DNA from: Parietichytrium sp. I65-24A
Taxonomy: Eukaryota; Sar; Bigyra; Thraustochytrida; Thraustochytriidae
NCBI GenBank assembly: GCA_012862575.1
Contig: BLSF01000003.1
Location: 744,001 to 808,000, forward strand
Length of the DNA stretch: 64,000 bases
Direction of reading: 5' to 3'
Shown one piece after another: positions 1 to 64,000 of the stretch. Every line of letters begins with the position of its first letter. The first letter of the stretch is position 1. The position numbers and the translations under genes were made by a program. The notes beneath the pieces are model-generated. The model searched no databases. It saw only the letters and a list, made by a program, of their open reading frames with translations, and was not told the origin of the DNA.

Positions 1-365
1 TTTCCTGAACCGGACAATCCGTATGCAAACATGACCACTGCGTTACCCTGCAAGAGATCTTCCATGATTTTGCTACCACACGAATCAAACGCCATCTGCT
101 GGTTGACGAGAAGCATCTCTTCGGCTGCGGCCATGTCTTGTGGGTTAGGCTCGCCTTTTCCATCTGGGCCGGAGATGTGTCGCTGCCATCCGTATGCGCT
201 CCACCATGACCACACGTACGGAAACCTCGTGGTCGCATACTTTGAGTTAAGAACCTCCACTTCACCAGTTTCGTCATCGATCTGAGTCATCTTCACACCG
301 AGCTGTCCTTTGCCGACGAACGGCCTGCATCTCACGCACACCTTAATGGACACACCGTCACTCAT
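1..365 (-). CDS. Kinesin-like protein, N-terminal part (runs off left edge)
   Basis: The reverse strand has an ATG at 363-365 followed by about 121 codons open to the window edge. The protein opens with SDGVSIKVCVRCRPF, the first beta strand of a kinesin motor (I-V-RCRP). Near the edge it reads NAVVMFAYGLSGSGK, the kinesin P-loop (usually AYGQTGSGKT) with LSGSGK in place of QTGSGK. A longer loop than usual separates strand 1 from the P-loop. It should be a microtubule motor ATPase. Only the first third of the motor is visible, so the family and the direction of movement cannot be told. The upstream flank is a CT-rich tract on the plus strand, which is purine-rich on the coding strand, plus a GCGAGGACAC motif. 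Confidence 0.85.
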   Translation of the reverse strand, partial: MSDGVSIKVCVRCRPFVGKGQLGVKMTQIDDETGEVEVLNSKYATTRFPYVWSWWSAYGWQRHISGPDGKGEPNPQDMAAAEEMLLVNQQMAFDSCGSKIMEDLLQGNAVVMFAYGLSGSG

Positions 366-378
366 CTTGCCAGCACTT

Positions 379-508
379 TTCTTGCTCTCTCTCTCTCGCT
401 CTCTCTCCCTCCCTCACCTCCGACCCCTGGCTCCTCTCTCCCTCTTTCCCTCTCTCTTTCCCTCTCTCTTTTCCTTTCTCCTTCTCTCCTTCTCTCCTTC
501 TCTCCCTC
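379..508. repeat. CT-rich low-complexity tract
   Basis: This is an almost uninterrupted C/T run with CTCTCT and CCCTCT blocks. On the kinesin coding strand it is a GA tract 14-143 bp upstream of the ATG. Confidence 0.9.
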
Positions 509-518
509 CCGCCGCCAA

Positions 519-528
519 GTGTCCTCGC
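519..528 (-). promoter_or_regulatory. GCGAGGACAC motif upstream of kinesin
   Basis: This is an exact copy of a 10-mer found five times in the window, always upstream of a gene. It reads GCGAGGACAC on the kinesin sense strand, 153 bp before the ATG. A regulatory role is inferred from recurrence and position only. Confidence 0.5.
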
Positions 529-1080
529 TGAGCGTTTCGCGTGCGCACCTGCCTTTCAAAGCATCGCGTTACGAACGTTGCCGGACGTTTTTTATTTTAT
601 TCTAAGAGTTGTTTACTGTTTATCATGAGTACTTTATCGTCCTAGTCCCCGCATAACGATTGGTTAGCGAACGGCCATAACCGTTGGAGGAGTTCCAGTC
701 GTGGCTAGCGGTGGCGTACGTTGTAGAACTTACCTATGTGGTAGAACCAATGATTCTCAATGGGTTCCCGCGCTGGAACCGGCGTGCTGTCAAAAGAGGA
801 TGGATGTGATTTCTTCCTTTTCTTCTCAGTTGAAAACAGGTGAGAGACGTGCCAAGGGTGCGCGCTGTCATTAGCGAGTACCTGTAAGTGGCGGTAAGAC
901 AGCGCTGCGGTGTTTGGGTGAGACCACGGGGGTCGATAGACTGTAAGGGAAGCGAGAACCGCCTCACGGAAGCCACAGGCAGCGTCTCGACTGCGTTGAG
1001 ATCGCGCGTACACACACGCCAGGTGTACGCGAGTACCTCATTTTTCCGAGAAAGCGGAAAGGACCGAAGGGTGACAAGAC

Positions 1081-1155
1081 AGAGAAAGAGGGAGCAAGCA
1101 AAGCAGACAACCAAAAGAAAGAAAAAAAAAAGAAAAAAGAAAAAAAGAAAGAGAG
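1081..1155 (+). repeat. A/G-rich tract abutting start codon
   Basis: This is a nearly pure purine run (GAAAGAAAAAAA blocks) ending directly at the ATG at 1156. It is probably 5' UTR or core promoter sequence. Confidence 0.7.
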
Positions 1156-2445
1156 ATGGGGCGCTATCGACAAGCATTTGCAAATGCGCTAATTCGTCTA
1201 GCGCAGCGCGCCTCTCTGCTCACTCCTCGCGAGTACACCTCCTCCGGGTGGGTCAACAGGACTGTGCGACCAGTCGTACGCGCGCGCGCGGCGAGCGAGG
1301 CCAGCGAGGCGAGCGCAGTCTCTCGATGGTCAGGAGGGCTGTTGAGGTCGGTGAGAATCGCTTGGGCCGATGGCGCCGCGGGGGAGCGCGCTCTTCGAGG
1401 GAAGAAAAGTGCGAGGGGAGACTCGGGACGCGTGGGGCTGGCGGCGGTGGGCTGGGAGACTGGCGCGCGCGCGAGCAGGGGGCTGGCGAAGGTGGGATGG
1501 CCCGGAATGGGCAGCCGCGAGAGCGCCAGGCACGAGGCGGCTTTGATGGGCCTGGGAGTCGGGCTGGTGGTGGGTAGTATTGGGTTTTGGGCGTGGAATA
1601 GAGACGTGGTGGGCGTCACGGGCCGCGGACGCACGATGGCGCTCAGCAAGGGGCTGGAGGATATGGTCGGCGCGTACCTGTTCCAGCAGATCTTGGAGGA
1701 GGAAGAGGTGGTGTCAAGGTTTGACGCCAGGGACGTGGTGCTCCAAAAGATGTTTTGGAGGATTCTTGAGGCGAACGGAAAGGAGCTCTTGGAGATGTGG
1801 GACTGGGATCTTGCCTTGTGCGAGTCCGGCACTGTGAATGCGTTCACCAGCCTCGGCGGAAAGCTCTGCTTCTACTCCGGACTGTTGCACTACATTGGAG
1901 GCATGCACGTGGAAGGAAAAGTCAAAAGTATACAGGACGGCGTGGCTGCTGTGTTGGCTCACGAGCTCGGGCACGCCGTCGCTCGGCACGTGGCTGAATC
2001 CATGTCTTGGCTCCCGATCCAGATCCCGTTCTTCATGTTTTCTTACAAGTCGCCTCTGATGCAAACCGTTTTTGAGTACTATATCAACTTGCCGTTTTCA
2101 AGGTCGAATGAATACGAGGCAGACAAAATCGGATTAGAACTCATGGCCAAAGCCGGGTATGCGCCAGACATTGCACGCGAGTTTCATCTGGGACTCGATC
2201 ATAGCGCCCCTTACGAGGAGTTTTCCCACACACATCCGATCGGAGCGAACCGCGCCAAACAAATTGAGTCGCTGTTGCCTGGAGCCAGACCCCACTTCCT
2301 AATTTCTGACTCGTGGAGGGACGGAAAAGTGTCGAAAGAATACGTGGACCTCATGCTCGACGAGCTTTCTGACGCAATTGAGCTGATGGATTTGCTTGGG
2401 AAAGACCCCCACATCTCAGCAACTGCCCCGGAATTTGTTTTTTAG
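1156..2445 (+). CDS. M48 family zinc metalloprotease, OMA1-like, mitochondrial
   Basis: This 429-residue protein carries the M48 zinc motif HELGH at residues 269-273. The third-ligand motif NEYEAD lies at 318-323 (ligand probably E319), followed by the SHTHPIGANRAKQ segment typical of OMA1 and related Ste24-like peptidases. The first 60 residues are rich in Arg, Ala and Ser with almost no acidic residues, as in a mitochondrial presequence. One hydrophobic segment at about 131-147 could anchor it in the inner membrane. OMA1 cleaves OPA1-type dynamins and acts in inner-membrane stress responses; that role is carried over from the family. The ATG follows a purine tract directly. No intron is needed. 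The exact OMA1 versus generic M48 assignment is moderately sure. Confidence 0.88.
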   Translation: MGRYRQAFANALIRLAQRASLLTPREYTSSGWVNRTVRPVVRARAASEASEASAVSRWSGGLLRSVRIAWADGAAGERALRGKKSARGDSGRVGLAAVGWETGARASRGLAKVGWPGMGSRESARHEAALMGLGVGLVVGSIGFWAWNRDVVGVTGRGRTMALSKGLEDMVGAYLFQQILEEEEVVSRFDARDVVLQKMFWRILEANGKELLEMWDWDLALCESGTVNAFTSLGGKLCFYSGLLHYIGGMHVEGKVKSIQDGVAAVLAHELGHAVARHVAESMSWLPIQIPFFMFSYKSPLMQTVFEYYINLPFSRSNEYEADKIGLELMAKAGYAPDIAREFHLGLDHSAPYEEFSHTHPIGANRAKQIESLLPGARPHFLISDSWRDGKVSKEYVDLMLDELSDAIELMDLLGKDPHISATAPEFVF

Positions 2446-2648
2446 AATAGTAGGTTGAAGTACCACAAATGTGTCTGTTTTTCTTCTTTCTAGCCTGAGG
2501 CGATCATCTTGATCCTTGCTCTTCAAATCGATTTTTTTTAGGAGTAGGCGGCCGAATAGACAACCTCGCGTTTAAAGCGTGAGGTTTCGGCTGTGAAGCA
2601 CGAGGAGGACTCGGGAGGGAAGGAAAATAAGGAGGGCGAATGAACAAT

Positions 2649-4526
2649 TCAGTTGTCAGCCTGTTTTAGAGTCCAGATCTTAACACAAGAATCCGCCGAG
2701 CAGGACGCGAGCACAGGCAGAGTATCAGCAAGATTAAAATCACAGGCGTAAACGCGCCCAGAGTGGCCGCGAATTTTTTGCACGAGCTCGGACTCGCCAT
2801 TCGAATAGAGTCCGAAAATGTATACACTTGTGGAGGCGCTTCCAGTAGCCAGCAGCGAGGCTGGTCCGTTTTGCGGAATGTCCGTGGTGACGGGGAGCGG
2901 CGGCCCAGAGGTTTTTGGGATACGCGGCGACGGCAGAGTTACAAAATGCGATTCTTGCGTATCCGTGCCACAGAAAAAGGAGCTACGAATAGGCCAGTTT
3001 TTGTTCCTGTGACCGGATAGAGTATATGCGCATGGCCTCGTTCTTGGAGGTGCCGGCTGTGCGGCAAGGTCAGTGTCCACTTGCAGAGCGCCGCTTGGTG
3101 ACTGGTGACTGCCGGGCACTGTTGGGGGTGTGTCCTGACGATGTAAGGAGCTCGCACCAGAGCTACTTGATACCGAAGATGAGCTAGATGAGAGGTTGGA
3201 CGAGGTCGAAGAGGAGCCGGCCAACGGCGTAGAAGTGGTCCGAGAGAGCGCATTGCGGTCATATACCCGCAAGATGTTATCATAACTATTGACGGCCAAC
3301 AGCTTGCGATGTTTGCTCCCGTAGGTGGACGCAATGTGCGTAATCGGCCTTCCAGCCGCTTCATTGAGAAAGGTGAGGTCAGGTATACAAGTGTTCATTC
3401 TCCAGTCGAAGGTCCTTACAACGCCTCTGGAGTCTCCAGTGAGGAGCTGAAAAGGGGATCCGGATGGAATGTGCAACGTATTAATCATCGAGTTTCCTCG
3501 CTGGAGAATGGCTGTTCCTCCGTTTTCCTCGCTATAGACATCTTCGGTCAGAGATCCAGCCGGCTTACCAGTGCGGCAATCAAACTTTAGCACTGAACCT
3601 TTATTGGTTCCGACCCAAAACAAATTCCCGTTTTCTAGCTCCATTTCTGCCGTCTGGGGCAGGCCATCTACCGTGAATGACTGGAGGGACCACCCTCGCA
3701 AATCTGGCCGGCTGGCTTGGGCTCCCTCCTCAAGTTGCTGAGCTTCTAATGCCCTCTCAATCTGCCAGACTTTGACAGTGTGATCGAAACTGGTCGAAAC
3801 CAAGCGTGTGCTATCGGAAGTCCACTTCACGTCTGTAATTAATTGGTTGTGACCGCTGAGAACCAAGGTTGACGTGCCTCCGATGGACGTTTCCTCGTCG
3901 CCGGCAAATCCTTCCACTTGATCCCCCGCCGAGCGCGAGAGCCCCTCCACGAACGGTCTCACAAGGATTTTCTTGTCGAAAGACCCTGACGCGATGAACG
4001 ACCCGCACGGAGACCACTTGCAACAGTACACGGCACCCGAGTGGTCGAAATACTCTGCGCTGCACCTGAAAGATCGTAGGACAGAGGCCTGTCGAGCGCC
4101 GCGCTGGTCTTGTTGATGAAGCAAAAGATCCAAGTCTCTCCCGAGGACCTTGGATGCAGCTCCTTCTTTTGTGAACTCCGGCCCGGGAGAGTGAGGGTCT
4201 AATTTGTCAACGGTGCTCGACAAGAGCTTTAGATCTGCCGCACTGGCTATTCCAGCGACGTTTGCCCCGTCTTGCATGGGAGCCTGTGGCAGCACGTTCG
4301 TTTTGTAGTCATCCGAGGAGGCGCTGGACTGCCTAATGCCATCCACCAGCCGAGACGCAGGCTGCCGTCCTTCGATTTCAAAAGGCCTTGACTTTGCGCG
4401 GAGCAGAAGCCATTGCAGCTGGCTCAGCCTATTCGAAAGCTCGTAGACGGACTTCTTCAACTCGCGATTCTCCTTCTCCAGCGCGTCCACGCGCAGTTTT
4501 AGCTCTGTGTTTTCCGCCGAGTTCAT
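2649..4526 (-). CDS. WD40 beta-propeller protein with N-terminal coiled coil
   Basis: This protein has 625 residues from the ATG at 4524-4526; the frame continues upstream only to a TTG. Residues 5-45 form a heptad-like coiled coil (LRVDALEKENRELKKSVYEL). After a linker, seven WD40-like blades fill about 150-625, including SAEYFDHSGAVYCCKWSPCG, HNQLITDVKWTSDSTRLVS and RGHSGRVYACDF with a final CSADSCVKIW. A Ser/Pro-rich insert at about 430-495 interrupts the later blades. The segment GHRNKNWPIRSSFF is distinctive, but I cannot tie it to a named family. It is probably a scaffold; the coiled coil suggests dimerisation or a partner. It is convergent with the protease gene, with 203 bp between the two stops. 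Confidence 0.85.
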   Translation of the reverse strand: MNSAENTELKLRVDALEKENRELKKSVYELSNRLSQLQWLLLRAKSRPFEIEGRQPASRLVDGIRQSSASSDDYKTNVLPQAPMQDGANVAGIASAADLKLLSSTVDKLDPHSPGPEFTKEGAASKVLGRDLDLLLHQQDQRGARQASVLRSFRCSAEYFDHSGAVYCCKWSPCGSFIASGSFDKKILVRPFVEGLSRSAGDQVEGFAGDEETSIGGTSTLVLSGHNQLITDVKWTSDSTRLVSTSFDHTVKVWQIERALEAQQLEEGAQASRPDLRGWSLQSFTVDGLPQTAEMELENGNLFWVGTNKGSVLKFDCRTGKPAGSLTEDVYSEENGGTAILQRGNSMINTLHIPSGSPFQLLTGDSRGVVRTFDWRMNTCIPDLTFLNEAAGRPITHIASTYGSKHRKLLAVNSYDNILRVYDRNALSRTTSTPLAGSSSTSSNLSSSSSSVSSSSGASSLHRQDTPPTVPGSHQSPSGALQVDTDLAAQPAPPRTRPCAYTLSGHRNKNWPIRSSFFCGTDTQESHFVTLPSPRIPKTSGPPLPVTTDIPQNGPASLLATGSASTSVYIFGLYSNGESELVQKIRGHSGRVYACDFNLADTLPVLASCSADSCVKIWTLKQADN

Positions 4527-5382
4527 CGCCCGGTCGCCCAACTTTTATCGCCGTTTCCAACCACGACAAATTTAATTTAATCTAATCCAATTTAACAACA
4601 CGCCTTCAGCCGCGCCACTTCGCCTTTTCTCGCCTCCCTTCCCCACAGCTGCTCGGGCAACCGCCTTTCGCACTTTTTCGCACTTTTCGCGCGCCAAGAT
4701 GCAAGCCACAAGCCACGAGTCACAGCCCACCAGCGAACGGCGAACGGCGCGCGGACCTCTCGTTGCGGACTTCGCGAGGCGGCCAAGAACTTGGTGTGCC
4801 TAGTGTGTCTGTGTGCGCGACTAAGCAGACGCAGCCTCGGTACTGTGGGTACTCGAGTACTAGCTAGTACTCTGCGAGGACTCTATCGGCAATGTCGAGG
4901 ATTGCTATATGTTGCCTATCGAGCACGTCAATGTAGCAGTGCTCTGCGCCTGATAGGAGACGGAGTAGGAACCGGGGAGATAGAGAAAAAAAGCTTTGAG
5001 ATTTTTGATTGTGATTTCACAGTCAATCAACTTGAAAGGTTGATTGATGAGGATGGACGGAGACACAGGAGACATTTGTTGAAACGGGAAATGAAACTGG
5101 TGACCCTGCAAAAGAGATGAGATGTGTCTCTGTGCTTGTCGTTGTCATTGTGCTCCTTGATAGGTGTCAGTGTCCGCGGACGAATTCGGCGCTGTAATGG
5201 GGGTGATGTTTGCTTCTTGTCGATGAACCGTCGTGGATGGACTCTCTCTTGCTTTCTTGGTATCGATGGTGTTTTACTTTCAGTTCTATGGGTTATAATT
5301 ATTTTGCTCATTGATCTCTCGAACATATCGACGCGTTCGCATTTAAATGTGTGGATACATACAGTTGACTGACTCTGAATCT
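4527..5382. other. Intergenic region between WD40 and VWA genes
   Basis: About 0.85 kb without a convincing gene. A plus-strand open frame at 4791-5120 shows no domain and is probably chance. The stretch 4843-4880 is dense in GTACT/AGTAC words and includes GCGAGGACTC at 4874-4883, one base off the recurrent upstream motif. Confidence 0.6.
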
Positions 5383-7041
5383 TTACTTGCTGCCAGGCAA
5401 AAACCTGCTCAGGCTGTTCAAAGTCGGTTTCTTTGTTCGTGGTTGTGGTTGTGGTGTCGGTGAGGGCACTGGCAAAGCCGCTGGGGCCGAGAAATTCTTG
5501 GAGGCGGCGTACTCCTCGTAGTTGCTCCGCATCTTCTCTTGGGGTTTCGTTCGGAAAGCTGACTTGCTCTTCTTGTCAGCTTTAGAGGATCGCTCGTATC
5601 GGTATTCGTGCACCCTATTTTGCATATGTTTAGAACCGACAGACGCCCACTGAGATGAAGACGCCATGAGCCCCTCGCTTTCTTGCAGATCTTCACAAAG
5701 ATTTTGAAGCACTTCATGCCCGCGCATGTAATTGGACTGCACACTTACTTGCTCCAGTCTTCGGCGGGCCCCCGAGATCACTTCGCGACCTTCTGCGAGG
5801 TTTCCTCTCTCGGCTTGCGCACGTGCGTTGGCCATGGACTCTGCGACCTCGTAGCGGAGGAGCTGGAACTGTACCTCTTCGTTGAGGTCTTCTTTCTTCT
5901 CCTTTTCTGTCAACTCGCCTGGTCGATCGACCGCAACTACCTCGGTGATAGATGCTAGCTCGCCGTGGACGCAATCTGCGAACGACGCAGTCAAAGTCGC
6001 AACCGGTGCAAGTTCACCAGCGACTGTTGAGGCTGTAAGCTTCGGGACCTTGACCTTGATCAGAATATTCTTTTTCTCTCCCTGAAAGATATCGGGGATC
6101 TGCACGTCAAACCCACCATTCGCGGAAGGCGCGTATTTGAACTTTGTCAAAGGCTCGCCAACCAATGACGCACCCCCAGCAGCCTTGATGTTCAAGGAGA
6201 TGGTCTGTGCAACGATGGAAGTGAGCCCTCCAAGGCAGTCCGAAAAAGCCCCAGGTACATTGTCCATGTCCTCGATAAAGTAGTAGCTTCCGTTGCCGGA
6301 CTCCGCGATCTGCTCAAGCAAATCCGAATTGTGGCTCTTGCCATACCCGAAAGTGTAGAGCTTGACATCGCTTCCAGCTTCCTCCAAGTAAGACTTTGTG
6401 AGGTTTACAAGCATCTTCGGTTCAGACACTCCCTCGTTTGCAAAGCCGTCTGTAAGCACCAGAACTGCGCGAGTTCGAGAGCTACTCGTGGAAGGCTCAC
6501 TGAGGTTCTCCGCGACTGGAATAGCTTCACGGTCAGCGGCTTCTTCAGCAATCGTGGCCATCAAAACTGGGGCTGAAGCGGGTGCAGGCGCAGGCGCGGA
6601 CCCACCCGATACGGGTTCAGCTTTCCCGATCATTTGGATGCCGCGAAACAAGCCGCCACTTAGATTCGTGCAGCTTCCAGACGAGACCTTGCTCACCTCC
6701 TTCTCAACAAGGGCCTTTCCGTCAGCATCCATCTTGGTCAAGATGACGGTGTCGTAGACGTCTGAATCGTACGTGACAATCCCAAGTCTGTCGGATGCGC
6801 CTAGCTCCTTTGCCAGGAACTTGCAAGTCTCTTTGCAAAGCTCCAACGGGCCGCCTTGCATACTTCCGCTCTTGTCGAGCACGACAACGATATCCAGTGG
6901 TTGGCGCTTCTGGGCGGAGTCATTCAAGTCTTCAAGTCCTTCAACGACCGCAAGCAACGTCGTTTCTGCTTCCTCGGAGAAGACAAACTTGCTCTGCATG
7001 CACGCGCCGGTCAGCTTAACAACTTGTTGCCGAGTCGCCAT
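5383..7041 (-). CDS. von Willebrand factor A domain protein
   Basis: This is a 552-residue protein starting at the ATG 7039-7041. A VWA domain at about 48-270 shows a complete MIDAS metal site: DKSGS at 56-60, T125 in CTNLSGG and D198 in LTDGFANEG. Hydrophobic strands DIVVVLD and RAVLVLTD flank it. A low-complexity Ala/Pro loop at about 145-160 is inserted. Residues 270-400 look like a beta domain, and a helical Arg/Glu-rich region follows. The end is basic and Pro-rich. There is no signal peptide or membrane segment, so it is probably cytosolic. The layout recalls cytosolic VWA proteins found in protists and plants, sometimes joined to RING fingers, but no RING is present. Function unknown; the intact MIDAS implies metal-dependent ligand binding. 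Confidence 0.88.
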   Translation of the reverse strand: MATRQQVVKLTGACMQSKFVFSEEAETTLLAVVEGLEDLNDSAQKRQPLDIVVVLDKSGSMQGGPLELCKETCKFLAKELGASDRLGIVTYDSDVYDTVILTKMDADGKALVEKEVSKVSSGSCTNLSGGLFRGIQMIGKAEPVSGGSAPAPAPASAPVLMATIAEEAADREAIPVAENLSEPSTSSSRTRAVLVLTDGFANEGVSEPKMLVNLTKSYLEEAGSDVKLYTFGYGKSHNSDLLEQIAESGNGSYYFIEDMDNVPGAFSDCLGGLTSIVAQTISLNIKAAGGASLVGEPLTKFKYAPSANGGFDVQIPDIFQGEKKNILIKVKVPKLTASTVAGELAPVATLTASFADCVHGELASITEVVAVDRPGELTEKEKKEDLNEEVQFQLLRYEVAESMANARAQAERGNLAEGREVISGARRRLEQVSVQSNYMRGHEVLQNLCEDLQESEGLMASSSQWASVGSKHMQNRVHEYRYERSSKADKKSKSAFRTKPQEKMRSNYEEYAASKNFSAPAALPVPSPTPQPQPRTKKPTLNSLSRFLPGSK

Positions 7042-7172
7042 CTTTTCGGCTTGTCGCTTGCTTTGATGCTGCTGTTTTTTTACTTTGGCTTGCCTACTTT
7101 CGCTTCTGCTTCAAAGTTTGCAATCGGCTGCGAGTGTATCTTTCGTTGAATGCCACTCGCGTTCGTTCAGGC

Positions 7173-7268
7173 TTGGTGTCTGTTGAGTTTGGTGTCTGTT
7201 GAGTTTGGTGTCTGTTGAGTTTGGTGTCTGGTGAGTTTGGTGTCTGGTGAGTTTGGTGTCTGGTGAGA
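7173..7268. repeat. Six-copy 16-bp tandem repeat
   Basis: Six uninterrupted copies of TTGGTGTCTGKTGAGT. The first three have T at the variable position and the last three G, so each subtype was amplified as a block. It lies 130 bp upstream of the VWA start codon. Confidence 0.95.
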
Positions 7269-8953
7269 TCAAGATCTGCTCGTTCCACATTTCGGCTCGC
7301 ACGAGGATCGTTCTTGTGACATTCCGGGAGGGCGAAAAGAGCCGTCTTTAGAGTCTTCATGCTTCCACCTAAGTCTTGGTCTAATTCTCCTCCTACTCAT
7401 CCATCCAAGTCTCGCGATCTCCTCAAATTACACTCTTACGGCTCTTACGTGGGAAGCGGGTAAGACAAACGTAAATCGTGGCAACCCAGCATCTCCGTTT
7501 ATCCATCACGATGGGCACTTGGGCCATGTGCTGCAACGCCCAAGAGTGATGCTCCGTAGACTCGGCACTAATACAAGAAGATCTCGCGGCGCGCTTGCAG
7601 CTCACTTGCAAGCTCGAAACAAGTTGCGGCTCACATGAGCGCAGAGTCTTGCTGACCACGTGATTTGGGCCAAATCGTCAAGATTTGGAACTTTTGGACA
7701 ATGCACAACTCCGGGTGCTCTAAATTACCTTCTACGTCTCCGCATACCCCGTGGTCTCGTCTTGGCCGTCATTTCGACTTGCTCAGATGTCTTCGCTCGA
7801 GTCCATTACTTCTAACGCAAAAAGCTATAGACGAGTTGCCGTCCCACATTTCGAACGCTTTGCAATTTGGAACGTTCGAGCACGTTCGAGCGTTCCACCA
7901 TGTTTCCACTCTCGCCCCGTCAAGAGACGCTTCGAGTAACATAAGCCTCAACGTTACTGAAGATGAAGATTTAAATCTTCCGAAACACATAACGACGGGT
8001 ATTAGGTTACTTTCCGGGAACGGTCGGGAACTTGCACGAAGAGGAGACAAATAGAAGCCAAGAACCGGGAACCAGGAACGCGCAACTGTTTGGGTGCAAG
8101 AACCCGTTCCGTCGCCAGCCTGAGTATCGGTTTATTGGGGAATGAATTTGAACATCATGACCATGATCATGATGTAATGATGTTTTGTGCATTGATGTGT
8201 CAGTGAATTAACTCCGTGTAAATACGCCTGAGAAGAAACCGAATTCTGTGAATTGTGAACACAACGTTGAAATTGCTTGTGCAAACGAATGAAATAAAAA
8301 GACCTGGAATAATTCCCTCCATTCTCTCTTCTCTTAATTTTTACGTTCATTGAATTTTTTTTTCAATTGAGAAACAGTGAGCGAGAGTGATTTTCGCACA
8401 ACTCCCCACATTTCCCACCACAGCTCTCCTACCCCCTTCTACCCACTTCGCTAGCCGGAAGTACTGTACGCTCCGCTGAATTAACTGCGAATTCAGTAAG
8501 CCTTAAATGAATCTACTGTCTAGCTAACAGCAATCAAGCTGAACCTGCTCTTAGGGCTCACTGCGATACCTCACTGGACAATCCTACCCGGCTGTGTTAT
8601 TAAACGCTACTACGCTACCCCTCCACCCCAAGCAATAATCCTCGCATACCATATCGCTACTCTAAATATTAATACCCTAGCCAGGCTTACCTAAGCGGAC
8701 CAAAAGAGCTGGAACTAGTATACTATTTACAATACAATACTCTGCCTCAATGATAAGTTATTGAACTAATACTCTATTCACTACGCCGAGGTGCTATCAA
8801 GATACATAGACAGGCGATCAACTCTTATGGAGTCGTATCTGATTTCTATTATGGTCGCTGCAACAATGAACAAGTCTGGAGCGAACAGAGAGGACACTTT
8901 TCGAGTCACTTCCTTCAAGTTGGACAGCGTAGCGGTTACTTGTGCGCACATCT

Positions 8954-8961
8954 GCGAGGAC
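8954..8961 (+). promoter_or_regulatory. GCGAGGAC core motif upstream of IST1
   Basis: This is the 8-bp core of the recurrent upstream motif, in sense orientation 63 bp before the IST1 ATG. It lacks the final AC. Confidence 0.3.
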
Positions 8962-9024
8962 GGAATCATAAATTGGAGGACGGTGCGTAAGAGCGTGTAA
9001 CGGCGGCAAGGGGCGATCGGAAAG

Positions 9025-10231
9025 ATGATGCTGTTTGGGGGATACAAGCAGGACAAGCTGAAGGCGGCGCTCAAGATGAGCATCGAGCGCATCAAGCTGC
9101 TGCAGAACAAGCGCGCCAACTCGATCAGGGCGAACAAGAAGAAGATCGCGCAGCTGCTGCGAGACGGCTTCGAGGAGAAGGCGAGGATCATGACCGAGCA
9201 TCTGGTGAAGGACGATATGATCTCGGAAGCGTATTCCATCCTTGAGCTCCACGTGTCGTTGGTGCTGGAGCGTATCAAGCTTATCGACTCGTTCAAGGAG
9301 TGCCCGTTCGACCTCATCGAAAGCGTCTCCACCTTGATCTACAGCGAGTCTCGCAGTGAAGTTAAAGTAAGTTTGGGTGGCCCATTTGGTTGATTTCTGC
9401 TTGTCAGTTTTGCGTGTGCTAACATGTGTACTCGATGTGGTGCAGGAGCTGGGACTGGTGAAGGAGCAGTTCAAGAAAAAGTACGGCAAGGAGTTTGTGG
9501 ATAGAGCTTTGACAAATCATAAAGGTTGTGTGAATGAAAGAGTCGTTCAAAAACTCAGTGCACAGCCTCCGAATGCGTTCTTGGTCCTGAATTACATGAA
9601 AGAGCTCGCCTCCGAATTCAACGTTGACTGGGTGCCAGACGAAGCTACCAGCCTTGTAGGCTCACGATTTGACTCTGCAATGGCTGCTCCAACCGGGACT
9701 TCCATTGAAAGCGGAACTGCGTCTGGGCTCGGAGCGTCCGCTTATAGGTACACTGATGGCCGAATCCTTGCACCAGGTCAGCGGCCAGCGAATTACAAGG
9801 ACGACGATGACATCCCGGCTGCCCCAGGCACTCCTGTCGATCCTCGGGGGGGCGGTAAAGGTGGCGCAGCTGGGGCGGACGATGACTTTGATATTCCCCA
9901 GGCTCCGAGCGGAACCCCAGGGTCACAGTCTTCTAGCAGGGGTAATGCGGCTGGAGGTAACTCTGCGGGCAAGAAGCCAGCGCGCCGCGACGACGATGAC
10001 GATGATGAGGATGATGTCAGCGGGGGAGGCGCAGGGGGCTTTAATCTCGATGACATTCCCATGGCCCCTGGCGGTGCACCCTCTTCAAGTCGCAGAGCTG
10101 CTGGAGGCTCGGCGGCTTCAGACCCGAAGAAAATGTTCCCTGACGACCCTTCAACCTTTGGAAAAGACGAACCAGAGGTCCCTGACTTTGACGAGCTCAC
10201 GGCTCGGTTCAATGCACTGAAGAAGCGCTAA
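9025..10231 (+). CDS. IST1: IST1-like ESCRT-III associated protein (two exons)
   Basis: Exon 1 is 9025-9366 and exon 2 is 9446-10231; joined in phase 0 they encode 375 residues. Residues 1-185 match the Ist1 domain: helix 1 with KLKAALKMSIERIKLLQNKR, then the long helices ending NAFLVLNYMKELASEFNVDW. IST1 binds CHMP1 and VPS4 and acts in multivesicular-body sorting, tubule scission and cytokinetic abscission. The tail is disordered and acidic, with three copies of a D-D/E-I-P-x-A-P-x-G-x-P motif. It ends in FDELTARFNALKKR, which fits a MIM1 helix that binds MIT domains of VPS4-type partners. Codons 1 and 2 are both Met. Confidence 0.93.
9367..9445 (+). other. IST1 intron (79 bp)
   Basis: The donor is GTAAGT at 9367 and the acceptor is GTGCAG ending at 9445. 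TGCTAAC at 9417-9423 is a good branch-point candidate, 22 bases before the acceptor. Splicing joins SRSEVK to ELGLVKEQF, restoring the Ist1 domain. Confidence 0.9.
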
Positions 10232-10601
10232 ATCTCGCTTTGCGCTCGGAAAAGTACGAAGTTCCTAAGGATGGATGTTTAATAGAATACTAAAGCTGGA
10301 TAAGAAAAGACATTGAGTGACATGAATCAGTCTCCGTGAAGTCCCTGATGCTTGAAACAGAGTGTCTTTCGAGAAGGTTCTCGACTTCATCAAATTTGAG
10401 AGACATTTACATCTTCATGTTTCTATGCTTAGTATGACAACTGGTAAGAGTCTCCTCTATCTATAACTGTTGGTTGATTTATAGACATGAACACTGCTTG
10501 GGTCGCGTTTCTAGGTTAACTCTTTTTCGGTTGTGAGCAAGAGAGGAGAGAATGGAAGGCATGATTGAACTCTGATTTGATTTGATTTGTTCGAAATTCT
10601 T
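10232..10601. other. Convergent 3' flanks of IST1 and piggyBac-derived gene
   Basis: AT-rich, no gene, no clear repeat. A TTAA occurs at about 10516 but is not followed by a sequence matching the other flank of the transposase gene. Confidence 0.6.
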
Positions 10602-12227
10602 CTATGGATTCTGCGTTGACTTCTTTCTCAGCTCGCGACGCTTTACTGTCTCGTTGCTATGCCATTGATGCCAACAGGTTACCTCTTGATGAACAGAGCG
10701 TCTCAAATTGTAATGAAGGGCAACATTGCACGTGGAGCAGAACTTGCGCGTGGCAAAGCCGCATACTACACAAAGGCGCTGTGAAATGGCCACCGGATTG
10801 TGCAGGGTGTCACTCAAGCGCAGCTTCTTCATAGGGGAACCATTTGCGAGACCAATTACTCTCCGTTTCCCATCTTCAACGCGCAGGTTCTCCAGTTCAG
10901 TACCACCAAGAGATTGGTATCGCTTGGTCCGGATTGGCGAGGTAGTGTAAGTTGGGGAGTCAGGGCTAATCCGAAAAGCTTCCTCGCTGCCCTGCTTTAG
11001 GCGGCAAGCATGTGAGACTAAGTCCAAACCAAGGTCCAAGGCAAATATCAGCATTGAACAATGTCTGCTGCACTGCGAGCGAAATGCGTCAAGCCCACGC
11101 CAAGGTATGTTCGAGTTCTTGAAGACACGATGCATTCGCCACAGAATTCCGCAGTTGATCACTTGATCGAAAATCTTCCCCATGGTCACCTTTTTCTCCC
11201 AATCAACATTGAATGCGAGCGAATCGAAGTGGGCCAAATAGTCGTCTACACCGTCTACACCCTGTTTGGTCCCTAAAAACTTGAAAGCAGAGATCTGAGA
11301 GTACCCACTTGCGTAGAGCTTGTTGTAAAGGCACAGTCGCAAATGCGAGTCTGCGATACAGTCGCTTCCAGCTCCGTTTTTGTGTCGTTTCCGAGGCCGA
11401 AAAGTATTCGTGGGTTTCGAATTCGACCTGGTTCCTCGGTTGCGATCATCTATTGTCACGCGTAAGTCCTTGTCTGGAACAACTCTGAGAACAAAGTCAG
11501 ACAATGCAGTTTCCAGCTTTGAGAACTTGGCACCTTCATCCATCGCATCAGAGTGGCTTGAATGTGTCGCTCGGTATCGAGGGGAGAACCCACACAGACA
11601 AGACTGCAGCTCATTGAAGCGAGCAAGGGGAAGGACGTGATCTCGCTCCACAATCTGCTCCACATCGCCGCGCATCAACTTTATTGCGCGGTCTTTTGGG
11701 ATATGTAATGCATTGATGTAGATCATCATACCGATAAAGGCATGAAACTCCCAATCCAGAGGGGCTCTCACACCATTTTGGTTGCATTTGATCCGCATCC
11801 ATTCCAGAAGGTAAAATCCAGCCTCCTTAAACATCAAAAGGAACAAATCAAGTCTTCCGCACGAATCTTGGTCTACTTTGTTCTCATCTAGAACTCCGTC
11901 GACTTTGGACACGACGCTGCGTACGTGCCTATGCGCAGACACATTCAAGTTCAATACCTCATCAGCCTCCTTTCTGGATAGAATCACTGGGACCGGAGTC
12001 TTGGAGATTTGCCAGCCCTTAAGAAAACTAGAACTTGCACTTTTGCGTCTTTTCCCTTCAACTCCGCTACCTGCCCCACCCCCACCCTTCTCACCCCGCC
12101 CCCTATTCTCACAATGTTTACTTCGCGCGTCTCTGTGACCACCTTTCCCACACGATCCACACACCAAGACAGGTTCACCCCACCTATCAACCTCCAACAC
12201 GCTCGAAGACGTACTCTCCTGGCTCAT
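10602..12227 (-). CDS. piggyBac transposase-derived protein, shortened DDE core
   Basis: This is an open frame of 541 residues. Residues 85-215 resemble the piggyBac N-terminal region (PLDWEFHAFIGMMIYINALH, then LPLARFNELQSCL). VTIDD at 257-261 fits the first catalytic Asp, and KQGVDGVDDY with D325/D328 fits the GVDxxDQ motif holding the last Asp. A cysteine-rich end (CVVC, CSTC, then His/Cys at 485-525) fits the piggyBac C-terminal zinc-binding domain, and CGSC-HC at 23-39 is an extra N-terminal zinc-like knuckle. Only about 65 residues separate the first and last Asp, against roughly 180 in the insect enzyme, so the segment with the middle Asp is missing. I see no TTAA-flanked terminal inverted repeats. 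It is either a decayed copy or a host-adopted DNA-binding protein. Confidence 0.75.
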   Translation of the reverse strand: MSQESTSSSVLEVDRWGEPVLVCGSCGKGGHRDARSKHCENRGRGEKGGGGAGSGVEGKRRKSASSSFLKGWQISKTPVPVILSRKEADEVLNLNVSAHRHVRSVVSKVDGVLDENKVDQDSCGRLDLFLLMFKEAGFYLLEWMRIKCNQNGVRAPLDWEFHAFIGMMIYINALHIPKDRAIKLMRGDVEQIVERDHVLPLARFNELQSCLCGFSPRYRATHSSHSDAMDEGAKFSKLETALSDFVLRVVPDKDLRVTIDDRNRGTRSNSKPTNTFRPRKRHKNGAGSDCIADSHLRLCLYNKLYASGYSQISAFKFLGTKQGVDGVDDYLAHFDSLAFNVDWEKKVTMGKIFDQVINCGILWRMHRVFKNSNIPWRGLDAFRSQCSRHCSMLIFALDLGLDLVSHACRLKQGSEEAFRISPDSPTYTTSPIRTKRYQSLGGTELENLRVEDGKRRVIGLANGSPMKKLRLSDTLHNPVAISQRLCVVCGFATRKFCSTCNVALHYNLRRSVHQEVTCWHQWHSNETVKRRELRKKSTQNP

Positions 12228-12719
12228 GGTTCCTTCCTCACGGACCTTGTCCTGTGGCCCCCCCTCCTAAGCACTTTTCACTCCTGGAACGAACTGCGTT
12301 GCACAGACCCACGTCGCACTTGTCACGGGCTACCTACCGGATTCAAACTTTCAAAAACATCGTCTCGCAAGTGTTTTTTAGAGTTCAAGTGGAAGTTTCT
12401 AAGCGAAGTAAATCAACCAACTGTTATAGTTGGGCAAAATCAAGTCAACAGTTTGTTGACCTAAATCAACCAATTGGTTGAGTTACAAAACATAGAGATA
12501 GATATATGCAAAAGAGTGGGGCTGACTTCACTTTAATAGTACCAGAGCCAAACAGAAATCTCGTGTCCCGCTTCACGAGATTTCTAGCCAGAGTTACAAG
12601 CATTGAGCACGATCGAAATTAACGAGATGCAGCAACTTCTCCAACTACAAAAAGAAGGCACCACCAGCCTTCCCTCGGAAGGCGGATGCTTGAGATATAT
12701 TTAACAATGTTCATCGCCT
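12228..12719. other. Intergenic region with palindrome cluster
   Basis: No gene seen. The notable content is three adjacent palindromes at 12417-12480. The rest is AT-rich. Confidence 0.6.
12417..12480. repeat. Three adjacent CAAC/GTTG palindromes
   Basis: In 64 bp there are CCAACT-5-AGTTGG (12417-12433), GTCAACA-3-TGTTGAC (12444-12460) and the perfect CAACCAATTGGTTG (12467-12480). All share CAAC/GTTG half-sites. They could be an array of dimer-binding operators or subterminal repeats of the adjacent piggyBac-like unit. Confidence 0.75.
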
Positions 12720-14345
12720 TCAGTCCAATTTACTTTTCCAGGAGCACTTTTCCTCGCTCAGACACCTCTCCACGATCGATACTGCCTTCTCTAGGCCCCT
12801 TTCGCTTGCAAGGCTCTTCGAAAGCCGAACTGCGTTTTGGGTGTAAAGCTCGTCATTGAGAATACGCGCCAAACAGTCGCATACCGAGTCTGTCGACACG
12901 AGCTTCAATGGAAGGTGGATGCCAGCTTTTTGCTCGGAGACAGCATCAGCCCAGCCTGCTTGATCATACCATTTGAGGACTGGTATGATGATAGAAGGGA
13001 CGCCATGCAGGAGAACGCGACTTGTAGTTCCAGCACCGCCATGATGAATTACGGCAGCGCAGCGAGGGAATAGTTCCGAGTATGGAAGGGAGGCAAAGTA
13101 TATTAGGTCGCTGTCCGGGGGAGGCAAACCCTCTGTCCATTTACAGATTACAACACATTTTATTGTTGGGGATTGTTTCTGAACTGCAGCGATAGCCATT
13201 GGGACAACGCCAGAACCGGACAAAGCCGGATCCATGCTTCCGAACGAAATGCACACTGCTTTCTCGTCGATTCCCAAGAATTTGTCAAGCAACCTGGAGT
13301 CTGAATCTCGTGCTTCGCGCGGAACCTTCTCGGTGGCGCAAAATCCAACTACGTGGTGGTTGTCGCTCCAGTCTGGTGGGGCAGGCACAAGCGACGGGCT
13401 ATACGCGTGTATAGTCTGCATATTGCGAAGAGCTTCTAGGCGCAGATGCGAAAGCTCGGGTAAATCTAGTCTCGTCCTTCGAAACTCATTTTGCTTTCTC
13501 GTGAAACCGGTTTGATAGGCAGCCAAGACCGCCATGCTTTCACGCCGCAGGTGGGCTAGTTTGTTCGCAATTTGGTACGTATAGGTCTTTTCTCCGAACG
13601 GAGCACGCGTACCCGAAGAGACGTCAGGAGCAAACTTGAGTGCCATGCAAGGGATTCCGAGGGCCTCTGCGATATCAAGCCCAAAGTGAACCGCGAACGT
13701 GCCAGCAAGTATCACCCAGGGCTCTGCGTCCAGAGCAGCACTGTAGAATCCCTCCGCCACGCGCGTGTACTCTTGGCCGTATTGTTCAACGGCTGCACGA
13801 AGAAACTCGGCGAGGGACCGGGCCGATGCCCAACTTTCGGCTGGCAAGACACCCTCTATCCCGCAAGTACAAAAGTCAACTCCGTAAGCTTTTGCCAGAG
13901 AGGCATACATGCCCGGTCCGCAGACGAGCACCCTCTCCCCCCTCGCCGTCTTCAACTCCGTGGCAAGAACTAATAAGGGCTCAACATCCCCTCTTGACCC
14001 CATCGCCATGATAAGCACATCATACGTTGCATTCGAAACCTCGCCAGCCCGTTCTATTTGAGCCTCGCTTACACGGCCTGCTCCCTCTTTGTCGCCCCTG
14101 GTACTTCGTCTTTCGCTCCTGAGCTGGCGTCGCTCGCGGACGGACGCTTCTCCAATATACCCGTCCACCACTCTCGCTGCAAGCACCAAAGCACACATTG
14201 TGGCGAGCGACACTAGCTTGCGCCCGCTCATGAACGCAGCCACGGCGCACAGCGCCATTCCCCTGACCAGCGCCACGCGTGCCTTCTGCCATATTCGCAC
14301 CTTGCGTTGGTGGCCCCTCCACGGCCACAACCGCAGCTCTTCCAT
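12720..14345 (-). CDS. UDP-glycosyltransferase, sterol-glucosyltransferase type (GT1)
   Basis: The first ATG of the frame is 14343-14345 (541 residues); the open frame upstream begins only at TTG. Residues 30-66 hold one or two hydrophobic stretches, suggesting a signal anchor. The GT-B fold starts at about 108 with YDVLIMAMGSRGDVEPLL, the N-terminal motif of sterol and MGT-type glycosyltransferases. The donor-binding half includes VCISFGSM at 364-371 and HHGGAGTT at 434-441, whose His-Gly-Gly contacts the nucleotide sugar. Closest by motif are sterol 3-beta-glucosyltransferases, but the PH/GRAM domains of the fungal enzymes are absent, so the acceptor is unknown. It is head-to-head with the MlaFE-type transporter. 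Confidence 0.85.
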   Translation of the reverse strand: MEELRLWPWRGHQRKVRIWQKARVALVRGMALCAVAAFMSGRKLVSLATMCALVLAARVVDGYIGEASVRERRQLRSERRSTRGDKEGAGRVSEAQIERAGEVSNATYDVLIMAMGSRGDVEPLLVLATELKTARGERVLVCGPGMYASLAKAYGVDFCTCGIEGVLPAESWASARSLAEFLRAAVEQYGQEYTRVAEGFYSAALDAEPWVILAGTFAVHFGLDIAEALGIPCMALKFAPDVSSGTRAPFGEKTYTYQIANKLAHLRRESMAVLAAYQTGFTRKQNEFRRTRLDLPELSHLRLEALRNMQTIHAYSPSLVPAPPDWSDNHHVVGFCATEKVPREARDSDSRLLDKFLGIDEKAVCISFGSMDPALSGSGVVPMAIAAVQKQSPTIKCVVICKWTEGLPPPDSDLIYFASLPYSELFPRCAAVIHHGGAGTTSRVLLHGVPSIIIPVLKWYDQAGWADAVSEQKAGIHLPLKLVSTDSVCDCLARILNDELYTQNAVRLSKSLASERGLEKAVSIVERCLSEEKCSWKSKLD

Positions 14346-14807
14346 TGGGCTCCTGGGCCTGGCAGACAGCCCCAATCTTTTAGGCCGCCCCGCAACTCTT
14401 GCACGCCCAAGCTCGCCAAATCCCCGCGTGGCGTGCGCCGCTCTTTTCCCACACCAGTTACGAGCGCGTACACATTCCCGCGCCTGTCCCCGCACCTGGC
14501 CCCGCGCTCGACGAAAGATCCTAACGTGCGTTTCATACACGACTACGCGGCGCAAGGTGTATTTTCTGCATAAAATTTCAATGTTTCTGTAAGAGAGTGG
14601 AAGGGCTCGCTGCTGTCACCGACTGCTCATACCGTGGCGTCTTGAGGGTCTTGAGGGGGAGGGGAGAAGAAAGAAGAAAGTGTCCTCGCTCGCGCCTGGG
14701 GAGCGCCGAGCTGTGCCGCGAGCAAAGGTGACGCGCTAGTCGAAGGCAGGAAAGCGGTCGAGTTGCTGGTGCTACTGGGCTGAAAGAAAGAGCGTTGGAC
14801 GGCGACC
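14346..14807. other. Divergent promoter region, glycosyltransferase / ABC transporter
   Basis: These 462 bp are shared by two divergent starts. GTGTCCTCGC lies at 14680-14689, 118 bp before the transporter ATG. A purine run (GAGGGGGAGGGGAGAAGAAAG) lies just before it. Confidence 0.6.
14680..14689 (+). promoter_or_regulatory. GTGTCCTCGC motif in divergent promoter
   Basis: Exact copy of the recurrent upstream 10-mer. It reads GTGTCCTCGC toward the transporter and GCGAGGACAC toward the glycosyltransferase, whose ATG is 334 bp away. Confidence 0.5.
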
Positions 14808-16487
14808 ATGGCCACGGAGCAAGGAAAAGTGAAAGCGAAAGCGCAAGGGAAGACGAGCGGCAGGCCGCTGGCGCAGCTCAGTGTTTCGCGCGCGAGGAAC
14901 TGCAAAGTGGACGTGAGCGAGGAGCGCATCCTAGTGCACGAAGGCGAAACCGTGCAGCTGGAGGGCCCGTCTGGCGCTGGCAAGTCCTCGCTGGCGCGGG
15001 CCTGGGCTCGGTGCCTTTGGAACAGTCAGGATGGCAAGGAGGAAAACAAAGTTTTAGGTTTCGTGGCGGAAGCGAGGGCGATGAAAGCCGGGTTGAAGGC
15101 TGCAATGCTGTTTCAAGAGGCTACTTTGCTGGAGAACCTCACTGTGCGGGAGAATTTGGTGCTGGCAATGTCGTTCACCGGAGTGGCCAAGTCGGACGGA
15201 CAGGCGGGGGCCATGGAGGGCTTTCTGAAGAAGGCAGGGCTGGAGGTGTCCGAGCAACTACTCGCAAAGTACCCCTCGGAGCTGAGCGTTGGGATGGCCC
15301 GCAGAGTCGCGCTCGCTTCTGCCCTCGCGCAGTCGCCGGACGTGCTCTTCGCCGACGAGCCGTTCTCGTCGCTGGATGCCACAAGCGCGCGGACGATTGC
15401 GATGCGTCTCAGGCAGCTACAGCGAGAAACCGGCTTGAGCATCGTTCTCGTCAATCATGTTGAGGAGTTTGGGGCCATCTTGCAGCCCACATTGTCAATC
15501 AAAGTGGAGGCTCGCGCTGACCAAATTCAGTATCGGTCAAGCGGTTTCGTTCAATTTCTGTACAGCATGCTCCAGAAAATTACTCATCACGGCGGCGGCG
15601 TCCGCCTTGCCCATCGAGCGTGGAGCGACTTTGTCCGCATAATCATATCTTCCGCTTTGCTATGTTTCCTTGCTGGTGCTCTCGTTGGCGGCGGGTTCAT
15701 GAGTTTGGCTGATGTGTTCCTAAAGTACTTGGACGTTGACGTCATACTCGAAGCGCTTCCTCAGTCCATAAAGAAGAACACCATTTTCACTATGGTGAAG
15801 GGGTCCATCGCGAAATTCGGCAAAGGCACCTTGGAGGAAGCCAAGCCAAAGGTCATTGGAATAGCGTTCTCGTACATGTGCTGCATTGAGCTGGCTCCTC
15901 TTATTGTTGGGCTTTTGATGGCTGGCATCCTCGCATCATTTCTCGGTGGCCGCATCGCGACGCTGCAGTCCACCGAGCAGGACGATCTCCTCTTTTCTTA
16001 TGGGCTTCGGCCGACCTGGACATGGACTCTCTATCCGTCGCTTATCATCGCGGTTTGCGGGGCTCCTGTGCTATTCTTGGGGTGTTACTCTGGCTTGCTC
16101 CTGTCCGGAGTGCATCGCCTGTCCGGGTCTTTGAGCGCAAAGGATCGAGAAGACATTATGTCGCATGCTCTTGATGCGCTGAAAACACATAATTTGAACG
16201 GTGGTGTGGGTGCGTCTGGCGGATGGCTGACCTACCTTCCAATCATCGGATTGTACAGAACATTAGGTTTTCTTGTCTTGAACGTGCTCACAGGAGAGTT
16301 TATTCTCAGAGTTGTATTCGTATCACGTACTGCCAAGCATGTCTCTTTTGGCATTGGAATCTCGGTCATGTGCTGCTTTGTGGTAACTCTGTTGGCAGAG
16401 TTTTTCTTCTCCCAACTTCTTCTCCAGACTCTGTCTCTTCCCAATCCAAAAGATTTGGACCTGAACTCAATCTTGAACAAGATTTAA
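14808..16487 (+). CDS. Fused MlaF-MlaE-type ABC lipid transporter (ATPase plus permease)
   Basis: This is a 559-residue single-exon protein. The N-terminal half is an ABC ATPase: Walker A GPSGAGKSS at 53-61, signature LSVGM at 159-163 (usually LSGGQ), Walker B DVLFADEP from 178, D-loop SSLD and a switch His in VNHVEE. The C-terminal half (about 270-545) has several membrane segments. It includes the MlaE/TGD1 core IELAPLIVGLLMAGILASFL, then GGRIATLQSTEQDDLL, equivalent to the E-PL-G--GR-G---A-E---M---EQ-DAL signature. In bacteria and plastids these are separate subunits (MlaF/MlaE, TGD3/TGD1) that move phospholipids with an MCE-domain protein. No organelle presequence is obvious. Lipid transport is inferred from family. 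Confidence 0.85.
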   Translation: MATEQGKVKAKAQGKTSGRPLAQLSVSRARNCKVDVSEERILVHEGETVQLEGPSGAGKSSLARAWARCLWNSQDGKEENKVLGFVAEARAMKAGLKAAMLFQEATLLENLTVRENLVLAMSFTGVAKSDGQAGAMEGFLKKAGLEVSEQLLAKYPSELSVGMARRVALASALAQSPDVLFADEPFSSLDATSARTIAMRLRQLQRETGLSIVLVNHVEEFGAILQPTLSIKVEARADQIQYRSSGFVQFLYSMLQKITHHGGGVRLAHRAWSDFVRIIISSALLCFLAGALVGGGFMSLADVFLKYLDVDVILEALPQSIKKNTIFTMVKGSIAKFGKGTLEEAKPKVIGIAFSYMCCIELAPLIVGLLMAGILASFLGGRIATLQSTEQDDLLFSYGLRPTWTWTLYPSLIIAVCGAPVLFLGCYSGLLLSGVHRLSGSLSAKDREDIMSHALDALKTHNLNGGVGASGGWLTYLPIIGLYRTLGFLVLNVLTGEFILRVVFVSRTAKHVSFGIGISVMCCFVVTLLAEFFFSQLLLQTLSLPNPKDLDLNSILNKI

Positions 16488-16885
16488 AAAGTCACCCACT
16501 TATCTGCGCATTTCTTTCTCATTCTCCTTCTGGGTGCAGCCACGCACGGACTTTTCTGAACTTTAAAAAGAAAGGAAAGGGGAACTTTGGCGGGAGCGAT
16601 TTGTTGAGAATTTCTAGAAGAAGAATCACTGGGAAGCCGTCGCTGACAGTGTTCAAAGGCGCGACCTACAAAGTAAACGTTGACGACTCCTGGCGATCCA
16701 AAAGAAAAAAATACATAGAGTGTCGAGATCAAAATCATTCAGATATCAATAGGAGTTATTAGTACGTATGTCCGACTCGTTCGCAAGTGACTTGGCATGA
16801 GAGCGATCTTCAGCAATACAGAAGCGTATCAAAGACCACAAGTAATTGAACAAGCTTTTTAAAAGGAGAATGAGGATGCACTCGC
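16488..16885. other. Convergent 3' flanks
   Basis: No gene or clear repeat seen; moderately AT-rich 3' regions of the ABC transporter and the sorting receptor. Confidence 0.6.
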
Positions 16886-18697
16886 TCACGAGAGCTCGAC
16901 AACGTGTTGCTGGCGGTTGCCGCCTCCGACGAAAGAGCCTGTGTCATCAGGCTCATCTTGGTCCATGCGCATGTACTCTCCCATGATGTTGCGAACATCT
17001 TCGTGAAGCTCGTAACGGAGGCGCTTTCTCTCGCGCTCGCGCATAACAAAAAAGGTTCCGACAAGGACGCCAACTACGACAAAGATAACAATGAAGAAGG
17101 TGAAAAAGTCCACCCCACTTCCAGAATCAGCGCTGGCAGAAGGAGCAGCAGGCGTCGGCGCCGGGACGCCCTGGAAGCAGCGCTCCACGAGGGTTTTGTC
17201 TGAAAAGAGGGTCTCGTCGTCGCTGAGAACGCAAGGGCAATATTCAGGCTGGGACTTGGAGTCAAAGCCGGAGCACATGGCGACAAGAACGTTCTTCAGG
17301 GATGTGCCAAACTCAACGATGCGGTCGTTCACGACAAGGGTTGGTAGCCTCTGGAAACTGAGCTTCTTGCGCTCCTGGAGCTCTACATCCCAGAGCGTGT
17401 TGCTCCTGTCCGCGCTGACCTCATAGGAACCGGCGCTTTGGATGCAGCCCATAGCAGTGTCCCAGCTGAGCCCGGCTTCTTTAAAGTAGTTCTTGGAGCA
17501 AGCCTCGGAGTAGTACATTGGCTCGTCGGCGTAAGGAGAGTCTTCGTTTTTGCCGGAGCAGTACTCGGCGATCAAGTAAATGTACTTCCACCACTTCAAC
17601 TGGTCCTGAGGGTTGCCGCTGTCTCTGACTTGCTGGAAGGCGCAGAATTGGCGCATATTCTCCTGCGACAAGAGTACACCGCTGTTCTTACCAGCGCCAA
17701 GACCGTCAGGATCAAAATGGCCTTTTTTTTAAATCATATAAACGATGTTTGATTTGTGTCAGTCTCAGTAAACAAACATACAAAAGAACAAAAGCAGCAA
17801 AACAAATCATCAAAAGTGCGACTTACAATAGCGGCCCTTGTTATGGCATGCGTCCTTGCAATGAGCCTGTCCGTCCTGGCCGGTGCACCCGAGTTCCTCT
17901 CCATCCCACACAAAGTAACGCGGAGTAAACTTTGTTTTTGCGATGACAGCGGGCATGACATCTTTGTACCAATACTCCTTCACAAAGATGTCGGCATTGA
18001 GCAGACTACTCGTCCAGAGCACCCAGTCCACGGTGTCCTCCTGTGGAATGTTCCAGCGCATACTGACCAGCACCGAGTCCCCGTTGTACGCGCAGTTGAC
18101 GCCAGTGATCGAGTCCGCGCTCGTGAAGGTCGAGTCCTGCACCATCTTCTGGCATTCGATCATGCGCAGGCCGTCCCAGCGCGACACGATCATCGCCGGT
18201 ATGCGGATGCTATTGTCCGCGCCCCCCATGTAGGAGATCTCGTCGACGGTGCCCACCTCATTGCAGTGGTCCCTCCACTTTTGCCCTCCTTTCGATGCCG
18301 CGTTCTTTTTCAGGCACTTGTTCTCCACCACCAGCAGCCCCACTGCGTTTCGGGTCTGCGCGTTCAGCGCCTCTGCTACGAAGCTGCAGCTCTCGTACCC
18401 GTCCACCACCAGCACTTTCGACCCTTCTATGCGCACCCCATTCGAGGGACATGCGCCCAGCACCTCTGCGGTCTTGTCCTGCTGGTCCACCTCGACGCGC
18501 GCAAACAGCTGGTTCGCCTTACCGTAGTCGCTAGCGCCGAATAGCGCGCTGCGATGCTCGATCTCCGCGCTCGCGGCCAACGTGTCCGGTTTCTGGAACG
18601 CCACCACGCTCGCGCTCAGACCGATACCAGCGCCGCTAGTCACTCCTACTCCACCCGCCGCTGCCGCCACCAGCAGCGCCACGCTCGCCCTGCCCAT
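16886..18697 (-). CDS. Vacuolar sorting receptor (VSR), two exons
   Basis: Exon 1 is 18697-17827 and exon 2 is 17721-16886 on the minus strand, giving 568 residues. An N-terminal signal-like segment (1-30) is followed by a PA domain (about 60-190) and the VSR luminal region with KFTPRYFVWDGEELGC and CKDACHNKGRYC. A thioredoxin-like part (NMRQFCAF, RLPTLVVNDR) follows. One membrane span, FFTFFIVIFVVVGVLVGTFF, precedes a cytosolic tail with HEDVRNIMGEYMRM; YMRM is a YxxPhi adaptor motif at the same place as YMPL in plant VSRs. These receptors carry soluble cargo from Golgi/TGN to vacuoles. The EGF repeats of plant VSRs are mostly absent. The order of parts matches the plant family closely. Confidence 0.93.
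17722..17826 (-). other. VSR intron (105 bp)
   Basis: The donor is GTAAGT (17826-17821) after GGCCGCTATT, and the acceptor AG is at 17723-17722. The joined codon TGC restores the conserved GRYC of VSRs followed by HFDPDG. The acceptor is preceded by a run of A rather than a pyrimidine tract, which is unusual; the match to the family makes the junction likely. Confidence 0.8.
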
Positions 18698-18758
18698 CTT
18701 GCGCTGCTACCAGAGGAGATCGACCGAAGACCCGTCCCACTGCTACCGCTGCTGTCCC

Positions 18759-18777
18759 AGTGTCCTCGCCGCGGACA
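18759..18777 (-). promoter_or_regulatory. GCGAGGACAC motif with inverted partner, upstream of VSR
   Basis: GTGTCC-7-GGACAC, an inverted repeat with 6-bp arms, contains the exact recurrent 10-mer (18759-18768). It begins 61 bp before the VSR ATG, in sense orientation GCGAGGACAC. Confidence 0.55.
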
Positions 18778-18863
18778 CCCCCACTATATGATATATGTAT
18801 GTATATATATGTATGTGTGTCTACCCGCACTCCACGGCGACAAAACGTTACCTGCGCTGCGCT

Positions 18864-18896
18864 TCCTCTCTCTCTTCTCTCTCTCTTCTCTCTCCT

Positions 18897-18931
<35 letters not shown>

Positions 18932-19075
18932 CCTGCTCCTCACCACCGCGAGCTCTCTCTCTCTCTCTGCTCTGTCTCTCTCTCTCTCTCTCTGTGTTCG
19001 CTTTCGCTGTTGTTCCTTTCCTTTCCTTTCCTTCCTATCTCCTCTCTCCTCTCTCTCTCTCTCTCTCTTGCCAGC
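18864..19075. repeat. CT microsatellite / pyrimidine tract
   Basis: Long (CT)n blocks with TTCC interruptions, about 170-380 bp upstream of the VSR start and purine-rich on the VSR coding strand. Confidence 0.95.
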
Positions 19076-19724
19076 GTCTTCTGTGTCTCCCGGGGGACTA
19101 TGCTCGGCTACGGCTTCCGTAGAGGGGTAGGATCTCTCTTGCACAAGTCTCTCTCTCATCTGACTCCCTCGTTTCATCTCGTTTCTCCCGTTGCGCCTAG
19201 GCCGACGCGCTATCACCGGCCTACGAGGGGAGGTACTCGTACTGGGGAGACTAACTGGGAGCGTACTCAGAGTACTCTCAGAACCGGTAAAAAGCGAAAC
19301 GATTGATCATGATCATGATGATCTATCTTCCCCGGGGCTTACGCGTTTTGCTGACTGGGGCATTAGTAGAAGGACGTGGGAGTGTTTTAGGGATTTGAGT
19401 AAGTCGAGGGTAAGGGGCGGTAGGAGAGTGGAATGATGCTGGGTATACGTAGTGCTAGATAGTGCTGCATTAGCAGCTTCGATCCGTCTCCCTGCTCCTA
19501 CGCGAACCAGTGTGCTCTTACCATTATTCTCGCCAAAGGCCAAGATAGTCTTGTGGGAGAAATTTCTCCGTCGAGTCTGGGTAGGAGACGCTTTCTACGG
19601 GATGTTGTAGAATTGTACTAGTTCGTGGAACTTTCGAAAAGGGATGCATTCACCAGAATCTTAGTGTATATAGATCCTTAAGAATTCTGTAATACCCTTT
19701 ACCTGCGGAACCCTTCATGAGATC

Positions 19725-19860
19725 GCTTCTGTCATCATCTATCACATATCACATTCTATCACCTTCAATCGCTTCTATTCGCTTGAATCGCTTGAAAATA
19801 TCGCTCCAAAAGCTTCAATCGCTTCACATTGCTTCATTCGCTTGAGATGCTTCACAATGC
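19725..19860. repeat. Degenerate ATCGCTT/TTCGCTTGA tandem array
   Basis: About ten imperfect copies of a 9-11 bp unit around TCGCTT or TTGCTT (ATCGCTTCTATTCGCTTGA). It is too degenerate to fix a single period by eye. Confidence 0.6.
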
Positions 19861-20474
19861 GTCATGGTGCTTCTGCTCAATTGAACGTATCAATCAATCT
19901 AACAAAAGCAAACCCTCTCGACCTTTGCAAGTTAAAGGTCATCGTCGGCGACCTTTCCAATATTCCCGAGCTTTTCGAATTTGCGTGTTACACAACAAGC
20001 GTTTGCCTTTGCTCCAAAGCCGAAAGATCCAATTTCCCGAGCTTGGACATGGTCTGGTTGCAAACTCGATTCTTTCTTTCCTCACGAGGAAGCGAAAGGG
20101 AAAGAAACGGACCAATCAATTATTTGGGTTCCATCCACACCGTGACATAATTGATAGTAGTGCAATTGAAAAAGGTATTAGTTTTACATGGATCGGAAGC
20201 TTCTACATGATAAATTGCAAACGTTTCTTCGCCATCCGGCGAAAGGAAGTGATGTCGCAAGCTGAGAGCTCTCCTACAATTCAGAACATCCGCAACATTA
20301 GCGCTAGAGTCTTCGGCCCTCTCCTCGCTCACGCAGTCTCTCTCAAGTTTATATTCAATAACCTCTAAGGAACAAACAGAAAAAAGCAATGCGGGACTTG
20401 AACAAAGCGAAAAACAGGAGCCCCACTCCTCCTCTCCCAGAATATAGTGGCATGGGGCTATCAAAAAAATCAGG

Positions 20475-21704
20475 TCAATGCAAAAAGTCAAAGAGATCGT
20501 CTTCACCAAACACAAGCTCGTCGGTGGCAGCGTCGCCGACAGCGTCGTGCAACGAGAGCGGAGTCGGAGTGGGCTTGTTCAGACCTTCCGCCATCGAGAG
20601 GTAAGGCGAGGAGGTAAGCCCGACACTTATTTCACTGAACGAGCTTGCGTGAGGCCTTGTGATGCGATTCGGCAGATACTGAGGGACACCTTCGCCATGA
20701 TTGGGTTCAAGGAGCGCCCCGTGGTGCTTTGACTGCTGAAACGCGTGCTGTTGGTCGATTTCTTTGTGTAATTCCATCTGCATGTTCATTCGCTCCAGTT
20801 CGAGCTCCATCTTCTGACGCTCCTTCAACAACATGGCGCGTCTGGCGGACAGACTATTGCCACAGCTACAAGCTCCGCATGAATGGCAGGAAGGGGTCAA
20901 CTCCCTGTTCTCATCGTCAAAGTATGGCCTTGAGACGGAAGAACATCCATGGGAGGAGTAGTCTGAGCTGAATAGACTGCGACTTTGCTCAGCAGTCTTT
21001 AGAGGGTAGACAGAGCCGTCAAACTCGAACCCATGCGCTCTTAAAGCACCCGGCCGCCGAGTCTGCAAAACCTCCTCAACGACCGCATTTTGGGGCTCGC
21101 TTTCGGGTTTAGTGGCATTTTCTGCGATCGGAAAGTCACCGACCGGGAGCGGATAAGCGTGGAAGGAAGGGTTCAAAGCCTTCCCGTCACTCTTGGATTC
21201 AGACAATCTCTTGGAGATGTCGAATTGATCAAGGAACATCTCGCGAGAGCGTTTCGAGTTATTTCGGTACTTTTGCAAATGGCTCTTGATGTGCTCGGTG
21301 GTTAGATCGCCAGGAGGCTCGTGCATCGACTGGATGATTACCTTTGGCTTCGCTTGCTGCAAGCCAATGTCGAAGATAGCCGCCATGAACTTGCGGTGCA
21401 AGTCGTCCGACCAATTGAAGCGCTTCTTTTTCCTAGACACTCCGTTTTCCGAAGCCGTCTCGCCCGCTGGCGATTGCTCGCTCAGCTCGTCTGCTTTCCG
21501 TTTTGCTATTGCCGGGGCGGCCTTTCCTTTTTCCGCGCCCTTGGCCCCTCCAGCAGCAGGACCGGGCGGAACGCTCGTCTTGACCTCTTGTTGATTGAGC
21601 TCATGATAAACGCCGAAAAGCTGAGACACCGAATCCTTTGATGTTTTCAACACTTTGGTGGCTGGCGGGTGGTGTTTCAAAACACCGCTCGTAGACATCG
21701 TCAT
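20475..21704 (-). CDS. GARP/Myb-type transcription factor
   Basis: The ATG at 21702-21704 gives 409 residues; a second in-frame ATG follows two codons on, and the upstream frame opens at GTG. A single GARP-type Myb domain at about 93-149 begins KKKRFNWSDDLHRKFMAAI and ends TTEHIKSHLQKYRNNSKR, the SHLQKYR third helix that contacts DNA. A Cys cluster (CHSCGACSCG) precedes a charged helix at about 290-325 (LKERQKMELELERMNMQME) that may be a coiled coil. The C-terminus is acidic (DELVFGEDDLFDFLH), like an activation domain. In plants this fold is found in ARR-B, PHR and GLK factors; no receiver domain is present here. The target pathway is unknown. Confidence 0.9.
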   Translation of the reverse strand: MTMSTSGVLKHHPPATKVLKTSKDSVSQLFGVYHELNQQEVKTSVPPGPAAGGAKGAEKGKAAPAIAKRKADELSEQSPAGETASENGVSRKKKRFNWSDDLHRKFMAAIFDIGLQQAKPKVIIQSMHEPPGDLTTEHIKSHLQKYRNNSKRSREMFLDQFDISKRLSESKSDGKALNPSFHAYPLPVGDFPIAENATKPESEPQNAVVEEVLQTRRPGALRAHGFEFDGSVYPLKTAEQSRSLFSSDYSSHGCSSVSRPYFDDENRELTPSCHSCGACSCGNSLSARRAMLLKERQKMELELERMNMQMELHKEIDQQHAFQQSKHHGALLEPNHGEGVPQYLPNRITRPHASSFSEISVGLTSSPYLSMAEGLNKPTPTPLSLHDAVGDAATDELVFGEDDLFDFLH

Positions 21705-22016
21705 GAAACCCACGGCGCCTCCAATCTGGACGCGCTCTGCGCGCCAAAGCGTGGCCCCTCTTTGCTCTTCGGCAAGTCACTCTTTCCGCGCTGATCTCAA
21801 CGAAAGCACCAGGCAAGTGCCACGCCAAGCTTGAAAGTCCTCCGAGACGCCCCAGTATCGCAGCTTGAACTTCCCAGCACTCCTCCAAGCTCCACCGTCC
21901 CAGACCCAAACCCAGACGCAGACCAGAACCCAATCCCGGCCTAATCTCCGCCTTGCAATTCCCGTCAAATCAACAGATCACACCGAGAGCCGAGAGAGCG
22001 GACGCCGCACTGCACG

Positions 22017-22036
22017 GTGTCTTCGCCCGCGGACAC
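22017..22036 (-). promoter_or_regulatory. Variant GCGAAGACAC motif with inverted partner, upstream of GARP gene
   Basis: GTGTC-10-GACAC inverted repeat, the same design as the copy before the VSR gene, with one mismatch in the 10-mer (GTGTCTTCGC). It is 312 bp upstream of the ATG. Confidence 0.4.
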
Positions 22037-22098
22037 TCTGCCAGAGCGGTACTCAGTACAACGACTGCTGGCGGACAGGCACTGGCACACACTTGCAA

Positions 22099-22139
22099 AG
22101 AGAGAAAGAAAGAAAGAAAAAGAGAAAGAGAGAGAGAGA
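22099..22139. repeat. GA-rich tract
   Basis: GAAAGAAAGAAA then GAGAGAGAGAGA. It lies about 50 bp from a CT tract of opposite polarity. Confidence 0.9.
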
Positions 22140-22188
22140 TGCGAGGGATTGGAGAACCTTTCTTCCGAGCGAACGCCCAACGCATGCA

Positions 22189-22290
22189 AGCTCTTCCTCC
22201 TCCTCCTCCTTCTTCTTCTTCTCCTTCTCCTCCCCTCTCTCTGCTTCCCTCTCTCTCTCTCTCTTTCTTTCTCTCTCTCTCTTCTCCATC
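22189..22290. repeat. CT-rich tract (CTTCTTCTT and CTCTCT blocks)
   Basis: Pyrimidine run of about 100 bp. Paired with the GA tract at 22099-22139, it could fold into an imperfect hairpin in single-stranded form. Confidence 0.9.
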
Positions 22291-23403
22291 TTCCTCCCGC
22301 CGGAGCTCGCGGCCCCTCACAAGAGTGTTGTGAGGGAGGCCTCTTGAGGCAGAAGCTTGTGCCTCAGAGGCTGTGAGGGCTGTGAGGGGAGACGGCTCTC
22401 GTTGCAACGAAGAGGAGTGTTCCTGATGGGTGTTGACTAACATGTAATCTAGAGTTGAAAGACGGTGTTTGGGGGCGTGTGAGGGAGGAAAGGACCCCTA
22501 AACCCTCCTGCGGAAAGGCGTAGCCGAGACGAAAGAGGGGGACAAGTGTCTTAATGTATTAGGTATCACCTCCGGGTAGAAGCTGGCGGGGAAACAGTGG
22601 AGGGCGGCTTTATTTTCTTTTTTCCAAATTCCAAATGTTAAAAAAACAGTCAATCAACATCAATCAACTCACAAATCCAATCCAAAAGAACAAGAAAAAG
22701 TAAAAGTAAAAGCATCGCTCTCTGGCCTTTTCTTCGCAGTCAGTATTTCATTTCAATCGTTCTTGAAATCAATGGACATTGACGTAGTGAGATTCACAGA
22801 TTCTCTTCTATAACTTCGGAACCGCTGCTTTGAGCGGTCCTGTTATAAGCATGTCATATCAGTACATCAACAGAAGAATGGAGCACGAAAATTGTACAAT
22901 TTTTGAAAACAAGTAAACCTTTGTGGTCAGAGTGTTGAGGCAAAAGACAAGATAAACGACAGCCGCGTTGAAAGTGCCAAGCCACTGACTCAGTCTGTGA
23001 GCACGATGAACGATACCTGTTGATGGACGATGTACAGCAATGACAGTGGACAGTGAGGACTTGAGTACATTGCGGCAATTTGTGCGTCAAAGATTCCTTT
23101 CGTTTGTGCACTTGATCAACCTGATCGATCATCCATCCCACGTTTTCGAGTTTCTGATGCTCGCGGTTAGCGCTGTCTCACGCAGCGGCGTCGGCGGCAA
23201 TGGTCCAGGTCCATGGTCTATTGTCCATCGTCCATGTTCCATCGTCCGTGACCTCGTCAATGCCGCTCCTTCCGCACTCCGACCGCCCCCGCACAAATGT
23301 ATCCGGATGTGCTGAGAACTCGCATCAGGCAACCAGCGGGACCGGGGTGCCCCAGGCTGTGAGCTGAGCGTTCAAATTTAGGTGTTTAAGTTGTTGCGCA
23401 CCG

Positions 23404-23422
23404 GGTACTGACAGTGAGTACC
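23404..23422. repeat. GGTACTGACAGTGAGTACC dispersed element, copy 1
   Basis: 19-bp inverted repeat with arms GGTACT/AGTACC. An 18-bp identical match lies at 23751-23768 and a one-mismatch 17-bp match at 34266-34282. Confidence 0.8.
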
Positions 23423-23750
23423 ACAAGCGTGGCGCTGGTAGGAGGCCGAGTTGGTACGTGAATAATGTGCAAAAGGGCAGACGGGGAGAACTGGGAGCAA
23501 GGGTTGCCCGATGATGACGTGCCAGATTCGGCAGCTGCTCTTGCTCGAGTGGATGGGTGGATGGATGGATGGAGTTCACAAAAGATCGTGAAACTGAAAA
23601 GAGTAATGGTGCCGAGCGGTCCGAGCGCCGTGAAAACAGTAAGAACCACCACCACGAAGGTTGACAGAGGGGACCGCTCTTTTTTAGCACGGACCTCAGT
23701 GACTGAAAAGCCATTACTTCCATCTGGTCTCCAACCTCAGCAGCCACTGA

Positions 23751-23768
23751 GTACTGACAGTGAGTACC
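23751..23768. repeat. GTACTGACAGTGAGTACC dispersed element, copy 2
   Basis: Identical to copy 1 over 18 bp, 328 bp further on in the same orientation. Confidence 0.8.
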
Positions 23769-25441
23769 GGTGATGTGCAAGTATGAGTAAGTTCTCTTAT
23801 CGACTTGAACCTGAAGGCGCCAGTCGCCACAGGATTGTTATGGTTATGTAGATGGAGAAAAAAAATAAGATGAATGTTCATTGAAACAAGAAAGAGGAAC
23901 TCGTCAGAATCAGTCATCGATAATCGATAATGGATGAAGTCTTTGTTGCTTGAGATCTTGGTGCGCGACCTCCCTTGTGCCAAGAACGATTGCATTCGAA
24001 GCTCGCTTTCTTGGTGCCAGGTGTTTGTTTTCCCAAAGTCAGTCGCTGTCAACAACACTGTCCTTTTCGGTCAGCACCAACCCATCAAGCATACTTTCGT
24101 AATGATAAATTACTATCAGTTAGGACGCCATGTTCTCATCTCTGACGCGCTCAACTCGCATTAATACTCTATCTCGCTATAGCTAGCTAGTACTGACTCC
24201 GATGTGGACTCTATCGCGGGAAAGGAAGGAAGCAAGGGAGAGAGAAGGAGGGAGACGGCAGAAGGCAAGAAGGCAAGAAGGAAGAAGGAAGAATGGGGTT
24301 ATGCAGTGAGAGTGCGACGACCAACCTTTCTCGAGCTGGCTGTGAGTGTTTTCTGATTTTCGCTTTTTTTATTTCATTGTTCCAAAAAAATTCGAAAGTT
24401 TTGCAGAATTTGTCTCTTCCCTCACAAGAGCCGGGAATGTCCACTCAACCATCACAAGATGCGCACACCCTCTCCCAGATTTTGAAGAATTCACCGAAAT
24501 GCCGACACGATGGAATCAAAATTGTTTAATGCCTCTCTGTCCGTGGTTCTCAATAAGCGAAGAGGGGTATTTCGGAGTAACTAATATTGTATTTTAGAAT
24601 ATTACCCGAGGCTGCAGTCCAGAGATGCAAGCTAGATTCGATTTCCTCGGCCGTGCCTTGTGTCCGCTTCGATGACTCTGTCGTCTCATGAGTGGCCACC
24701 TATATCTCCCCCAATATTCGTCTGATACAATTTCCATTCTTTCCAGAAGAAACGCGATGACAGCAACAAATCTTAATGGATTCAGTGGGACCCGATTGGT
24801 CTAGGTTCTCATCCACGGCGTCTCTTTACGTTTGCACTCGAGAGTGGCCCCTGAAAAAGCCTTGCCCCCCGAGAAGTGCTCCATATTACCAGAACACGCG
24901 CAGACAAGTCCCATCGTTTGCTGTGTAATGTGTCCTATCAGTAGAAGTAACTAGTTAGCTCCACATAGCATTGCCATAAAACTAAATGATTTGAATTCCT
25001 CCTCTTCTTCAATTCCAAGGACGTAGCATGACGTGGCTCAGTTGCGGGTGGATGTCGATGCTAAAGAACCAAAGATAAGGAACGGAAGCGTGTGTATTTG
25101 CCGGTTAGCTTTCCCTTCTCAATTCCCCATTCACTGGACAGAAGCGATAGTAAGTCTCCTCTTGTAAAGACCGTCAGCGGAAGGTGGGTTTCCTTGGTGA
25201 CTAGTCTTTCCCCTATCACGGCTATGGTGCTTCTGGCAGGTTCCAGAAGAACCTCCTGATCCAGTGAATCCCTTCGCTTTGCCTTCTTTGCTTTGGACGC
25301 GAAAGTGCTCGGAGCGTTCGTTGCCAGTAGCAGAGAGCTTTGAGTCGGAGCTTCTAAATTCTAAACTCTAAACTTCGAACTCACTCGAATGCAGCTCTCA
25401 AAACAGGACAACGATTCCGGAGTTGGAAGAGCGAAAGAGGA

Positions 25442-25490
25442 GGAATGAATGAATGAAGGAATGAATGGATGGATGGACGGATAGATGGGA
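25442..25490. repeat. GAAT/GGAT microsatellite
   Basis: (GAAT)n grading into (GGAT)n, slightly degenerate. Confidence 0.85.
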
Positions 25491-26244
25491 CCACGATGGG
25501 CGTCCGGAATCATCTGGAGCTCACCAGTCCGAAGCGAAAGAATTGGACAGAGTGTCCAGTCTCATCCGCGCGGGTCCTGGAGTCTGGATGGAGTTCCATG
25601 CGCGTCAACTCACTCACTCGCAGTTCCCGAATTCTAAATCTAATCTCGGTGTGTTTTTATTTTATCCTAAGTTCCTTGGAAAAAACTAAACAATAGACGG
25701 CTCTCGTTGTTTCGCTTCGAATCCGATTGCCCCAAAACAGCTTTTGCTCACTGTTAATTCACTGTCAATCGATACTTTGTTTAACAAAATCGTTCGTTCG
25801 TTCGGAACGGAGAAGGGAAGGGAAAGAAGCAGACAAGAAAACAAGAAAGAAAGAAAGAACGCTCCAGTTCGATCTACTCCATAGTGTCCTTACCGCCTCG
25901 CCAGCGTCCCGGTTAGCACTCTTATCGCTCCACCTAACCCCTTGGTTCTTAGCGTGACCGTAGCACGCCAGTCAGTTGGGGCAAGGTGAGATCCTAGGAG
26001 GGTGGTAGCCGCTGCCTACCAAATCGCTTAGGAGAGGGATAGCGCGAGTGGGAGTCATCATCATCGTCGCCCATCATCCTCAGCCAAGCAAAACCCTAAC
26101 AAGTGGTTACCAACACTAAAACTTCCAGAACGGAACGGGGTCTTATCGGATTGGCGTAGATTGTACTAAGAGTGCGTAGGGGAAGAGTGGGAGCGCTTGG
26201 GCAGTTGCGCGTACGCAGTGGTGGTACTCGGCAGTTACTTTTGG

Positions 26245-26254
26245 GTGTCCTCGC
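26245..26254 (+). promoter_or_regulatory. GTGTCCTCGC motif upstream of DnaJ
   Basis: Exact recurrent 10-mer, reading GTGTCCTCGC toward the gene, 336 bp before the DnaJ ATG. It continues as GCACGG, a longer match to the copy before the second myosin gene. Confidence 0.45.
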
Positions 26255-26590
26255 GCACGGTAGTGGTCGTGGTGGCGGAAGATTCCCGGTTTTGTAGGTC
26301 TATTCAGCAGGTCGCACTAGGTCGCGGTACGCTGCTGGACGCATCAAGGTGAGTTAGTGAGTGAGGGAAGGAGGGAAGGAGGGAAGATTGAGTGAGGGAG
26401 AAGGACGGGATCTGCGAGAGAAAGGCGAGGAAGGCGCTGTGTTTTGTTTTGTGTTGTTTTGTTTTGTGTTGTGTTGTACTGAATAGAATAGAATTGAATT
26501 GGAATTGAACCATTGACGCAGTTGCGAAGAAGAAACCAACCAGTGAGGAAGGAGAGTTAGTGGAAGTGTAGGAAGAGAGAGGCGAAAAAG

Positions 26591-27850
26591 ATGTTCTTTG
26601 GAGGCGGTTTCCCAGGACAAGGCGGCGGCTTTCCAGGCCGTGGCGCGCCAAGCGAGGATGTGGATAACAGCGAATTCTACGAGCTGCTCGGGTTGGAGAA
26701 GAACGCCTCAGCAGGGGACATCAAGAAGGCGTACCGCAAGGCAGCCATCAAGCATCACCCGGACAAGGGCGGTGACGAGCTCATGTTCAAAAAGTGCGCC
26801 GAGGCATACGAGGTGCTGAGTGACCCTGAGAAGCGCGAGCTGTACGACAAGTACGGCAAGGAGGGCCTCGAGCATGGCGGCGGCGGCGGCCACTCTGCAG
26901 ATGATATATTCTCAATGTTCTTTGGCGGAGGCGGACGCGGCGGAGGCGGCGGCAGGCGCGGGCCACAGAAGGGCAAGAGCGAGGTGCACAAGCTCAAGGT
27001 CACCTTGGAGAACCTTTGCCTCGGCAAGACGTTCAAGCTCAGCATTAACAGGCAGAGGGTCAGGTATCCGGACGGCATGGACGCAGAATCCGCAGTTGTG
27101 GAGTGTAACACTTGTAGGGGCCGCGGAGCAGTGATGCGGACACAGCAGATCGGACCTGGCATGATTCAGCAGATGCAAGTCCAATGTCCATCCTGTAACG
27201 GCGCAGGCAAGTCGTACAAGGCCGGCGTCAAGGTGGTCAAGGAGAAGAAGATCTTGGAAGTTCACGCTGACAAGGGAATGAAGCACAACCAAAAGATCGT
27301 CTTTTCCGGCGAGGCCGATGAGGCGCCTGGTATGCTCCCTGGCGACTTTATCTTCGTCCTTGAGGAGCAAGAGCATGAGACGTTCAAGCGCAAGGGTGCA
27401 GACCTGATCATGGAGAAGACAATCACCCTCAAGGAGGCTCTCACCGGCTTTGCCTTCCCACAAAAACACCCGGATGGACGCATCCTGGTCATCAAGTCCC
27501 AGCCTGGCGAAATTGTCAAGCCAAACGCTATCAAGTGTATCACCGACGGAGGCATGCCTATTTACAAGCGCCCATTCAGCAAGGGCCGTCTTTTCATCAT
27601 CTTCCGTGTGCAGTTCCCTGAGAAGCTCACCTCTCCACAGATCACTGCTCTCAAAGCTGCCCTTCCAAGTGCTGACTCTGAAGACTATGACATGCCTGAT
27701 GCCAACCACGAGGACGTCGAGGAGGTGTCCATGCTCGATTCGTCCGCAGATCAGATCGGACAGGTTAGCGCCTCGGCTGCCAGCGACTCTGCGTACGATT
27801 CGGAGGATGATGAGCAGGGCGGCCAGAGGGTGCAGTGCCAGCAGTCGTAA
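26591..27850 (+). CDS. Type I DnaJ/Hsp40 co-chaperone with half zinc domain and CaaX box
   Basis: This 419-residue protein has a Gly-rich N-terminal leader and a J domain at about 27-90 with HPD at 56-58, so Hsp70 activation should be intact. A Gly-rich linker follows, then substrate-binding domains typical of DNAJA/Ydj1 ([32 protein letters not shown]). Only two of the four CxxCxGxG repeats remain: CNTCRGRG at 172-179 and CPSCNGAG at 199-206. The positions of repeats 1 and 4 have no Cys. The C-terminus VQCQQS ends in a CaaX box, as in DNAJA1/Ydj1, predicting farnesylation and membrane association. The last 60 residues before it are acidic. Confidence 0.95.
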
Positions 27851-28313
27851 AGAGCGAGTGCTTGCTAGCACTTTCTCGGTTTACGCTCGGTTATAAAAAC
27901 TACTTGCAGAACAGAACAAATCAAAAAAGTAAGAAAAACTTCAGTGCCTCTTCCTCCTCTTTCTTTAACGTATCTTCTTCATTCATGAACAGAATTTGGA
28001 CATGGATAGCACTGTTAATGTTTTACGAAACGTCAGTGAAGGAACGCGTGATGGAGCGCTCAAGTACATGGCAGTCTCCAAAGCAGAAATCCACGATTCA
28101 CCATGGAACCCACGCGTGATGGAGCTCTAAAAAAGATGACAGTCTTCAAAGCGGAAATCCACGATTCACCGTGGAACCCACTCGGTAGAGTAGTAGGGGA
28201 GGAAAATTTACAGTTACAAACAACAATATAGCTTGCTTGAGCCATGTGCTACACTAGATGTCTCACTCTGTTCCGCACGGTCCCAGGATGCAGACGCACT
28301 TGCACTCAATAGT
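27851..28313. other. Convergent 3' region with 68-bp duplication
   Basis: AT-rich 3' flanks of the DnaJ and myosin genes; holds the tandem duplication at 28045-28180. No gene seen. Confidence 0.65.
28045..28180. repeat. Two-copy 68-bp tandem repeat
   Basis: Copies are 28045-28112 and 28113-28180, both starting CGCGTGATGGAGC and ending CACGATTCACCRTGGAACCCA. They differ mainly in a 10-15 bp central stretch. Confidence 0.92.
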
Positions 28314-31300
28314 CTACCGCTTGATGGATTTGCTAACTGCAAGACCACGAAATCGATTCGCCCTTGGTACGGCGACAGGCATTTCAAATGCCTGACTTTT
28401 CCGAGTCTGCAGCTTCTTCTCCTGTCGCAACTTTGCTGCCTTCTGCGTGAATTTGTCGGACACCTTGGCAGTCGAGAGGTGCAAGCGGTTGCTCTTCTTT
28501 CGCGAGGAACCTGAACCACTGCTTCTGGTGCTGGACCCGGAAGAGAAGAGCTTGGAAGCCTTCCGGAGATACTTGGAGCCCCTGCCCTTTCGATCTGTTT
28601 GGGCTTTGGACTTGAGGGTCTTACCTTCCTGGCGAAGTTGGGGCGCTCGGGATGCTTTTCCGCGCCTTCCGCCATTGGATAATACGCGAGCCACCCTTTG
28701 GATTTGCGCTCCGAAAACCAGCCCAACGATGGCCAGGAAGCCGACGAAGGTAACCATCGGAAAGCTAGCCAAAAAGCTCAACACGAGCCGCATGATCGCA
28801 GGGCCAAAGTAAAACAGAAGCAGCGGGGAGGCCCACATGATGGCTTCCTTGTTTTGTGTGTACCACACCGGAGGGTGCCACCTTGCGCGCCGATTTCGCC
28901 TGGCCTTGCGCCTGCGCGCGCGCGATTTGCGCATTACATAGTCCAGCCATCTCTGAAAATGAGGATTGCGCTGGATAATCTCTGCAGCAATTGCCCGCTG
29001 CTCCAGATGGTCTTGGACCTCTTTGCGGACGAGCCATCCGCGTACGTTGCGTTGAATCACCAGCGCAGAGTAGTTGACCCTGAACTCATTTCGGTATTTG
29101 CGAAATGCACGTTGTATTTTCACCACACAGTCATAGGTCCTTTCCGCCTTTTTCATTTCCATGTAAGCCAACGTGGACTGGCGAAGAAAGACTTTGGTTT
29201 TTCCGATTTGATAATCCTGTCCAAATTCAAGTTTGGCGTTATCACAGATTTTTTGACACACCTTCACTTGGGCTTTCCTGTCCCCGCTCTTCGCAACTGC
29301 AGATGCCTTTCGAGCAGCGGAGCGAAGACCATAGCTGAGAACTGCAAACTGCTCGATGAAGATTGGCAGCGAAAACCTTGAAGGGTAGCCTGCTCGCGTG
29401 ACCTTGACTAGCTCGAGGACACCAGAATAGCGCAGTTGATTAACCATTCGGCTCCGATCAAATTTCTTCGGTCGGTTTTCGTCATTTGGCTTCAGGCACC
29501 GGATAAAGTGCGCGTCGCTTGCTCGAATCACGCTCATAGCATTTGCTAGCTGGGTCTTGAAATGTGCCCCGACGGTAGTTTTGAGCAGCTTTGTCCCGCC
29601 CGTATTCGTGGAGCTGAGGTTGGTGAATGATCCGGCGCGACCTCTTCCGCCAGCTCCATTGCCGCTAGACGTCGCCCCACGGCTCATCAGTCCATCAAAA
29701 TATGCCGCCATGTCTGCCCCGCCTGCCGCAGCAGCCGCACTCGCAGGAAACAAGCAGCTCACAAGTCTGTCCGAGGACGATCGGACGACATCAACGACCT
29801 GTTGGTGCAATTCATTGCGATTTTTTACACAAAACCCTTCGATCCGGTAGGACACGTTTCCGGCGAAATGCTTAACCGTAAAGGCCTGTTTGCTCTTGTC
29901 TGCCTGAGACACCAGGAAATGCTCCGGAAATCGTTTAGGAAGATTGGCATGAAGCTTTGCGATCAAAGTGCTGTCGGTGCCCCTCGGGAAGAGGCACTCC
30001 TCGTCGATGAGCGAGAGGAGTCCGACTGGCTTGGCCTCGATCATTTCAATGCACTTGCTATTGTCCGGAAACGTAACGTATTGCCAATTGATGGCCTCGC
30101 GCTCGTACTCTTCTTGCTCAAATCGGAACACAAATTCATTAAACTGTTGTTGCAACTGCTCGTTTGTGTAGTTGATGCAGAGTTGCTCAAACGAGTTGTT
30201 GTCGAAAACCTCGAACCCAAATATGTCAAGACAGCCGATAAGGGAATCGCATCTTTTCTCCACCTTTCCTTTCCCTTTAAGCAAGCCAGACACCTGGGCA
30301 AAAGCGCGGTTAAAGCTAAGGGTAACGTTTGATACCTCCGGAGCAGGGAGTGGGTCGTCGTGCGAACTTTCGTCGTCACTTTCTCCGCGTCTCCTTCGAC
30401 GCTCGGCATACTGCCTTTCTTGCTCTTGTCTACTCAGCAATGCCTCGTATTGCTTGTCATCCATTCCAATGCTGAGGTTGGTGCGCCACACAATCCAACC
30501 AAATAGCCGCTCGTAGAGATTCATGGCCAATGCATCGCGCGCATCGCTAGCCTCCTTTTTGTTCAGCGGTTTCACAACACTCTCGTTGCCAAAGCCGACC
30601 CGAATCTCGCGAGTCGTCAAAACGTTCTCTAGCTCGTCGGGATCCACCTCAAGGAGGGTTGCGGCGAGCAGCAAGGAGCTGTCCCGATTAGTAACTTTGG
30701 TCGCAGGTTCTCCAGCGGAGTTTGTGCGCTCCTTAAAGTCTGTGTTGCCCAGATGCAGAATTGCGACAATGCAGCGAAAAACGCGCTCAATGTCGCCCGG
30801 GTTAAAGTTGAGAACCTGCATGGCGCCTATGGTCGTTTGAAATTGCGCAAGGTCGTCGATGTCGCTTCGGCGCATGACGCCGGAAGCACCCGTGTATCGG
30901 GAGTTCCGAAGCGAAGGAAAATACCAGCGCTTCTTTTGCTCCGGGGTAGCCCCCGCATCCAGTTCATAGAATATATGGTAATTCCGCTCGCCGTCGCTCT
31001 GATGCACGACTCTCGCCTTTTCAAGCAGATACGAGTCGATGTAAGCGCCTTTCATCACAGCCTTATTGCGGTCAAACTGAACTTGAATCAGCTTTCCAAA
31101 TCGACTGGAGTTGTCGTTTCGAATGGTTTTGGCATTTCCAAACGCTTCGAGGACCGGGTTCGCTTGAAGGATGCGGTCAGCGACAAACGTTTTGCGTTTC
31201 TGCCCAACAGCGCTTACGTAGGAAAGGTAGTTGAGCACGATCTTGACGGTCTCTGTCTTACCCGCCCCTGACTCTCCGCTAACCAGAATGCTCTGGTTCG

Positions 31301-32444
31301 CGCCGCCATTATCTCGCATCGCTCGGAAAGCGTCATCAGCTAGCTTGTATGCATGCGGCTCAACGCTCACAGTTCGCAGGCCTTTTTTGCCGGCACTGTA
31401 CCCTTTCGAGGACTCCATGTACATCTTTGCAACTGCCGTCCCGTACATGTCGATTCGCTTGAAGGGGTTGACGGCCAGGAGAATGGGGCCAGTAAATGTG
31501 TAGATTTGATCATCAGCGAAGCGTTCGTCCAGCGCTTCCAGCAAAGCGGGCTCGTGAAGCGCAGGAAGTTTTGTGAGATCGCTTACCTTTTGCAGCTGCT
31601 TTTGGGTGCTCAGCACCGGTTCTACGTCTCTCAGGTCCACCTTCACAAGTCTACTTGCGCCTCGCGACCCGCTCAGCTTCACGGATACAAGGCCGCCTTT
31701 CTCGCTGGAGTCCACGGTTCCTTTCACCCACACTTCCTCCTCATCAGGGATCCACACCGGCGTGCCCGGCTTGCCGACAACGCTCTGCTTGTTGTGAACC
31801 GAATCGGGCATGGAGTCGTCTCTAAATTTATTGAGTCTATCTGGCAGAAAGCGGGTGAGGTCGAACTTGTCCCGAATGCTATTTCTTCTCACCTGCTGCG
31901 CCGGCTTGTCGGCCCCGTTTGCATTTTTCCTGGACCCCTTGCTTTTCTTGCTCTGCTTGGACCCTTTGCTCCTCTTGGAAGTCTTGCTGGACCGGCTCGG
32001 CGTCCTCTCCACCGGGGGCGGCCTAGACTTGATGATAGCAGCGGCCGCATGCGCGAACGCCGCTGCCTTCTCCTGCTGGCTCTTCATGGAAAATTCTAAC
32101 TCCTCCTTTGTGATCCCAAGCGCCGCCAGGTCCAGCTCGTCCTCTACCTCGGGCTCCGACTCGGAGTTTCCGCCGGACCAATCATCGTCTTCCGATACGT
32201 ACGATCCCGAGTCCGACTCTGACTCTGACTGCGATTCTGCGTCTTGCTCTTCGTCCTCGCTGTCCGACACGGAGTGGAAAGTGCCATCGCGGCGGAAGAC
32301 CACCTTGTACTTTTTCTCCAACGTGCTGATCAGCTGCTTCTCGCGACCGCGAAAGTGCTCCAACACCTTTGCCACGTCCTTCACCTTGTCCGGGGCGTGC
32401 ACACCGTAGAACTCCGTCACCACCTTCTTGTAGTCCAGACCCAT
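28314..32444 (-). CDS. Myosin heavy chain with two IQ motifs and C-terminal membrane segments
   Basis: The ATG at 32442-32444 gives 1376 residues. Residues 1-55 form a helical module (VKDVAKVLEHFRGREKQLI) seen in several protist proteins. Acidic and basic linkers follow, then an SH3-like part (VWIPDEEEVWVKGTV) and the motor with P-loop GESGAGKT near 389 and relay segment LDIFGFEVFDNNSFEQLC. Two IQ-like motifs (VVKIQRAFRKYR, ALVIQRNVRGWLVRK) bind light chains. After a very basic stretch, residues about 1204-1246 are strongly hydrophobic (SPLLLFYFGPAIM, then MVTFVGFLAIVGLVFGA), enough for two membrane spans. The last 130 residues are basic and Ser-rich. No coiled coil is visible, so it is probably a single-headed motor tied directly to a membrane. 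Confidence 0.93.
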   Translation of the reverse strand: MGLDYKKVVTEFYGVHAPDKVKDVAKVLEHFRGREKQLISTLEKKYKVVFRRDGTFHSVSDSEDEEQDAESQSESESDSGSYVSEDDDWSGGNSESEPEVEDELDLAALGITKEELEFSMKSQQEKAAAFAHAAAAIIKSRPPPVERTPSRSSKTSKRSKGSKQSKKSKGSRKNANGADKPAQQVRRNSIRDKFDLTRFLPDRLNKFRDDSMPDSVHNKQSVVGKPGTPVWIPDEEEVWVKGTVDSSEKGGLVSVKLSGSRGASRLVKVDLRDVEPVLSTQKQLQKVSDLTKLPALHEPALLEALDERFADDQIYTFTGPILLAVNPFKRIDMYGTAVAKMYMESSKGYSAGKKGLRTVSVEPHAYKLADDAFRAMRDNGGANQSILVSGESGAGKTETVKIVLNYLSYVSAVGQKRKTFVADRILQANPVLEAFGNAKTIRNDNSSRFGKLIQVQFDRNKAVMKGAYIDSYLLEKARVVHQSDGERNYHIFYELDAGATPEQKKRWYFPSLRNSRYTGASGVMRRSDIDDLAQFQTTIGAMQVLNFNPGDIERVFRCIVAILHLGNTDFKERTNSAGEPATKVTNRDSSLLLAATLLEVDPDELENVLTTREIRVGFGNESVVKPLNKKEASDARDALAMNLYERLFGWIVWRTNLSIGMDDKQYEALLSRQEQERQYAERRRRRGESDDESSHDDPLPAPEVSNVTLSFNRAFAQVSGLLKGKGKVEKRCDSLIGCLDIFGFEVFDNNSFEQLCINYTNEQLQQQFNEFVFRFEQEEYEREAINWQYVTFPDNSKCIEMIEAKPVGLLSLIDEECLFPRGTDSTLIAKLHANLPKRFPEHFLVSQADKSKQAFTVKHFAGNVSYRIEGFCVKNRNELHQQVVDVVRSSSDRLVSCLFPASAAAAAGGADMAAYFDGLMSRGATSSGNGAGGRGRAGSFTNLSSTNTGGTKLLKTTVGAHFKTQLANAMSVIRASDAHFIRCLKPNDENRPKKFDRSRMVNQLRYSGVLELVKVTRAGYPSRFSLPIFIEQFAVLSYGLRSAARKASAVAKSGDRKAQVKVCQKICDNAKLEFGQDYQIGKTKVFLRQSTLAYMEMKKAERTYDCVVKIQRAFRKYRNEFRVNYSALVIQRNVRGWLVRKEVQDHLEQRAIAAEIIQRNPHFQRWLDYVMRKSRARRRKARRNRRARWHPPVWYTQNKEAIMWASPLLLFYFGPAIMRLVLSFLASFPMVTFVGFLAIVGLVFGAQIQRVARVLSNGGRRGKASRAPQLRQEGKTLKSKAQTDRKGRGSKYLRKASKLFSSGSSTRSSGSGSSRKKSNRLHLSTAKVSDKFTQKAAKLRQEKKLQTRKSQAFEMPVAVPRANRFRGLAVSKSIKR

Positions 32445-32452
32445 CTCCGCGC

Positions 32453-32480
32453 TCACTCACTCACTCACTCACTCACTCAC
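32453..32480. repeat. (TCAC)n tandem repeat at myosin start
   Basis: About seven TCAC units directly before the myosin ATG on its coding strand (GTGA repeats). Confidence 0.9.
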
Positions 32481-32626
32481 TAATCTGCCTCCCTTCCTCC
32501 CTTTCTCCCTTGCTTCCTTCACTCTCTCTCTGTCTCTTTCTGTCTCTTTCTTCCACGCTCACTTCCCTTTGGCGAATGCAACAAAAAGGTAGCCGCCCAC
32601 AGCCTGGCGCGCACCCTTGGTTCAGA

Positions 32627-32636
32627 CCGAGGACAC
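32627..32636 (+). promoter_or_regulatory. CCGAGGACAC motif variant upstream of myosin
   Basis: One mismatch to GCGAGGACAC, antisense relative to the myosin gene, 182 bp upstream of its ATG. Confidence 0.35.
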
Positions 32637-34265
32637 TTCGACTCCTTCCTCCTCCCCTTCTCCGCACAGCGCCATGCGCACCTGCTAGCGCGTCACTTAA
32701 TGAATACGGTAGGATAGCCAGGTGTGCGCTGGGGTGCACTACGGCAGCTTAGGCGTTAAGAAGACCTCGCGGGTCTTAGCGGCGTGATTAACTCTTTGAG
32801 TAGAGGTAATGGGCTTACGAGGGAGGGAGGTGTGTGAATGGAGGAAACTGTCTTAGTTGTGCAATGAAATGAAATGAAACTGGAAGCTGGAAACATCTGA
32901 ATTCTGAAGTACGAGTTTTGAAGTTACAGTCACGGTCGCGGTGGATGGCTGGCTGGCTGGATGGTTGATTGGTTGGGCTGTGATTGGAAAAAGAAAATCG
33001 AGTTTTCGAGTTGTGTTGCACTTGGTCAATGTGACGGATGGCATGCGTGGATGGACAGGTGGATGGATGAACGCCATGCTTCGCTCGTTCAAGTTGTTCG
33101 AGTTTTGTCTGGGAGGCGCAGCAGCGTCGATGCGGTTGGAGAAGGCTATAGAGCGCAGGTGGCGTACGCAAGCTCAGTCTGGCTCGTGTGAAGTAAGGCT
33201 CATGACCTGGCAGCCACTGTCTTTTGTGTCAGCAACAAGAGTAGATTGTCACGTCTACCTTCACAACTGACGAGAACCTATTGGACCCAACCTGCGGCAG
33301 GGTTTGTGCGCGATGACTCTGTCACAGAGACGCCTTGACGTTATGCGCAGGTCCACAGCCAGTTGACTGGTTGCTCCACCCAGACGTTCGACTTGATTGA
33401 AACACCACATCATCGTCGAAGCTCGATAGCTCGATAGCTCGATACTTTTTTACTGTCAAAGTTTGTTCGACTCTCTGCGAGATTCTCGACACACGCTCAG
33501 CAGCAGACGTTCTGGATGGTCTCGCAGGGTTCCCCGAAGAGACGTCCCGGTGCGGATAAAGCGATCTAGTTCCTGACAGCAGTTCGGTTTTGTTCTTTCA
33601 AAGAGCTCTCCCATTCTCAACAACTAAGGTAGCGAGGACTTTTGAATCGTCATTTAGACGTGTAGTACTCTTGTCGCCTTCACTCTGGCTCTCGAAGTGC
33701 GTTTCTATGCGTTTCAACAAGTTGTCATTGCCAGAACAGAAAGGCCTCCCTCTTACGCCCTGAGCAACGCTCGTTTCTAGCCGTTTCGCAGGTGGTGGGC
33801 TCAAACTCCAGACACGATAAGAAGCTGCCGAAGGTGCACACCTTCCTGGCACTCAGTATCATCCAGCCTTAGAGTTAGAGTTGTTGGAAGAGGTCGTTCT
33901 CCCTGTTCTCCCAAGCGACAAGCTCTGGAGCAAGCGTCTTTGAGACAATGCGGGTGTTTCTGCGTCTGACTTGCGTCCTCCAGGCGGGCTTGCTCGGGAC
34001 TGACCGATTGATCAAGATGCGTGATGTCAACCCTCTCTTTTCGTCTCTCTTTATAGGCCTTCGCATTTTACGGTCGTCAAGTTGACCGCAGGACGGACCC
34101 TGAGGAATGATTTCAGTATGAAGTCACAATGATCGTTTTACACCTTGCCCTACTGGCCCGCTTAATTCGGCAGTACCACCTCGCTATGCACACACCTTTT
34201 TACCCGCGCGATGATTGCGAGTCTTCGTTATTACAGACTTGGAGGAGATGAAATCATAGCACGGA

Positions 34266-34282
34266 GTACTGATAGTGAGTAC
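34266..34282. repeat. GTACTGATAGTGAGTAC dispersed element, copy 3
   Basis: One mismatch to the copies at 23404 and 23751; same inverted arms GTACT/AGTAC. Confidence 0.7.
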
Positions 34283-34957
34283 AGAAGCGTTTGCAGGCGG
34301 GGAGTTCAAATCATGTCGATAAGTAAGCTTATTTCTGGCTCGGGTGCGGCGTAGCGAATGGAATGTGTGGCGCGTTTCACATGATTCCACATGATCCACA
34401 TGGCGCGAAACGCGATCTTTGGTCCAAAGTGTTCCTCTTCGCCTCGCGTCGAGACTGACGAAAGTAGAACTTGGACAACGGGCCTGTTGTCTATGCCAAA
34501 TAATACGTGCTGGTAGTCTTTCGATATATTGCTCCGCATTCCGGTAAGGTATGACCAAGAGCAGTCCGAATTTCAACCCAGGGGGTGTGCGCATCTATAC
34601 ACTTGGCTAACTAAACGTTATGTCGATTTCTATCTCGCTTGGTACGAAGGTGTTCTCAATATAGAAAAAAGCAGTGAATTCTATCCATACTTCTACCCGC
34701 GTCCATCCTTTATTACTCGACGGCCTATCAGACGCTATGGAAAGTATCGTTAAGCCCTCACCTGCCCGAATCCATAGGAACGCACACACTCGCTACCACG
34801 CATCGAGTGGAACCCCTATACCCCACCTACCCCACCCTACGCCTCGCCCCCATCCTTCCCAACTCCATCCCTCCACCATAAATAACACCTACACTTGGCT
34901 ACTCAGCACGGAGCACTCGCGTAGGAAGTACTACCCAGGTCCTTCCATGTGAGTGAT

Positions 34958-35002
34958 GTGAGTACTGTGAGTACTGTGAGTACTGTGAGTACTGTGAGTA
35001 GT
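34958..35002. repeat. GTGAGTACT 9-bp tandem array
   Basis: Four perfect units plus one with a single change. It shares the GAGTAC core with the dispersed GTACTGACAGTGAGTAC elements. Confidence 0.95.
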
Positions 35003-35142
35003 ACGCACACGGAGGCAGCTAGCGTTGGCAGTAGGAGCCGCGCTGAGGAGGAAAGTAGCAACAGGAGAGACAGAAGAAAAAGAACCTTAGAAACTGAAAA
35101 GGAAACAAAGGAGGAAGCAACCAAGCAACCTGCGAAAGGAGA

Positions 35143-35152
35143 GCGAGGACAC
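35143..35152 (+). promoter_or_regulatory. GCGAGGACAC motif upstream of ABCG fusion gene
   Basis: Exact recurrent 10-mer in sense orientation, 230 bp before the ATG at 35383 and upstream of the (GA)n tract. Confidence 0.5.
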
Positions 35153-35187
35153 TGTGCATTGTGCATTGTGCATTTTGCGAAGAGCAG

Positions 35188-35189
<2 letters not shown>

Positions 35190-35234
<45 letters not shown>
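35190..35234 (+). repeat. (GA)n microsatellite
   Basis: About 22 perfect GA units, roughly 150 bp upstream of the start codon and purine-rich on the coding strand. Confidence 0.97.
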
Positions 35235-35237
<3 letters not shown>

Positions 35238-35382
35238 GTAGTGCAGGAAGGACAGCGCAGGAGAGCGTGTGAGAGCGGAGAAGAGGACCAAGAAAGAAAG
35301 AAGGAAGGGTACCCACGGGAGCTTCCCGTGCGGACTCGCTGAGCGCGAAGGCAGCCGCGGGGACGGGGGTAAAAGGGGGGCG

Positions 35383-38300
35383 ATGCGTGCGACAGCGGCG
35401 CTGGCGCTGGTGGCGCTTAGCGTGCAGGCAGTGGCGGGGTCGAAATGCTCTGCGAAAGACAAGCTGGAGCTTGTGGCGGTGAACAGGTCCTCGTTTGAAC
35501 ATCTGCTGGACCCGGCACAGCTGCCCGCCACTTGCGCGGATGGGTCGGAGGTGGCGTACTATGTGAGCAAGGACCCGTACGACGAGGACGAGATCAACAG
35601 GGACTTTGTCATCTGGCTGGGAGACTCGGATTTGTGCTCGGGAGAAGAGTGTGATGAGCTGTGCGATGGCACCACACGGAATGAAGCAACTGCAGAGGGC
35701 ATCTGTGGTGGCGTGTCGGAACAAATCACTTCGCTTGCTTCTCAATCCGATGATGACAGCGTGGCAAAGTGCCTCTACTCGCGCGCCACCTGCACTAGCA
35801 CGTGGTGGGACTCCATTAAAGAGATCACACCAGAGACTGTACTTTGCAATGACGACCCACTATTCGGTACCTTCAGGAGAGTTTTTTTGCCGGCGTGCAC
35901 ACTGGACTGGTGGTTGGGCAGAGGCAGCACCTCCAACTCTGGTAAGGAAGAGTTCCGTCATAGGGGAAATATTGCTCTGGAAGAAGTTATTTATGACTTG
36001 TCGATGAGATATAACTTGACCAATGCTACCAAGGTGGTACTCGGAGGCACGAGGGGAGGTGCCATCGGTGTCTTGAACAACTTTGAATTCATTCGCGACA
36101 CCATCGCAAAGGCCAAGGCAGACATAGGTCCTCCTGAAGAAATAGATCACGAGTACATGATGCTGATTGACTCAGCGTGGTTTATGAACGCCGAAAAGTT
36201 TGCTCCAGTGTTCAGCAATGGCACAAACGAGCTTGACGCGTTTCATACTTCCATAAAGAAGAAGACGTCCAGCTTCATCAGCAAGATTGCTTTGGATCCG
36301 GAGTGTCTGTCACGGTGGAACAAGGCTCCCGCGGGCAACGAGAACGACCTGCGTTATCGGTGCTTTATGGTCCCCGAGCTTCTTCAGTCCTTTCCTGATG
36401 AACGCGTTTTTATTACTCAATCGCTGTACGATATGGTGGAACTCGAGAGTTTGGGTCTCTTCGAGGAAGACGCCCCGGACCAGTTCGAAGACACCTCCGC
36501 TTACGTCTCCTCTGCCATCTCTTTTATCGAAACGTTCGGGGAGTCTACCCGAAAGAACATCGAAACAGTTGCGGCAATCCAGAACGCATCCAGTCAACAC
36601 TACATCTTCACCACCCCTTGCGCGCAGTACGGCTATCTTTTGCCAACCTCTCTGGTCTCCGTTGACACACGCGAAACAACGATCGGAACATTTGGATCCG
36701 TGACTTTCCAGCGCAATAACGAGGAGTGGGAGCAAAGCTTCCATGGGGCTACCATGAAAGACTCCATCAAGCGCTTCATTGTGAACGACGGGCAAAGCGT
36801 ATTTGACACCTCCGACGCAGGGCCTTCCGTGCAGTATGTCAACAACGCTCGATTCCTCACGTGTGGAAGCTTCCTTTGCGACTCGGGTTGCACAACCGAA
36901 ATCAATCCGTACGTCGTGCTCCCAAGCTTCTCGATGTGTATGCAATACATGGTTATCGCATACGGAGTGTCCGCGCTGGTTGTGTTCTACATTGCATTCT
37001 GCCTCGGCTGCCTCCAGGTGCGCAAATTTCGCTCAACGGTTGCTGTCTACTGGAAGCGCGTGAAACTCATTGAAGAGGCGACGACAAACAAGGACGCACA
37101 GCTCAAAGAAGTGCAACAGCAGCTTTTGAACGAGGCCTCTTCCGCAGAATATCGCCGCGTTCATCTCATGGTGCAAAATCTCTCCTATTGGGCACCTCCC
37201 AAGACGAGACGCGGGAAACCCTTCAAGATTCTAGACGAGGTGGACCTCACCTTTGCACCGGGCGAAGTACACGCCATCATGGGACCATCCGGTAGCGGGA
37301 AATCCACACTTCTCGACCTTCTCGCGCTCGCGCGTGACAACGGCAGTATATCTGGCGCGCACTACATTAACGGCGTGAGCTCGCATTCTCAGGAGTGCAA
37401 GTTTCTACGTGAATGGCTCAAGCACAACTCGAGCTACGTGCGCCAATCTGATGTCCTGTTCCCACGCTTGACAGTGCGCGAGCACCTTGTGCACGCGGCC
37501 TGGCTCATGCTCCCGCAGTACATGTCTGAAGAAGCTAAACTTCGCCGCGTGTGGCAGGTGTTGCGACTTTTGGAACTGGATTCCTGCGCAGACACCCAGT
37601 GCGGAGATGGTGGCGTCACTTTCGAGGGGGGTATCTCTGGAGGTCAGCGCCGTCGCGTGTCAGTGGCAACGCAGCTGCTAAAGATGCCGGCTGTGCTTCT
37701 TCTCGATGAGCCTACCTCTGGACTGGACTCCACGAACGCCCTCTTGCTCATCAAAGCCCTGCATACTTTTGCGCACGAGGCCGGGGTGAACGTTCTCATG
37801 ACTATCCACCAGCCTCGCAAAGAGATCTTCGAATACTTTGACAGTCTCAGCTTCTTAGTTTCCGGAAGAGTCATCTATAGCGGGCCTGCATCCAGTGCTG
37901 CGCTTCACTTCCGTCTCCCGCCCTCCACCAAAAACATCGCCAACGACATTCTTGACGTTCTCCAGAGCTGTGATGAGCAGACCGTCAGTGACTTTGAGGC
38001 CAACTACCACAAGGGGCCACTGGGTAAAGCCGTCGAGGAGAAAATGGAGGCCGAAATCACGGAAATTACCCCGACTCTCATTGCCAACCTCAAGGAAATT
38101 CTGATCGAGAACAGCCTTGCGGAAGGCCGCTGGTCTTGGTCCGAGTCCTCCTCCGCAGCTATGCTTTCATGGGTCCTCATGTCGCGCACGTTCAGACGAG
38201 GAGGGTTTGACATCAAGGTTACCACTGTACTAGCCGCCGTGGGCGGGGTTCTGGTTGGGGCACTGTTCGCCGGCAGCGACTCGTTTACTTCTCGTACTGC

Positions 38301-40224
38301 TCTTGCATACATGATGGTAGCCACAATGACCTTTCTCCAAGGCACATTTCTTGGGGACCGATACCTCGGCGAAAAGCACATGTACGATCATGAAACTGAC
38401 GCCGGAACCTTCAGAAGTTGGGCAGCCTTCCTTATCAGTCAATTTGTGCGAGACGCAGTGACCTCCTCCATTGAAGGAATCGCGTTCGCCGTTCCAGCAT
38501 TCTGGATTGGAGGAATGTCCAAACACCACGAAGAAATGGATGACCTCTTGGAGCGGTTCGGGCTTTACATGCTCTTGATGGTGCTCACCTCATTCGTGGT
38601 CATCTGTCAAAACGTATTTATTGAGGTCGACAGGAACGACTTGCGCATTGCATCTATGCTTCAGATTGCTCTCCTCGGTCTCGGTGCCCTGTTCAACGGT
38701 TTTATCGTCAAGCTTGATGATCTCCCCGAGTACCTCTCCTGGGTCCCATACATTATGGTAACCTACTGGTCATTTGCTGGAACTTTGATCAACGACTTCA
38801 GCGGTCTCTCTCTGGGCTGCGACCTGTCCATCCTCGAGTGCGCCGCAAGGACCGGAGACGTTGTGTTGCAGAGTCTCAGCTATGAGAACCGGGACGTCTT
38901 CATTTGCATCATTGTCCTTGTCGCGTTTGTAGCGTTCTTCAGGGTGTTCGCCGCTGTGGACTTTTACTTGCGCTATGTGAGGAACCGCGGGAGCACACTA
39001 AAGCGAATGTCTAACGAAGTCATGAGCAAGATTGGCAGAACGCCAAGGCTCGGCAAGTCCGGAAAGAACACAATGGACGCCATGCTCGAGGCGCAGACGC
39101 CAACAATGCGTAGGCAGGACTCGGGAGGTTCTATGGGTTCCGGATCTGCGACCCCAAAAGCGGTCCGCACGCCAAAGACACCAAATGTGAGCTCCTTCGA
39201 GCTTGGGACTCCGAATATGAACTCACAACCGGAAGACCGGGAGCTTGACTTTTATCAGGAGAGCGGCGACAAGAAACACAGTTTCACGCAGTCGGGCATC
39301 GTTTCGTTCCTGCTGGACCGAAATCTTTTCTTGCTATTCTTCTTTGTCGATTTCTATTCGAGTGTGTACACCTGCACTTTAGAAGACTACGAGGTGGTTT
39401 CGGGAAGTAGCACGACTATAGACGCTCCAATCACTATCATGCTAGGGTTCTTTGTGCTGTGCTTGTGCTACGTGTTCCACTTCTTTTTCCAGCTCTTCTT
39501 CCTCGTGCCAAGCACCATCGACGGAAAATTGGACTGTACTTGGGGAGGCACTTATGACGCACTGGGCCTGATCACACTAATTATAGATATTGCAATCGTT
39601 GCTCAGACGCCAAGCAGCTCGAACACGATGGCCGTCCATTTGTACCTCGCAGCCATCATCCGTGCCATGCGTATGATCCGCGTATACTTGTTTTGGCAAA
39701 AGGTCGACGCCTATCACTTTGTGCGAGCACGATCTTTCTTGGATTTGCGTGACGAGCTCATTGAGGAGCTGGCCGAGGCCAACAACAATCGCATCTCTGG
39801 CTTTGACTTGCCCCCATCAAGTGGAAGCACTATGCCAAGACCTGGCCAAGCTGGAACCCCAGACCGTCCACCTCCACCTTCAAGAAGGCCGCCTCGTCCT
39901 GTGGGCACCAGCTCCACCGCACAAATGCCATCCACATTCCGCATGGCGAACCGCATTTCGAACCGACTGTCGATCGGCCGCGAGCGCAATTATCCTGCGA
40001 ATACCGACTCAGGAGCTCCAGCTCGGCCAGCCCGACCAGCAAGGCCGACTAGGATTCCATCCGCCAGGTTCGGACGGGCCCAAGCACCAGCAGTGGACCC
40101 AAATGCTATGGGACCTCAGTGGCGCCCGCTTGGCAATGGCTTCATGTACAACCCTTACACTGGCCAGACCATAGCTGTGGCACAGGCTGCAAGGCGTGCT
40201 CCGCCACCTCCGCCAGGAAACTAG
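35383..40224 (+). CDS. Tripartite fusion: PAE/Notum-like ectodomain, ABCG half-transporter, voltage-sensor-like module
   Basis: The ATG at 35383 starts a clear signal peptide (RATAALALVALSVQAVAG); an open frame reaches further up but only adds a basic leader. The protein has 1613 residues. Residues 20-500 resemble pectin acetylesterase/Notum: FRRVFLPACTLDWW, RHRGNIALEEVIYDLS, VVLGGTRGGAIG, DSAWFM (D263) and FITQSLYDMVE (D350). The nucleophile Ser of GxSAGG is Thr (T223), and the usual His region reads CAQYG (413-417). A membrane span at about 523-545 leads to the ABC ATPase: Walker A from 634, signature ISGGQ at 751-755, Walker B ending D775-E776. ABCG-type membrane helices follow, then a disordered part. 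Four more helices (about 1301-1440) end in an S4-like helix with R1427, R1430 and R1433. The tail is Pro-rich. Substrate unknown. Confidence 0.85.
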   Translation: MRATAALALVALSVQAVAGSKCSAKDKLELVAVNRSSFEHLLDPAQLPATCADGSEVAYYVSKDPYDEDEINRDFVIWLGDSDLCSGEECDELCDGTTRNEATAEGICGGVSEQITSLASQSDDDSVAKCLYSRATCTSTWWDSIKEITPETVLCNDDPLFGTFRRVFLPACTLDWWLGRGSTSNSGKEEFRHRGNIALEEVIYDLSMRYNLTNATKVVLGGTRGGAIGVLNNFEFIRDTIAKAKADIGPPEEIDHEYMMLIDSAWFMNAEKFAPVFSNGTNELDAFHTSIKKKTSSFISKIALDPECLSRWNKAPAGNENDLRYRCFMVPELLQSFPDERVFITQSLYDMVELESLGLFEEDAPDQFEDTSAYVSSAISFIETFGESTRKNIETVAAIQNASSQHYIFTTPCAQYGYLLPTSLVSVDTRETTIGTFGSVTFQRNNEEWEQSFHGATMKDSIKRFIVNDGQSVFDTSDAGPSVQYVNNARFLTCGSFLCDSGCTTEINPYVVLPSFSMCMQYMVIAYGVSALVVFYIAFCLGCLQVRKFRSTVAVYWKRVKLIEEATTNKDAQLKEVQQQLLNEASSAEYRRVHLMVQNLSYWAPPKTRRGKPFKILDEVDLTFAPGEVHAIMGPSGSGKSTLLDLLALARDNGSISGAHYINGVSSHSQECKFLREWLKHNSSYVRQSDVLFPRLTVREHLVHAAWLMLPQYMSEEAKLRRVWQVLRLLELDSCADTQCGDGGVTFEGGISGGQRRRVSVATQLLKMPAVLLLDEPTSGLDSTNALLLIKALHTFAHEAGVNVLMTIHQPRKEIFEYFDSLSFLVSGRVIYSGPASSAALHFRLPPSTKNIANDILDVLQSCDEQTVSDFEANYHKGPLGKAVEEKMEAEITEITPTLIANLKEILIENSLAEGRWSWSESSSAAMLSWVLMSRTFRRGGFDIKVTTVLAAVGGVLVGALFAGSDSFTSRTALAYMMVATMTFLQGTFLGDRYLGEKHMYDHETDAGTFRSWAAFLISQFVRDAVTSSIEGIAFAVPAFWIGGMSKHHEEMDDLLERFGLYMLLMVLTSFVVICQNVFIEVDRNDLRIASMLQIALLGLGALFNGFIVKLDDLPEYLSWVPYIMVTYWSFAGTLINDFSGLSLGCDLSILECAARTGDVVLQSLSYENRDVFICIIVLVAFVAFFRVFAAVDFYLRYVRNRGSTLKRMSNEVMSKIGRTPRLGKSGKNTMDAMLEAQTPTMRRQDSGGSMGSGSATPKAVRTPKTPNVSSFELGTPNMNSQPEDRELDFYQESGDKKHSFTQSGIVSFLLDRNLFLLFFFVDFYSSVYTCTLEDYEVVSGSSTTIDAPITIMLGFFVLCLCYVFHFFFQLFFLVPSTIDGKLDCTWGGTYDALGLITLIIDIAIVAQTPSSSNTMAVHLYLAAIIRAMRMIRVYLFWQKVDAYHFVRARSFLDLRDELIEELAEANNNRISGFDLPPSSGSTMPRPGQAGTPDRPPPPSRRPPRPVGTSSTAQMPSTFRMANRISNRLSIGRERNYPANTDSGAPARPARPARPTRIPSARFGRAQAPAVDPNAMGPQWRPLGNGFMYNPYTGQTIAVAQAARRAPPPPPGN

Positions 40225-41151
40225 GTGGTATGTTCGTTCACTGCGTCTCACCATCCTCTTGTCCTCCTTCGTTTTAATCATCTGTTCACGTTTTACATTC
40301 TCCCTTTTGCCTTTTTAAAACTAAGCCAAATTCAACGGCAAGAAATCCCACATCGTCAAACTGCCCTTTTAAGTTCTGCCTGCTCGACGTTAAAGCGAGA
40401 AGCAGGCTACGCTGCTGTCGATGCCGTCGGTCGCCGTGCTGGTCCACCTTGAACATGAGCTCTCAACGCGGCCGCCCGCCTGTTCTTCCGAAGGGCTCGT
40501 TTCCAAACATCGAATAAGCCCTTCCTTCCACATCGCTTTGCTGCAAACCTGCCCTTTCGTTTCTTTTCTCTAGCTCACATTTCTTTCTCTCTTCGGCGCG
40601 GACCTCTGCCGCAATTTCGGCATCAAGTTGCGCAGGCCCAACGCGCCAGCCAGCCCATCTTGATGAAACAGCCCGTCAATTTTGGCTCTCTTCAACTTGA
40701 ACTTGCAACCTACCTCCAATATCAACTTGACCGTTCATTCGAGTTCAACTTCAACTTCAAGTTGCCATCCCAAACTCCAGACTCCAAATTCCAATCTCAG
40801 CTCGAACTTGCAACTCCAACTCCAACTCCTTCTTCACAAAGCTCAACTTCGACTTGCCATTCTTGCCATCAAATTTGATCACTCCTATCATTGCCAACAG
40901 ATTAGTTAGATATGATTGATAGGTACCAGTAGAGTGGAGAGCTCGCCTCGGCTACAGAAGCTACAGATGAAGATACTGAGTACACTGTCTGCGCGACCAG
41001 CTTTGGGGATACAAGGCAGAGAAAGAAAGAAAGAAAAGAAAAGAAAGCGAGAGAGAGAGAGATTGATAGAGAAGGGCGAGAGAGAGAGAGGATAGGAGCG
41101 CGGGGTGGTGGGATCGCAGAGAACGAGAGAGAGAACGAGAGAGAGAGAGAG
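40225..41151. other. Intergenic region upstream of four-TM gene
   Basis: No gene seen. The stretch 40690-40860 is rich in degenerate CAACTT/GAACTT words, and 41018-41151 is GA-rich up to the next ATG. Confidence 0.65.
41018..41151 (+). repeat. GA-rich tract abutting start codon
   Basis: GAAAGAAAGAAA then several (GA)n blocks. The last one (GAGAGAGAGAGAG) runs straight into the ATG at 41152. Confidence 0.9.
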
Positions 41152-41925
41152 ATGGGCGATGACCAGCCTCTGGGCGGGAGGCGCAGGGAGCGGCCAGGGG
41201 CGTGCTGGGGCTGCTGGAGCGTGATTAATAACGAGAGGTTCTGGGTGCTGGTGATCTTCATTGCGATGTTTGCGCTGATCATCGCCGCAATGGTGCTCAT
41301 TGCACTGCGAGACCGCTTCGAGGTGGAGGTGGACGGGGTCACGTACTATATGGTGATCTTGGGGAATAAGTTTGATGGATACGTAGACACTTCCACCTGT
41401 GAAGCGACCGGCACTGTCTTCGACTTTGAAAGCGCCATGTCTACGACATATGCGTTTGGAGGAACGGCTATTGGCGTGCTTGTTCTTGGCACGCTCGCTC
41501 TTTTGGGGCTCATTACCCCCATCGCTTACGCCGTGACCGACCTTCAGGGGAAAATCACCTATTACAAGATGAGCCCGTATTACCGCACGGTACTGTGCAC
41601 ATATATGATATCTCTTCTGATGCTGCTGGTGATTACCACAACTGTCGTGACTTACGGGCTTGGCTTTTATACCGAACTTGCCGGGGAATGTTGGGAGCAG
41701 TTCATTGGGCTCGTCAACACCACCCTTCCAGAGTCTCAGGTGACCGGTCTGAGATCCAATTTGTCCACCGTCAACACTGCGGATGCTCTATTCGGAGTCG
41801 CTGGAATTCTGTGTGGAGTCAACATCCTCTTTTACGGGTCGCTTTTCTGTAAGCGGCGGACTTGGTATGACACTGACGGAATCAAGTACTCCGCTGCGAA
41901 GAGTATAGAGCTATTGGATAGCTGA
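41152..41925 (+). CDS. Four-transmembrane protein, claudin/tetraspan-like topology
   Basis: This 257-residue protein has four hydrophobic helices at about 30-52, 103-127, 147-169 and 210-232, with both ends predicted cytosolic. The first extracytosolic loop (53-102) holds one Cys (C83). The second (170-209) holds C180 and two N-glycosylation sequons, NTT at 189 and NLS at 203. A short Cys- and Trp-rich stretch (CWGCW at 18-22) precedes helix 1 and could be palmitoylated. The layout is like claudin, PMP22 or amastin families, but I see no diagnostic motif, so no family is named. The start is fixed by the purine tract ending at the ATG. Confidence 0.75.
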   Translation: MGDDQPLGGRRRERPGACWGCWSVINNERFWVLVIFIAMFALIIAAMVLIALRDRFEVEVDGVTYYMVILGNKFDGYVDTSTCEATGTVFDFESAMSTTYAFGGTAIGVLVLGTLALLGLITPIAYAVTDLQGKITYYKMSPYYRTVLCTYMISLLMLLVITTTVVTYGLGFYTELAGECWEQFIGLVNTTLPESQVTGLRSNLSTVNTADALFGVAGILCGVNILFYGSLFCKRRTWYDTDGIKYSAAKSIELLDS

Positions 41926-42253
41926 TTTTCAAGTTTGTTCTTGGGTTCATATAATCGATTGCTCGCGAATGTTTGCGACCCGGAACATCTGTAAATAATG
42001 CGCTGTATTGGGAGCGCTTAACGCGCCGTTTTCATAAGCGGGAATGCCGCTTCTTAATCATATATTGGTGTGGAGCGCGAGAGTGTGTTCAGGTGCTCGG
42101 GCCCACTCCCACCACAAATTCTCAGAGTTTAGTAGTAAACCCAGGATGCCAGAGCAATCCGATTAAAAGCTCAGTCCCAAAGTATGAAGAAAAGATTTGA
42201 TGTGTATGTACATTTAACAAAGGCTCAAAAAAGTGTCGTAGAATGACGGTTGT
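41926..42253. other. Convergent 3' flanks
   Basis: About 330 bp, AT-rich, nothing recognisable. Confidence 0.6.
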
Positions 42254-43873
42254 TCAGGTGACTTTCCTGGAGCAGCGAACCTCGACCGACTTGGTGGTGT
42301 GTAGGACCATAGCGGCGTGCGCGCTCTTTTCCACCTTTGGTTTCACACGTTTCACCATTTCCTGTTCAAACGCAAGAAGCGGGTCTTCCCCTTCCGGACT
42401 CGTGCACAAAAATCGCGCGAGCGACCAGGCATCAACGAGGGCCTGATTGGCTCCCTGCCCTTTAAATGGCGACATGGGATGCGCCGCGTCGCCGATCAGC
42501 ATGACGGTGTCGTGCGAGGCTGGATCGCCGCATTTGACCCTCCCTTCGCAGACGCCGCGCTCCTCCAGCTCGGGGGCGGGGCGGTCATACGCCGGGTAGC
42601 CTGTCACATCTTCCGACTTTGTGGAGCTGAGGATCTGTGGGATGGGTTCGTGCCAGTTCTCGCACCGTTTCATGCCTTCTTCCAATAATGCAGCGGGCCC
42701 CGCGGCGCTGAGAGCCTGGGCGAGGTCAAGGCGCATCGGGAAGCTTAGTTGCCACATGGTGACACCTTCCTCAAACGGCATGCAATACATCCGCGTCGAC
42801 CCGCCGAGCGTCTGAAACACCTTGTTGTCTGCCAGCGGGTGCTTGCACGGCGCTCTGCCGAGAATTACAATGATGCCCAGATATCTCGGCGGTGTGGCAA
42901 TTGGGCCCATCTTCTGCGCCCGAACCTTGGACCAGATTCCGTCAGCCCCGATCAGCAGGTCGGAGTCCACGAACCGCGCCACGTCGCCATTCTCCCCTCT
43001 CTCCTTGAAGAACGTCCTGAGCGACTTGCCGTCTTCCGAGACGCGGTAGTGATCGAACGCGCAGCCCCAGCGCACCGTGCCTTCAGGCAGCGCGTCGCAC
43101 AGCAGCCTGCGCAACTCCTGTCTCGGCAGCTGGATGTTGAACCTCTGCTCGTCGCCCTTGCCGTTGCCGCGCGAAGCCCGCGTCGTGGAGTGCACACAGC
43201 GCCCGTATTCGTTCAGTAGCGTCCCGTCGGGCAGCAGCGACGCATGCGCCTCCGACGCGATGCCAAGCTCCTTCAGGCTGGCGAAACCCAGCTTGCGCAG
43301 CGTCGTCGCCGCCTGCTGCATCGTCAGGCCGTACCCCTGCGCCCGTTCCGCGAACGTCGCGTCCTTCTCCAGTACCACGCACCGGACGTTGCGCTGCGCC
43401 AGCGCCAGCGCCAACGCGCACCCGCCGATGCCGCCGCCCACGATCGCCACTCGCGGACTTCTGCGCGGACTGAAGCCGCCTTCAGTCGTGTCCTCGACGG
43501 GGACACTTTGCCCCGCGGGGACGACGCCCAGCCCGCCGCACGCCTTGCACGGCGCCACGCTCGTCTTGCGCCGCTTGCTCGCGCGCACCCCTCCCGAAGC
43601 GCAGTGTCGGCACCCTGTCCACGCTGCGTCGCCACCTTCTGGCCACGCTGCCTCGCTCGCGTATGCGAAAGTGTCCGCGCACGTCTCCGCGTGCGGCGCG
43701 AGGACGCCAGCCGACCCCTCGCGGGACATGGCTTTGGCCGCGGGAGAGAGGCTCTGCTGCAGCCGAGTCGCCACGTACCGACGTAGATGAGATGGCACGC
43801 GAGGAGGACACTCTTTCTCTTCTTCCTCCTCCTGCTGCTCCTGCGCCGCGGACAGGGAACGTTTCGCGGGCAT
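42254..43873 (-). CDS. FAD-dependent monooxygenase with N-terminal CxxC extension
   Basis: The first ATG in frame is 43871-43873 (539 residues); upstream the frame opens only at GTG. The group A flavin monooxygenase pattern is complete. It has RVAIVGGGIGGCALALALAQ (GxGxxG at 146-151), an Asp-Gly motif in LLIGADGIWSKVR, and VMLIGDAAHPMSPFKGQGAN (GD motif binding the FAD ribityl). Such enzymes hydroxylate aromatic or related substrates with NAD(P)H; the substrate cannot be read from sequence. Unusual is a 145-residue leader with an acidic run (EQQEEEEEKE) and paired CRHC (88-91) and CKAC-GG (109-114) motifs that could bind zinc. The third base composition is very GC-rich through the leader. Confidence 0.85.
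   Translation of the reverse strand: MPAKRSLSAAQEQQEEEEEKECPPRVPSHLRRYVATRLQQSLSPAAKAMSREGSAGVLAPHAETCADTFAYASEAAWPEGGDAAWTGCRHCASGGVRASKRRKTSVAPCKACGGLGVVPAGQSVPVEDTTEGGFSPRRSPRVAIVGGGIGGCALALALAQRNVRCVVLEKDATFAERAQGYGLTMQQAATTLRKLGFASLKELGIASEAHASLLPDGTLLNEYGRCVHSTTRASRGNGKGDEQRFNIQLPRQELRRLLCDALPEGTVRWGCAFDHYRVSEDGKSLRTFFKERGENGDVARFVDSDLLIGADGIWSKVRAQKMGPIATPPRYLGIIVILGRAPCKHPLADNKVFQTLGGSTRMYCMPFEEGVTMWQLSFPMRLDLAQALSAAGPAALLEEGMKRCENWHEPIPQILSSTKSEDVTGYPAYDRPAPELEERGVCEGRVKCGDPASHDTVMLIGDAAHPMSPFKGQGANQALVDAWSLARFLCTSPEGEDPLLAFEQEMVKRVKPKVEKSAHAAMVLHTTKSVEVRCSRKVT
43488..43506. other. GTGTCC/GGACAC inverted motif inside CDS
   Basis: GTGTCC-7-GGACAC with the same 19-bp layout as the copy before the VSR gene, but within the FAD monooxygenase leader. 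It may be chance or an internal promoter. Confidence 0.4.
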
Positions 43874-44285
43874 GCGCGCCCAGTCCGCGCACCTACGCAG
43901 TGCAGGGAAGTGAGACTGATGGAGAGAGTGTAAGAGAGAGAGGTAGGTGTTTGCGAGAGCCAATGCCTTCGATTGCGCCGTTTCGAGTTGCCCTTTCCTC
44001 GCACTTTGTCGCACTTTGTCGCGCTTTTCCGGTCAGATCCGCGTTCGCGCAACCGTCCGCGTTGAGGGAGTCCGAAAGTCCAAAAGGCCAAAAGGCTGGC
44101 TTTGGAAGAAGATTGGAATGCAAGTATTGGAAGTATTGGAAGTATTGGAAGAGGTGGAGGAAAGAAAAGTATGTTCCGCAAAGTGTTCCGCAACCCGTGG
44201 CCAGGTGGTGTGTGCCGTGGCTATAGAGAATACTGCAAGTGGGAATAGAAGATACCATCAGAATCAGGAATCAGAAAAGGTTTCA
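43874..44285. other. Short intergenic region with 9-bp repeat
   Basis: It holds GAGAGAG and GCACTTTGTC x2 stretches and the AAGTATTGG array; no gene. Confidence 0.65.
44122..44148. repeat. AAGTATTGG x3 tandem repeat
   Basis: Three perfect 9-bp units followed by a partial one (AAG). Confidence 0.95.
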
Positions 44286-47200
44286 TTAAATAGCGGTGGT
44301 GTTTAGGGATTGGGGAAGAGTTTGGAACTCGTGAAACGGATGTGATTGACTCACTGTGAGATGGAGGTCTTTGCGATACTGGCACCTAGGCCCTTGCTCT
44401 GCTGCGGGTGGGCCGGGAACGTAAGTCTCGCCACCATCGCTGTCCTCCATGGCGTAAGCATTCTCCTCGTCTTCAGAATCTTGGTACTTGACGCGCTTAG
44501 TAGAGCGAGCCGACTGACGCGCTTTGGGTTTGGCCTTGGATTTGGAGCGGGATCTTGGAGCCTCCTCCTCCTCTTCTTCTTCTTCTTCTTCCTCATCATC
44601 TTCATCTTCGTCGTCGTCTTCCTCCATCTTCTTGGCTTGCCTTCGACGTTTTCCATTTGCCGAAGCAGCAGCGCTCGGTGCAGCGCCTCTTGACGAGTTG
44701 GATGAGCGGCGATTCGGTTGGGGTTGCTGCGCAGTACGCACTGCGCGGCCAGATCGCGAGGGGCGAATTGGCTCGGGGTCGTCAAAGACACCAGCCTCTG
44801 CGTAATTCACCGCAGCACGGTTGCGCTGTGGCCGTGACGAACTTGTTTTGGACGGTGTTGGTCTTCCTCTGGAGCGCACCTGGTGCACAGGCTCGCTGCT
44901 CGACTCTTCGCTGTCGTCCTCCTCCTCTGTGCCAATCTCATCCAGCGGCGGCACCTTCCACTCGTTGAGGCCGATAACCTCTTGTGCGACTTTCACTAGC
45001 TGTTTATCTGCCACCCTTTTTATGTCAAGTGCGGATTTGTATGGTTGGCTGTGTTCCTGGTTGAATTTGACCGCGTTGTTCGGGATGAGGAGCAGGTCGT
45101 TTTGGAAAGATTGCAAGATGTGGATTGCTGTGTCCCTCGATACGTTAGACTCTCGATCCCGCAAGCCATATTCTGCGTTCCCCAATTTGGTTCGCATGGT
45201 TCCCAAATCCATAGGGTGCTCGATATAGTCTCGGTAGAAAGGTACTTGCTCTTCGTCCACTGGCTGGTCAAAAAGGTTGAATCTGTCCACCTTGAACATA
45301 GCCTTGAGAGTATCCTCCAGGCCGCGAACTAAATCGTCAAGGTTGACTTTGCGCGGAGTTCGAGACTGCCGGGTGGAGAGCAGACCCAACGACTCCTGTG
45401 TCTCTCGAGATCCGCGGCGTCTACGCTCAAGCGCAAACTCATCGTCATCCTCGCTTGCTTGCTCGGGTTGATCATCGCTCTCATCGTCATAGCCATGAGC
45501 AGTAGATTTGGCCCTCGCTTTGCCTTTCCCGGACGAAGCCCGCTTCGGGGTCGCATCAGAGGTCGCCGACAACTGCTCCGCGAGTTGGTCGATGCATGAT
45601 GTCAACTGTTTATTAATCACCTTGGAGTCCTTGGATATTGGCGCAGAAGCCTCATTGAAGAGTACGCAATTTGAATGAATGAGATCGACATCGGCCCGAA
45701 GGGCTTGAATGTGTCTGTAGTACCCTTGCTCCAAACGCTCAAGGATGAGGTCGAGCTCCATTGGAAGGGGCACCACCTGAGCGTATAAGGGCACCAAGTC
45801 TATGCGCACGGGCTCAATGAAATGAACTGCACGGTCTCTGTACTCCTCAATCACAGCGCGGATTGCGTGGGCCAGCTCATCACAAGCACTGGGTGAAAGC
45901 TCGGCGTTAACGGTGAACAGCTTTGGATTGTCCTTACTTGTAGACTTGCGGACCTCCCAAGGGCTGACCTGTCCATCCTCGCCAGTCTCGAAGGAAACCT
46001 GCAGGCACTCCCACGGGGAGCCTTCCCACTCTCCAGAACCCTCCGTTTCGTACACAGAAGAAATTTTCGCCGGATAGTACTCTGGCGCTTTTCGTAGCGC
46101 ATCCCAATAAACGACTCGAATCTGATTACCGGGAGCAAACTTTTGCATCATGCCGTCCTCGAAGCGTTCTTCCAATATCAGAAACTCTGAGCCATTGTGC
46201 GGCCTGTACGTCACCTTGAATGAGGTGATTGCTCGCCTCGCCTCTTCCAATGGAGACTCCCACATCTCGCTCGGTGAGCTCACTGGCACTGGAAGACTGC
46301 TACAAAGCAGTGCGTCAGTCGGGACCCCAATGATGGCCAGCTCGCACTCCGCATCAACGAGGTCTTCGTGTACGGTGGAGGCTCGTTTCCCAGAAGTTGT
46401 TGGAAACTTGTAATTGACCTTTTTCACCTCGCAAAGGACAGCACACCACTTTCGCTGCCACCCGCGGATCTGCCAAGGGGAACTTATATTAGTCGGGTGT
46501 TCCATCAGATAAAGGCGGTGGCCTTGAGGAAAGTATACAATACGATCCCCTTGCTGTGGAATGTAAGGGGCTCCATCAGAGGTTGCCCTTTTGGTTTCGC
46601 GAAGCCAGGCATAATCAGCTTTGAATACAACGGCCTCCTCGGCAGCGGCTCGGGCTGCTTGGCGAGATGCTCGAGGGCGACTTGAGCTTGATGCTGCTCT
46701 TCCAGTGTTGCTTCTTGCTGGCCGGCGCGAAGCAGCTCGCCGCTGCTGGTCTCGCTTAGCTCGACCTTTGCCGTTTCGCTTTCCGCTCACAGCAAGGTCT
46801 CCAGAATCAAGGGACATGTCATCATCATCTTCTTCTTCTTCTTCTTCGTCCTCTTCGCCATCGTCGTCAGTGTACACATATGTCGACGAGCGATTCGTTC
46901 GCTGGCTCGCTCGCCTACTGCTGGTCCGCGTCGCAACAGGCTGTTGTGCCTGAGTAGGAGCTGCAGCCTGATTAGAGCTTCTGCCCCGGCGACGAGCGTC
47001 CCCGCCCCAAACCTCGCCTTCATCATCGTGCAGCACACCTTGCCATTCGTCGTCCTCTTCTTCTTCTGAGCTGCTCAAAGCAGGGAGGTGACTGATCGCG
47101 CCCCCACTCTCCTCAAATTCCTGAAAACGTCGAATATGTCGCTGTGCTCGCCGAGCGGCTTGTCGTCTGCTCTGGCCTTGGGGGCCTGCTCGGGAGGATC

Positions 47201-50048
47201 TGTTCCGCAGCTGGCGCGAGTTTGCGGGTGAAGCTGGATTTCCATTGTCCGAGTTTTCTCCGGAGGAAGATAGATCATTAGCAGAATCGACGTTGATCGT
47301 AGCACGCTCGCAAGCCAATAAAGGGGTCGGGCCACCTCGCTGCGTTGGCGCGGCCGCTCGATTGGAGGATTGCGTCGTCCTGATAGCCTTGCGCGGATTT
47401 ATTCTTGCGATTGCTTCGTGCTCGTGGACCTGTGCTTGCTGCTCCGCCTGGAGTTGCCTCTCTGCTTCGTTGGCTTGGTCAATCATGGCATCAATTTCCT
47501 GAAACCTCGCCCTGAGACTTTGCATTGCTGCGGTTTCGTTGCGCCCAAGAACATCCTCAACCTGTCGGACCAGCTCCTTGCGAGCTTCCAAGTTCTTTTC
47601 CTGCTCGGCAATTGTGAGATTCTTGTGCTGTAGCGCTGGAGGTTGTGGCGAGTACTCGGCACCTTGAGAATCCACCAGCGTGCGGGCCACAAGGTGAGGT
47701 GCAAGCTGCGTTCTTCCATCCAAAACATTACCATGTTGATCTCGAAGAAGTTCGCCGTAGTCTGTGGAGAAAAACTGTTCTGGAAACGACCCGCTGTAGA
47801 CAGTGCCATCCTCTGTCCCAATAAGAATGAGCCGGCCGCCGGCATCTGTCGCGACAATAGACGAAGAGCTCCCAGAAGGTGTAAACATTCCATCCAGGAT
47901 CGTAAGCGGGCCATACTGCGAAGGTACAAGGATTTTCTTCAGCAACTTGCCCGAGTATACGTCCCACACGCATATTTGGCCGTCGTGCCCGCCACTCAGG
48001 AAAAGGTTGTTGTCTGTTGGGTGCGCACGCAGCACGAAAGCTGGCTTTCGGTGAGCGCAAATGTTATGTAAAAGATGCCCTGTGAAGGAATTGAAGATCT
48101 TGATGCGCTGGTCAAAAAACTCAACCAGATCCTCGTACTCGGTCCTATCCCAGTGCTGTCGCCGCTTGACCGATTGCATCGTGATGACAAAGCTGTCGTC
48201 GCGGCTCCAACAACAATTATCGAGAGAAGGAAGCTTTAGCTTGTTCGCGCTTGCTCGGCGAGCAGCAGCCGCTCCGGCAGGTCCACCTGCAAATCCTGTT
48301 GTGGCGTTGTCTTGCTCATTTGCGATAGACAGCACCCGATGATGGGTCTGGGTGAAAAAGTCTGGCTCTGCCTCATCGTCCTGATCCCTGTACAGCCATC
48401 GCCATATACGAACCGTTCCATCTTTCGTAGATCCTGTCAGTAAACGGTCGCCTTTGTGGGACCAAAACAAGAGTGCGACAGAATCCAAGTGCCCTGAAAG
48501 AGTACACACAAGGCGAGCGGCGCCGTCGACGTATTCGCCGTTCACAAGGTCCGGCATCGTTGGAGCCTTCTTTGCGCCATCGCGAATCTTAAATTTTCTG
48601 GAGACTGCCCACACGCGGATGAGTCCATCGTCGCCAGCAGTTGCAATCATGCCGCCTTGGGGCCGAACAGACACGAAATTGATCTCCACAGAGCGGTCTC
48701 CAAAATTGCTAAGATGCGGGAGAACGATGGGAACCCGCGGGTTCAGAAATGCACTAGTAATGCCTGCTTCGGCAACCGCGTGTGCACTGACAACCACGTT
48801 TTCATCCCTCGGAACAGAGGTAGCACCTGGCTCCACCTCACGAACAGAAGAAGACGACGAGGAGGACGGCAGTGAGGTGGAGCTGCTACTCGCATGCTGC
48901 GACGCCGAGTTCGAATTGCGCGGACCCGTTCTGGAGCTTGATCCCATTAGCTCGTTAATTCGCTCTTCGTCCTCTTTGATGATCCTTTCCGAATCCCAGA
49001 TGCAGCACATTCCATCATCCCCAGCAGTAATAATCAGGTTTTCAGCGGGGTCAAATTCCACAATATTGACATTCTTGCGATGGGATCTTAAGACTGCGAT
49101 ATGGCGACCTGTCTTCATCTCCCAAAGGCGAACGGTCTCGTCCACCGAGCAAGAGACCATATACCGGCTTGTGCGGTCAATAGCCAGATCACAAATCATT
49201 TTTTCGTGTGCGCGATAAGTCATGCATAGCTCCCCTGTCCTCGCGTTCCATAGTTTGAGCAGGGCATCGTCTGACCCAGTGACAATCCATCTGCCTGTCC
49301 TGTCCACATTTACACAATACACAAAGGCTTTATGGCCATAGATCTTTTTCATCACCCGCAATCTCGCCGAAGCTAGCTCCCTCGTTGGACCTGCAAGCTT
49401 TTGCTCGATCCGCCGCCCCAGTTGCGAGCTACCGAGAAGGTCCAGCACGCTTGTGGAACGCCGTCTTCTCTCCACCAGAGCATCCCGAAGGAGTGTCTGC
49501 AGATCTTTAATCTCAGTTTCCATTTGCACGAGTCTCCGCCTGACTTCGGCTTTACGTCTTTCTACCATGGAGTTCCCCCCAGCATTCAGAGGAGAAGAGC
49601 TGTCCGCCGTCTTCTCCTCCACGTTCACAAAATTGGCAGCATTCAGCTTGCCCTGCTCCAGTCTCGCAAGTTCCTTTTTAAAAGCCCGTCTCTGGTCGAG
49701 CAAGGATATCAGCTGAAGCGCCAGGCTCCGATCTTGATCGCGGTCTCGCGGTTGTCTACGAAGCAAGCTGCCCTCTGTCCTACGATCGAGCTGTCTCTGA
49801 CTGCGGTTCGTCAGTAGCATGCGCTTAAGATGGTCCGGGGCAACCTCAGCAAACCTGCCCCTCATGTCCTGCACATCCGACTGCCGCACGCTGCCATCCC
49901 ACCTCGTCACGCGCCCTAGTATCCCGCCATTCTTGAGCTCCTCCTTCAGCACCGCGGCCGCCTTCACGCACGCCGACGACCGCTCCAAAAAGTCTGCGAT
50001 CAAAAAGTACAGCTCGCGCTCTCGCACACTTTCCTCGCCCCTGTCCAT
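44286..50048 (-). CDS. BRWD/PHIP-like WD40 and double-bromodomain protein
   Basis: The ATG at 50046-50048 gives 1920 residues. The N-terminus (LYFLIADFLERSSACVKAA) matches the helical start of BRWD/PHIP. A basic and coiled part follows, then WD40 repeats from about 235 to 790 (YGHKAFVYCVNVDRTGRW, SDDALLKLWNARTG). Acidic and basic linkers lead to a region with CUL4/BRWD-like beta segments, then two bromodomains at about 1390-1500 and 1575-1690. Each keeps the acetyl-lysine-binding Asn (VLFNEAS, VKFNQEHS). The tail has a Glu run near 1803-1825. Animal relatives bind methylated/acetylated chromatin and act as CUL4-DDB1 substrate receptors; the same role is inferred. It is the largest gene here and uninterrupted. 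Confidence 0.94.
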   Translation of the reverse strand: MDRGEESVRERELYFLIADFLERSSACVKAAAVLKEELKNGGILGRVTRWDGSVRQSDVQDMRGRFAEVAPDHLKRMLLTNRSQRQLDRRTEGSLLRRQPRDRDQDRSLALQLISLLDQRRAFKKELARLEQGKLNAANFVNVEEKTADSSSPLNAGGNSMVERRKAEVRRRLVQMETEIKDLQTLLRDALVERRRRSTSVLDLLGSSQLGRRIEQKLAGPTRELASARLRVMKKIYGHKAFVYCVNVDRTGRWIVTGSDDALLKLWNARTGELCMTYRAHEKMICDLAIDRTSRYMVSCSVDETVRLWEMKTGRHIAVLRSHRKNVNIVEFDPAENLIITAGDDGMCCIWDSERIIKEDEERINELMGSSSRTGPRNSNSASQHASSSSTSLPSSSSSSSVREVEPGATSVPRDENVVVSAHAVAEAGITSAFLNPRVPIVLPHLSNFGDRSVEINFVSVRPQGGMIATAGDDGLIRVWAVSRKFKIRDGAKKAPTMPDLVNGEYVDGAARLVCTLSGHLDSVALLFWSHKGDRLLTGSTKDGTVRIWRWLYRDQDDEAEPDFFTQTHHRVLSIANEQDNATTGFAGGPAGAAAARRASANKLKLPSLDNCCWSRDDSFVITMQSVKRRQHWDRTEYEDLVEFFDQRIKIFNSFTGHLLHNICAHRKPAFVLRAHPTDNNLFLSGGHDGQICVWDVYSGKLLKKILVPSQYGPLTILDGMFTPSGSSSSIVATDAGGRLILIGTEDGTVYSGSFPEQFFSTDYGELLRDQHGNVLDGRTQLAPHLVARTLVDSQGAEYSPQPPALQHKNLTIAEQEKNLEARKELVRQVEDVLGRNETAAMQSLRARFQEIDAMIDQANEAERQLQAEQQAQVHEHEAIARINPRKAIRTTQSSNRAAAPTQRGGPTPLLACERATINVDSANDLSSSGENSDNGNPASPANSRQLRNRSSRAGPQGQSRRQAARRAQRHIRRFQEFEESGGAISHLPALSSSEEEEDDEWQGVLHDDEGEVWGGDARRRGRSSNQAAAPTQAQQPVATRTSSRRASQRTNRSSTYVYTDDDGEEDEEEEEEDDDDMSLDSGDLAVSGKRNGKGRAKRDQQRRAASRRPARSNTGRAASSSSRPRASRQAARAAAEEAVVFKADYAWLRETKRATSDGAPYIPQQGDRIVYFPQGHRLYLMEHPTNISSPWQIRGWQRKWCAVLCEVKKVNYKFPTTSGKRASTVHEDLVDAECELAIIGVPTDALLCSSLPVPVSSPSEMWESPLEEARRAITSFKVTYRPHNGSEFLILEERFEDGMMQKFAPGNQIRVVYWDALRKAPEYYPAKISSVYETEGSGEWEGSPWECLQVSFETGEDGQVSPWEVRKSTSKDNPKLFTVNAELSPSACDELAHAIRAVIEEYRDRAVHFIEPVRIDLVPLYAQVVPLPMELDLILERLEQGYYRHIQALRADVDLIHSNCVLFNEASAPISKDSKVINKQLTSCIDQLAEQLSATSDATPKRASSGKGKARAKSTAHGYDDESDDQPEQASEDDDEFALERRRRGSRETQESLGLLSTRQSRTPRKVNLDDLVRGLEDTLKAMFKVDRFNLFDQPVDEEQVPFYRDYIEHPMDLGTMRTKLGNAEYGLRDRESNVSRDTAIHILQSFQNDLLLIPNNAVKFNQEHSQPYKSALDIKRVADKQLVKVAQEVIGLNEWKVPPLDEIGTEEEDDSEESSSEPVHQVRSRGRPTPSKTSSSRPQRNRAAVNYAEAGVFDDPEPIRPSRSGRAVRTAQQPQPNRRSSNSSRGAAPSAAASANGKRRRQAKKMEEDDDEDEDDEEEEEEEEEEEAPRSRSKSKAKPKARQSARSTKRVKYQDSEDEENAYAMEDSDGGETYVPGPPAAEQGPRCQYRKDLHLTVSQSHPFHEFQTLPQSLNTTAI

Positions 50049-50933
50049 CCTGACTAACTCGCTGACCCTCCGCCGCCCCTCACAAGCGCATCCTACGCCT
50101 TCTGCGCCACCAGTCCCCGCCGCCCTGTACCCGCGTACGCCACCTGGGAGAAGGAAGAAGGAAGGAAGGAAGGAAGGAAGGAGAGGATCCCAGTCGCCGC
50201 GAGATGGAGGAGGAGAACCGAAAGAACACGTTCGGGTCTCGTCTTTTGGGTCTTTTGGGTGCGGGTTCTGCGCGCACGGAGAGCGAACGCGCGGCTCTTT
50301 CCGAGAATGGCGCTCGTACGCTGGCTCACTTTCCGCGAGGTGCGCAGGGTGTAACGTGGAGGGAAAAAAAGGGTACTCGAGTATGCCAGACCAAAATAAT
50401 AGATAGAACCTGAGTTGTTATAAGAAACTGTTCAAAAAAAAAAGAGAAAAAGAAAAAGAAAAGTGGAAAGAAAAAGAAAAAGAATCAAAAATGCCTGAGA
50501 ATCTTTTTCTTCCTCCTGCTTTTCAAAACACAACCTAACCGAAAGCACCGAACCCTAACTGAATTTTTGCGAAGCCAAGGCTACCTCCTGCTACCTCCCT
50601 CTTATGATCTCTCTAGCTAGAAAGAGCGTCGTCGTACGGCATTTCTCAATGAATGAATGCTCTGTGTTGTTATAGTTATTGCTAAGTTGCAATAGTGTTA
50701 CTATTTTGGCGAATGCCACTAATGCCACAGAGCGAAGGCGTTGAAGGCGTTGCCAAAAAGAGCACAACTTGAAGCGGATTTTGGGGTGGCCCAGTGCCAT
50801 CCATGGTTGTTTCGCTGCTTCAGATGGTGAACACACTTCGAGTTGAAAAGTGCTTTCCAAGTGAGGTGAGGCATCGGTCGCCTGGGTGAAGTTGGACCTG
50901 CGAGCGCTCTCAGAGCCTTGCCGCGGCTCGGAG
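50049..50933. other. Divergent intergenic region, BRWD / GH18
   Basis: GGAAGGAAGG run at 50150-50185, an A/G-rich run near 50435-50485, otherwise no gene or motif. The GTG-initiated extension of the GH18 frame begins at 50886. Confidence 0.6.
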
Positions 50934-51980
50934 ATGGGATTGGTGCACTCGGGGCGCCGGGAGATGAGGGCGGGGAAGCAGTTTTCCCGTTGCGCGATAT
51001 TTGGGTTGGCGCTGGTGTTGCTGGGATGGGGCGGAAGATCAGCCGCGGGCGAGGCTCTGGAGGCGGCTCCAGTGGTGTTTGGATACCTTCCGGAATGGAG
51101 GTATGCGATCCTTGACGAAGAGAAAAGAATGCAGGGAATGTGCGAGGTGCTGACTCACCTTGCACTGTTCTCGCTCGAGGTGGACGAACAAGCCGAGATC
51201 GTGGCTCTCGACCGTTTCCCGTCCATGAAAAGGCTACACAGCCTGCTGAACGTCTGTAAAGATACCAAGATAGTAGTGTGCTTTGGTGGGAATTCAAGGT
51301 CGAATGGGTTCGCAAAAGTCACAGCAGATAGCAGCAAGCGAGTCAAATTTGCCAAGACGCTGTCCAATTTTGTGGCAAAGTACCGCTTGGGCGGAGTGGA
51401 TTGGAATTGGGAATATCCACAGTCACGCGAGCAGTGGGAAGGATTGCACAGCTTGATGATAGTATACGATGCCGTCAAGCCTAAAGGGACAATTCAAACA
51501 ATGGCATACTACCCGGATTCACGACAAGAAAAGGTACTAAAACATTTCAGGTTTGACCACGTCGTAGACTTCATGCATGCCATGGCATACGATCAGCCTC
51601 GTCAGCACTCTACCTTTAAATTTGCAGAAACTGTTATTGCCAACGCCAAGTCTGCAAAACTTCCACTCAAGCAAGTGACGCTTGGGTTGCCTTTCTACGC
51701 CCGCCACATTGTAGAAGCAGAATGGATGTCGTATCACGATGTTGTTCTGTCCATGACTGAAGATGAACGGGTGTTCGTAAAAGATCAGTTCAAAGGGTGG
51801 GCTTTCAACGGCCCAGAAACAATTGCTCGTAAAGTCCGCCTGGCACTTGATAGCGGCTTGGGAGGTGTCATGATCTGGGAATCAGGGCAAGACACTCCGG
51901 AGAACACTTTACATGGCGCTATAGCAAGTGCGATCAAGGGCACCAATTCGCCTGGCACAAGCGAAAAGGAAGAGCTTTAA
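50934..51980 (+). CDS. Glycoside hydrolase family 18 (chitinase-like) protein
   Basis: This 348-residue protein starts at the first ATG (a second ATG at 50964 is equally plausible). A signal peptide (CAIFGLALVLLGWGGRSAAG) lies at about 18-40. The TIM-barrel strands of GH18 follow: VVFGYLPEW, TKIVVCFGG and the catalytic strand GGVDWNWEYP with E160 as acid. The usual DxxDxDxE reads GxxDxNxE: the first Asp is Gly and the third is Asn158. The later strands HAMAYD, LGLPFYAR and GGVMIWESGQD match the family. It is close in size to di-N-acetylchitobiase or secreted single-domain GH18 proteins, with no chitin-binding module. The Glu acid remains, but the Asp-to-Asn change may slow the enzyme. Confidence 0.88.
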   Translation: MGLVHSGRREMRAGKQFSRCAIFGLALVLLGWGGRSAAGEALEAAPVVFGYLPEWRYAILDEEKRMQGMCEVLTHLALFSLEVDEQAEIVALDRFPSMKRLHSLLNVCKDTKIVVCFGGNSRSNGFAKVTADSSKRVKFAKTLSNFVAKYRLGGVDWNWEYPQSREQWEGLHSLMIVYDAVKPKGTIQTMAYYPDSRQEKVLKHFRFDHVVDFMHAMAYDQPRQHSTFKFAETVIANAKSAKLPLKQVTLGLPFYARHIVEAEWMSYHDVVLSMTEDERVFVKDQFKGWAFNGPETIARKVRLALDSGLGGVMIWESGQDTPENTLHGAIASAIKGTNSPGTSEKEEL

Positions 51981-52302
51981 GTAGTTCACACCCGCCCCGA
52001 AGCTGTCCTTGAAATGCAGAGGCCAACCTGCAGCTGCACTCTCCCGATCTCCACGCAAAGGATCAGGGTTGAAACGGAGCCGAATCGATGGTGGAATAGA
52101 TAGACAGGTAGAAAATAATCATGATATAAAATGAATGTTTGGTTATGTTCCGTGGAGTCTAGAAAAAAGCTCTTGGCCAACTTTTTTGTTCGAACTGTAT
52201 GTATAGGTAACGACGAAGAACCACAAGTAGCTCATTCACAACCACTCGTAGCTCTCGAAGCCAGCGACGAGAAAGTGTACACATGTTTTCCTTGCTCAGC
52301 AT
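51981..52302. other. Convergent 3' flanks
   Basis: About 320 bp between stop codons; nothing recognisable. Confidence 0.6.
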
Positions 52303-53406
52303 TTAAAAAGGGCGAGCCATCGGTGGGCCCATTGGCTCACGCTTGATCAGTTGCGGTGGTGGCATGTCTTGGCCGGGAGAGTCTAGTTCGTCAATACCAT
52401 CCAAGTCACCATCTTCATCTTTCAATTCCGAGTCCGAGCCAGAGTCGTCCTTGTTGCTGTTTCCAAAGATTTTGTACAAGTTTGCAAGGTTGCGATCCAT
52501 TTCTTCTTTGGACATACCTGGGTTGTCCTCTTGGATGGATTCGATCACACCTTCTAAAATTGTGGCCTTGTCTCGTTGGTCCGGAGCCAAGTTTAGCAAG
52601 TTTGCAAGCTCCTCAAAAAGATCATTTTCAAGACTTCTGCGCTCCTTCTCACGAGCAGACTTGCGCAGCCTACGCTGCACCAACCGCTGTTGCTTCCTTG
52701 CTTCGCGCTCTTCTGGTGTGAGCTTCTGCCTGCGAGGGCGCGGTTTGACCTTGATGGGGACACCGTCGGGGCCGATCTCCGTTGGCGCATCAGCCTTGTT
52801 TTTGGGTGGCCTGCCACGTCGCGGCTTGGGAGCTTCTGTGCTCGCCTTGGCCGCATCGGTCACCTTCTGCTCGTGCTCAGGGCTGTGAGAGATCACAGAC
52901 GAAGTCGAGCCAAGCTGCAGGCCCATATGCATCGGGGCAACGGGGTCCAAGTGCTGTCTAGTTTGCGGAGCGTGGGCATGATCGCTGTGAGCAATTGGGT
53001 GTTGCATCATATGCATACCTCCCATGGAATGCTGTGGAGCGCCCATGTGTGGCACACCTCTCATGGCTTGCTGGCCGTGATACGACGGAGGCATGCCGCC
53101 CATGCCGCCCATTCCTCCCATTTGCGGAGGCATCATCGGCTGTTGCTGCTGCTGTTGCTGCTGCATCATCGATGGCTGCTGCGGATGATGCATGCCGTAG
53201 CTGTAATCCTGATACGCGGGCTGCTGAGGATGCCCAGGATGTTGCTGTTCGATCATGTGGAACTCGGACTCTCCTGCAACCTCGTCCAGGATGTTGAGGA
53301 AGTCATCTCCGCTGGCAGGCGGCCCTGCAAAACCATGCTCCTCCTGATAAGGCTGAAAGAAATCCCCGTCGTTGAGCGTGAGCTCTCCAAACGAGTCGGA
53401 AAACAT
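52303..53406 (-). CDS. AT-hook and bHLH-like transcription factor
   Basis: The ATG at 53404-53406 gives 367 residues; upstream the frame opens only at GTG. The first 55 residues are acidic and aromatic (FGELTLNDGDFFQPY), like an activation domain. A Gln/Met/His/Pro-rich region follows with a run of eight Gln. An AT-hook core RRGRPPK lies at 196-202. A basic segment then leads into LRKSAREKERRSLENDLFEE with DKATILEGVIESIQ, which fits a basic helix-loop-helix with a short loop (about 244-292). The tail is acidic and Ser/Asp-rich. bHLH factors dimerise on E-box DNA. A bZIP is less likely because no leucine heptads follow the basic region. Confidence 0.82.
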   Translation of the reverse strand: MFSDSFGELTLNDGDFFQPYQEEHGFAGPPASGDDFLNILDEVAGESEFHMIEQQHPGHPQQPAYQDYSYGMHHPQQPSMMQQQQQQQQPMMPPQMGGMGGMGGMPPSYHGQQAMRGVPHMGAPQHSMGGMHMMQHPIAHSDHAHAPQTRQHLDPVAPMHMGLQLGSTSSVISHSPEHEQKVTDAAKASTEAPKPRRGRPPKNKADAPTEIGPDGVPIKVKPRPRRQKLTPEEREARKQQRLVQRRLRKSAREKERRSLENDLFEELANLLNLAPDQRDKATILEGVIESIQEDNPGMSKEEMDRNLANLYKIFGNSNKDDSGSDSELKDEDGDLDGIDELDSPGQDMPPPQLIKREPMGPPMARPF

Positions 53407-56236
53407 CGTGCCCGACCTGCCTTCACTGCAGCAAGCTAATCCCCCCGCGCTCCTGTGCTGTTCCTGGCCCGACGAATACCGCTCAAGACGCTGTCTCAAG
53501 CCCGGCGCAAAGGATACTTTCAAGCTCTCTGCCCCGAGTTGCACCTCCGCGTCAGATCGAGTTGACTGGGCGAGCTCGACAATTCCAACAACAAATCAGA
53601 GCGACAGTTGGCGTAGTGTTGCTGCACGTGCACGTGCTCCTCCGCTGATCCGCTCGAACTGCTTGCAGCTTGGTGCTCGGTCACCAATTCAGTTTCGCAC
53701 CGAACTTGCACCTTCCCTCCTACGGCCCGGGTGCTCCCTGTCAGGAAAGCTGGGTAAGCAGAGTAAGCAGAGTAAGCTGGGCGTGGGAAGCGTGGGAGAG
53801 TAGAGATGGGCAAAGGGGGCGGAAGAGGGATGCGACTAACATAAGGCATCTCCTGCAGCACATCACACATTGACCTTTGTCGGGCACTTGATCACAATCA
53901 ATCACTCACTCAATCAATCAATCAATCAGAACCAAAAAGTCTCTTACCTATAGAAGAAGGAGGAGGAGGAGGAGAAGACGGACTCCAACGTCGCATGAAT
54001 TGACGTGTGAATGGTCTTTAACTGCTGTGATTTGCTTCTTTTCGTCTAAAATTGTTTGATTTTGGTTTTCTCACTGTCAAAAAAAATCGAACCAAAAAAG
54101 GCCAATTCTCACACACAGTCAGTACTCTAGTACCGTGTGGGACTTGCGTACAATAGTCTTAGTAGGCGTGTGCACATGATTGGACTGGATGATGAGAGAG
54201 AAAAGATAGTTCGTGTGCACGTAGTAATATACTAACTAAAGAGTATAGTAGCCCCCTATACCCAGATTACTATCCTTCGTAGCGACGAGCGTATAAGTCT
54301 AGTCGAAACTTCTCCACAGAGTTTTTCTAGTAGTTTGTTATTTGATAGTAATACCTCGATAAGTATTTATAAGGCTATAGAACCACATAATAATACTAGT
54401 AGTTGAGGAAGTGGCACGCGTCTCAAAATTGTCCTATTATGGCTTAGAAAGGGTGTGCACTAATAAAGAAGCTTCGTGAGCTCGTGAATGTTCACTTGTC
54501 CGGTGAGGGCGATTAACAAACACTGGCATCATGATTGAAACAAAATGAAAAGACGATTTGACCAAACTGCTTCTCACGCGTAATTTTGGACCCCAACTGC
54601 ATGTCATCATTTTCGTGCTGAGAAGGGGACAGCACCGGTCATCATCACCCGAGTTTATTGGAATCCACCTCCGCAAAACCATGAACAAAGCAACACAGCC
54701 ACCAGTTCGGTTGGTGCTTTCGAAGAAGAGCACCAAGCACTTCAATCTGTCCCCCTCCGATTCTCTTGGCAGCGCAAGGCTGAAATAAGGACAAACTGGG
54801 TTTGAGATGCAACCGGAGAATTCGTATACTTCGCGCCTCCAGTGTCACATGCAAATAATATTTATTATCCCTTTTATTCGAACAAATCCTTCAAATGAAC
54901 AACTAAACAAAAGTTTCACGCAAGCTGTCACCGGGCGGGCCGGCAGTCGGGAATCTGAGAGACACAGGAAGATGCGTATTGACGACTTTGCCGCAGCGTG
55001 AATGGAGTATAATCGTGGGAATTATATTTGACCATTGCTACCTGGGCGGCTATGGCGCGGTGCAACGGAGCACCTTTTTACCACCCGGCTCAAACAAGGC
55101 GAAGAACTATTCACAAGCCGACACTACCATAACCCACCTTTTCTTCCTTTTCTGAGCATTCAAGATACAAATTCGTTCGAAGGCGAGTCGGCGTTTTGCA
55201 AGAGCTCGATACTTTGAGCCCGTCTTTTCATAGAGCACATACTAGTACAACAGCTTGCGTTCATCTTCTCTGATTCTTCAATTCACAATATCAGCACTGT
55301 ACACCTCTGCATGACTCATTTGTTCTGAACGGCCATGCGTAAACTCAGTAGCTGTGAGTAAACTTTCTCCGTGAGGCACGTTGCTGAGTCCAAATTCGAG
55401 TCTGAGTACTGAGTCGACTCGACCCTCAACGGCATTGTTCAAATACTACTCTATCCGTAAAAGTCGACCAATGTGCTGTTTTTTTGTGATGTTGTGTCCT
55501 TAACCCGTGTGACCCGTGAGCCCCGCCAGATATTCCATGCAAAATATTTGTTTTTCCAATTCACTCTACAATGTCTCTCTCCTCCATGACCTGGACGGGA
55601 AGAAGCTACTTTTCCGTAAGCCTTGCTGAATAGAGCAACAATTTCGCGAATCCCGCCTCAGTACCGGGGCATAGTGTTGACGTTAAACTTTCAAGGAACT
55701 TGAACACAGACGTGAAAAGCACCTTTGCCCATGAGAAGGTAGGCTGACATTCACACAATCACACCCTTGAGAGCTGGCCGGCCCCTGGACTCCGAGATAA
55801 TGCCGGTACCGGATCTGGGGTAGCACTACTAGTATTTCATTAATTCCGAAAAAGAGTAAAACAAAACAGCCGTGATGACATCGCAGTCAGTCCGTTCCAC
55901 CAGTATGTGGGCATGGAGAAATACCCGAAGTTGAAACCGGTAGATGGGATTCCTGCAAATTAAAAGGCTTTCTTCTTTGTTACAGCCTCTAACTCTACAG
56001 AAAATTGCAACGGAGCACCCATGTTCGTACTTAACTCTACAGAAAATTGCACCGGAGCACCCATGTTTGTACTTTCCAAGTGAGTCTGCGATCGGGCCAC
56101 ATTGAGTGAAACGCGTGCAGAGCAATTTAGAAGCGCCCATCGGCCAAGCCACGCGGCGGAAGGTGCGGCCTCTCTATGAAAGGCGAGAAACCCGTGGCAC
56201 TTCAGGGGAGCGGTCAGTGGTGGCAGCATTTGGGCA
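53407..56236. other. 2.8 kb intergenic region, no gene seen
   Basis: It contains a CAAT/TCAA-rich stretch near 53890-53930, a GGAGGAGGAGG run near 53962, GTACT words at 54120-54135 and 55400, AT-rich sequence at 54200-54420 and the 42-bp duplication at 55991-56074. A minus-strand open frame at 55829-56152 spans the duplication but looks like chance. Confidence 0.6.
55991..56074. repeat. Two-copy 42-bp tandem repeat
   Basis: Copies 55991-56032 and 56033-56074 begin AACTCTACAGAAAATTGCA and end ATGTTYGTACTT, with only a few differences. The end of the second copy is 162 bp upstream of the multi-pass membrane gene. Confidence 0.92.
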
Positions 56237-57307
56237 ATGGCGAACTGTACGCAGTCTTGCAACGACGGTTTGATTTGTAAAAGCGGCATTTGCGTTTGCG
56301 AGTCCTGGGCCTGGACTGGCAAAACAGACTTGCTCAACTATGATGGCTACGAATGCGAGCTGAGCACCGTCGCGGAGCGAATCATATTTTCCATCGCACT
56401 CGTTGGAGTTTTGAGATCTTTGCACAAATACACCAAGGCAATCCCGCACCAACAAAAGCTGTTTAAGAAAGCGCGACAGAAAGGTTTGAAGAGAGGTGTC
56501 AATATTTCTGCGTATAGCTACGTGCCTTTCCGAATCCTTTTCGGGAGCCTCACGGCTTTCCCCGGGTTGCTCTACTTGACAATCTCCAAGACTTTCCACA
56601 TGGAAAGTCGTCAGATAGGAGTTCACTTCCTTCCCACTCTATCTTTTGCAATGCAGCCGATAATATTTGTTACAACAACCATTCTGGAACTCTATTCGTT
56701 TGACGCTGTCGCGAAGAGTTCGGGGCTCGCGCAAGATACCATCCTCAAATTGAAGCGCATTCTCCTACTGGGTTACTCAACTTGCAACTTCCTTTACGCT
56801 TTGATCACAGCCGCAGTATCCTTTGCCGGTTTCTTTGAAGGCGATGTCGCCCCATCGGAGTCTTTTATGGGTCTCGGAATTGTTGCTCGGAACTGTGCAT
56901 TCATATGTTGGCTTGTCGCCAACTTGTCCATCAACACTTTTGTAGAACGCGAAACTCAAAAAATTGTGCAGGCAATGTCTGCGTCGCCAGACAGTGCCAG
57001 CACGGCAAAAGCCAGAAAGTTGGTTGCTTTTCTCGCGAAGGCAGCAAGGCAAAAGACGAAATCGTGTTTCGTAGCTATCATTCTGTACATTTTGTTTTCG
57101 TTCAAGATGTTTTGGCATTTGCAAAGCCTCGCAATAGGGATATCGATCGTCCTCTCAGCCTACAGCAATGCTATTCCCGTAAACCATTTCATGCCGATGT
57201 CTGGAAGCGCAAAGACGGCTGCGTCACCGACTGTCGCACCGAGTGTAACGGAGTCAGCTTCAGTCGGCTCCACCGTCAACTCCACTGTCACCAGCTCCAC
57301 CAAATGA
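56237..57307 (+). CDS. Multi-pass membrane protein with Cys-rich N-terminus, function unknown
   Basis: The 356-residue frame opens with an ATG and a Cys-rich segment (CTQSCNDGLICKSGICVCES) resembling an EGF or knottin fragment. Six or seven hydrophobic helices follow, at about 47-65, 95-115, 132-157, 175-200, 212-236 and a double stretch 280-312. The tail is Ser/Thr/Val-rich with NST and NSTV sequons. The Cys-rich part outside followed by seven helices would be receptor-like, but no GPCR family motif is visible. There is no signal peptide before the Cys-rich part, so an upstream exon may be missed and the true N-terminus may lie further left. Confidence 0.65.
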   Translation: MANCTQSCNDGLICKSGICVCESWAWTGKTDLLNYDGYECELSTVAERIIFSIALVGVLRSLHKYTKAIPHQQKLFKKARQKGLKRGVNISAYSYVPFRILFGSLTAFPGLLYLTISKTFHMESRQIGVHFLPTLSFAMQPIIFVTTTILELYSFDAVAKSSGLAQDTILKLKRILLLGYSTCNFLYALITAAVSFAGFFEGDVAPSESFMGLGIVARNCAFICWLVANLSINTFVERETQKIVQAMSASPDSASTAKARKLVAFLAKAARQKTKSCFVAIILYILFSFKMFWHLQSLAIGISIVLSAYSNAIPVNHFMPMSGSAKTAASPTVAPSVTESASVGSTVNSTVTSSTK

Positions 57308-58616
57308 ATCGGACTGGGGCTGCGAAGCCCCTCCACCGTTCGAAGCCAACGCAAAGATGACGCCGCTCGGCCAATGCCCACGCTACCGAGTCGAGAACCC
57401 ATCCAAAAATGCCGTGTTTCGGCCCGTTTTAAAACTGAACTTGGTAAAGAAGAATAAAACTAATTTCGAACTTTTGAAAAGTCATCATCGACCCTTCGCC
57501 TTTCGTTTGTGTGTTTTTATAGATTTGGCAATTGGAAGTTTAAACGATCAACTATTCCTAAGCTCTGTTCCTGATTTCATGTCTTCTACTGACACTGAAT
57601 GGCTGTTATGGTTCGCGCCCTGGCCTCAACTCCAACGCAACTGACTCCCTCCTCGTCAAATTCCAATTCCAATCGCATTACTCAAGTATGCGTAGGTGAG
57701 GGTGCTAGTAGATGTAATTAGGCTATATCATAGAGTCATTCGTGCCAATAATTATTGCTCGAGTACTACAGCACGACATAGTACAGTCTTATTTAGAGTA
57801 CAGTCGCATAATGTTGCTTAAGAGATTGCAGTTTCTCTCGTGCCATAACAGTATCTACCATTATGTATAATGCAAGCGGGAGGACTTTTCCAGTTCACCA
57901 TCTTAAGGTAGACTAGCGTTTCGGGGTAATCCATGACTTAGAACTTTGCTACTCTCTACAGCAGTACAACAATATTCTAGATTCCAGTAGTCCCTCCTAC
58001 CTCATGCACATGCTCTAGATTGCTACCCTCCCCTCTACGTCCTTTCTACTGAATACTATATACCTGTAGCGGTCGCGATCACGGCTCATTTCCAAAGCAC
58101 CAGTACTTACGCACTTTACTAAGTCACTTACGTCCCGGCCACGATCCAATTGGCTGCTTGTCCCGCTTCACCTGACCACGCGCCACTTACCATGCTCACA
58201 GCGCAAACCCTACCGCCTGCCGTGCCTCTATTACCCAGACGTGCGCACCACCGGACCCGGCGTCTCCCGGGTATGTGCAAAAGCATCTCACATTGAACAA
58301 AACCTCTCTCTCTCTTTGGGCAAGAGGGTACGCGAGGACCCCTGCTGAGCATACCCTATACTCTAGACGCCAGTAAGAACCCACGGGGACGCCGATTCGC
58401 TGGAGGAGGAAGGTGAGCTGTTGGAAGTGGTGGGGTGTATAGCACTAACACGCGAGAGAGGGAATTCGGAGACTCGACTCGGGGTTAGAAAAGAGTCCTC
58501 GCGCACGTGCGCAGAGTCTACATAAGGGGCGCGTGGCGGCGCAAGGTATAGGTTTATTCGATCGAATAGTGGATAGTGGTAAGAGAGAGTTGATTGATAT
58601 CTGGTCCGGGGACAGG
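57308..58616. other. 1.3 kb intergenic region, no gene seen
   Basis: AT-rich, with scattered AGTAC words at 57765-57800. GAGTCCTCGCGCAC near 58493 is a variant of the recurrent upstream motif. The myosin frame extends to a GTG at 58533 but has no ATG before 58617. Confidence 0.6.
58493..58502 (+). promoter_or_regulatory. GAGTCCTCGC motif variant upstream of second myosin
   Basis: One mismatch to GTGTCCTCGC, followed by GCAC as in the DnaJ copy; 114 bp before the ATG. Confidence 0.35.
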
Positions 58617-61600
58617 ATGGGCAAGAAGGACGGCAAGAAGAAGAACAAGGACAGGAGCAAGGGCGATAAGAAAAATGGCAAGGCCGTGTTGGACGCAGAT
58701 AAGGCGCGCATACTCCCAGGAACACAAGCATGGCTTCAAGGAGAGATGGAAGCGTTTCGTCTGATGGACGTGGCGTCAAAGAGTGGAACAGTGGTGAAAT
58801 TGGAGCCCGCGGAAGGAGAGAGCGGCAGCGGAACCAAGGTTGATTTGCTGGACTCCTCCAACGTGATTTTCCCCGCCAACACCGCGGTAGTGCCGGACAT
58901 GACAAATTTGCAGTTCTTCCATGTCCCCGGAATCCTGTACAATCTGCAAGAGAGGTCTGTTGCGGACGAGCCGTACACGTTCCTGTCGGGCAGCGTTTTG
59001 GTAGCTGTGAACCCCTTGAAACGACTGAAAGATCCGGAAGGCATCGTCGGAACCACGGATGCTATATTCACGCCGCACCCATTTGCCATTGCGGAAGGCG
59101 CCTACCAGCAGCTTCTATTCAATTCCAAGCGGAAGGAGAATCTCGACACACCCATCGACCAGTCCATCATCGTTGGAGGGGAATCCGGAGCAGGGAAAAC
59201 GGAGTCCTCTAAATACGTGCTCAAGCATCTTGTGGAGAGGTCGAAGAACGAGGGGTCCGGCAAGGATGACAGAGATCTGGATCAGCGGCTGATTGAAAGC
59301 AATCCCATCCTGGAGGCGTTTGGAAATGCTGCGACAAAGAGGAATCACAACTCTTCCAGGTTCGGCAAATTTATGAAGTTGCACTACACCAGTCCGGGAA
59401 AAAAGAACAAGAAGCCGATGCAGATTTTTGGCGCGAGTGTCAAAACCTACTTACTAGAACGCTCTCGCGTCACCTACCACGTGGAAGGGGAGCGAACGTA
59501 CCATGTATTTTATCAGCTTGCGAACGGCGCAGGAAAGAAACTCAGAAAGTCTCTAAAACTGGAAGGCGAATACACATACTTGACCCCTCGGAAAGAAGCG
59601 CAAGGCCATGGCGCGAGTGGAAAGGCCTCCAAATTTTTGAGCAAGCTCGTTAGCCAGCTTCCGTCCGAAGACGAAGACAAGGCGCACTTCAAGGAACTGT
59701 GCAAGGCGCTGAAAACAATCGGTGTTTCCACCAGTGACGATAGCGACGACGACGACAAGAGCATCTTCACAGTTGTTGCTGCCATCTTGCATCTCGGCAA
59801 TGTCACTTTCACTAATAAAGACAGCTCGGAGGGCTCGGCCGCTGCACTGAAAGATTCCAAACCGCTAGAAGTCGCTGCAGAACTTCTCGGGGTCAAGTCA
59901 AGTAAATTAGAGAAAGTCTTCACGGAATACACCGTCGTGGCAATGCGTGAGGAGCTTGTGAAAAAAAGGGATGCCAGGGCCGCAAAGTATGCACTGGACG
60001 CCGTTGCGAAGCACCTCTACTCCCTTCTTTTTGACTGGGTTGTGGCCAAGATCACAGATTCTCTTAGCGAAAATGGGTCGCTTGAGGATCTAAACTTTAT
60101 TGGCGTACTGGATATCTTTGGTTTTGAGACGTTCCCAATTAATGACTTCGAGCAGCTCCTCATCAACTTCACGAATGAAGCATTGCAGAGTTGCTTCAAC
60201 GACCAGATATTTCAGGCTGAAGCCTCCCTGTACGAGAGGGAAGGACTATTGGTCGAGGACGGGTCCAGAGAGTTGCCGCCTGACAATCTGGAGTGTGTCT
60301 CGCTGCTTCAAGGAAGCGATGAGGGTGATGTCAACAGCAAACTCGGAATTCTCGGCCTCATCGATGCAGAAGGGAGAGGGCCTCAGCCCAGCGATGAGAA
60401 ATTCAACACGGCTCTGCATCGCAGCTTCAAAACCCACGCGCACTTTCCTACACCACACCCGAAGGATATTAGGAGCTGCTTCATCGTCAAGCACTACGCA
60501 GGGGTGGTCAAGTACACCGTTGGGTCGTTTTTGGAGAAGAATTCTGACAATCTCCCCCAGGAAGCCAACAAAGTTTTTAAAGGTTCCAGCTCCGAGCTAG
60601 TCCAGGAGATGTTTGCTAAGACGAAAGAGAACGACGAAGATGACGGCGGGAAGAAGAAGAAGAAGAAAGCTGGAAATAGTATCTCCGGCAAGTTCAAGAG
60701 TGAGATCACCAATCTCATCAGTGACCTTAATGCTACGAGATGCTCGTTCGTCCGCTGCATCAAGCCGAACCCTCTTATGATTCGGGAAGGCAAGAAGGAT
60801 AAGTCTTGGTTTGACCACAGCTACATCACACCGCAGCTGATCAATCTGAGCATTCCGCAAACCGCCGAGGTTCTCAGAGGGGGGTTGCCAACACGTATCG
60901 AGTTTGGAACCTTCGTAGACTCATACAAAGGAAAGCTCCCAAAGGACGCCCTTCGAGTATGGAAGACTCTCGGCCGCTCTGACGAGCAGCTGTTTGTCAA
61001 AGCCATGTTTTATGCCTTTGAGATTCCGCCTGACTCGTACAAGGTGGGCCGCACCCGGGTCTTCTTCAAGTCCGGAATGCTGGAGAAGGTAAACGAAATG
61101 CTCGGAAATGCTATCTCCGGCAAAACCCTCGACGACGAAGTTACCACTCGCTTCACCCAGTCCTTCACAAGAGTTCTCTGGTTGCGAATGTTTCGCATAA
61201 TGTTGGTCCAGAAAATCTTCTTGGACCTCTACAAGGAATCGAAGGAACGAGTCATGAAAGAGCGAGCTGCCGAAGTTCTGCAGCGCAAGATGCGTCGATT
61301 GATGGAGATCGCCAAAGAAAAGGAGCTCCTGAAGGCGGAAAAGATGAAGGAAGAGGCTGATCTTGTGGAAAAGGAGAAGGAGAAGGCCAAGAAGGAAAAG
61401 AAGCGCATTAAGAAGCTCAAAAAGAAGCTCGAGACTGCAGGAGAAGAGGAGAAAGCTGATATACAGGCGCAAATCGTGTTTTTGGCTCAAAGGGGCGAAG
61501 AGTCTGAGAGGAGAGTGAAGAGCATGTCCCATTCTCAGGCAGAGGTAGCGAAGAAGGAGGCTGACCTTCGCCGCAGCGTGAGCCGACTTTCGAAGCGGTT

Positions 61601-63071
61601 GACGGGCGGGAGGTCGTCCATGGCCAGAATAAAATCATTTCGGAAGTCTATGGCGATCGACATTCGCAAAGCCCTGAAGGAATCTAAGGATGAAGACGAG
61701 GACAGCGAAGAGGAGGAGGAGGAAGACGAGAGCAACGTTTTCAGCTGCGATGCTGTGAAATTTATGCATGGTTCGCGCTGGAAAGATCTGAAAAGGAGAA
61801 ATACGGCTACATCAAGCAAGTCGGCCTCGCGAGTCACGCTCGGCAACATCCTTTGCTTTTCCAAGTCTTTTCGTTCCAAGAACCGGCGCCGTTCAGAACC
61901 ACCGGTCCCACCACCCGTGCCACTCCTTGACATTGACAACTTCGAGGCGTGCTTTGTTCACATACAAGGCTATCAAGTGCGACTATACGATGGATGCAAG
62001 GAAGTGGACGGGAAACTCGTTCCGATCGACCCCGAAGAGAGGATTGCAACCTTTCAACTGTCTCCTGATTTTCACCTCCAAGATGAGACTGAGTTGACTG
62101 CGGAGCTGCAAGACGACCAGGATCAACACGACCGGCATGAACAAACTCGTATCATATCAATCCGTGGGCCGACAGATAAGAATCGGGTTGCCAACATGCT
62201 CTTGCGCTTTGAGGCTGAATCAGACGCCGTAGAGTTCGAAAACGCTGTTGACCGTCAGAAGAATCGTTTGCAGCGAGAGCTTCAGGAGGCTGAGCGCTTT
62301 CAGGACGGCACCTTGAATGGGGACAACTCAGTTGTCGCGGAGTTGAAAGACTGGTTCGAGAGAGGCATCATTACCAAAGAAGATTTCGAGATTGCTTTAG
62401 CTCAGCAAGTCAGCAATGACACCGAATACCTTGATGCTCTGGTCGGCCGTTACGGGGATGAAGCGTATGCGGATTACAAAGTGCGATGCCCCATGTGTCT
62501 CACATATTTGTACAATCTTCCGACCGAGCCTCTCGAACAGTGTCCGGAATGCGAGTGCAAGGATATCGCATCGCCTCAGGATCTTGCTGACGAAGCGCAG
62601 ATGGCCCGTATGGCTACTGAACAAAAGCAGGACCAGGGGTTTAAAAATGCCGGAAATCAGCACGAGTTCCCACTATACATCAAGTCGTCCGATGAAGCCG
62701 AAAAGATGAGCTTCGACCCGCCAACCATGAAGCGCAAACTCAACGCGGAGCGCACCCACATGACCCACCTCTACACGATGCATTGGTTTTTGAAAAAGCC
62801 TGACGATGTGCAGGCGTACTACGTGCTCGAATGCGCCTGGGAGGATCTCCAAGATTTCTTCCAAGAAGAACTTAAACGCGAGATCCCGTCTGAGATTTAC
62901 GAGCAACTCCCCCGATTTCCTTTCGATGACGAATCCGCGGTTGACGAAGAGGAGCAAGCCCACTACCGTTTGTCCGCTCTCACTGCCTTCCTGCTCGAGT
63001 TTCTAAAACTATACTTTCCTCTCGGCCTCGACGAATACCCCGCTGTCAGGAAGTTTCTCCAGGCCATGTAG
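58617..63071 (+). CDS. Myosin heavy chain with coiled coil, PH-like domain and zinc ribbon
   Basis: This protein has 1484 residues from the ATG at 58617. After a Lys-rich leader comes a complete motor: DMTNLQFFHVPGILYNLQER, P-loop GESGAGKTES near 188, LDIFGFETFPINDFEQLLIN, a Lys-rich loop 2 (KKKKKKAG) and CSFVRCIKPN. The neck has one or two weak IQ-like segments, then a charged helix or coiled coil at about 870-985. A PH-like region (about 1080-1220) starts at an FSCDAVKF segment and ends LLRFEAESDAVEFENAV. A zinc ribbon follows with C1291, C1294, C1309 and C1312 (CPMC/CPEC). The last 150 residues are a conserved-looking helical domain I cannot name. It is an actin motor, probably membrane- or cargo-binding through the tail; the class is not assigned. 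Confidence 0.93.
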   Translation: MGKKDGKKKNKDRSKGDKKNGKAVLDADKARILPGTQAWLQGEMEAFRLMDVASKSGTVVKLEPAEGESGSGTKVDLLDSSNVIFPANTAVVPDMTNLQFFHVPGILYNLQERSVADEPYTFLSGSVLVAVNPLKRLKDPEGIVGTTDAIFTPHPFAIAEGAYQQLLFNSKRKENLDTPIDQSIIVGGESGAGKTESSKYVLKHLVERSKNEGSGKDDRDLDQRLIESNPILEAFGNAATKRNHNSSRFGKFMKLHYTSPGKKNKKPMQIFGASVKTYLLERSRVTYHVEGERTYHVFYQLANGAGKKLRKSLKLEGEYTYLTPRKEAQGHGASGKASKFLSKLVSQLPSEDEDKAHFKELCKALKTIGVSTSDDSDDDDKSIFTVVAAILHLGNVTFTNKDSSEGSAAALKDSKPLEVAAELLGVKSSKLEKVFTEYTVVAMREELVKKRDARAAKYALDAVAKHLYSLLFDWVVAKITDSLSENGSLEDLNFIGVLDIFGFETFPINDFEQLLINFTNEALQSCFNDQIFQAEASLYEREGLLVEDGSRELPPDNLECVSLLQGSDEGDVNSKLGILGLIDAEGRGPQPSDEKFNTALHRSFKTHAHFPTPHPKDIRSCFIVKHYAGVVKYTVGSFLEKNSDNLPQEANKVFKGSSSELVQEMFAKTKENDEDDGGKKKKKKAGNSISGKFKSEITNLISDLNATRCSFVRCIKPNPLMIREGKKDKSWFDHSYITPQLINLSIPQTAEVLRGGLPTRIEFGTFVDSYKGKLPKDALRVWKTLGRSDEQLFVKAMFYAFEIPPDSYKVGRTRVFFKSGMLEKVNEMLGNAISGKTLDDEVTTRFTQSFTRVLWLRMFRIMLVQKIFLDLYKESKERVMKERAAEVLQRKMRRLMEIAKEKELLKAEKMKEEADLVEKEKEKAKKEKKRIKKLKKKLETAGEEEKADIQAQIVFLAQRGEESERRVKSMSHSQAEVAKKEADLRRSVSRLSKRLTGGRSSMARIKSFRKSMAIDIRKALKESKDEDEDSEEEEEEDESNVFSCDAVKFMHGSRWKDLKRRNTATSSKSASRVTLGNILCFSKSFRSKNRRRSEPPVPPPVPLLDIDNFEACFVHIQGYQVRLYDGCKEVDGKLVPIDPEERIATFQLSPDFHLQDETELTAELQDDQDQHDRHEQTRIISIRGPTDKNRVANMLLRFEAESDAVEFENAVDRQKNRLQRELQEAERFQDGTLNGDNSVVAELKDWFERGIITKEDFEIALAQQVSNDTEYLDALVGRYGDEAYADYKVRCPMCLTYLYNLPTEPLEQCPECECKDIASPQDLADEAQMARMATEQKQDQGFKNAGNQHEFPLYIKSSDEAEKMSFDPPTMKRKLNAERTHMTHLYTMHWFLKKPDDVQAYYVLECAWEDLQDFFQEELKREIPSEIYEQLPRFPFDDESAVDEEEQAHYRLSALTAFLLEFLKLYFPLGLDEYPAVRKFLQAM

Positions 63072-63547
63072 ACCTTGAACAAAACCTCATGTCACTCTAT
63101 GTTCCCTTGTTCAAAATCAATTCAAATCCCTGTTCTGTCTGCTCTCGCCACCGAAATATTGTCACATCCCGCGCACTCCCATGTACTCCCCAAAAAAAGA
63201 AAAAATTACCTTTGGGGAGTCCCAAGTGCACTACATCTCCTTCAACCAACCCACCTATCTAATCAATCTAATCACTCACATCACTCACATCACTCACATC
63301 AATCACATCAATTTTTCAAAAAGTGCCCCACCCAGTACGACTTCCTATCAACGTAGGTAACAGTATACACGAAGGGCAAGTCTCGTCAGAGCAAACTCGA
63401 CAGAAACGTACGTATGTCCGCGCGCACGCTTTGCTCAAAGTACGATAAGTGTGGCTGAGAGGAGACTCAGCGCGGTCGGGCGGACAGTGGACAGCGGACA
63501 GTCCCGCGGCGCGCGGGGTGGTTTTCACGTGGACGGGTGTGGATGGG
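63072..63547. other. Intergenic region, myosin to FANCJ-like helicase
   Basis: It contains the ATCACTCAC array at 63271-63306 and a poly-A patch near 63190. The helicase frame reaches up to a GTG near 63449, but the first ATG is 63548. Confidence 0.65.
63271..63306. repeat. ATCACTCAC x4 tandem repeat
   Basis: Four 9-bp units, the last with one change (ATCAATCAC). Confidence 0.95.
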
Positions 63548-64000
63548 ATGGAGGAAAAGAATGTGTACAAGATTGCGGGAGTGGACGTGTGGTTCCCGAC
63601 AGGGAAGAGACCGTTCCCGCAGCAGCTGGCGCTGATGGCCAAGGCTGTGACTGCGATGAAAAGGTGCGAGAATGCTCTGATCGAAAGCCCCACTGGGACA
63701 GGTAAAACGCTGGCGCTTTTGAGGTATGTTTGGCAGACTTTGAATTCTTCATCAATTGAATTGAACGTATACATAAATCGGTGTCTTGCTAACGATTTTG
63801 CTCGCGAATTTTTGTCGTGTACAGCTGCGCTCTGTCGTGGCAGCAGTCGAACTATTTGGAGCAAATTGAAAAACGCGCTGAACTAGTCAGACAAGCTTTA
63901 GGCACTGATGAAGATTCAGAGGAGAACGTGATCAAGCCAGATCCCGAAGAGGTGAAGGCAGTTTGCACTTGTGACTCGGAAGCTTCAGAAGGCGCTGGCG
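63548..64000 (+). CDS. FANCJ/BRIP1-like DNA helicase, 5' part (runs off right edge)
   Basis: Exon 1 is 63548-63723 and exon 2 is 63825 to the edge. The joined protein begins MEEKNVYKIAGVDVWFPTGK and has the Q-motif-like FPQQLALMAKAV. Walker A is ESPTGTGKT, followed by LALLSCALSWQQSNYLEQ across the splice. FANCJ/BRIP1 has the same ESPTGTGKT then LCSALAWQQ order; RTEL1 and other XPD-type iron-sulfur helicases are close alternatives. The Cys residues in CTCDSE near the edge could belong to an insert before the Fe-S domain. FANCJ unwinds G-quadruplex and crosslinked DNA with BRCA1; that role is inferred. About 115 residues are visible. Confidence 0.88.
63724..63824 (+). other. FANCJ-like gene intron (101 bp)
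   Basis: The donor is GTATGT at 63724 and the acceptor is TACAG ending 63824, in phase 2. TGCTAAC at 63787-63793 is identical to the candidate branch site of the IST1 intron. Confidence 0.88.

Follow-up and report, generated by a model that had tools for sequence, protein, structure and literature searches.

A conserved ABCG half-transporter joined to a Notum-fold ectodomain and a four-helix module that partly resembles a voltage sensor

The window analysed here, a stretch of 64,000 nucleotides of DNA from Parietichytrium sp. I65-24A, encodes a single protein in which a pectin acetylesterase (PAE)/Notum-fold ectodomain, a membrane span (TM0), an ABCG half-transporter, a voltage-sensor-like module of four transmembrane helices (4TM) and a proline-rich tail follow one another. 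Judged by sequence comparison, this domain fusion is real and no chance join, because a paralogue in the same genome, 42% identical, and 21 database relatives align with it. An earlier note on this DNA is partly supported: its domain order stands, the activity of its esterase has become less likely, and the likeness of its last four helices to a voltage sensor gains incomplete support. The parts of the protein are as follows, in window coordinates.

35383..40224, plus strand: single uninterrupted frame of 1613 aa in the order PAE/Notum-fold ectodomain, TM, ABCG half-transporter, voltage-sensor-like 4TM, proline-rich tail (translation, Pfam, same order in the paralogue L002 and in database relatives)
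35383..35439, plus strand: putative signal peptide, residues 1-19 (hydropathy, sequence)
35440..36942, plus strand: ectodomain, residues 20-520, Notum/pectinacetylesterase fold, with 5 N-glycosylation sequons
36949..37005, plus strand: TM0, residues 523-541, with basic residues after it (hydropathy)
37231..37719, plus strand: nucleotide-binding domain (NBD, PF00005), with Walker A 634, signature 751, Walker B 772 and H-loop 807 all intact (Pfam, column counts)
38155..38982, plus strand: ABCG transmembrane domain (TMD), residues about 925-1200, with PF01061 at 938-1137 (Pfam, PDB match, NCBIfam)
38992..39288, plus strand: charged, low-complexity linker, residues 1204-1302, presumed cytosolic (alignment, charge counts)
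39766..40221, plus strand: proline-rich tail, residues 1462-1613, presumed cytosolic (sequence, alignment)

The frame is free of stops, and the in-frame open region reaches upstream to 35269. Counting Pfam matches above the family cut-off in the whole protein, we found PAE at residues 126-401 (E 8.3e-14), ABC_tran at 617-779 (E 4.7e-27) and ABC2_membrane at 938-1137 (E 1.3e-14). By hydropathy, the N-terminal residues 1-19 are hydrophobic, residues 523-541 form a span, and three further stretches lie past residue 1300. Translation, Pfam, hydropathy and relatives together bear out what had been claimed of the build: one frame with a putative signal peptide, a PAE/Notum-like domain, a span between ectodomain and ABC part, a full ABCG half-transporter, and four further helices. 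Searched for domains, residues 20-500 match the PAE family, whereas residues 1300-1445 match no voltage-sensor family of Pfam.

Just downstream on the same strand lies a 257-aa frame (41152-41925, plus) with several hydrophobic stretches, resembling a membrane protein and having no Pfam match at E <= 0.001. Other frames of the window, at 14808-16487 (plus), 28314-32456 (minus), 42254-44014 (minus), 44286-50048 (minus) and 58533-63071 (plus), comprise an ABC_tran protein, two myosin heads, an FAD-binding protein and a WD40/bromodomain BRWD1-like protein. Gene content, of which the myosin heads are an example, marks the genome as eukaryotic.

At the core of the protein, the NBD (PF00005) precedes ABC2_membrane (PF01061) in one chain, as expected of an ABCG half-transporter. 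The best PDB match is ABCG1 (E 2.3e-52), with ABCG2 and CDR/PDR-type transporters also found. An NCBIfam scan gave 182 matches; the best 25 of these, which we examined, are headed by TIGR00955 (pigment precursor permease) and then the PDR family, both under cut-off, and include no voltage-sensor family. Half-transporters of the White/pigment permease and ABCG1/ABCG2 type share with the window protein the NBD-before-TMD order, the intact ATPase motifs and ABC2_membrane; to our knowledge they have neither a Notum-fold ectodomain nor a 4TM module. An N-terminal ectodomain and a TM0 also occur in two kinds of ABCG protein, yeast Adp1 and plant ABCG24/28. Their build (secreted N-terminus, TM0, then NBD-TMD) is that of the window protein; none of them is known to have a Notum-like ectodomain or an S1-S4 module. 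The window genome also holds an ABCG gene (L003) in which, by inspection, a secreted small Cys-rich N-terminus and a TM0 stand before the NBD, so that an ectodomain ahead of an ABCG unit is, taken alone, no oddity in this genome. We infer that the active form would be a dimer, either a homodimer or a heterodimer with the paralogue L002.

Beyond the linker come the four helices, which we name after their counterparts in voltage sensors.

39295..39402, plus strand: S1-like region, residues 1305-1340, a helix with breaks in the model, carrying invariant R1313, D1323 and C1331 (AlphaFold2 helices, invariant columns)
39430..39501, plus strand: S2-like helix, residues 1350-1373, with Y1363 (aromatic in 18 of 20 rows) and, at the S2 Glu site, H1366 (acidic in 1 of 20) (AlphaFold2, columns, Kv1.2 alignment)
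39547..39606, plus strand: S3-like helix, residues 1389-1408, with invariant D1392 and D1402 (AlphaFold2, columns, Kv1.2 alignment)
39628..39765, plus strand: S4-like helix, residues 1416-1461, with R1427/R1430/R1433, then K1440 and H1445, presumed to run on into the cytosol (AlphaFold2, columns, Kv1.2 alignment)

Hydropathy flags three of these helices; the fourth, which bears the arginines, lies under threshold and is helical in the fairly confident AlphaFold2 model (pLDDT 86.7, pTM 0.81), where the first helix is broken and the fourth spans 1416-1461, predicted to extend some 20 residues past K1440. The translation confirms that R1427, R1430 and R1433 sit at every third position of the last helix, and across 20 aligned modules these positions are Arg in 18, 20 and 15 rows, respectively. 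Within the window subfamily all three are basic (P0006 has Lys for the first) and the S3 Asp pair is retained. Regarding acidic counter-charges in S2 and S3, the S3 Asp is present, D1392 being invariant in 20 of 20 rows, but the S2 acid is missing from 19 of them. The charge-transfer centre has its S2 aromatic and its S3 Asp.

Nine columns are invariant across the 20 rows (R1313, D1323, C1331, P1376, D1392, D1402, R1430, K1440 and H1445). Seven of the nine are charged or His (p 6e-5, given 28 charged or His among 163 module residues and taking positions as independent), and they stay invariant even though some of the modules are only 21% identical to that of the window. The invariant charges suggest a working charge network. 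Loop charges fit a topology, which we infer, with both termini inside and loop 1-2 outside: loop 1-2 has 1.9 K+R and 13.6 D+E per 100 aa, loop 2-3 has 11.4 and 6.9, and the region after S4 has 16.5 K+R. Sequons occur in loop 1-2 in 7 of 20 rows and in none after S4, but 11 of 20 rows carry one in the long, presumed cytosolic linker, too. As far as sequence can tell, the features of the module are those expected of a voltage sensor, short of proof.

Homology to known voltage sensors was assessed with three module profiles. The first (A3) holds 19 modules, P0009 being omitted as a near copy of P0008; against PDB sequences it gives four matches at E <= 10, namely three Kv3.1 sequences and 3wkv, at E 0.5-1.4. 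The second (A5) holds seven modules from groups I and III, and all 15 of its matches at E <= 10 are Kv1.2, Kv1.3 or their chimeras, the best having E 0.0051 over profile positions 35-148, through S2-S4; these E-values are favoured by the selection, which was made after the scores had been seen and for S4 charges kept. The third (A8) holds nine modules from subfamilies II and IV and finds no voltage sensor in the PDB; P0003, P0004 and P0005 are in neither A5 nor A8. Reversed 19- and 7-module profiles, used as controls, gave 0 and 0 PDB matches. In the alignment to Kv1.2, Y1363 stands opposite the S2 Phe, H1366 opposite the S2 Glu and D1392 opposite the S3 Asp, while R1427, R1430 and R1433 pair with three consecutive S4 Arg. 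The signal requires S4: S1-S3 without it give no separate voltage-sensor signal.

When compared by hhalign with voltage sensors encoded in its own genome, the module scores 27.2, 28.9 and 31.7 over 92-93 S2-S4 columns. None of the 16 control profiles (8 other membrane domains and their 8 reversals; the amino-acid transporter control set comprised 17 of 18 loci tried) exceeds 14.9, and voltage sensors score 38 to 81 against each other. When 164 sequences were ranked with a voltage-sensor HMM, modules occupied the top eight places, P0012 being aligned through S2-S4. Scanned whole, the window protein has no Pfam match over cut-off after residue 1300; such whole-protein negatives are weak, as the voltage sensor of another gene, L027, was missed in the whole protein and found in a piece. 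The window module does not reach the Ion_trans cut-off as a separate piece either, it is absent from the genome's 98 Ion_trans matches, and among the 19 modules Ion_trans gives one match, at E 0.38. For the predicted structure, the four helices are as had been foreseen, but Foldseek returned nothing significant and VIA ranked other four-helix bundles above voltage sensors. We conclude that part of the family bears a statistical likeness to Kv S2-S4, and that support for the voltage-sensor reading is real but incomplete. The suggestion that the last four helices resemble a voltage sensor thus gains from the Kv-only PDB matches of seven modules and loses from the absence of Ion_trans, the silence of the nine other modules, the dependence of the signal on S4 and the missing S2 acid.

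It is quite possible that the module descends from, or only resembles, a voltage sensor and does not sense voltage at all, serving instead in structure, dimerisation, lipid contact or trafficking, with its arginines in a static network of salt bridges. The sensor-like domains of TRP channels are a model for such a module. Loss of the S2 acid in 19 of 20 rows and of the third S4 Arg in 5 of 20, the nine modules of subfamilies II and IV that match no voltage sensor, the outcome of both fold comparisons, and a relative (P0018) that dispenses with the module all speak for this reading. It sits less easily with seven charged or His positions held invariant at identities down to 21%, with the three basic S4 positions and the S3 Asp pair of the window subfamily, and with PDB matches of the seven-module profile that are exclusively Kv.

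We consider it improbable that the module is instead an Hv1-like proton pathway, serving as a voltage-gated proton leak or pH sensor on the exporter with no gating of transport. The invariant Asp of the first helix, D1323, is reminiscent of the Hv1 selectivity Asp, and three Hv1-like genes are found in the same genome. Among the four PDB matches of the 19-module profile is 3wkv, which is Hv1 according to an excerpt of PMC6392501. The best PDB matches, however, are Kv channels, and a profile of the three Hv1-like proteins matches the module weakly (21.2 over 39 columns).

These three genes (L028:169-957, L029:317-1267 and L030:388-1089 (minus strand)) encode voltage-sensor-only proteins of Hv1-like size with an S1 Asp, an S4 RxxRxxR and Ion_trans matches, that of L029 just under cut-off. 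The genome also encodes a 704-aa sodium/calcium-exchanger-like protein (L027:69-2183, in G000 C108:15600-18600; PF01699 in two stretches, E 3.7e-56) with an S1-S4 module between the two PF01699 stretches, matched by Ion_trans as a piece (1-117, E 1e-16). Given this exchanger with its inserted voltage sensor, the joining of sensors to transporters may have happened repeatedly in this lineage.

At the other end of the protein, the ectodomain scores 54.9 bits with PF03283 against a cut-off of 26.6. All 11 ectodomains scanned match the family at E <= 0.001, and the ectodomain alignment (A4) uses 11 of 16 extracted pieces. The predicted fold matches Notum. Three positions bear on catalysis.

36052..36054, plus strand: R224, where the nucleophile Ser would stand; Notum GSSAGG reads GTRGGA here (Notum alignment, column counts)
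36430..36432, plus strand: D350, catalytic Asp position, kept in 22 of 22 rows (Notum alignment, column counts)
36628..36630, plus strand: Y416, inferred catalytic His position, His in 13 of 22 rows and Tyr in the window (column counts, motif spacing)

The His column was placed by motif spacing, and the Notum alignment does not reach Y416; we take Cys+3 spacing to put the catalytic His there. The HCQ motif used to locate this residue comes from an excerpt of PMC5465549. Where a GxSxG would stand, the window ectodomain reads G-T-R-G-G, and the nucleophile column over 21 rows holds R 15 times, G 3 times, and N, L and S once each. The Notum and plant pectin acetylesterases (PF03283) thus have the fold and the catalytic Asp in common with the window ectodomain, which differs in lacking the catalytic Ser and the inferred His and in being joined to an ABC transporter. 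With Arg at the Ser site and Tyr at the inferred His, and the Asp retained, the window ectodomain looks catalytically dead, and binding or sensing is a more likely role than catalysis. The fold, the invariant Asp and the inferred His retained in 13 rows would fit an active carboxylesterase, one that releases or alters what the exporter carries; with the Ser substituted in 20 of 21 rows, Arg in 15, and the His site also Tyr in the window protein, we think it very unlikely.

The fusion belongs to a family. A search of the 42.5 Mb genome (172 contigs) found two PAE domains only, both inside PAE-ABCG fusions: the window gene and L002 (contig C82, 1475 aa), which has the same domain order and is 42% identical over residues 49-1204. 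A third genome match to the 4TM module (C7, E 0.012, weak) was rejected and appears to be an unrelated multi-span frame. A protein search brought 2930 sequences to threshold, and we examined the best 120, of which the first 21 are the family relatives (P0002-P0022). The PAE domain is present in 19 of the 21, P0016 and P0022 beginning inside or after it, and database names in the family include 'ABC transporter G family member 22'. A second, alignment-based search gave 244 matches, the best 120 of which comprise four known relatives and otherwise ordinary ABC transporters; searching with the module region alone found two known relatives among 565 candidates. Closest among the matches listed is a protein of the thraustochytrid Hondaea fermentalgiana (52% identity over 98%), and two of the 21 relatives are from Hondaea (P0002, P0019), whose name is the only credible organism label in the set. 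Part by part, the window protein and P0002 are identical at 40% (ectodomain), 78% (NBD), 72% (TMD), 47% (linker), 48% (4TM) and 41% (tail), levels which indicate that all parts are maintained as protein. An artefactual long frame, made by reading through two or three distinct genes or transcripts, is hardly credible given a frame without stops, linkers that are conserved too, and a domain order shared by the paralogue and relatives from several sources, even if P0019 with its additional N-terminal domains hints that over-joined models may occur among PAE-ABCG proteins.

Twenty of the 23 aligned rows have a 4TM module, and of the other three, P0020 and P0021 end ahead of the transporter's TMD. 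P0018 extends past the transporter domain and has no 4TM, lying on a long branch at the base of group IV. A tree of the ABCG part, built from the 21 rows left after removal of P0020 and P0021, has four groups, with the window gene in I, the paralogue in IV, and II and III besides. Since groups I and IV each hold one protein from Hondaea (P0002 and P0019, respectively) and one from the window genome, the duplication probably predates the split of the two. P0009 and P0012 are filed under the fungus Batrachochytrium salamandrivorans (BASA81) and cluster in the tree with other family members; contamination is a likely source of the fungal label, on which the literature searched gave nothing. P0019 (2181 aa, group IV) begins with EF-hand and GTP cyclohydrolase II domains not shared by the rest and is possibly an over-joined gene model. 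Six group I rows keep a motif at the end of the tail, W-x-x-x-G-x-G-x-x-Y-N-x-x-T-G-Q (window tail 39766-40221), which has no Pfam match and, we presume, resembles half of a WW domain.

Our tentative proposal, plausible if not yet probable, is an ABCG exporter with two regulatory-looking additions, in which a module derived from a voltage-sensor domain lets the membrane potential bias the exporter. The ectodomain, having no catalytic Ser, would most likely bind a ligand (a lipid, acyl or sugar group) rather than cut it. In the four-helix module after the exporter, which would couple membrane potential to it, the three Arg of the S4-like helix would face acidic residues on S1 and S3 and shift with voltage. 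By analogy with S4 in SLC9C1, the long extension of this helix into the cytosol could relay the shift to the exporter, the protein working as a homodimer or with its paralogue. The exporter would then receive two inputs, one from the ligand domain outside and one from the sensor in the membrane. With three S4 Arg (against six in SLC9C1) and an uncharged S2 site, little gating charge is to be expected. The fuller picture, of a voltage-gated ABC transporter whose rate is set by the potential through S1-S4 and which carries an extracellular pseudo-esterase receptor, with two known members each in the window genome and Hondaea, is possible and on the whole rather unlikely.

The precedent for a voltage sensor placed after a transporter domain is SLC9C1 (sNHE), a voltage-gated Na+/H+ exchanger. 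According to an excerpt of PMC10620092, the exchanger is controlled from the cytosolic side by an S1-S4 module that has a tyrosine in S2 and an S4 of very great length. SLC9C1 is a secondary exchanger, whereas the window protein is an ABC ATPase; as excerpted, the former has six S4 charges and an S2 Glu, where the window module has three Arg and no S2 acid. SLC9C1 also has a cyclic-nucleotide domain in place of which the window protein has a proline-rich tail and an ectodomain, and Pfam finds neither Na+/H+ exchanger nor cyclic-nucleotide-binding domains in the latter. The voltage-sensor domains of Kv, Hv1, Ci-VSP and TMEM266 have four helices, an S4 RxxRxxR, an S3 Asp and an S2 aromatic, as the window module does; the latter differs from them in its missing S2 acid (19 of 20 rows) and Ion_trans match, and no pore or phosphatase domain is found in the window protein by Pfam. 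The voltage-sensor proteins named in the excerpted text of a review (PMC10651576) are channels, sNHE, a channel-cyclase, VSP and Hv1. In the literature available, partly as excerpts, we found no paper linking an ABC transporter with a pectinacetylesterase or a voltage sensor.

A conserved ABCG family with an S1-S4-like module prompts the question of whether membrane potential can gate ATP-driven export, and D1323, D1392, D1402, R1427, R1430 and R1433 form a compact, testable set of charges. A voltage response, if present, would be unusual for a pump of the ABC kind. The Notum-fold pseudoenzyme fixed to an ABCG pump is a second surprise, for which a receptor role is most likely. If the proposal is true, voltage-sensor control, so far a matter of channels, a phosphatase and one secondary exchanger, would reach primary active transport as well.
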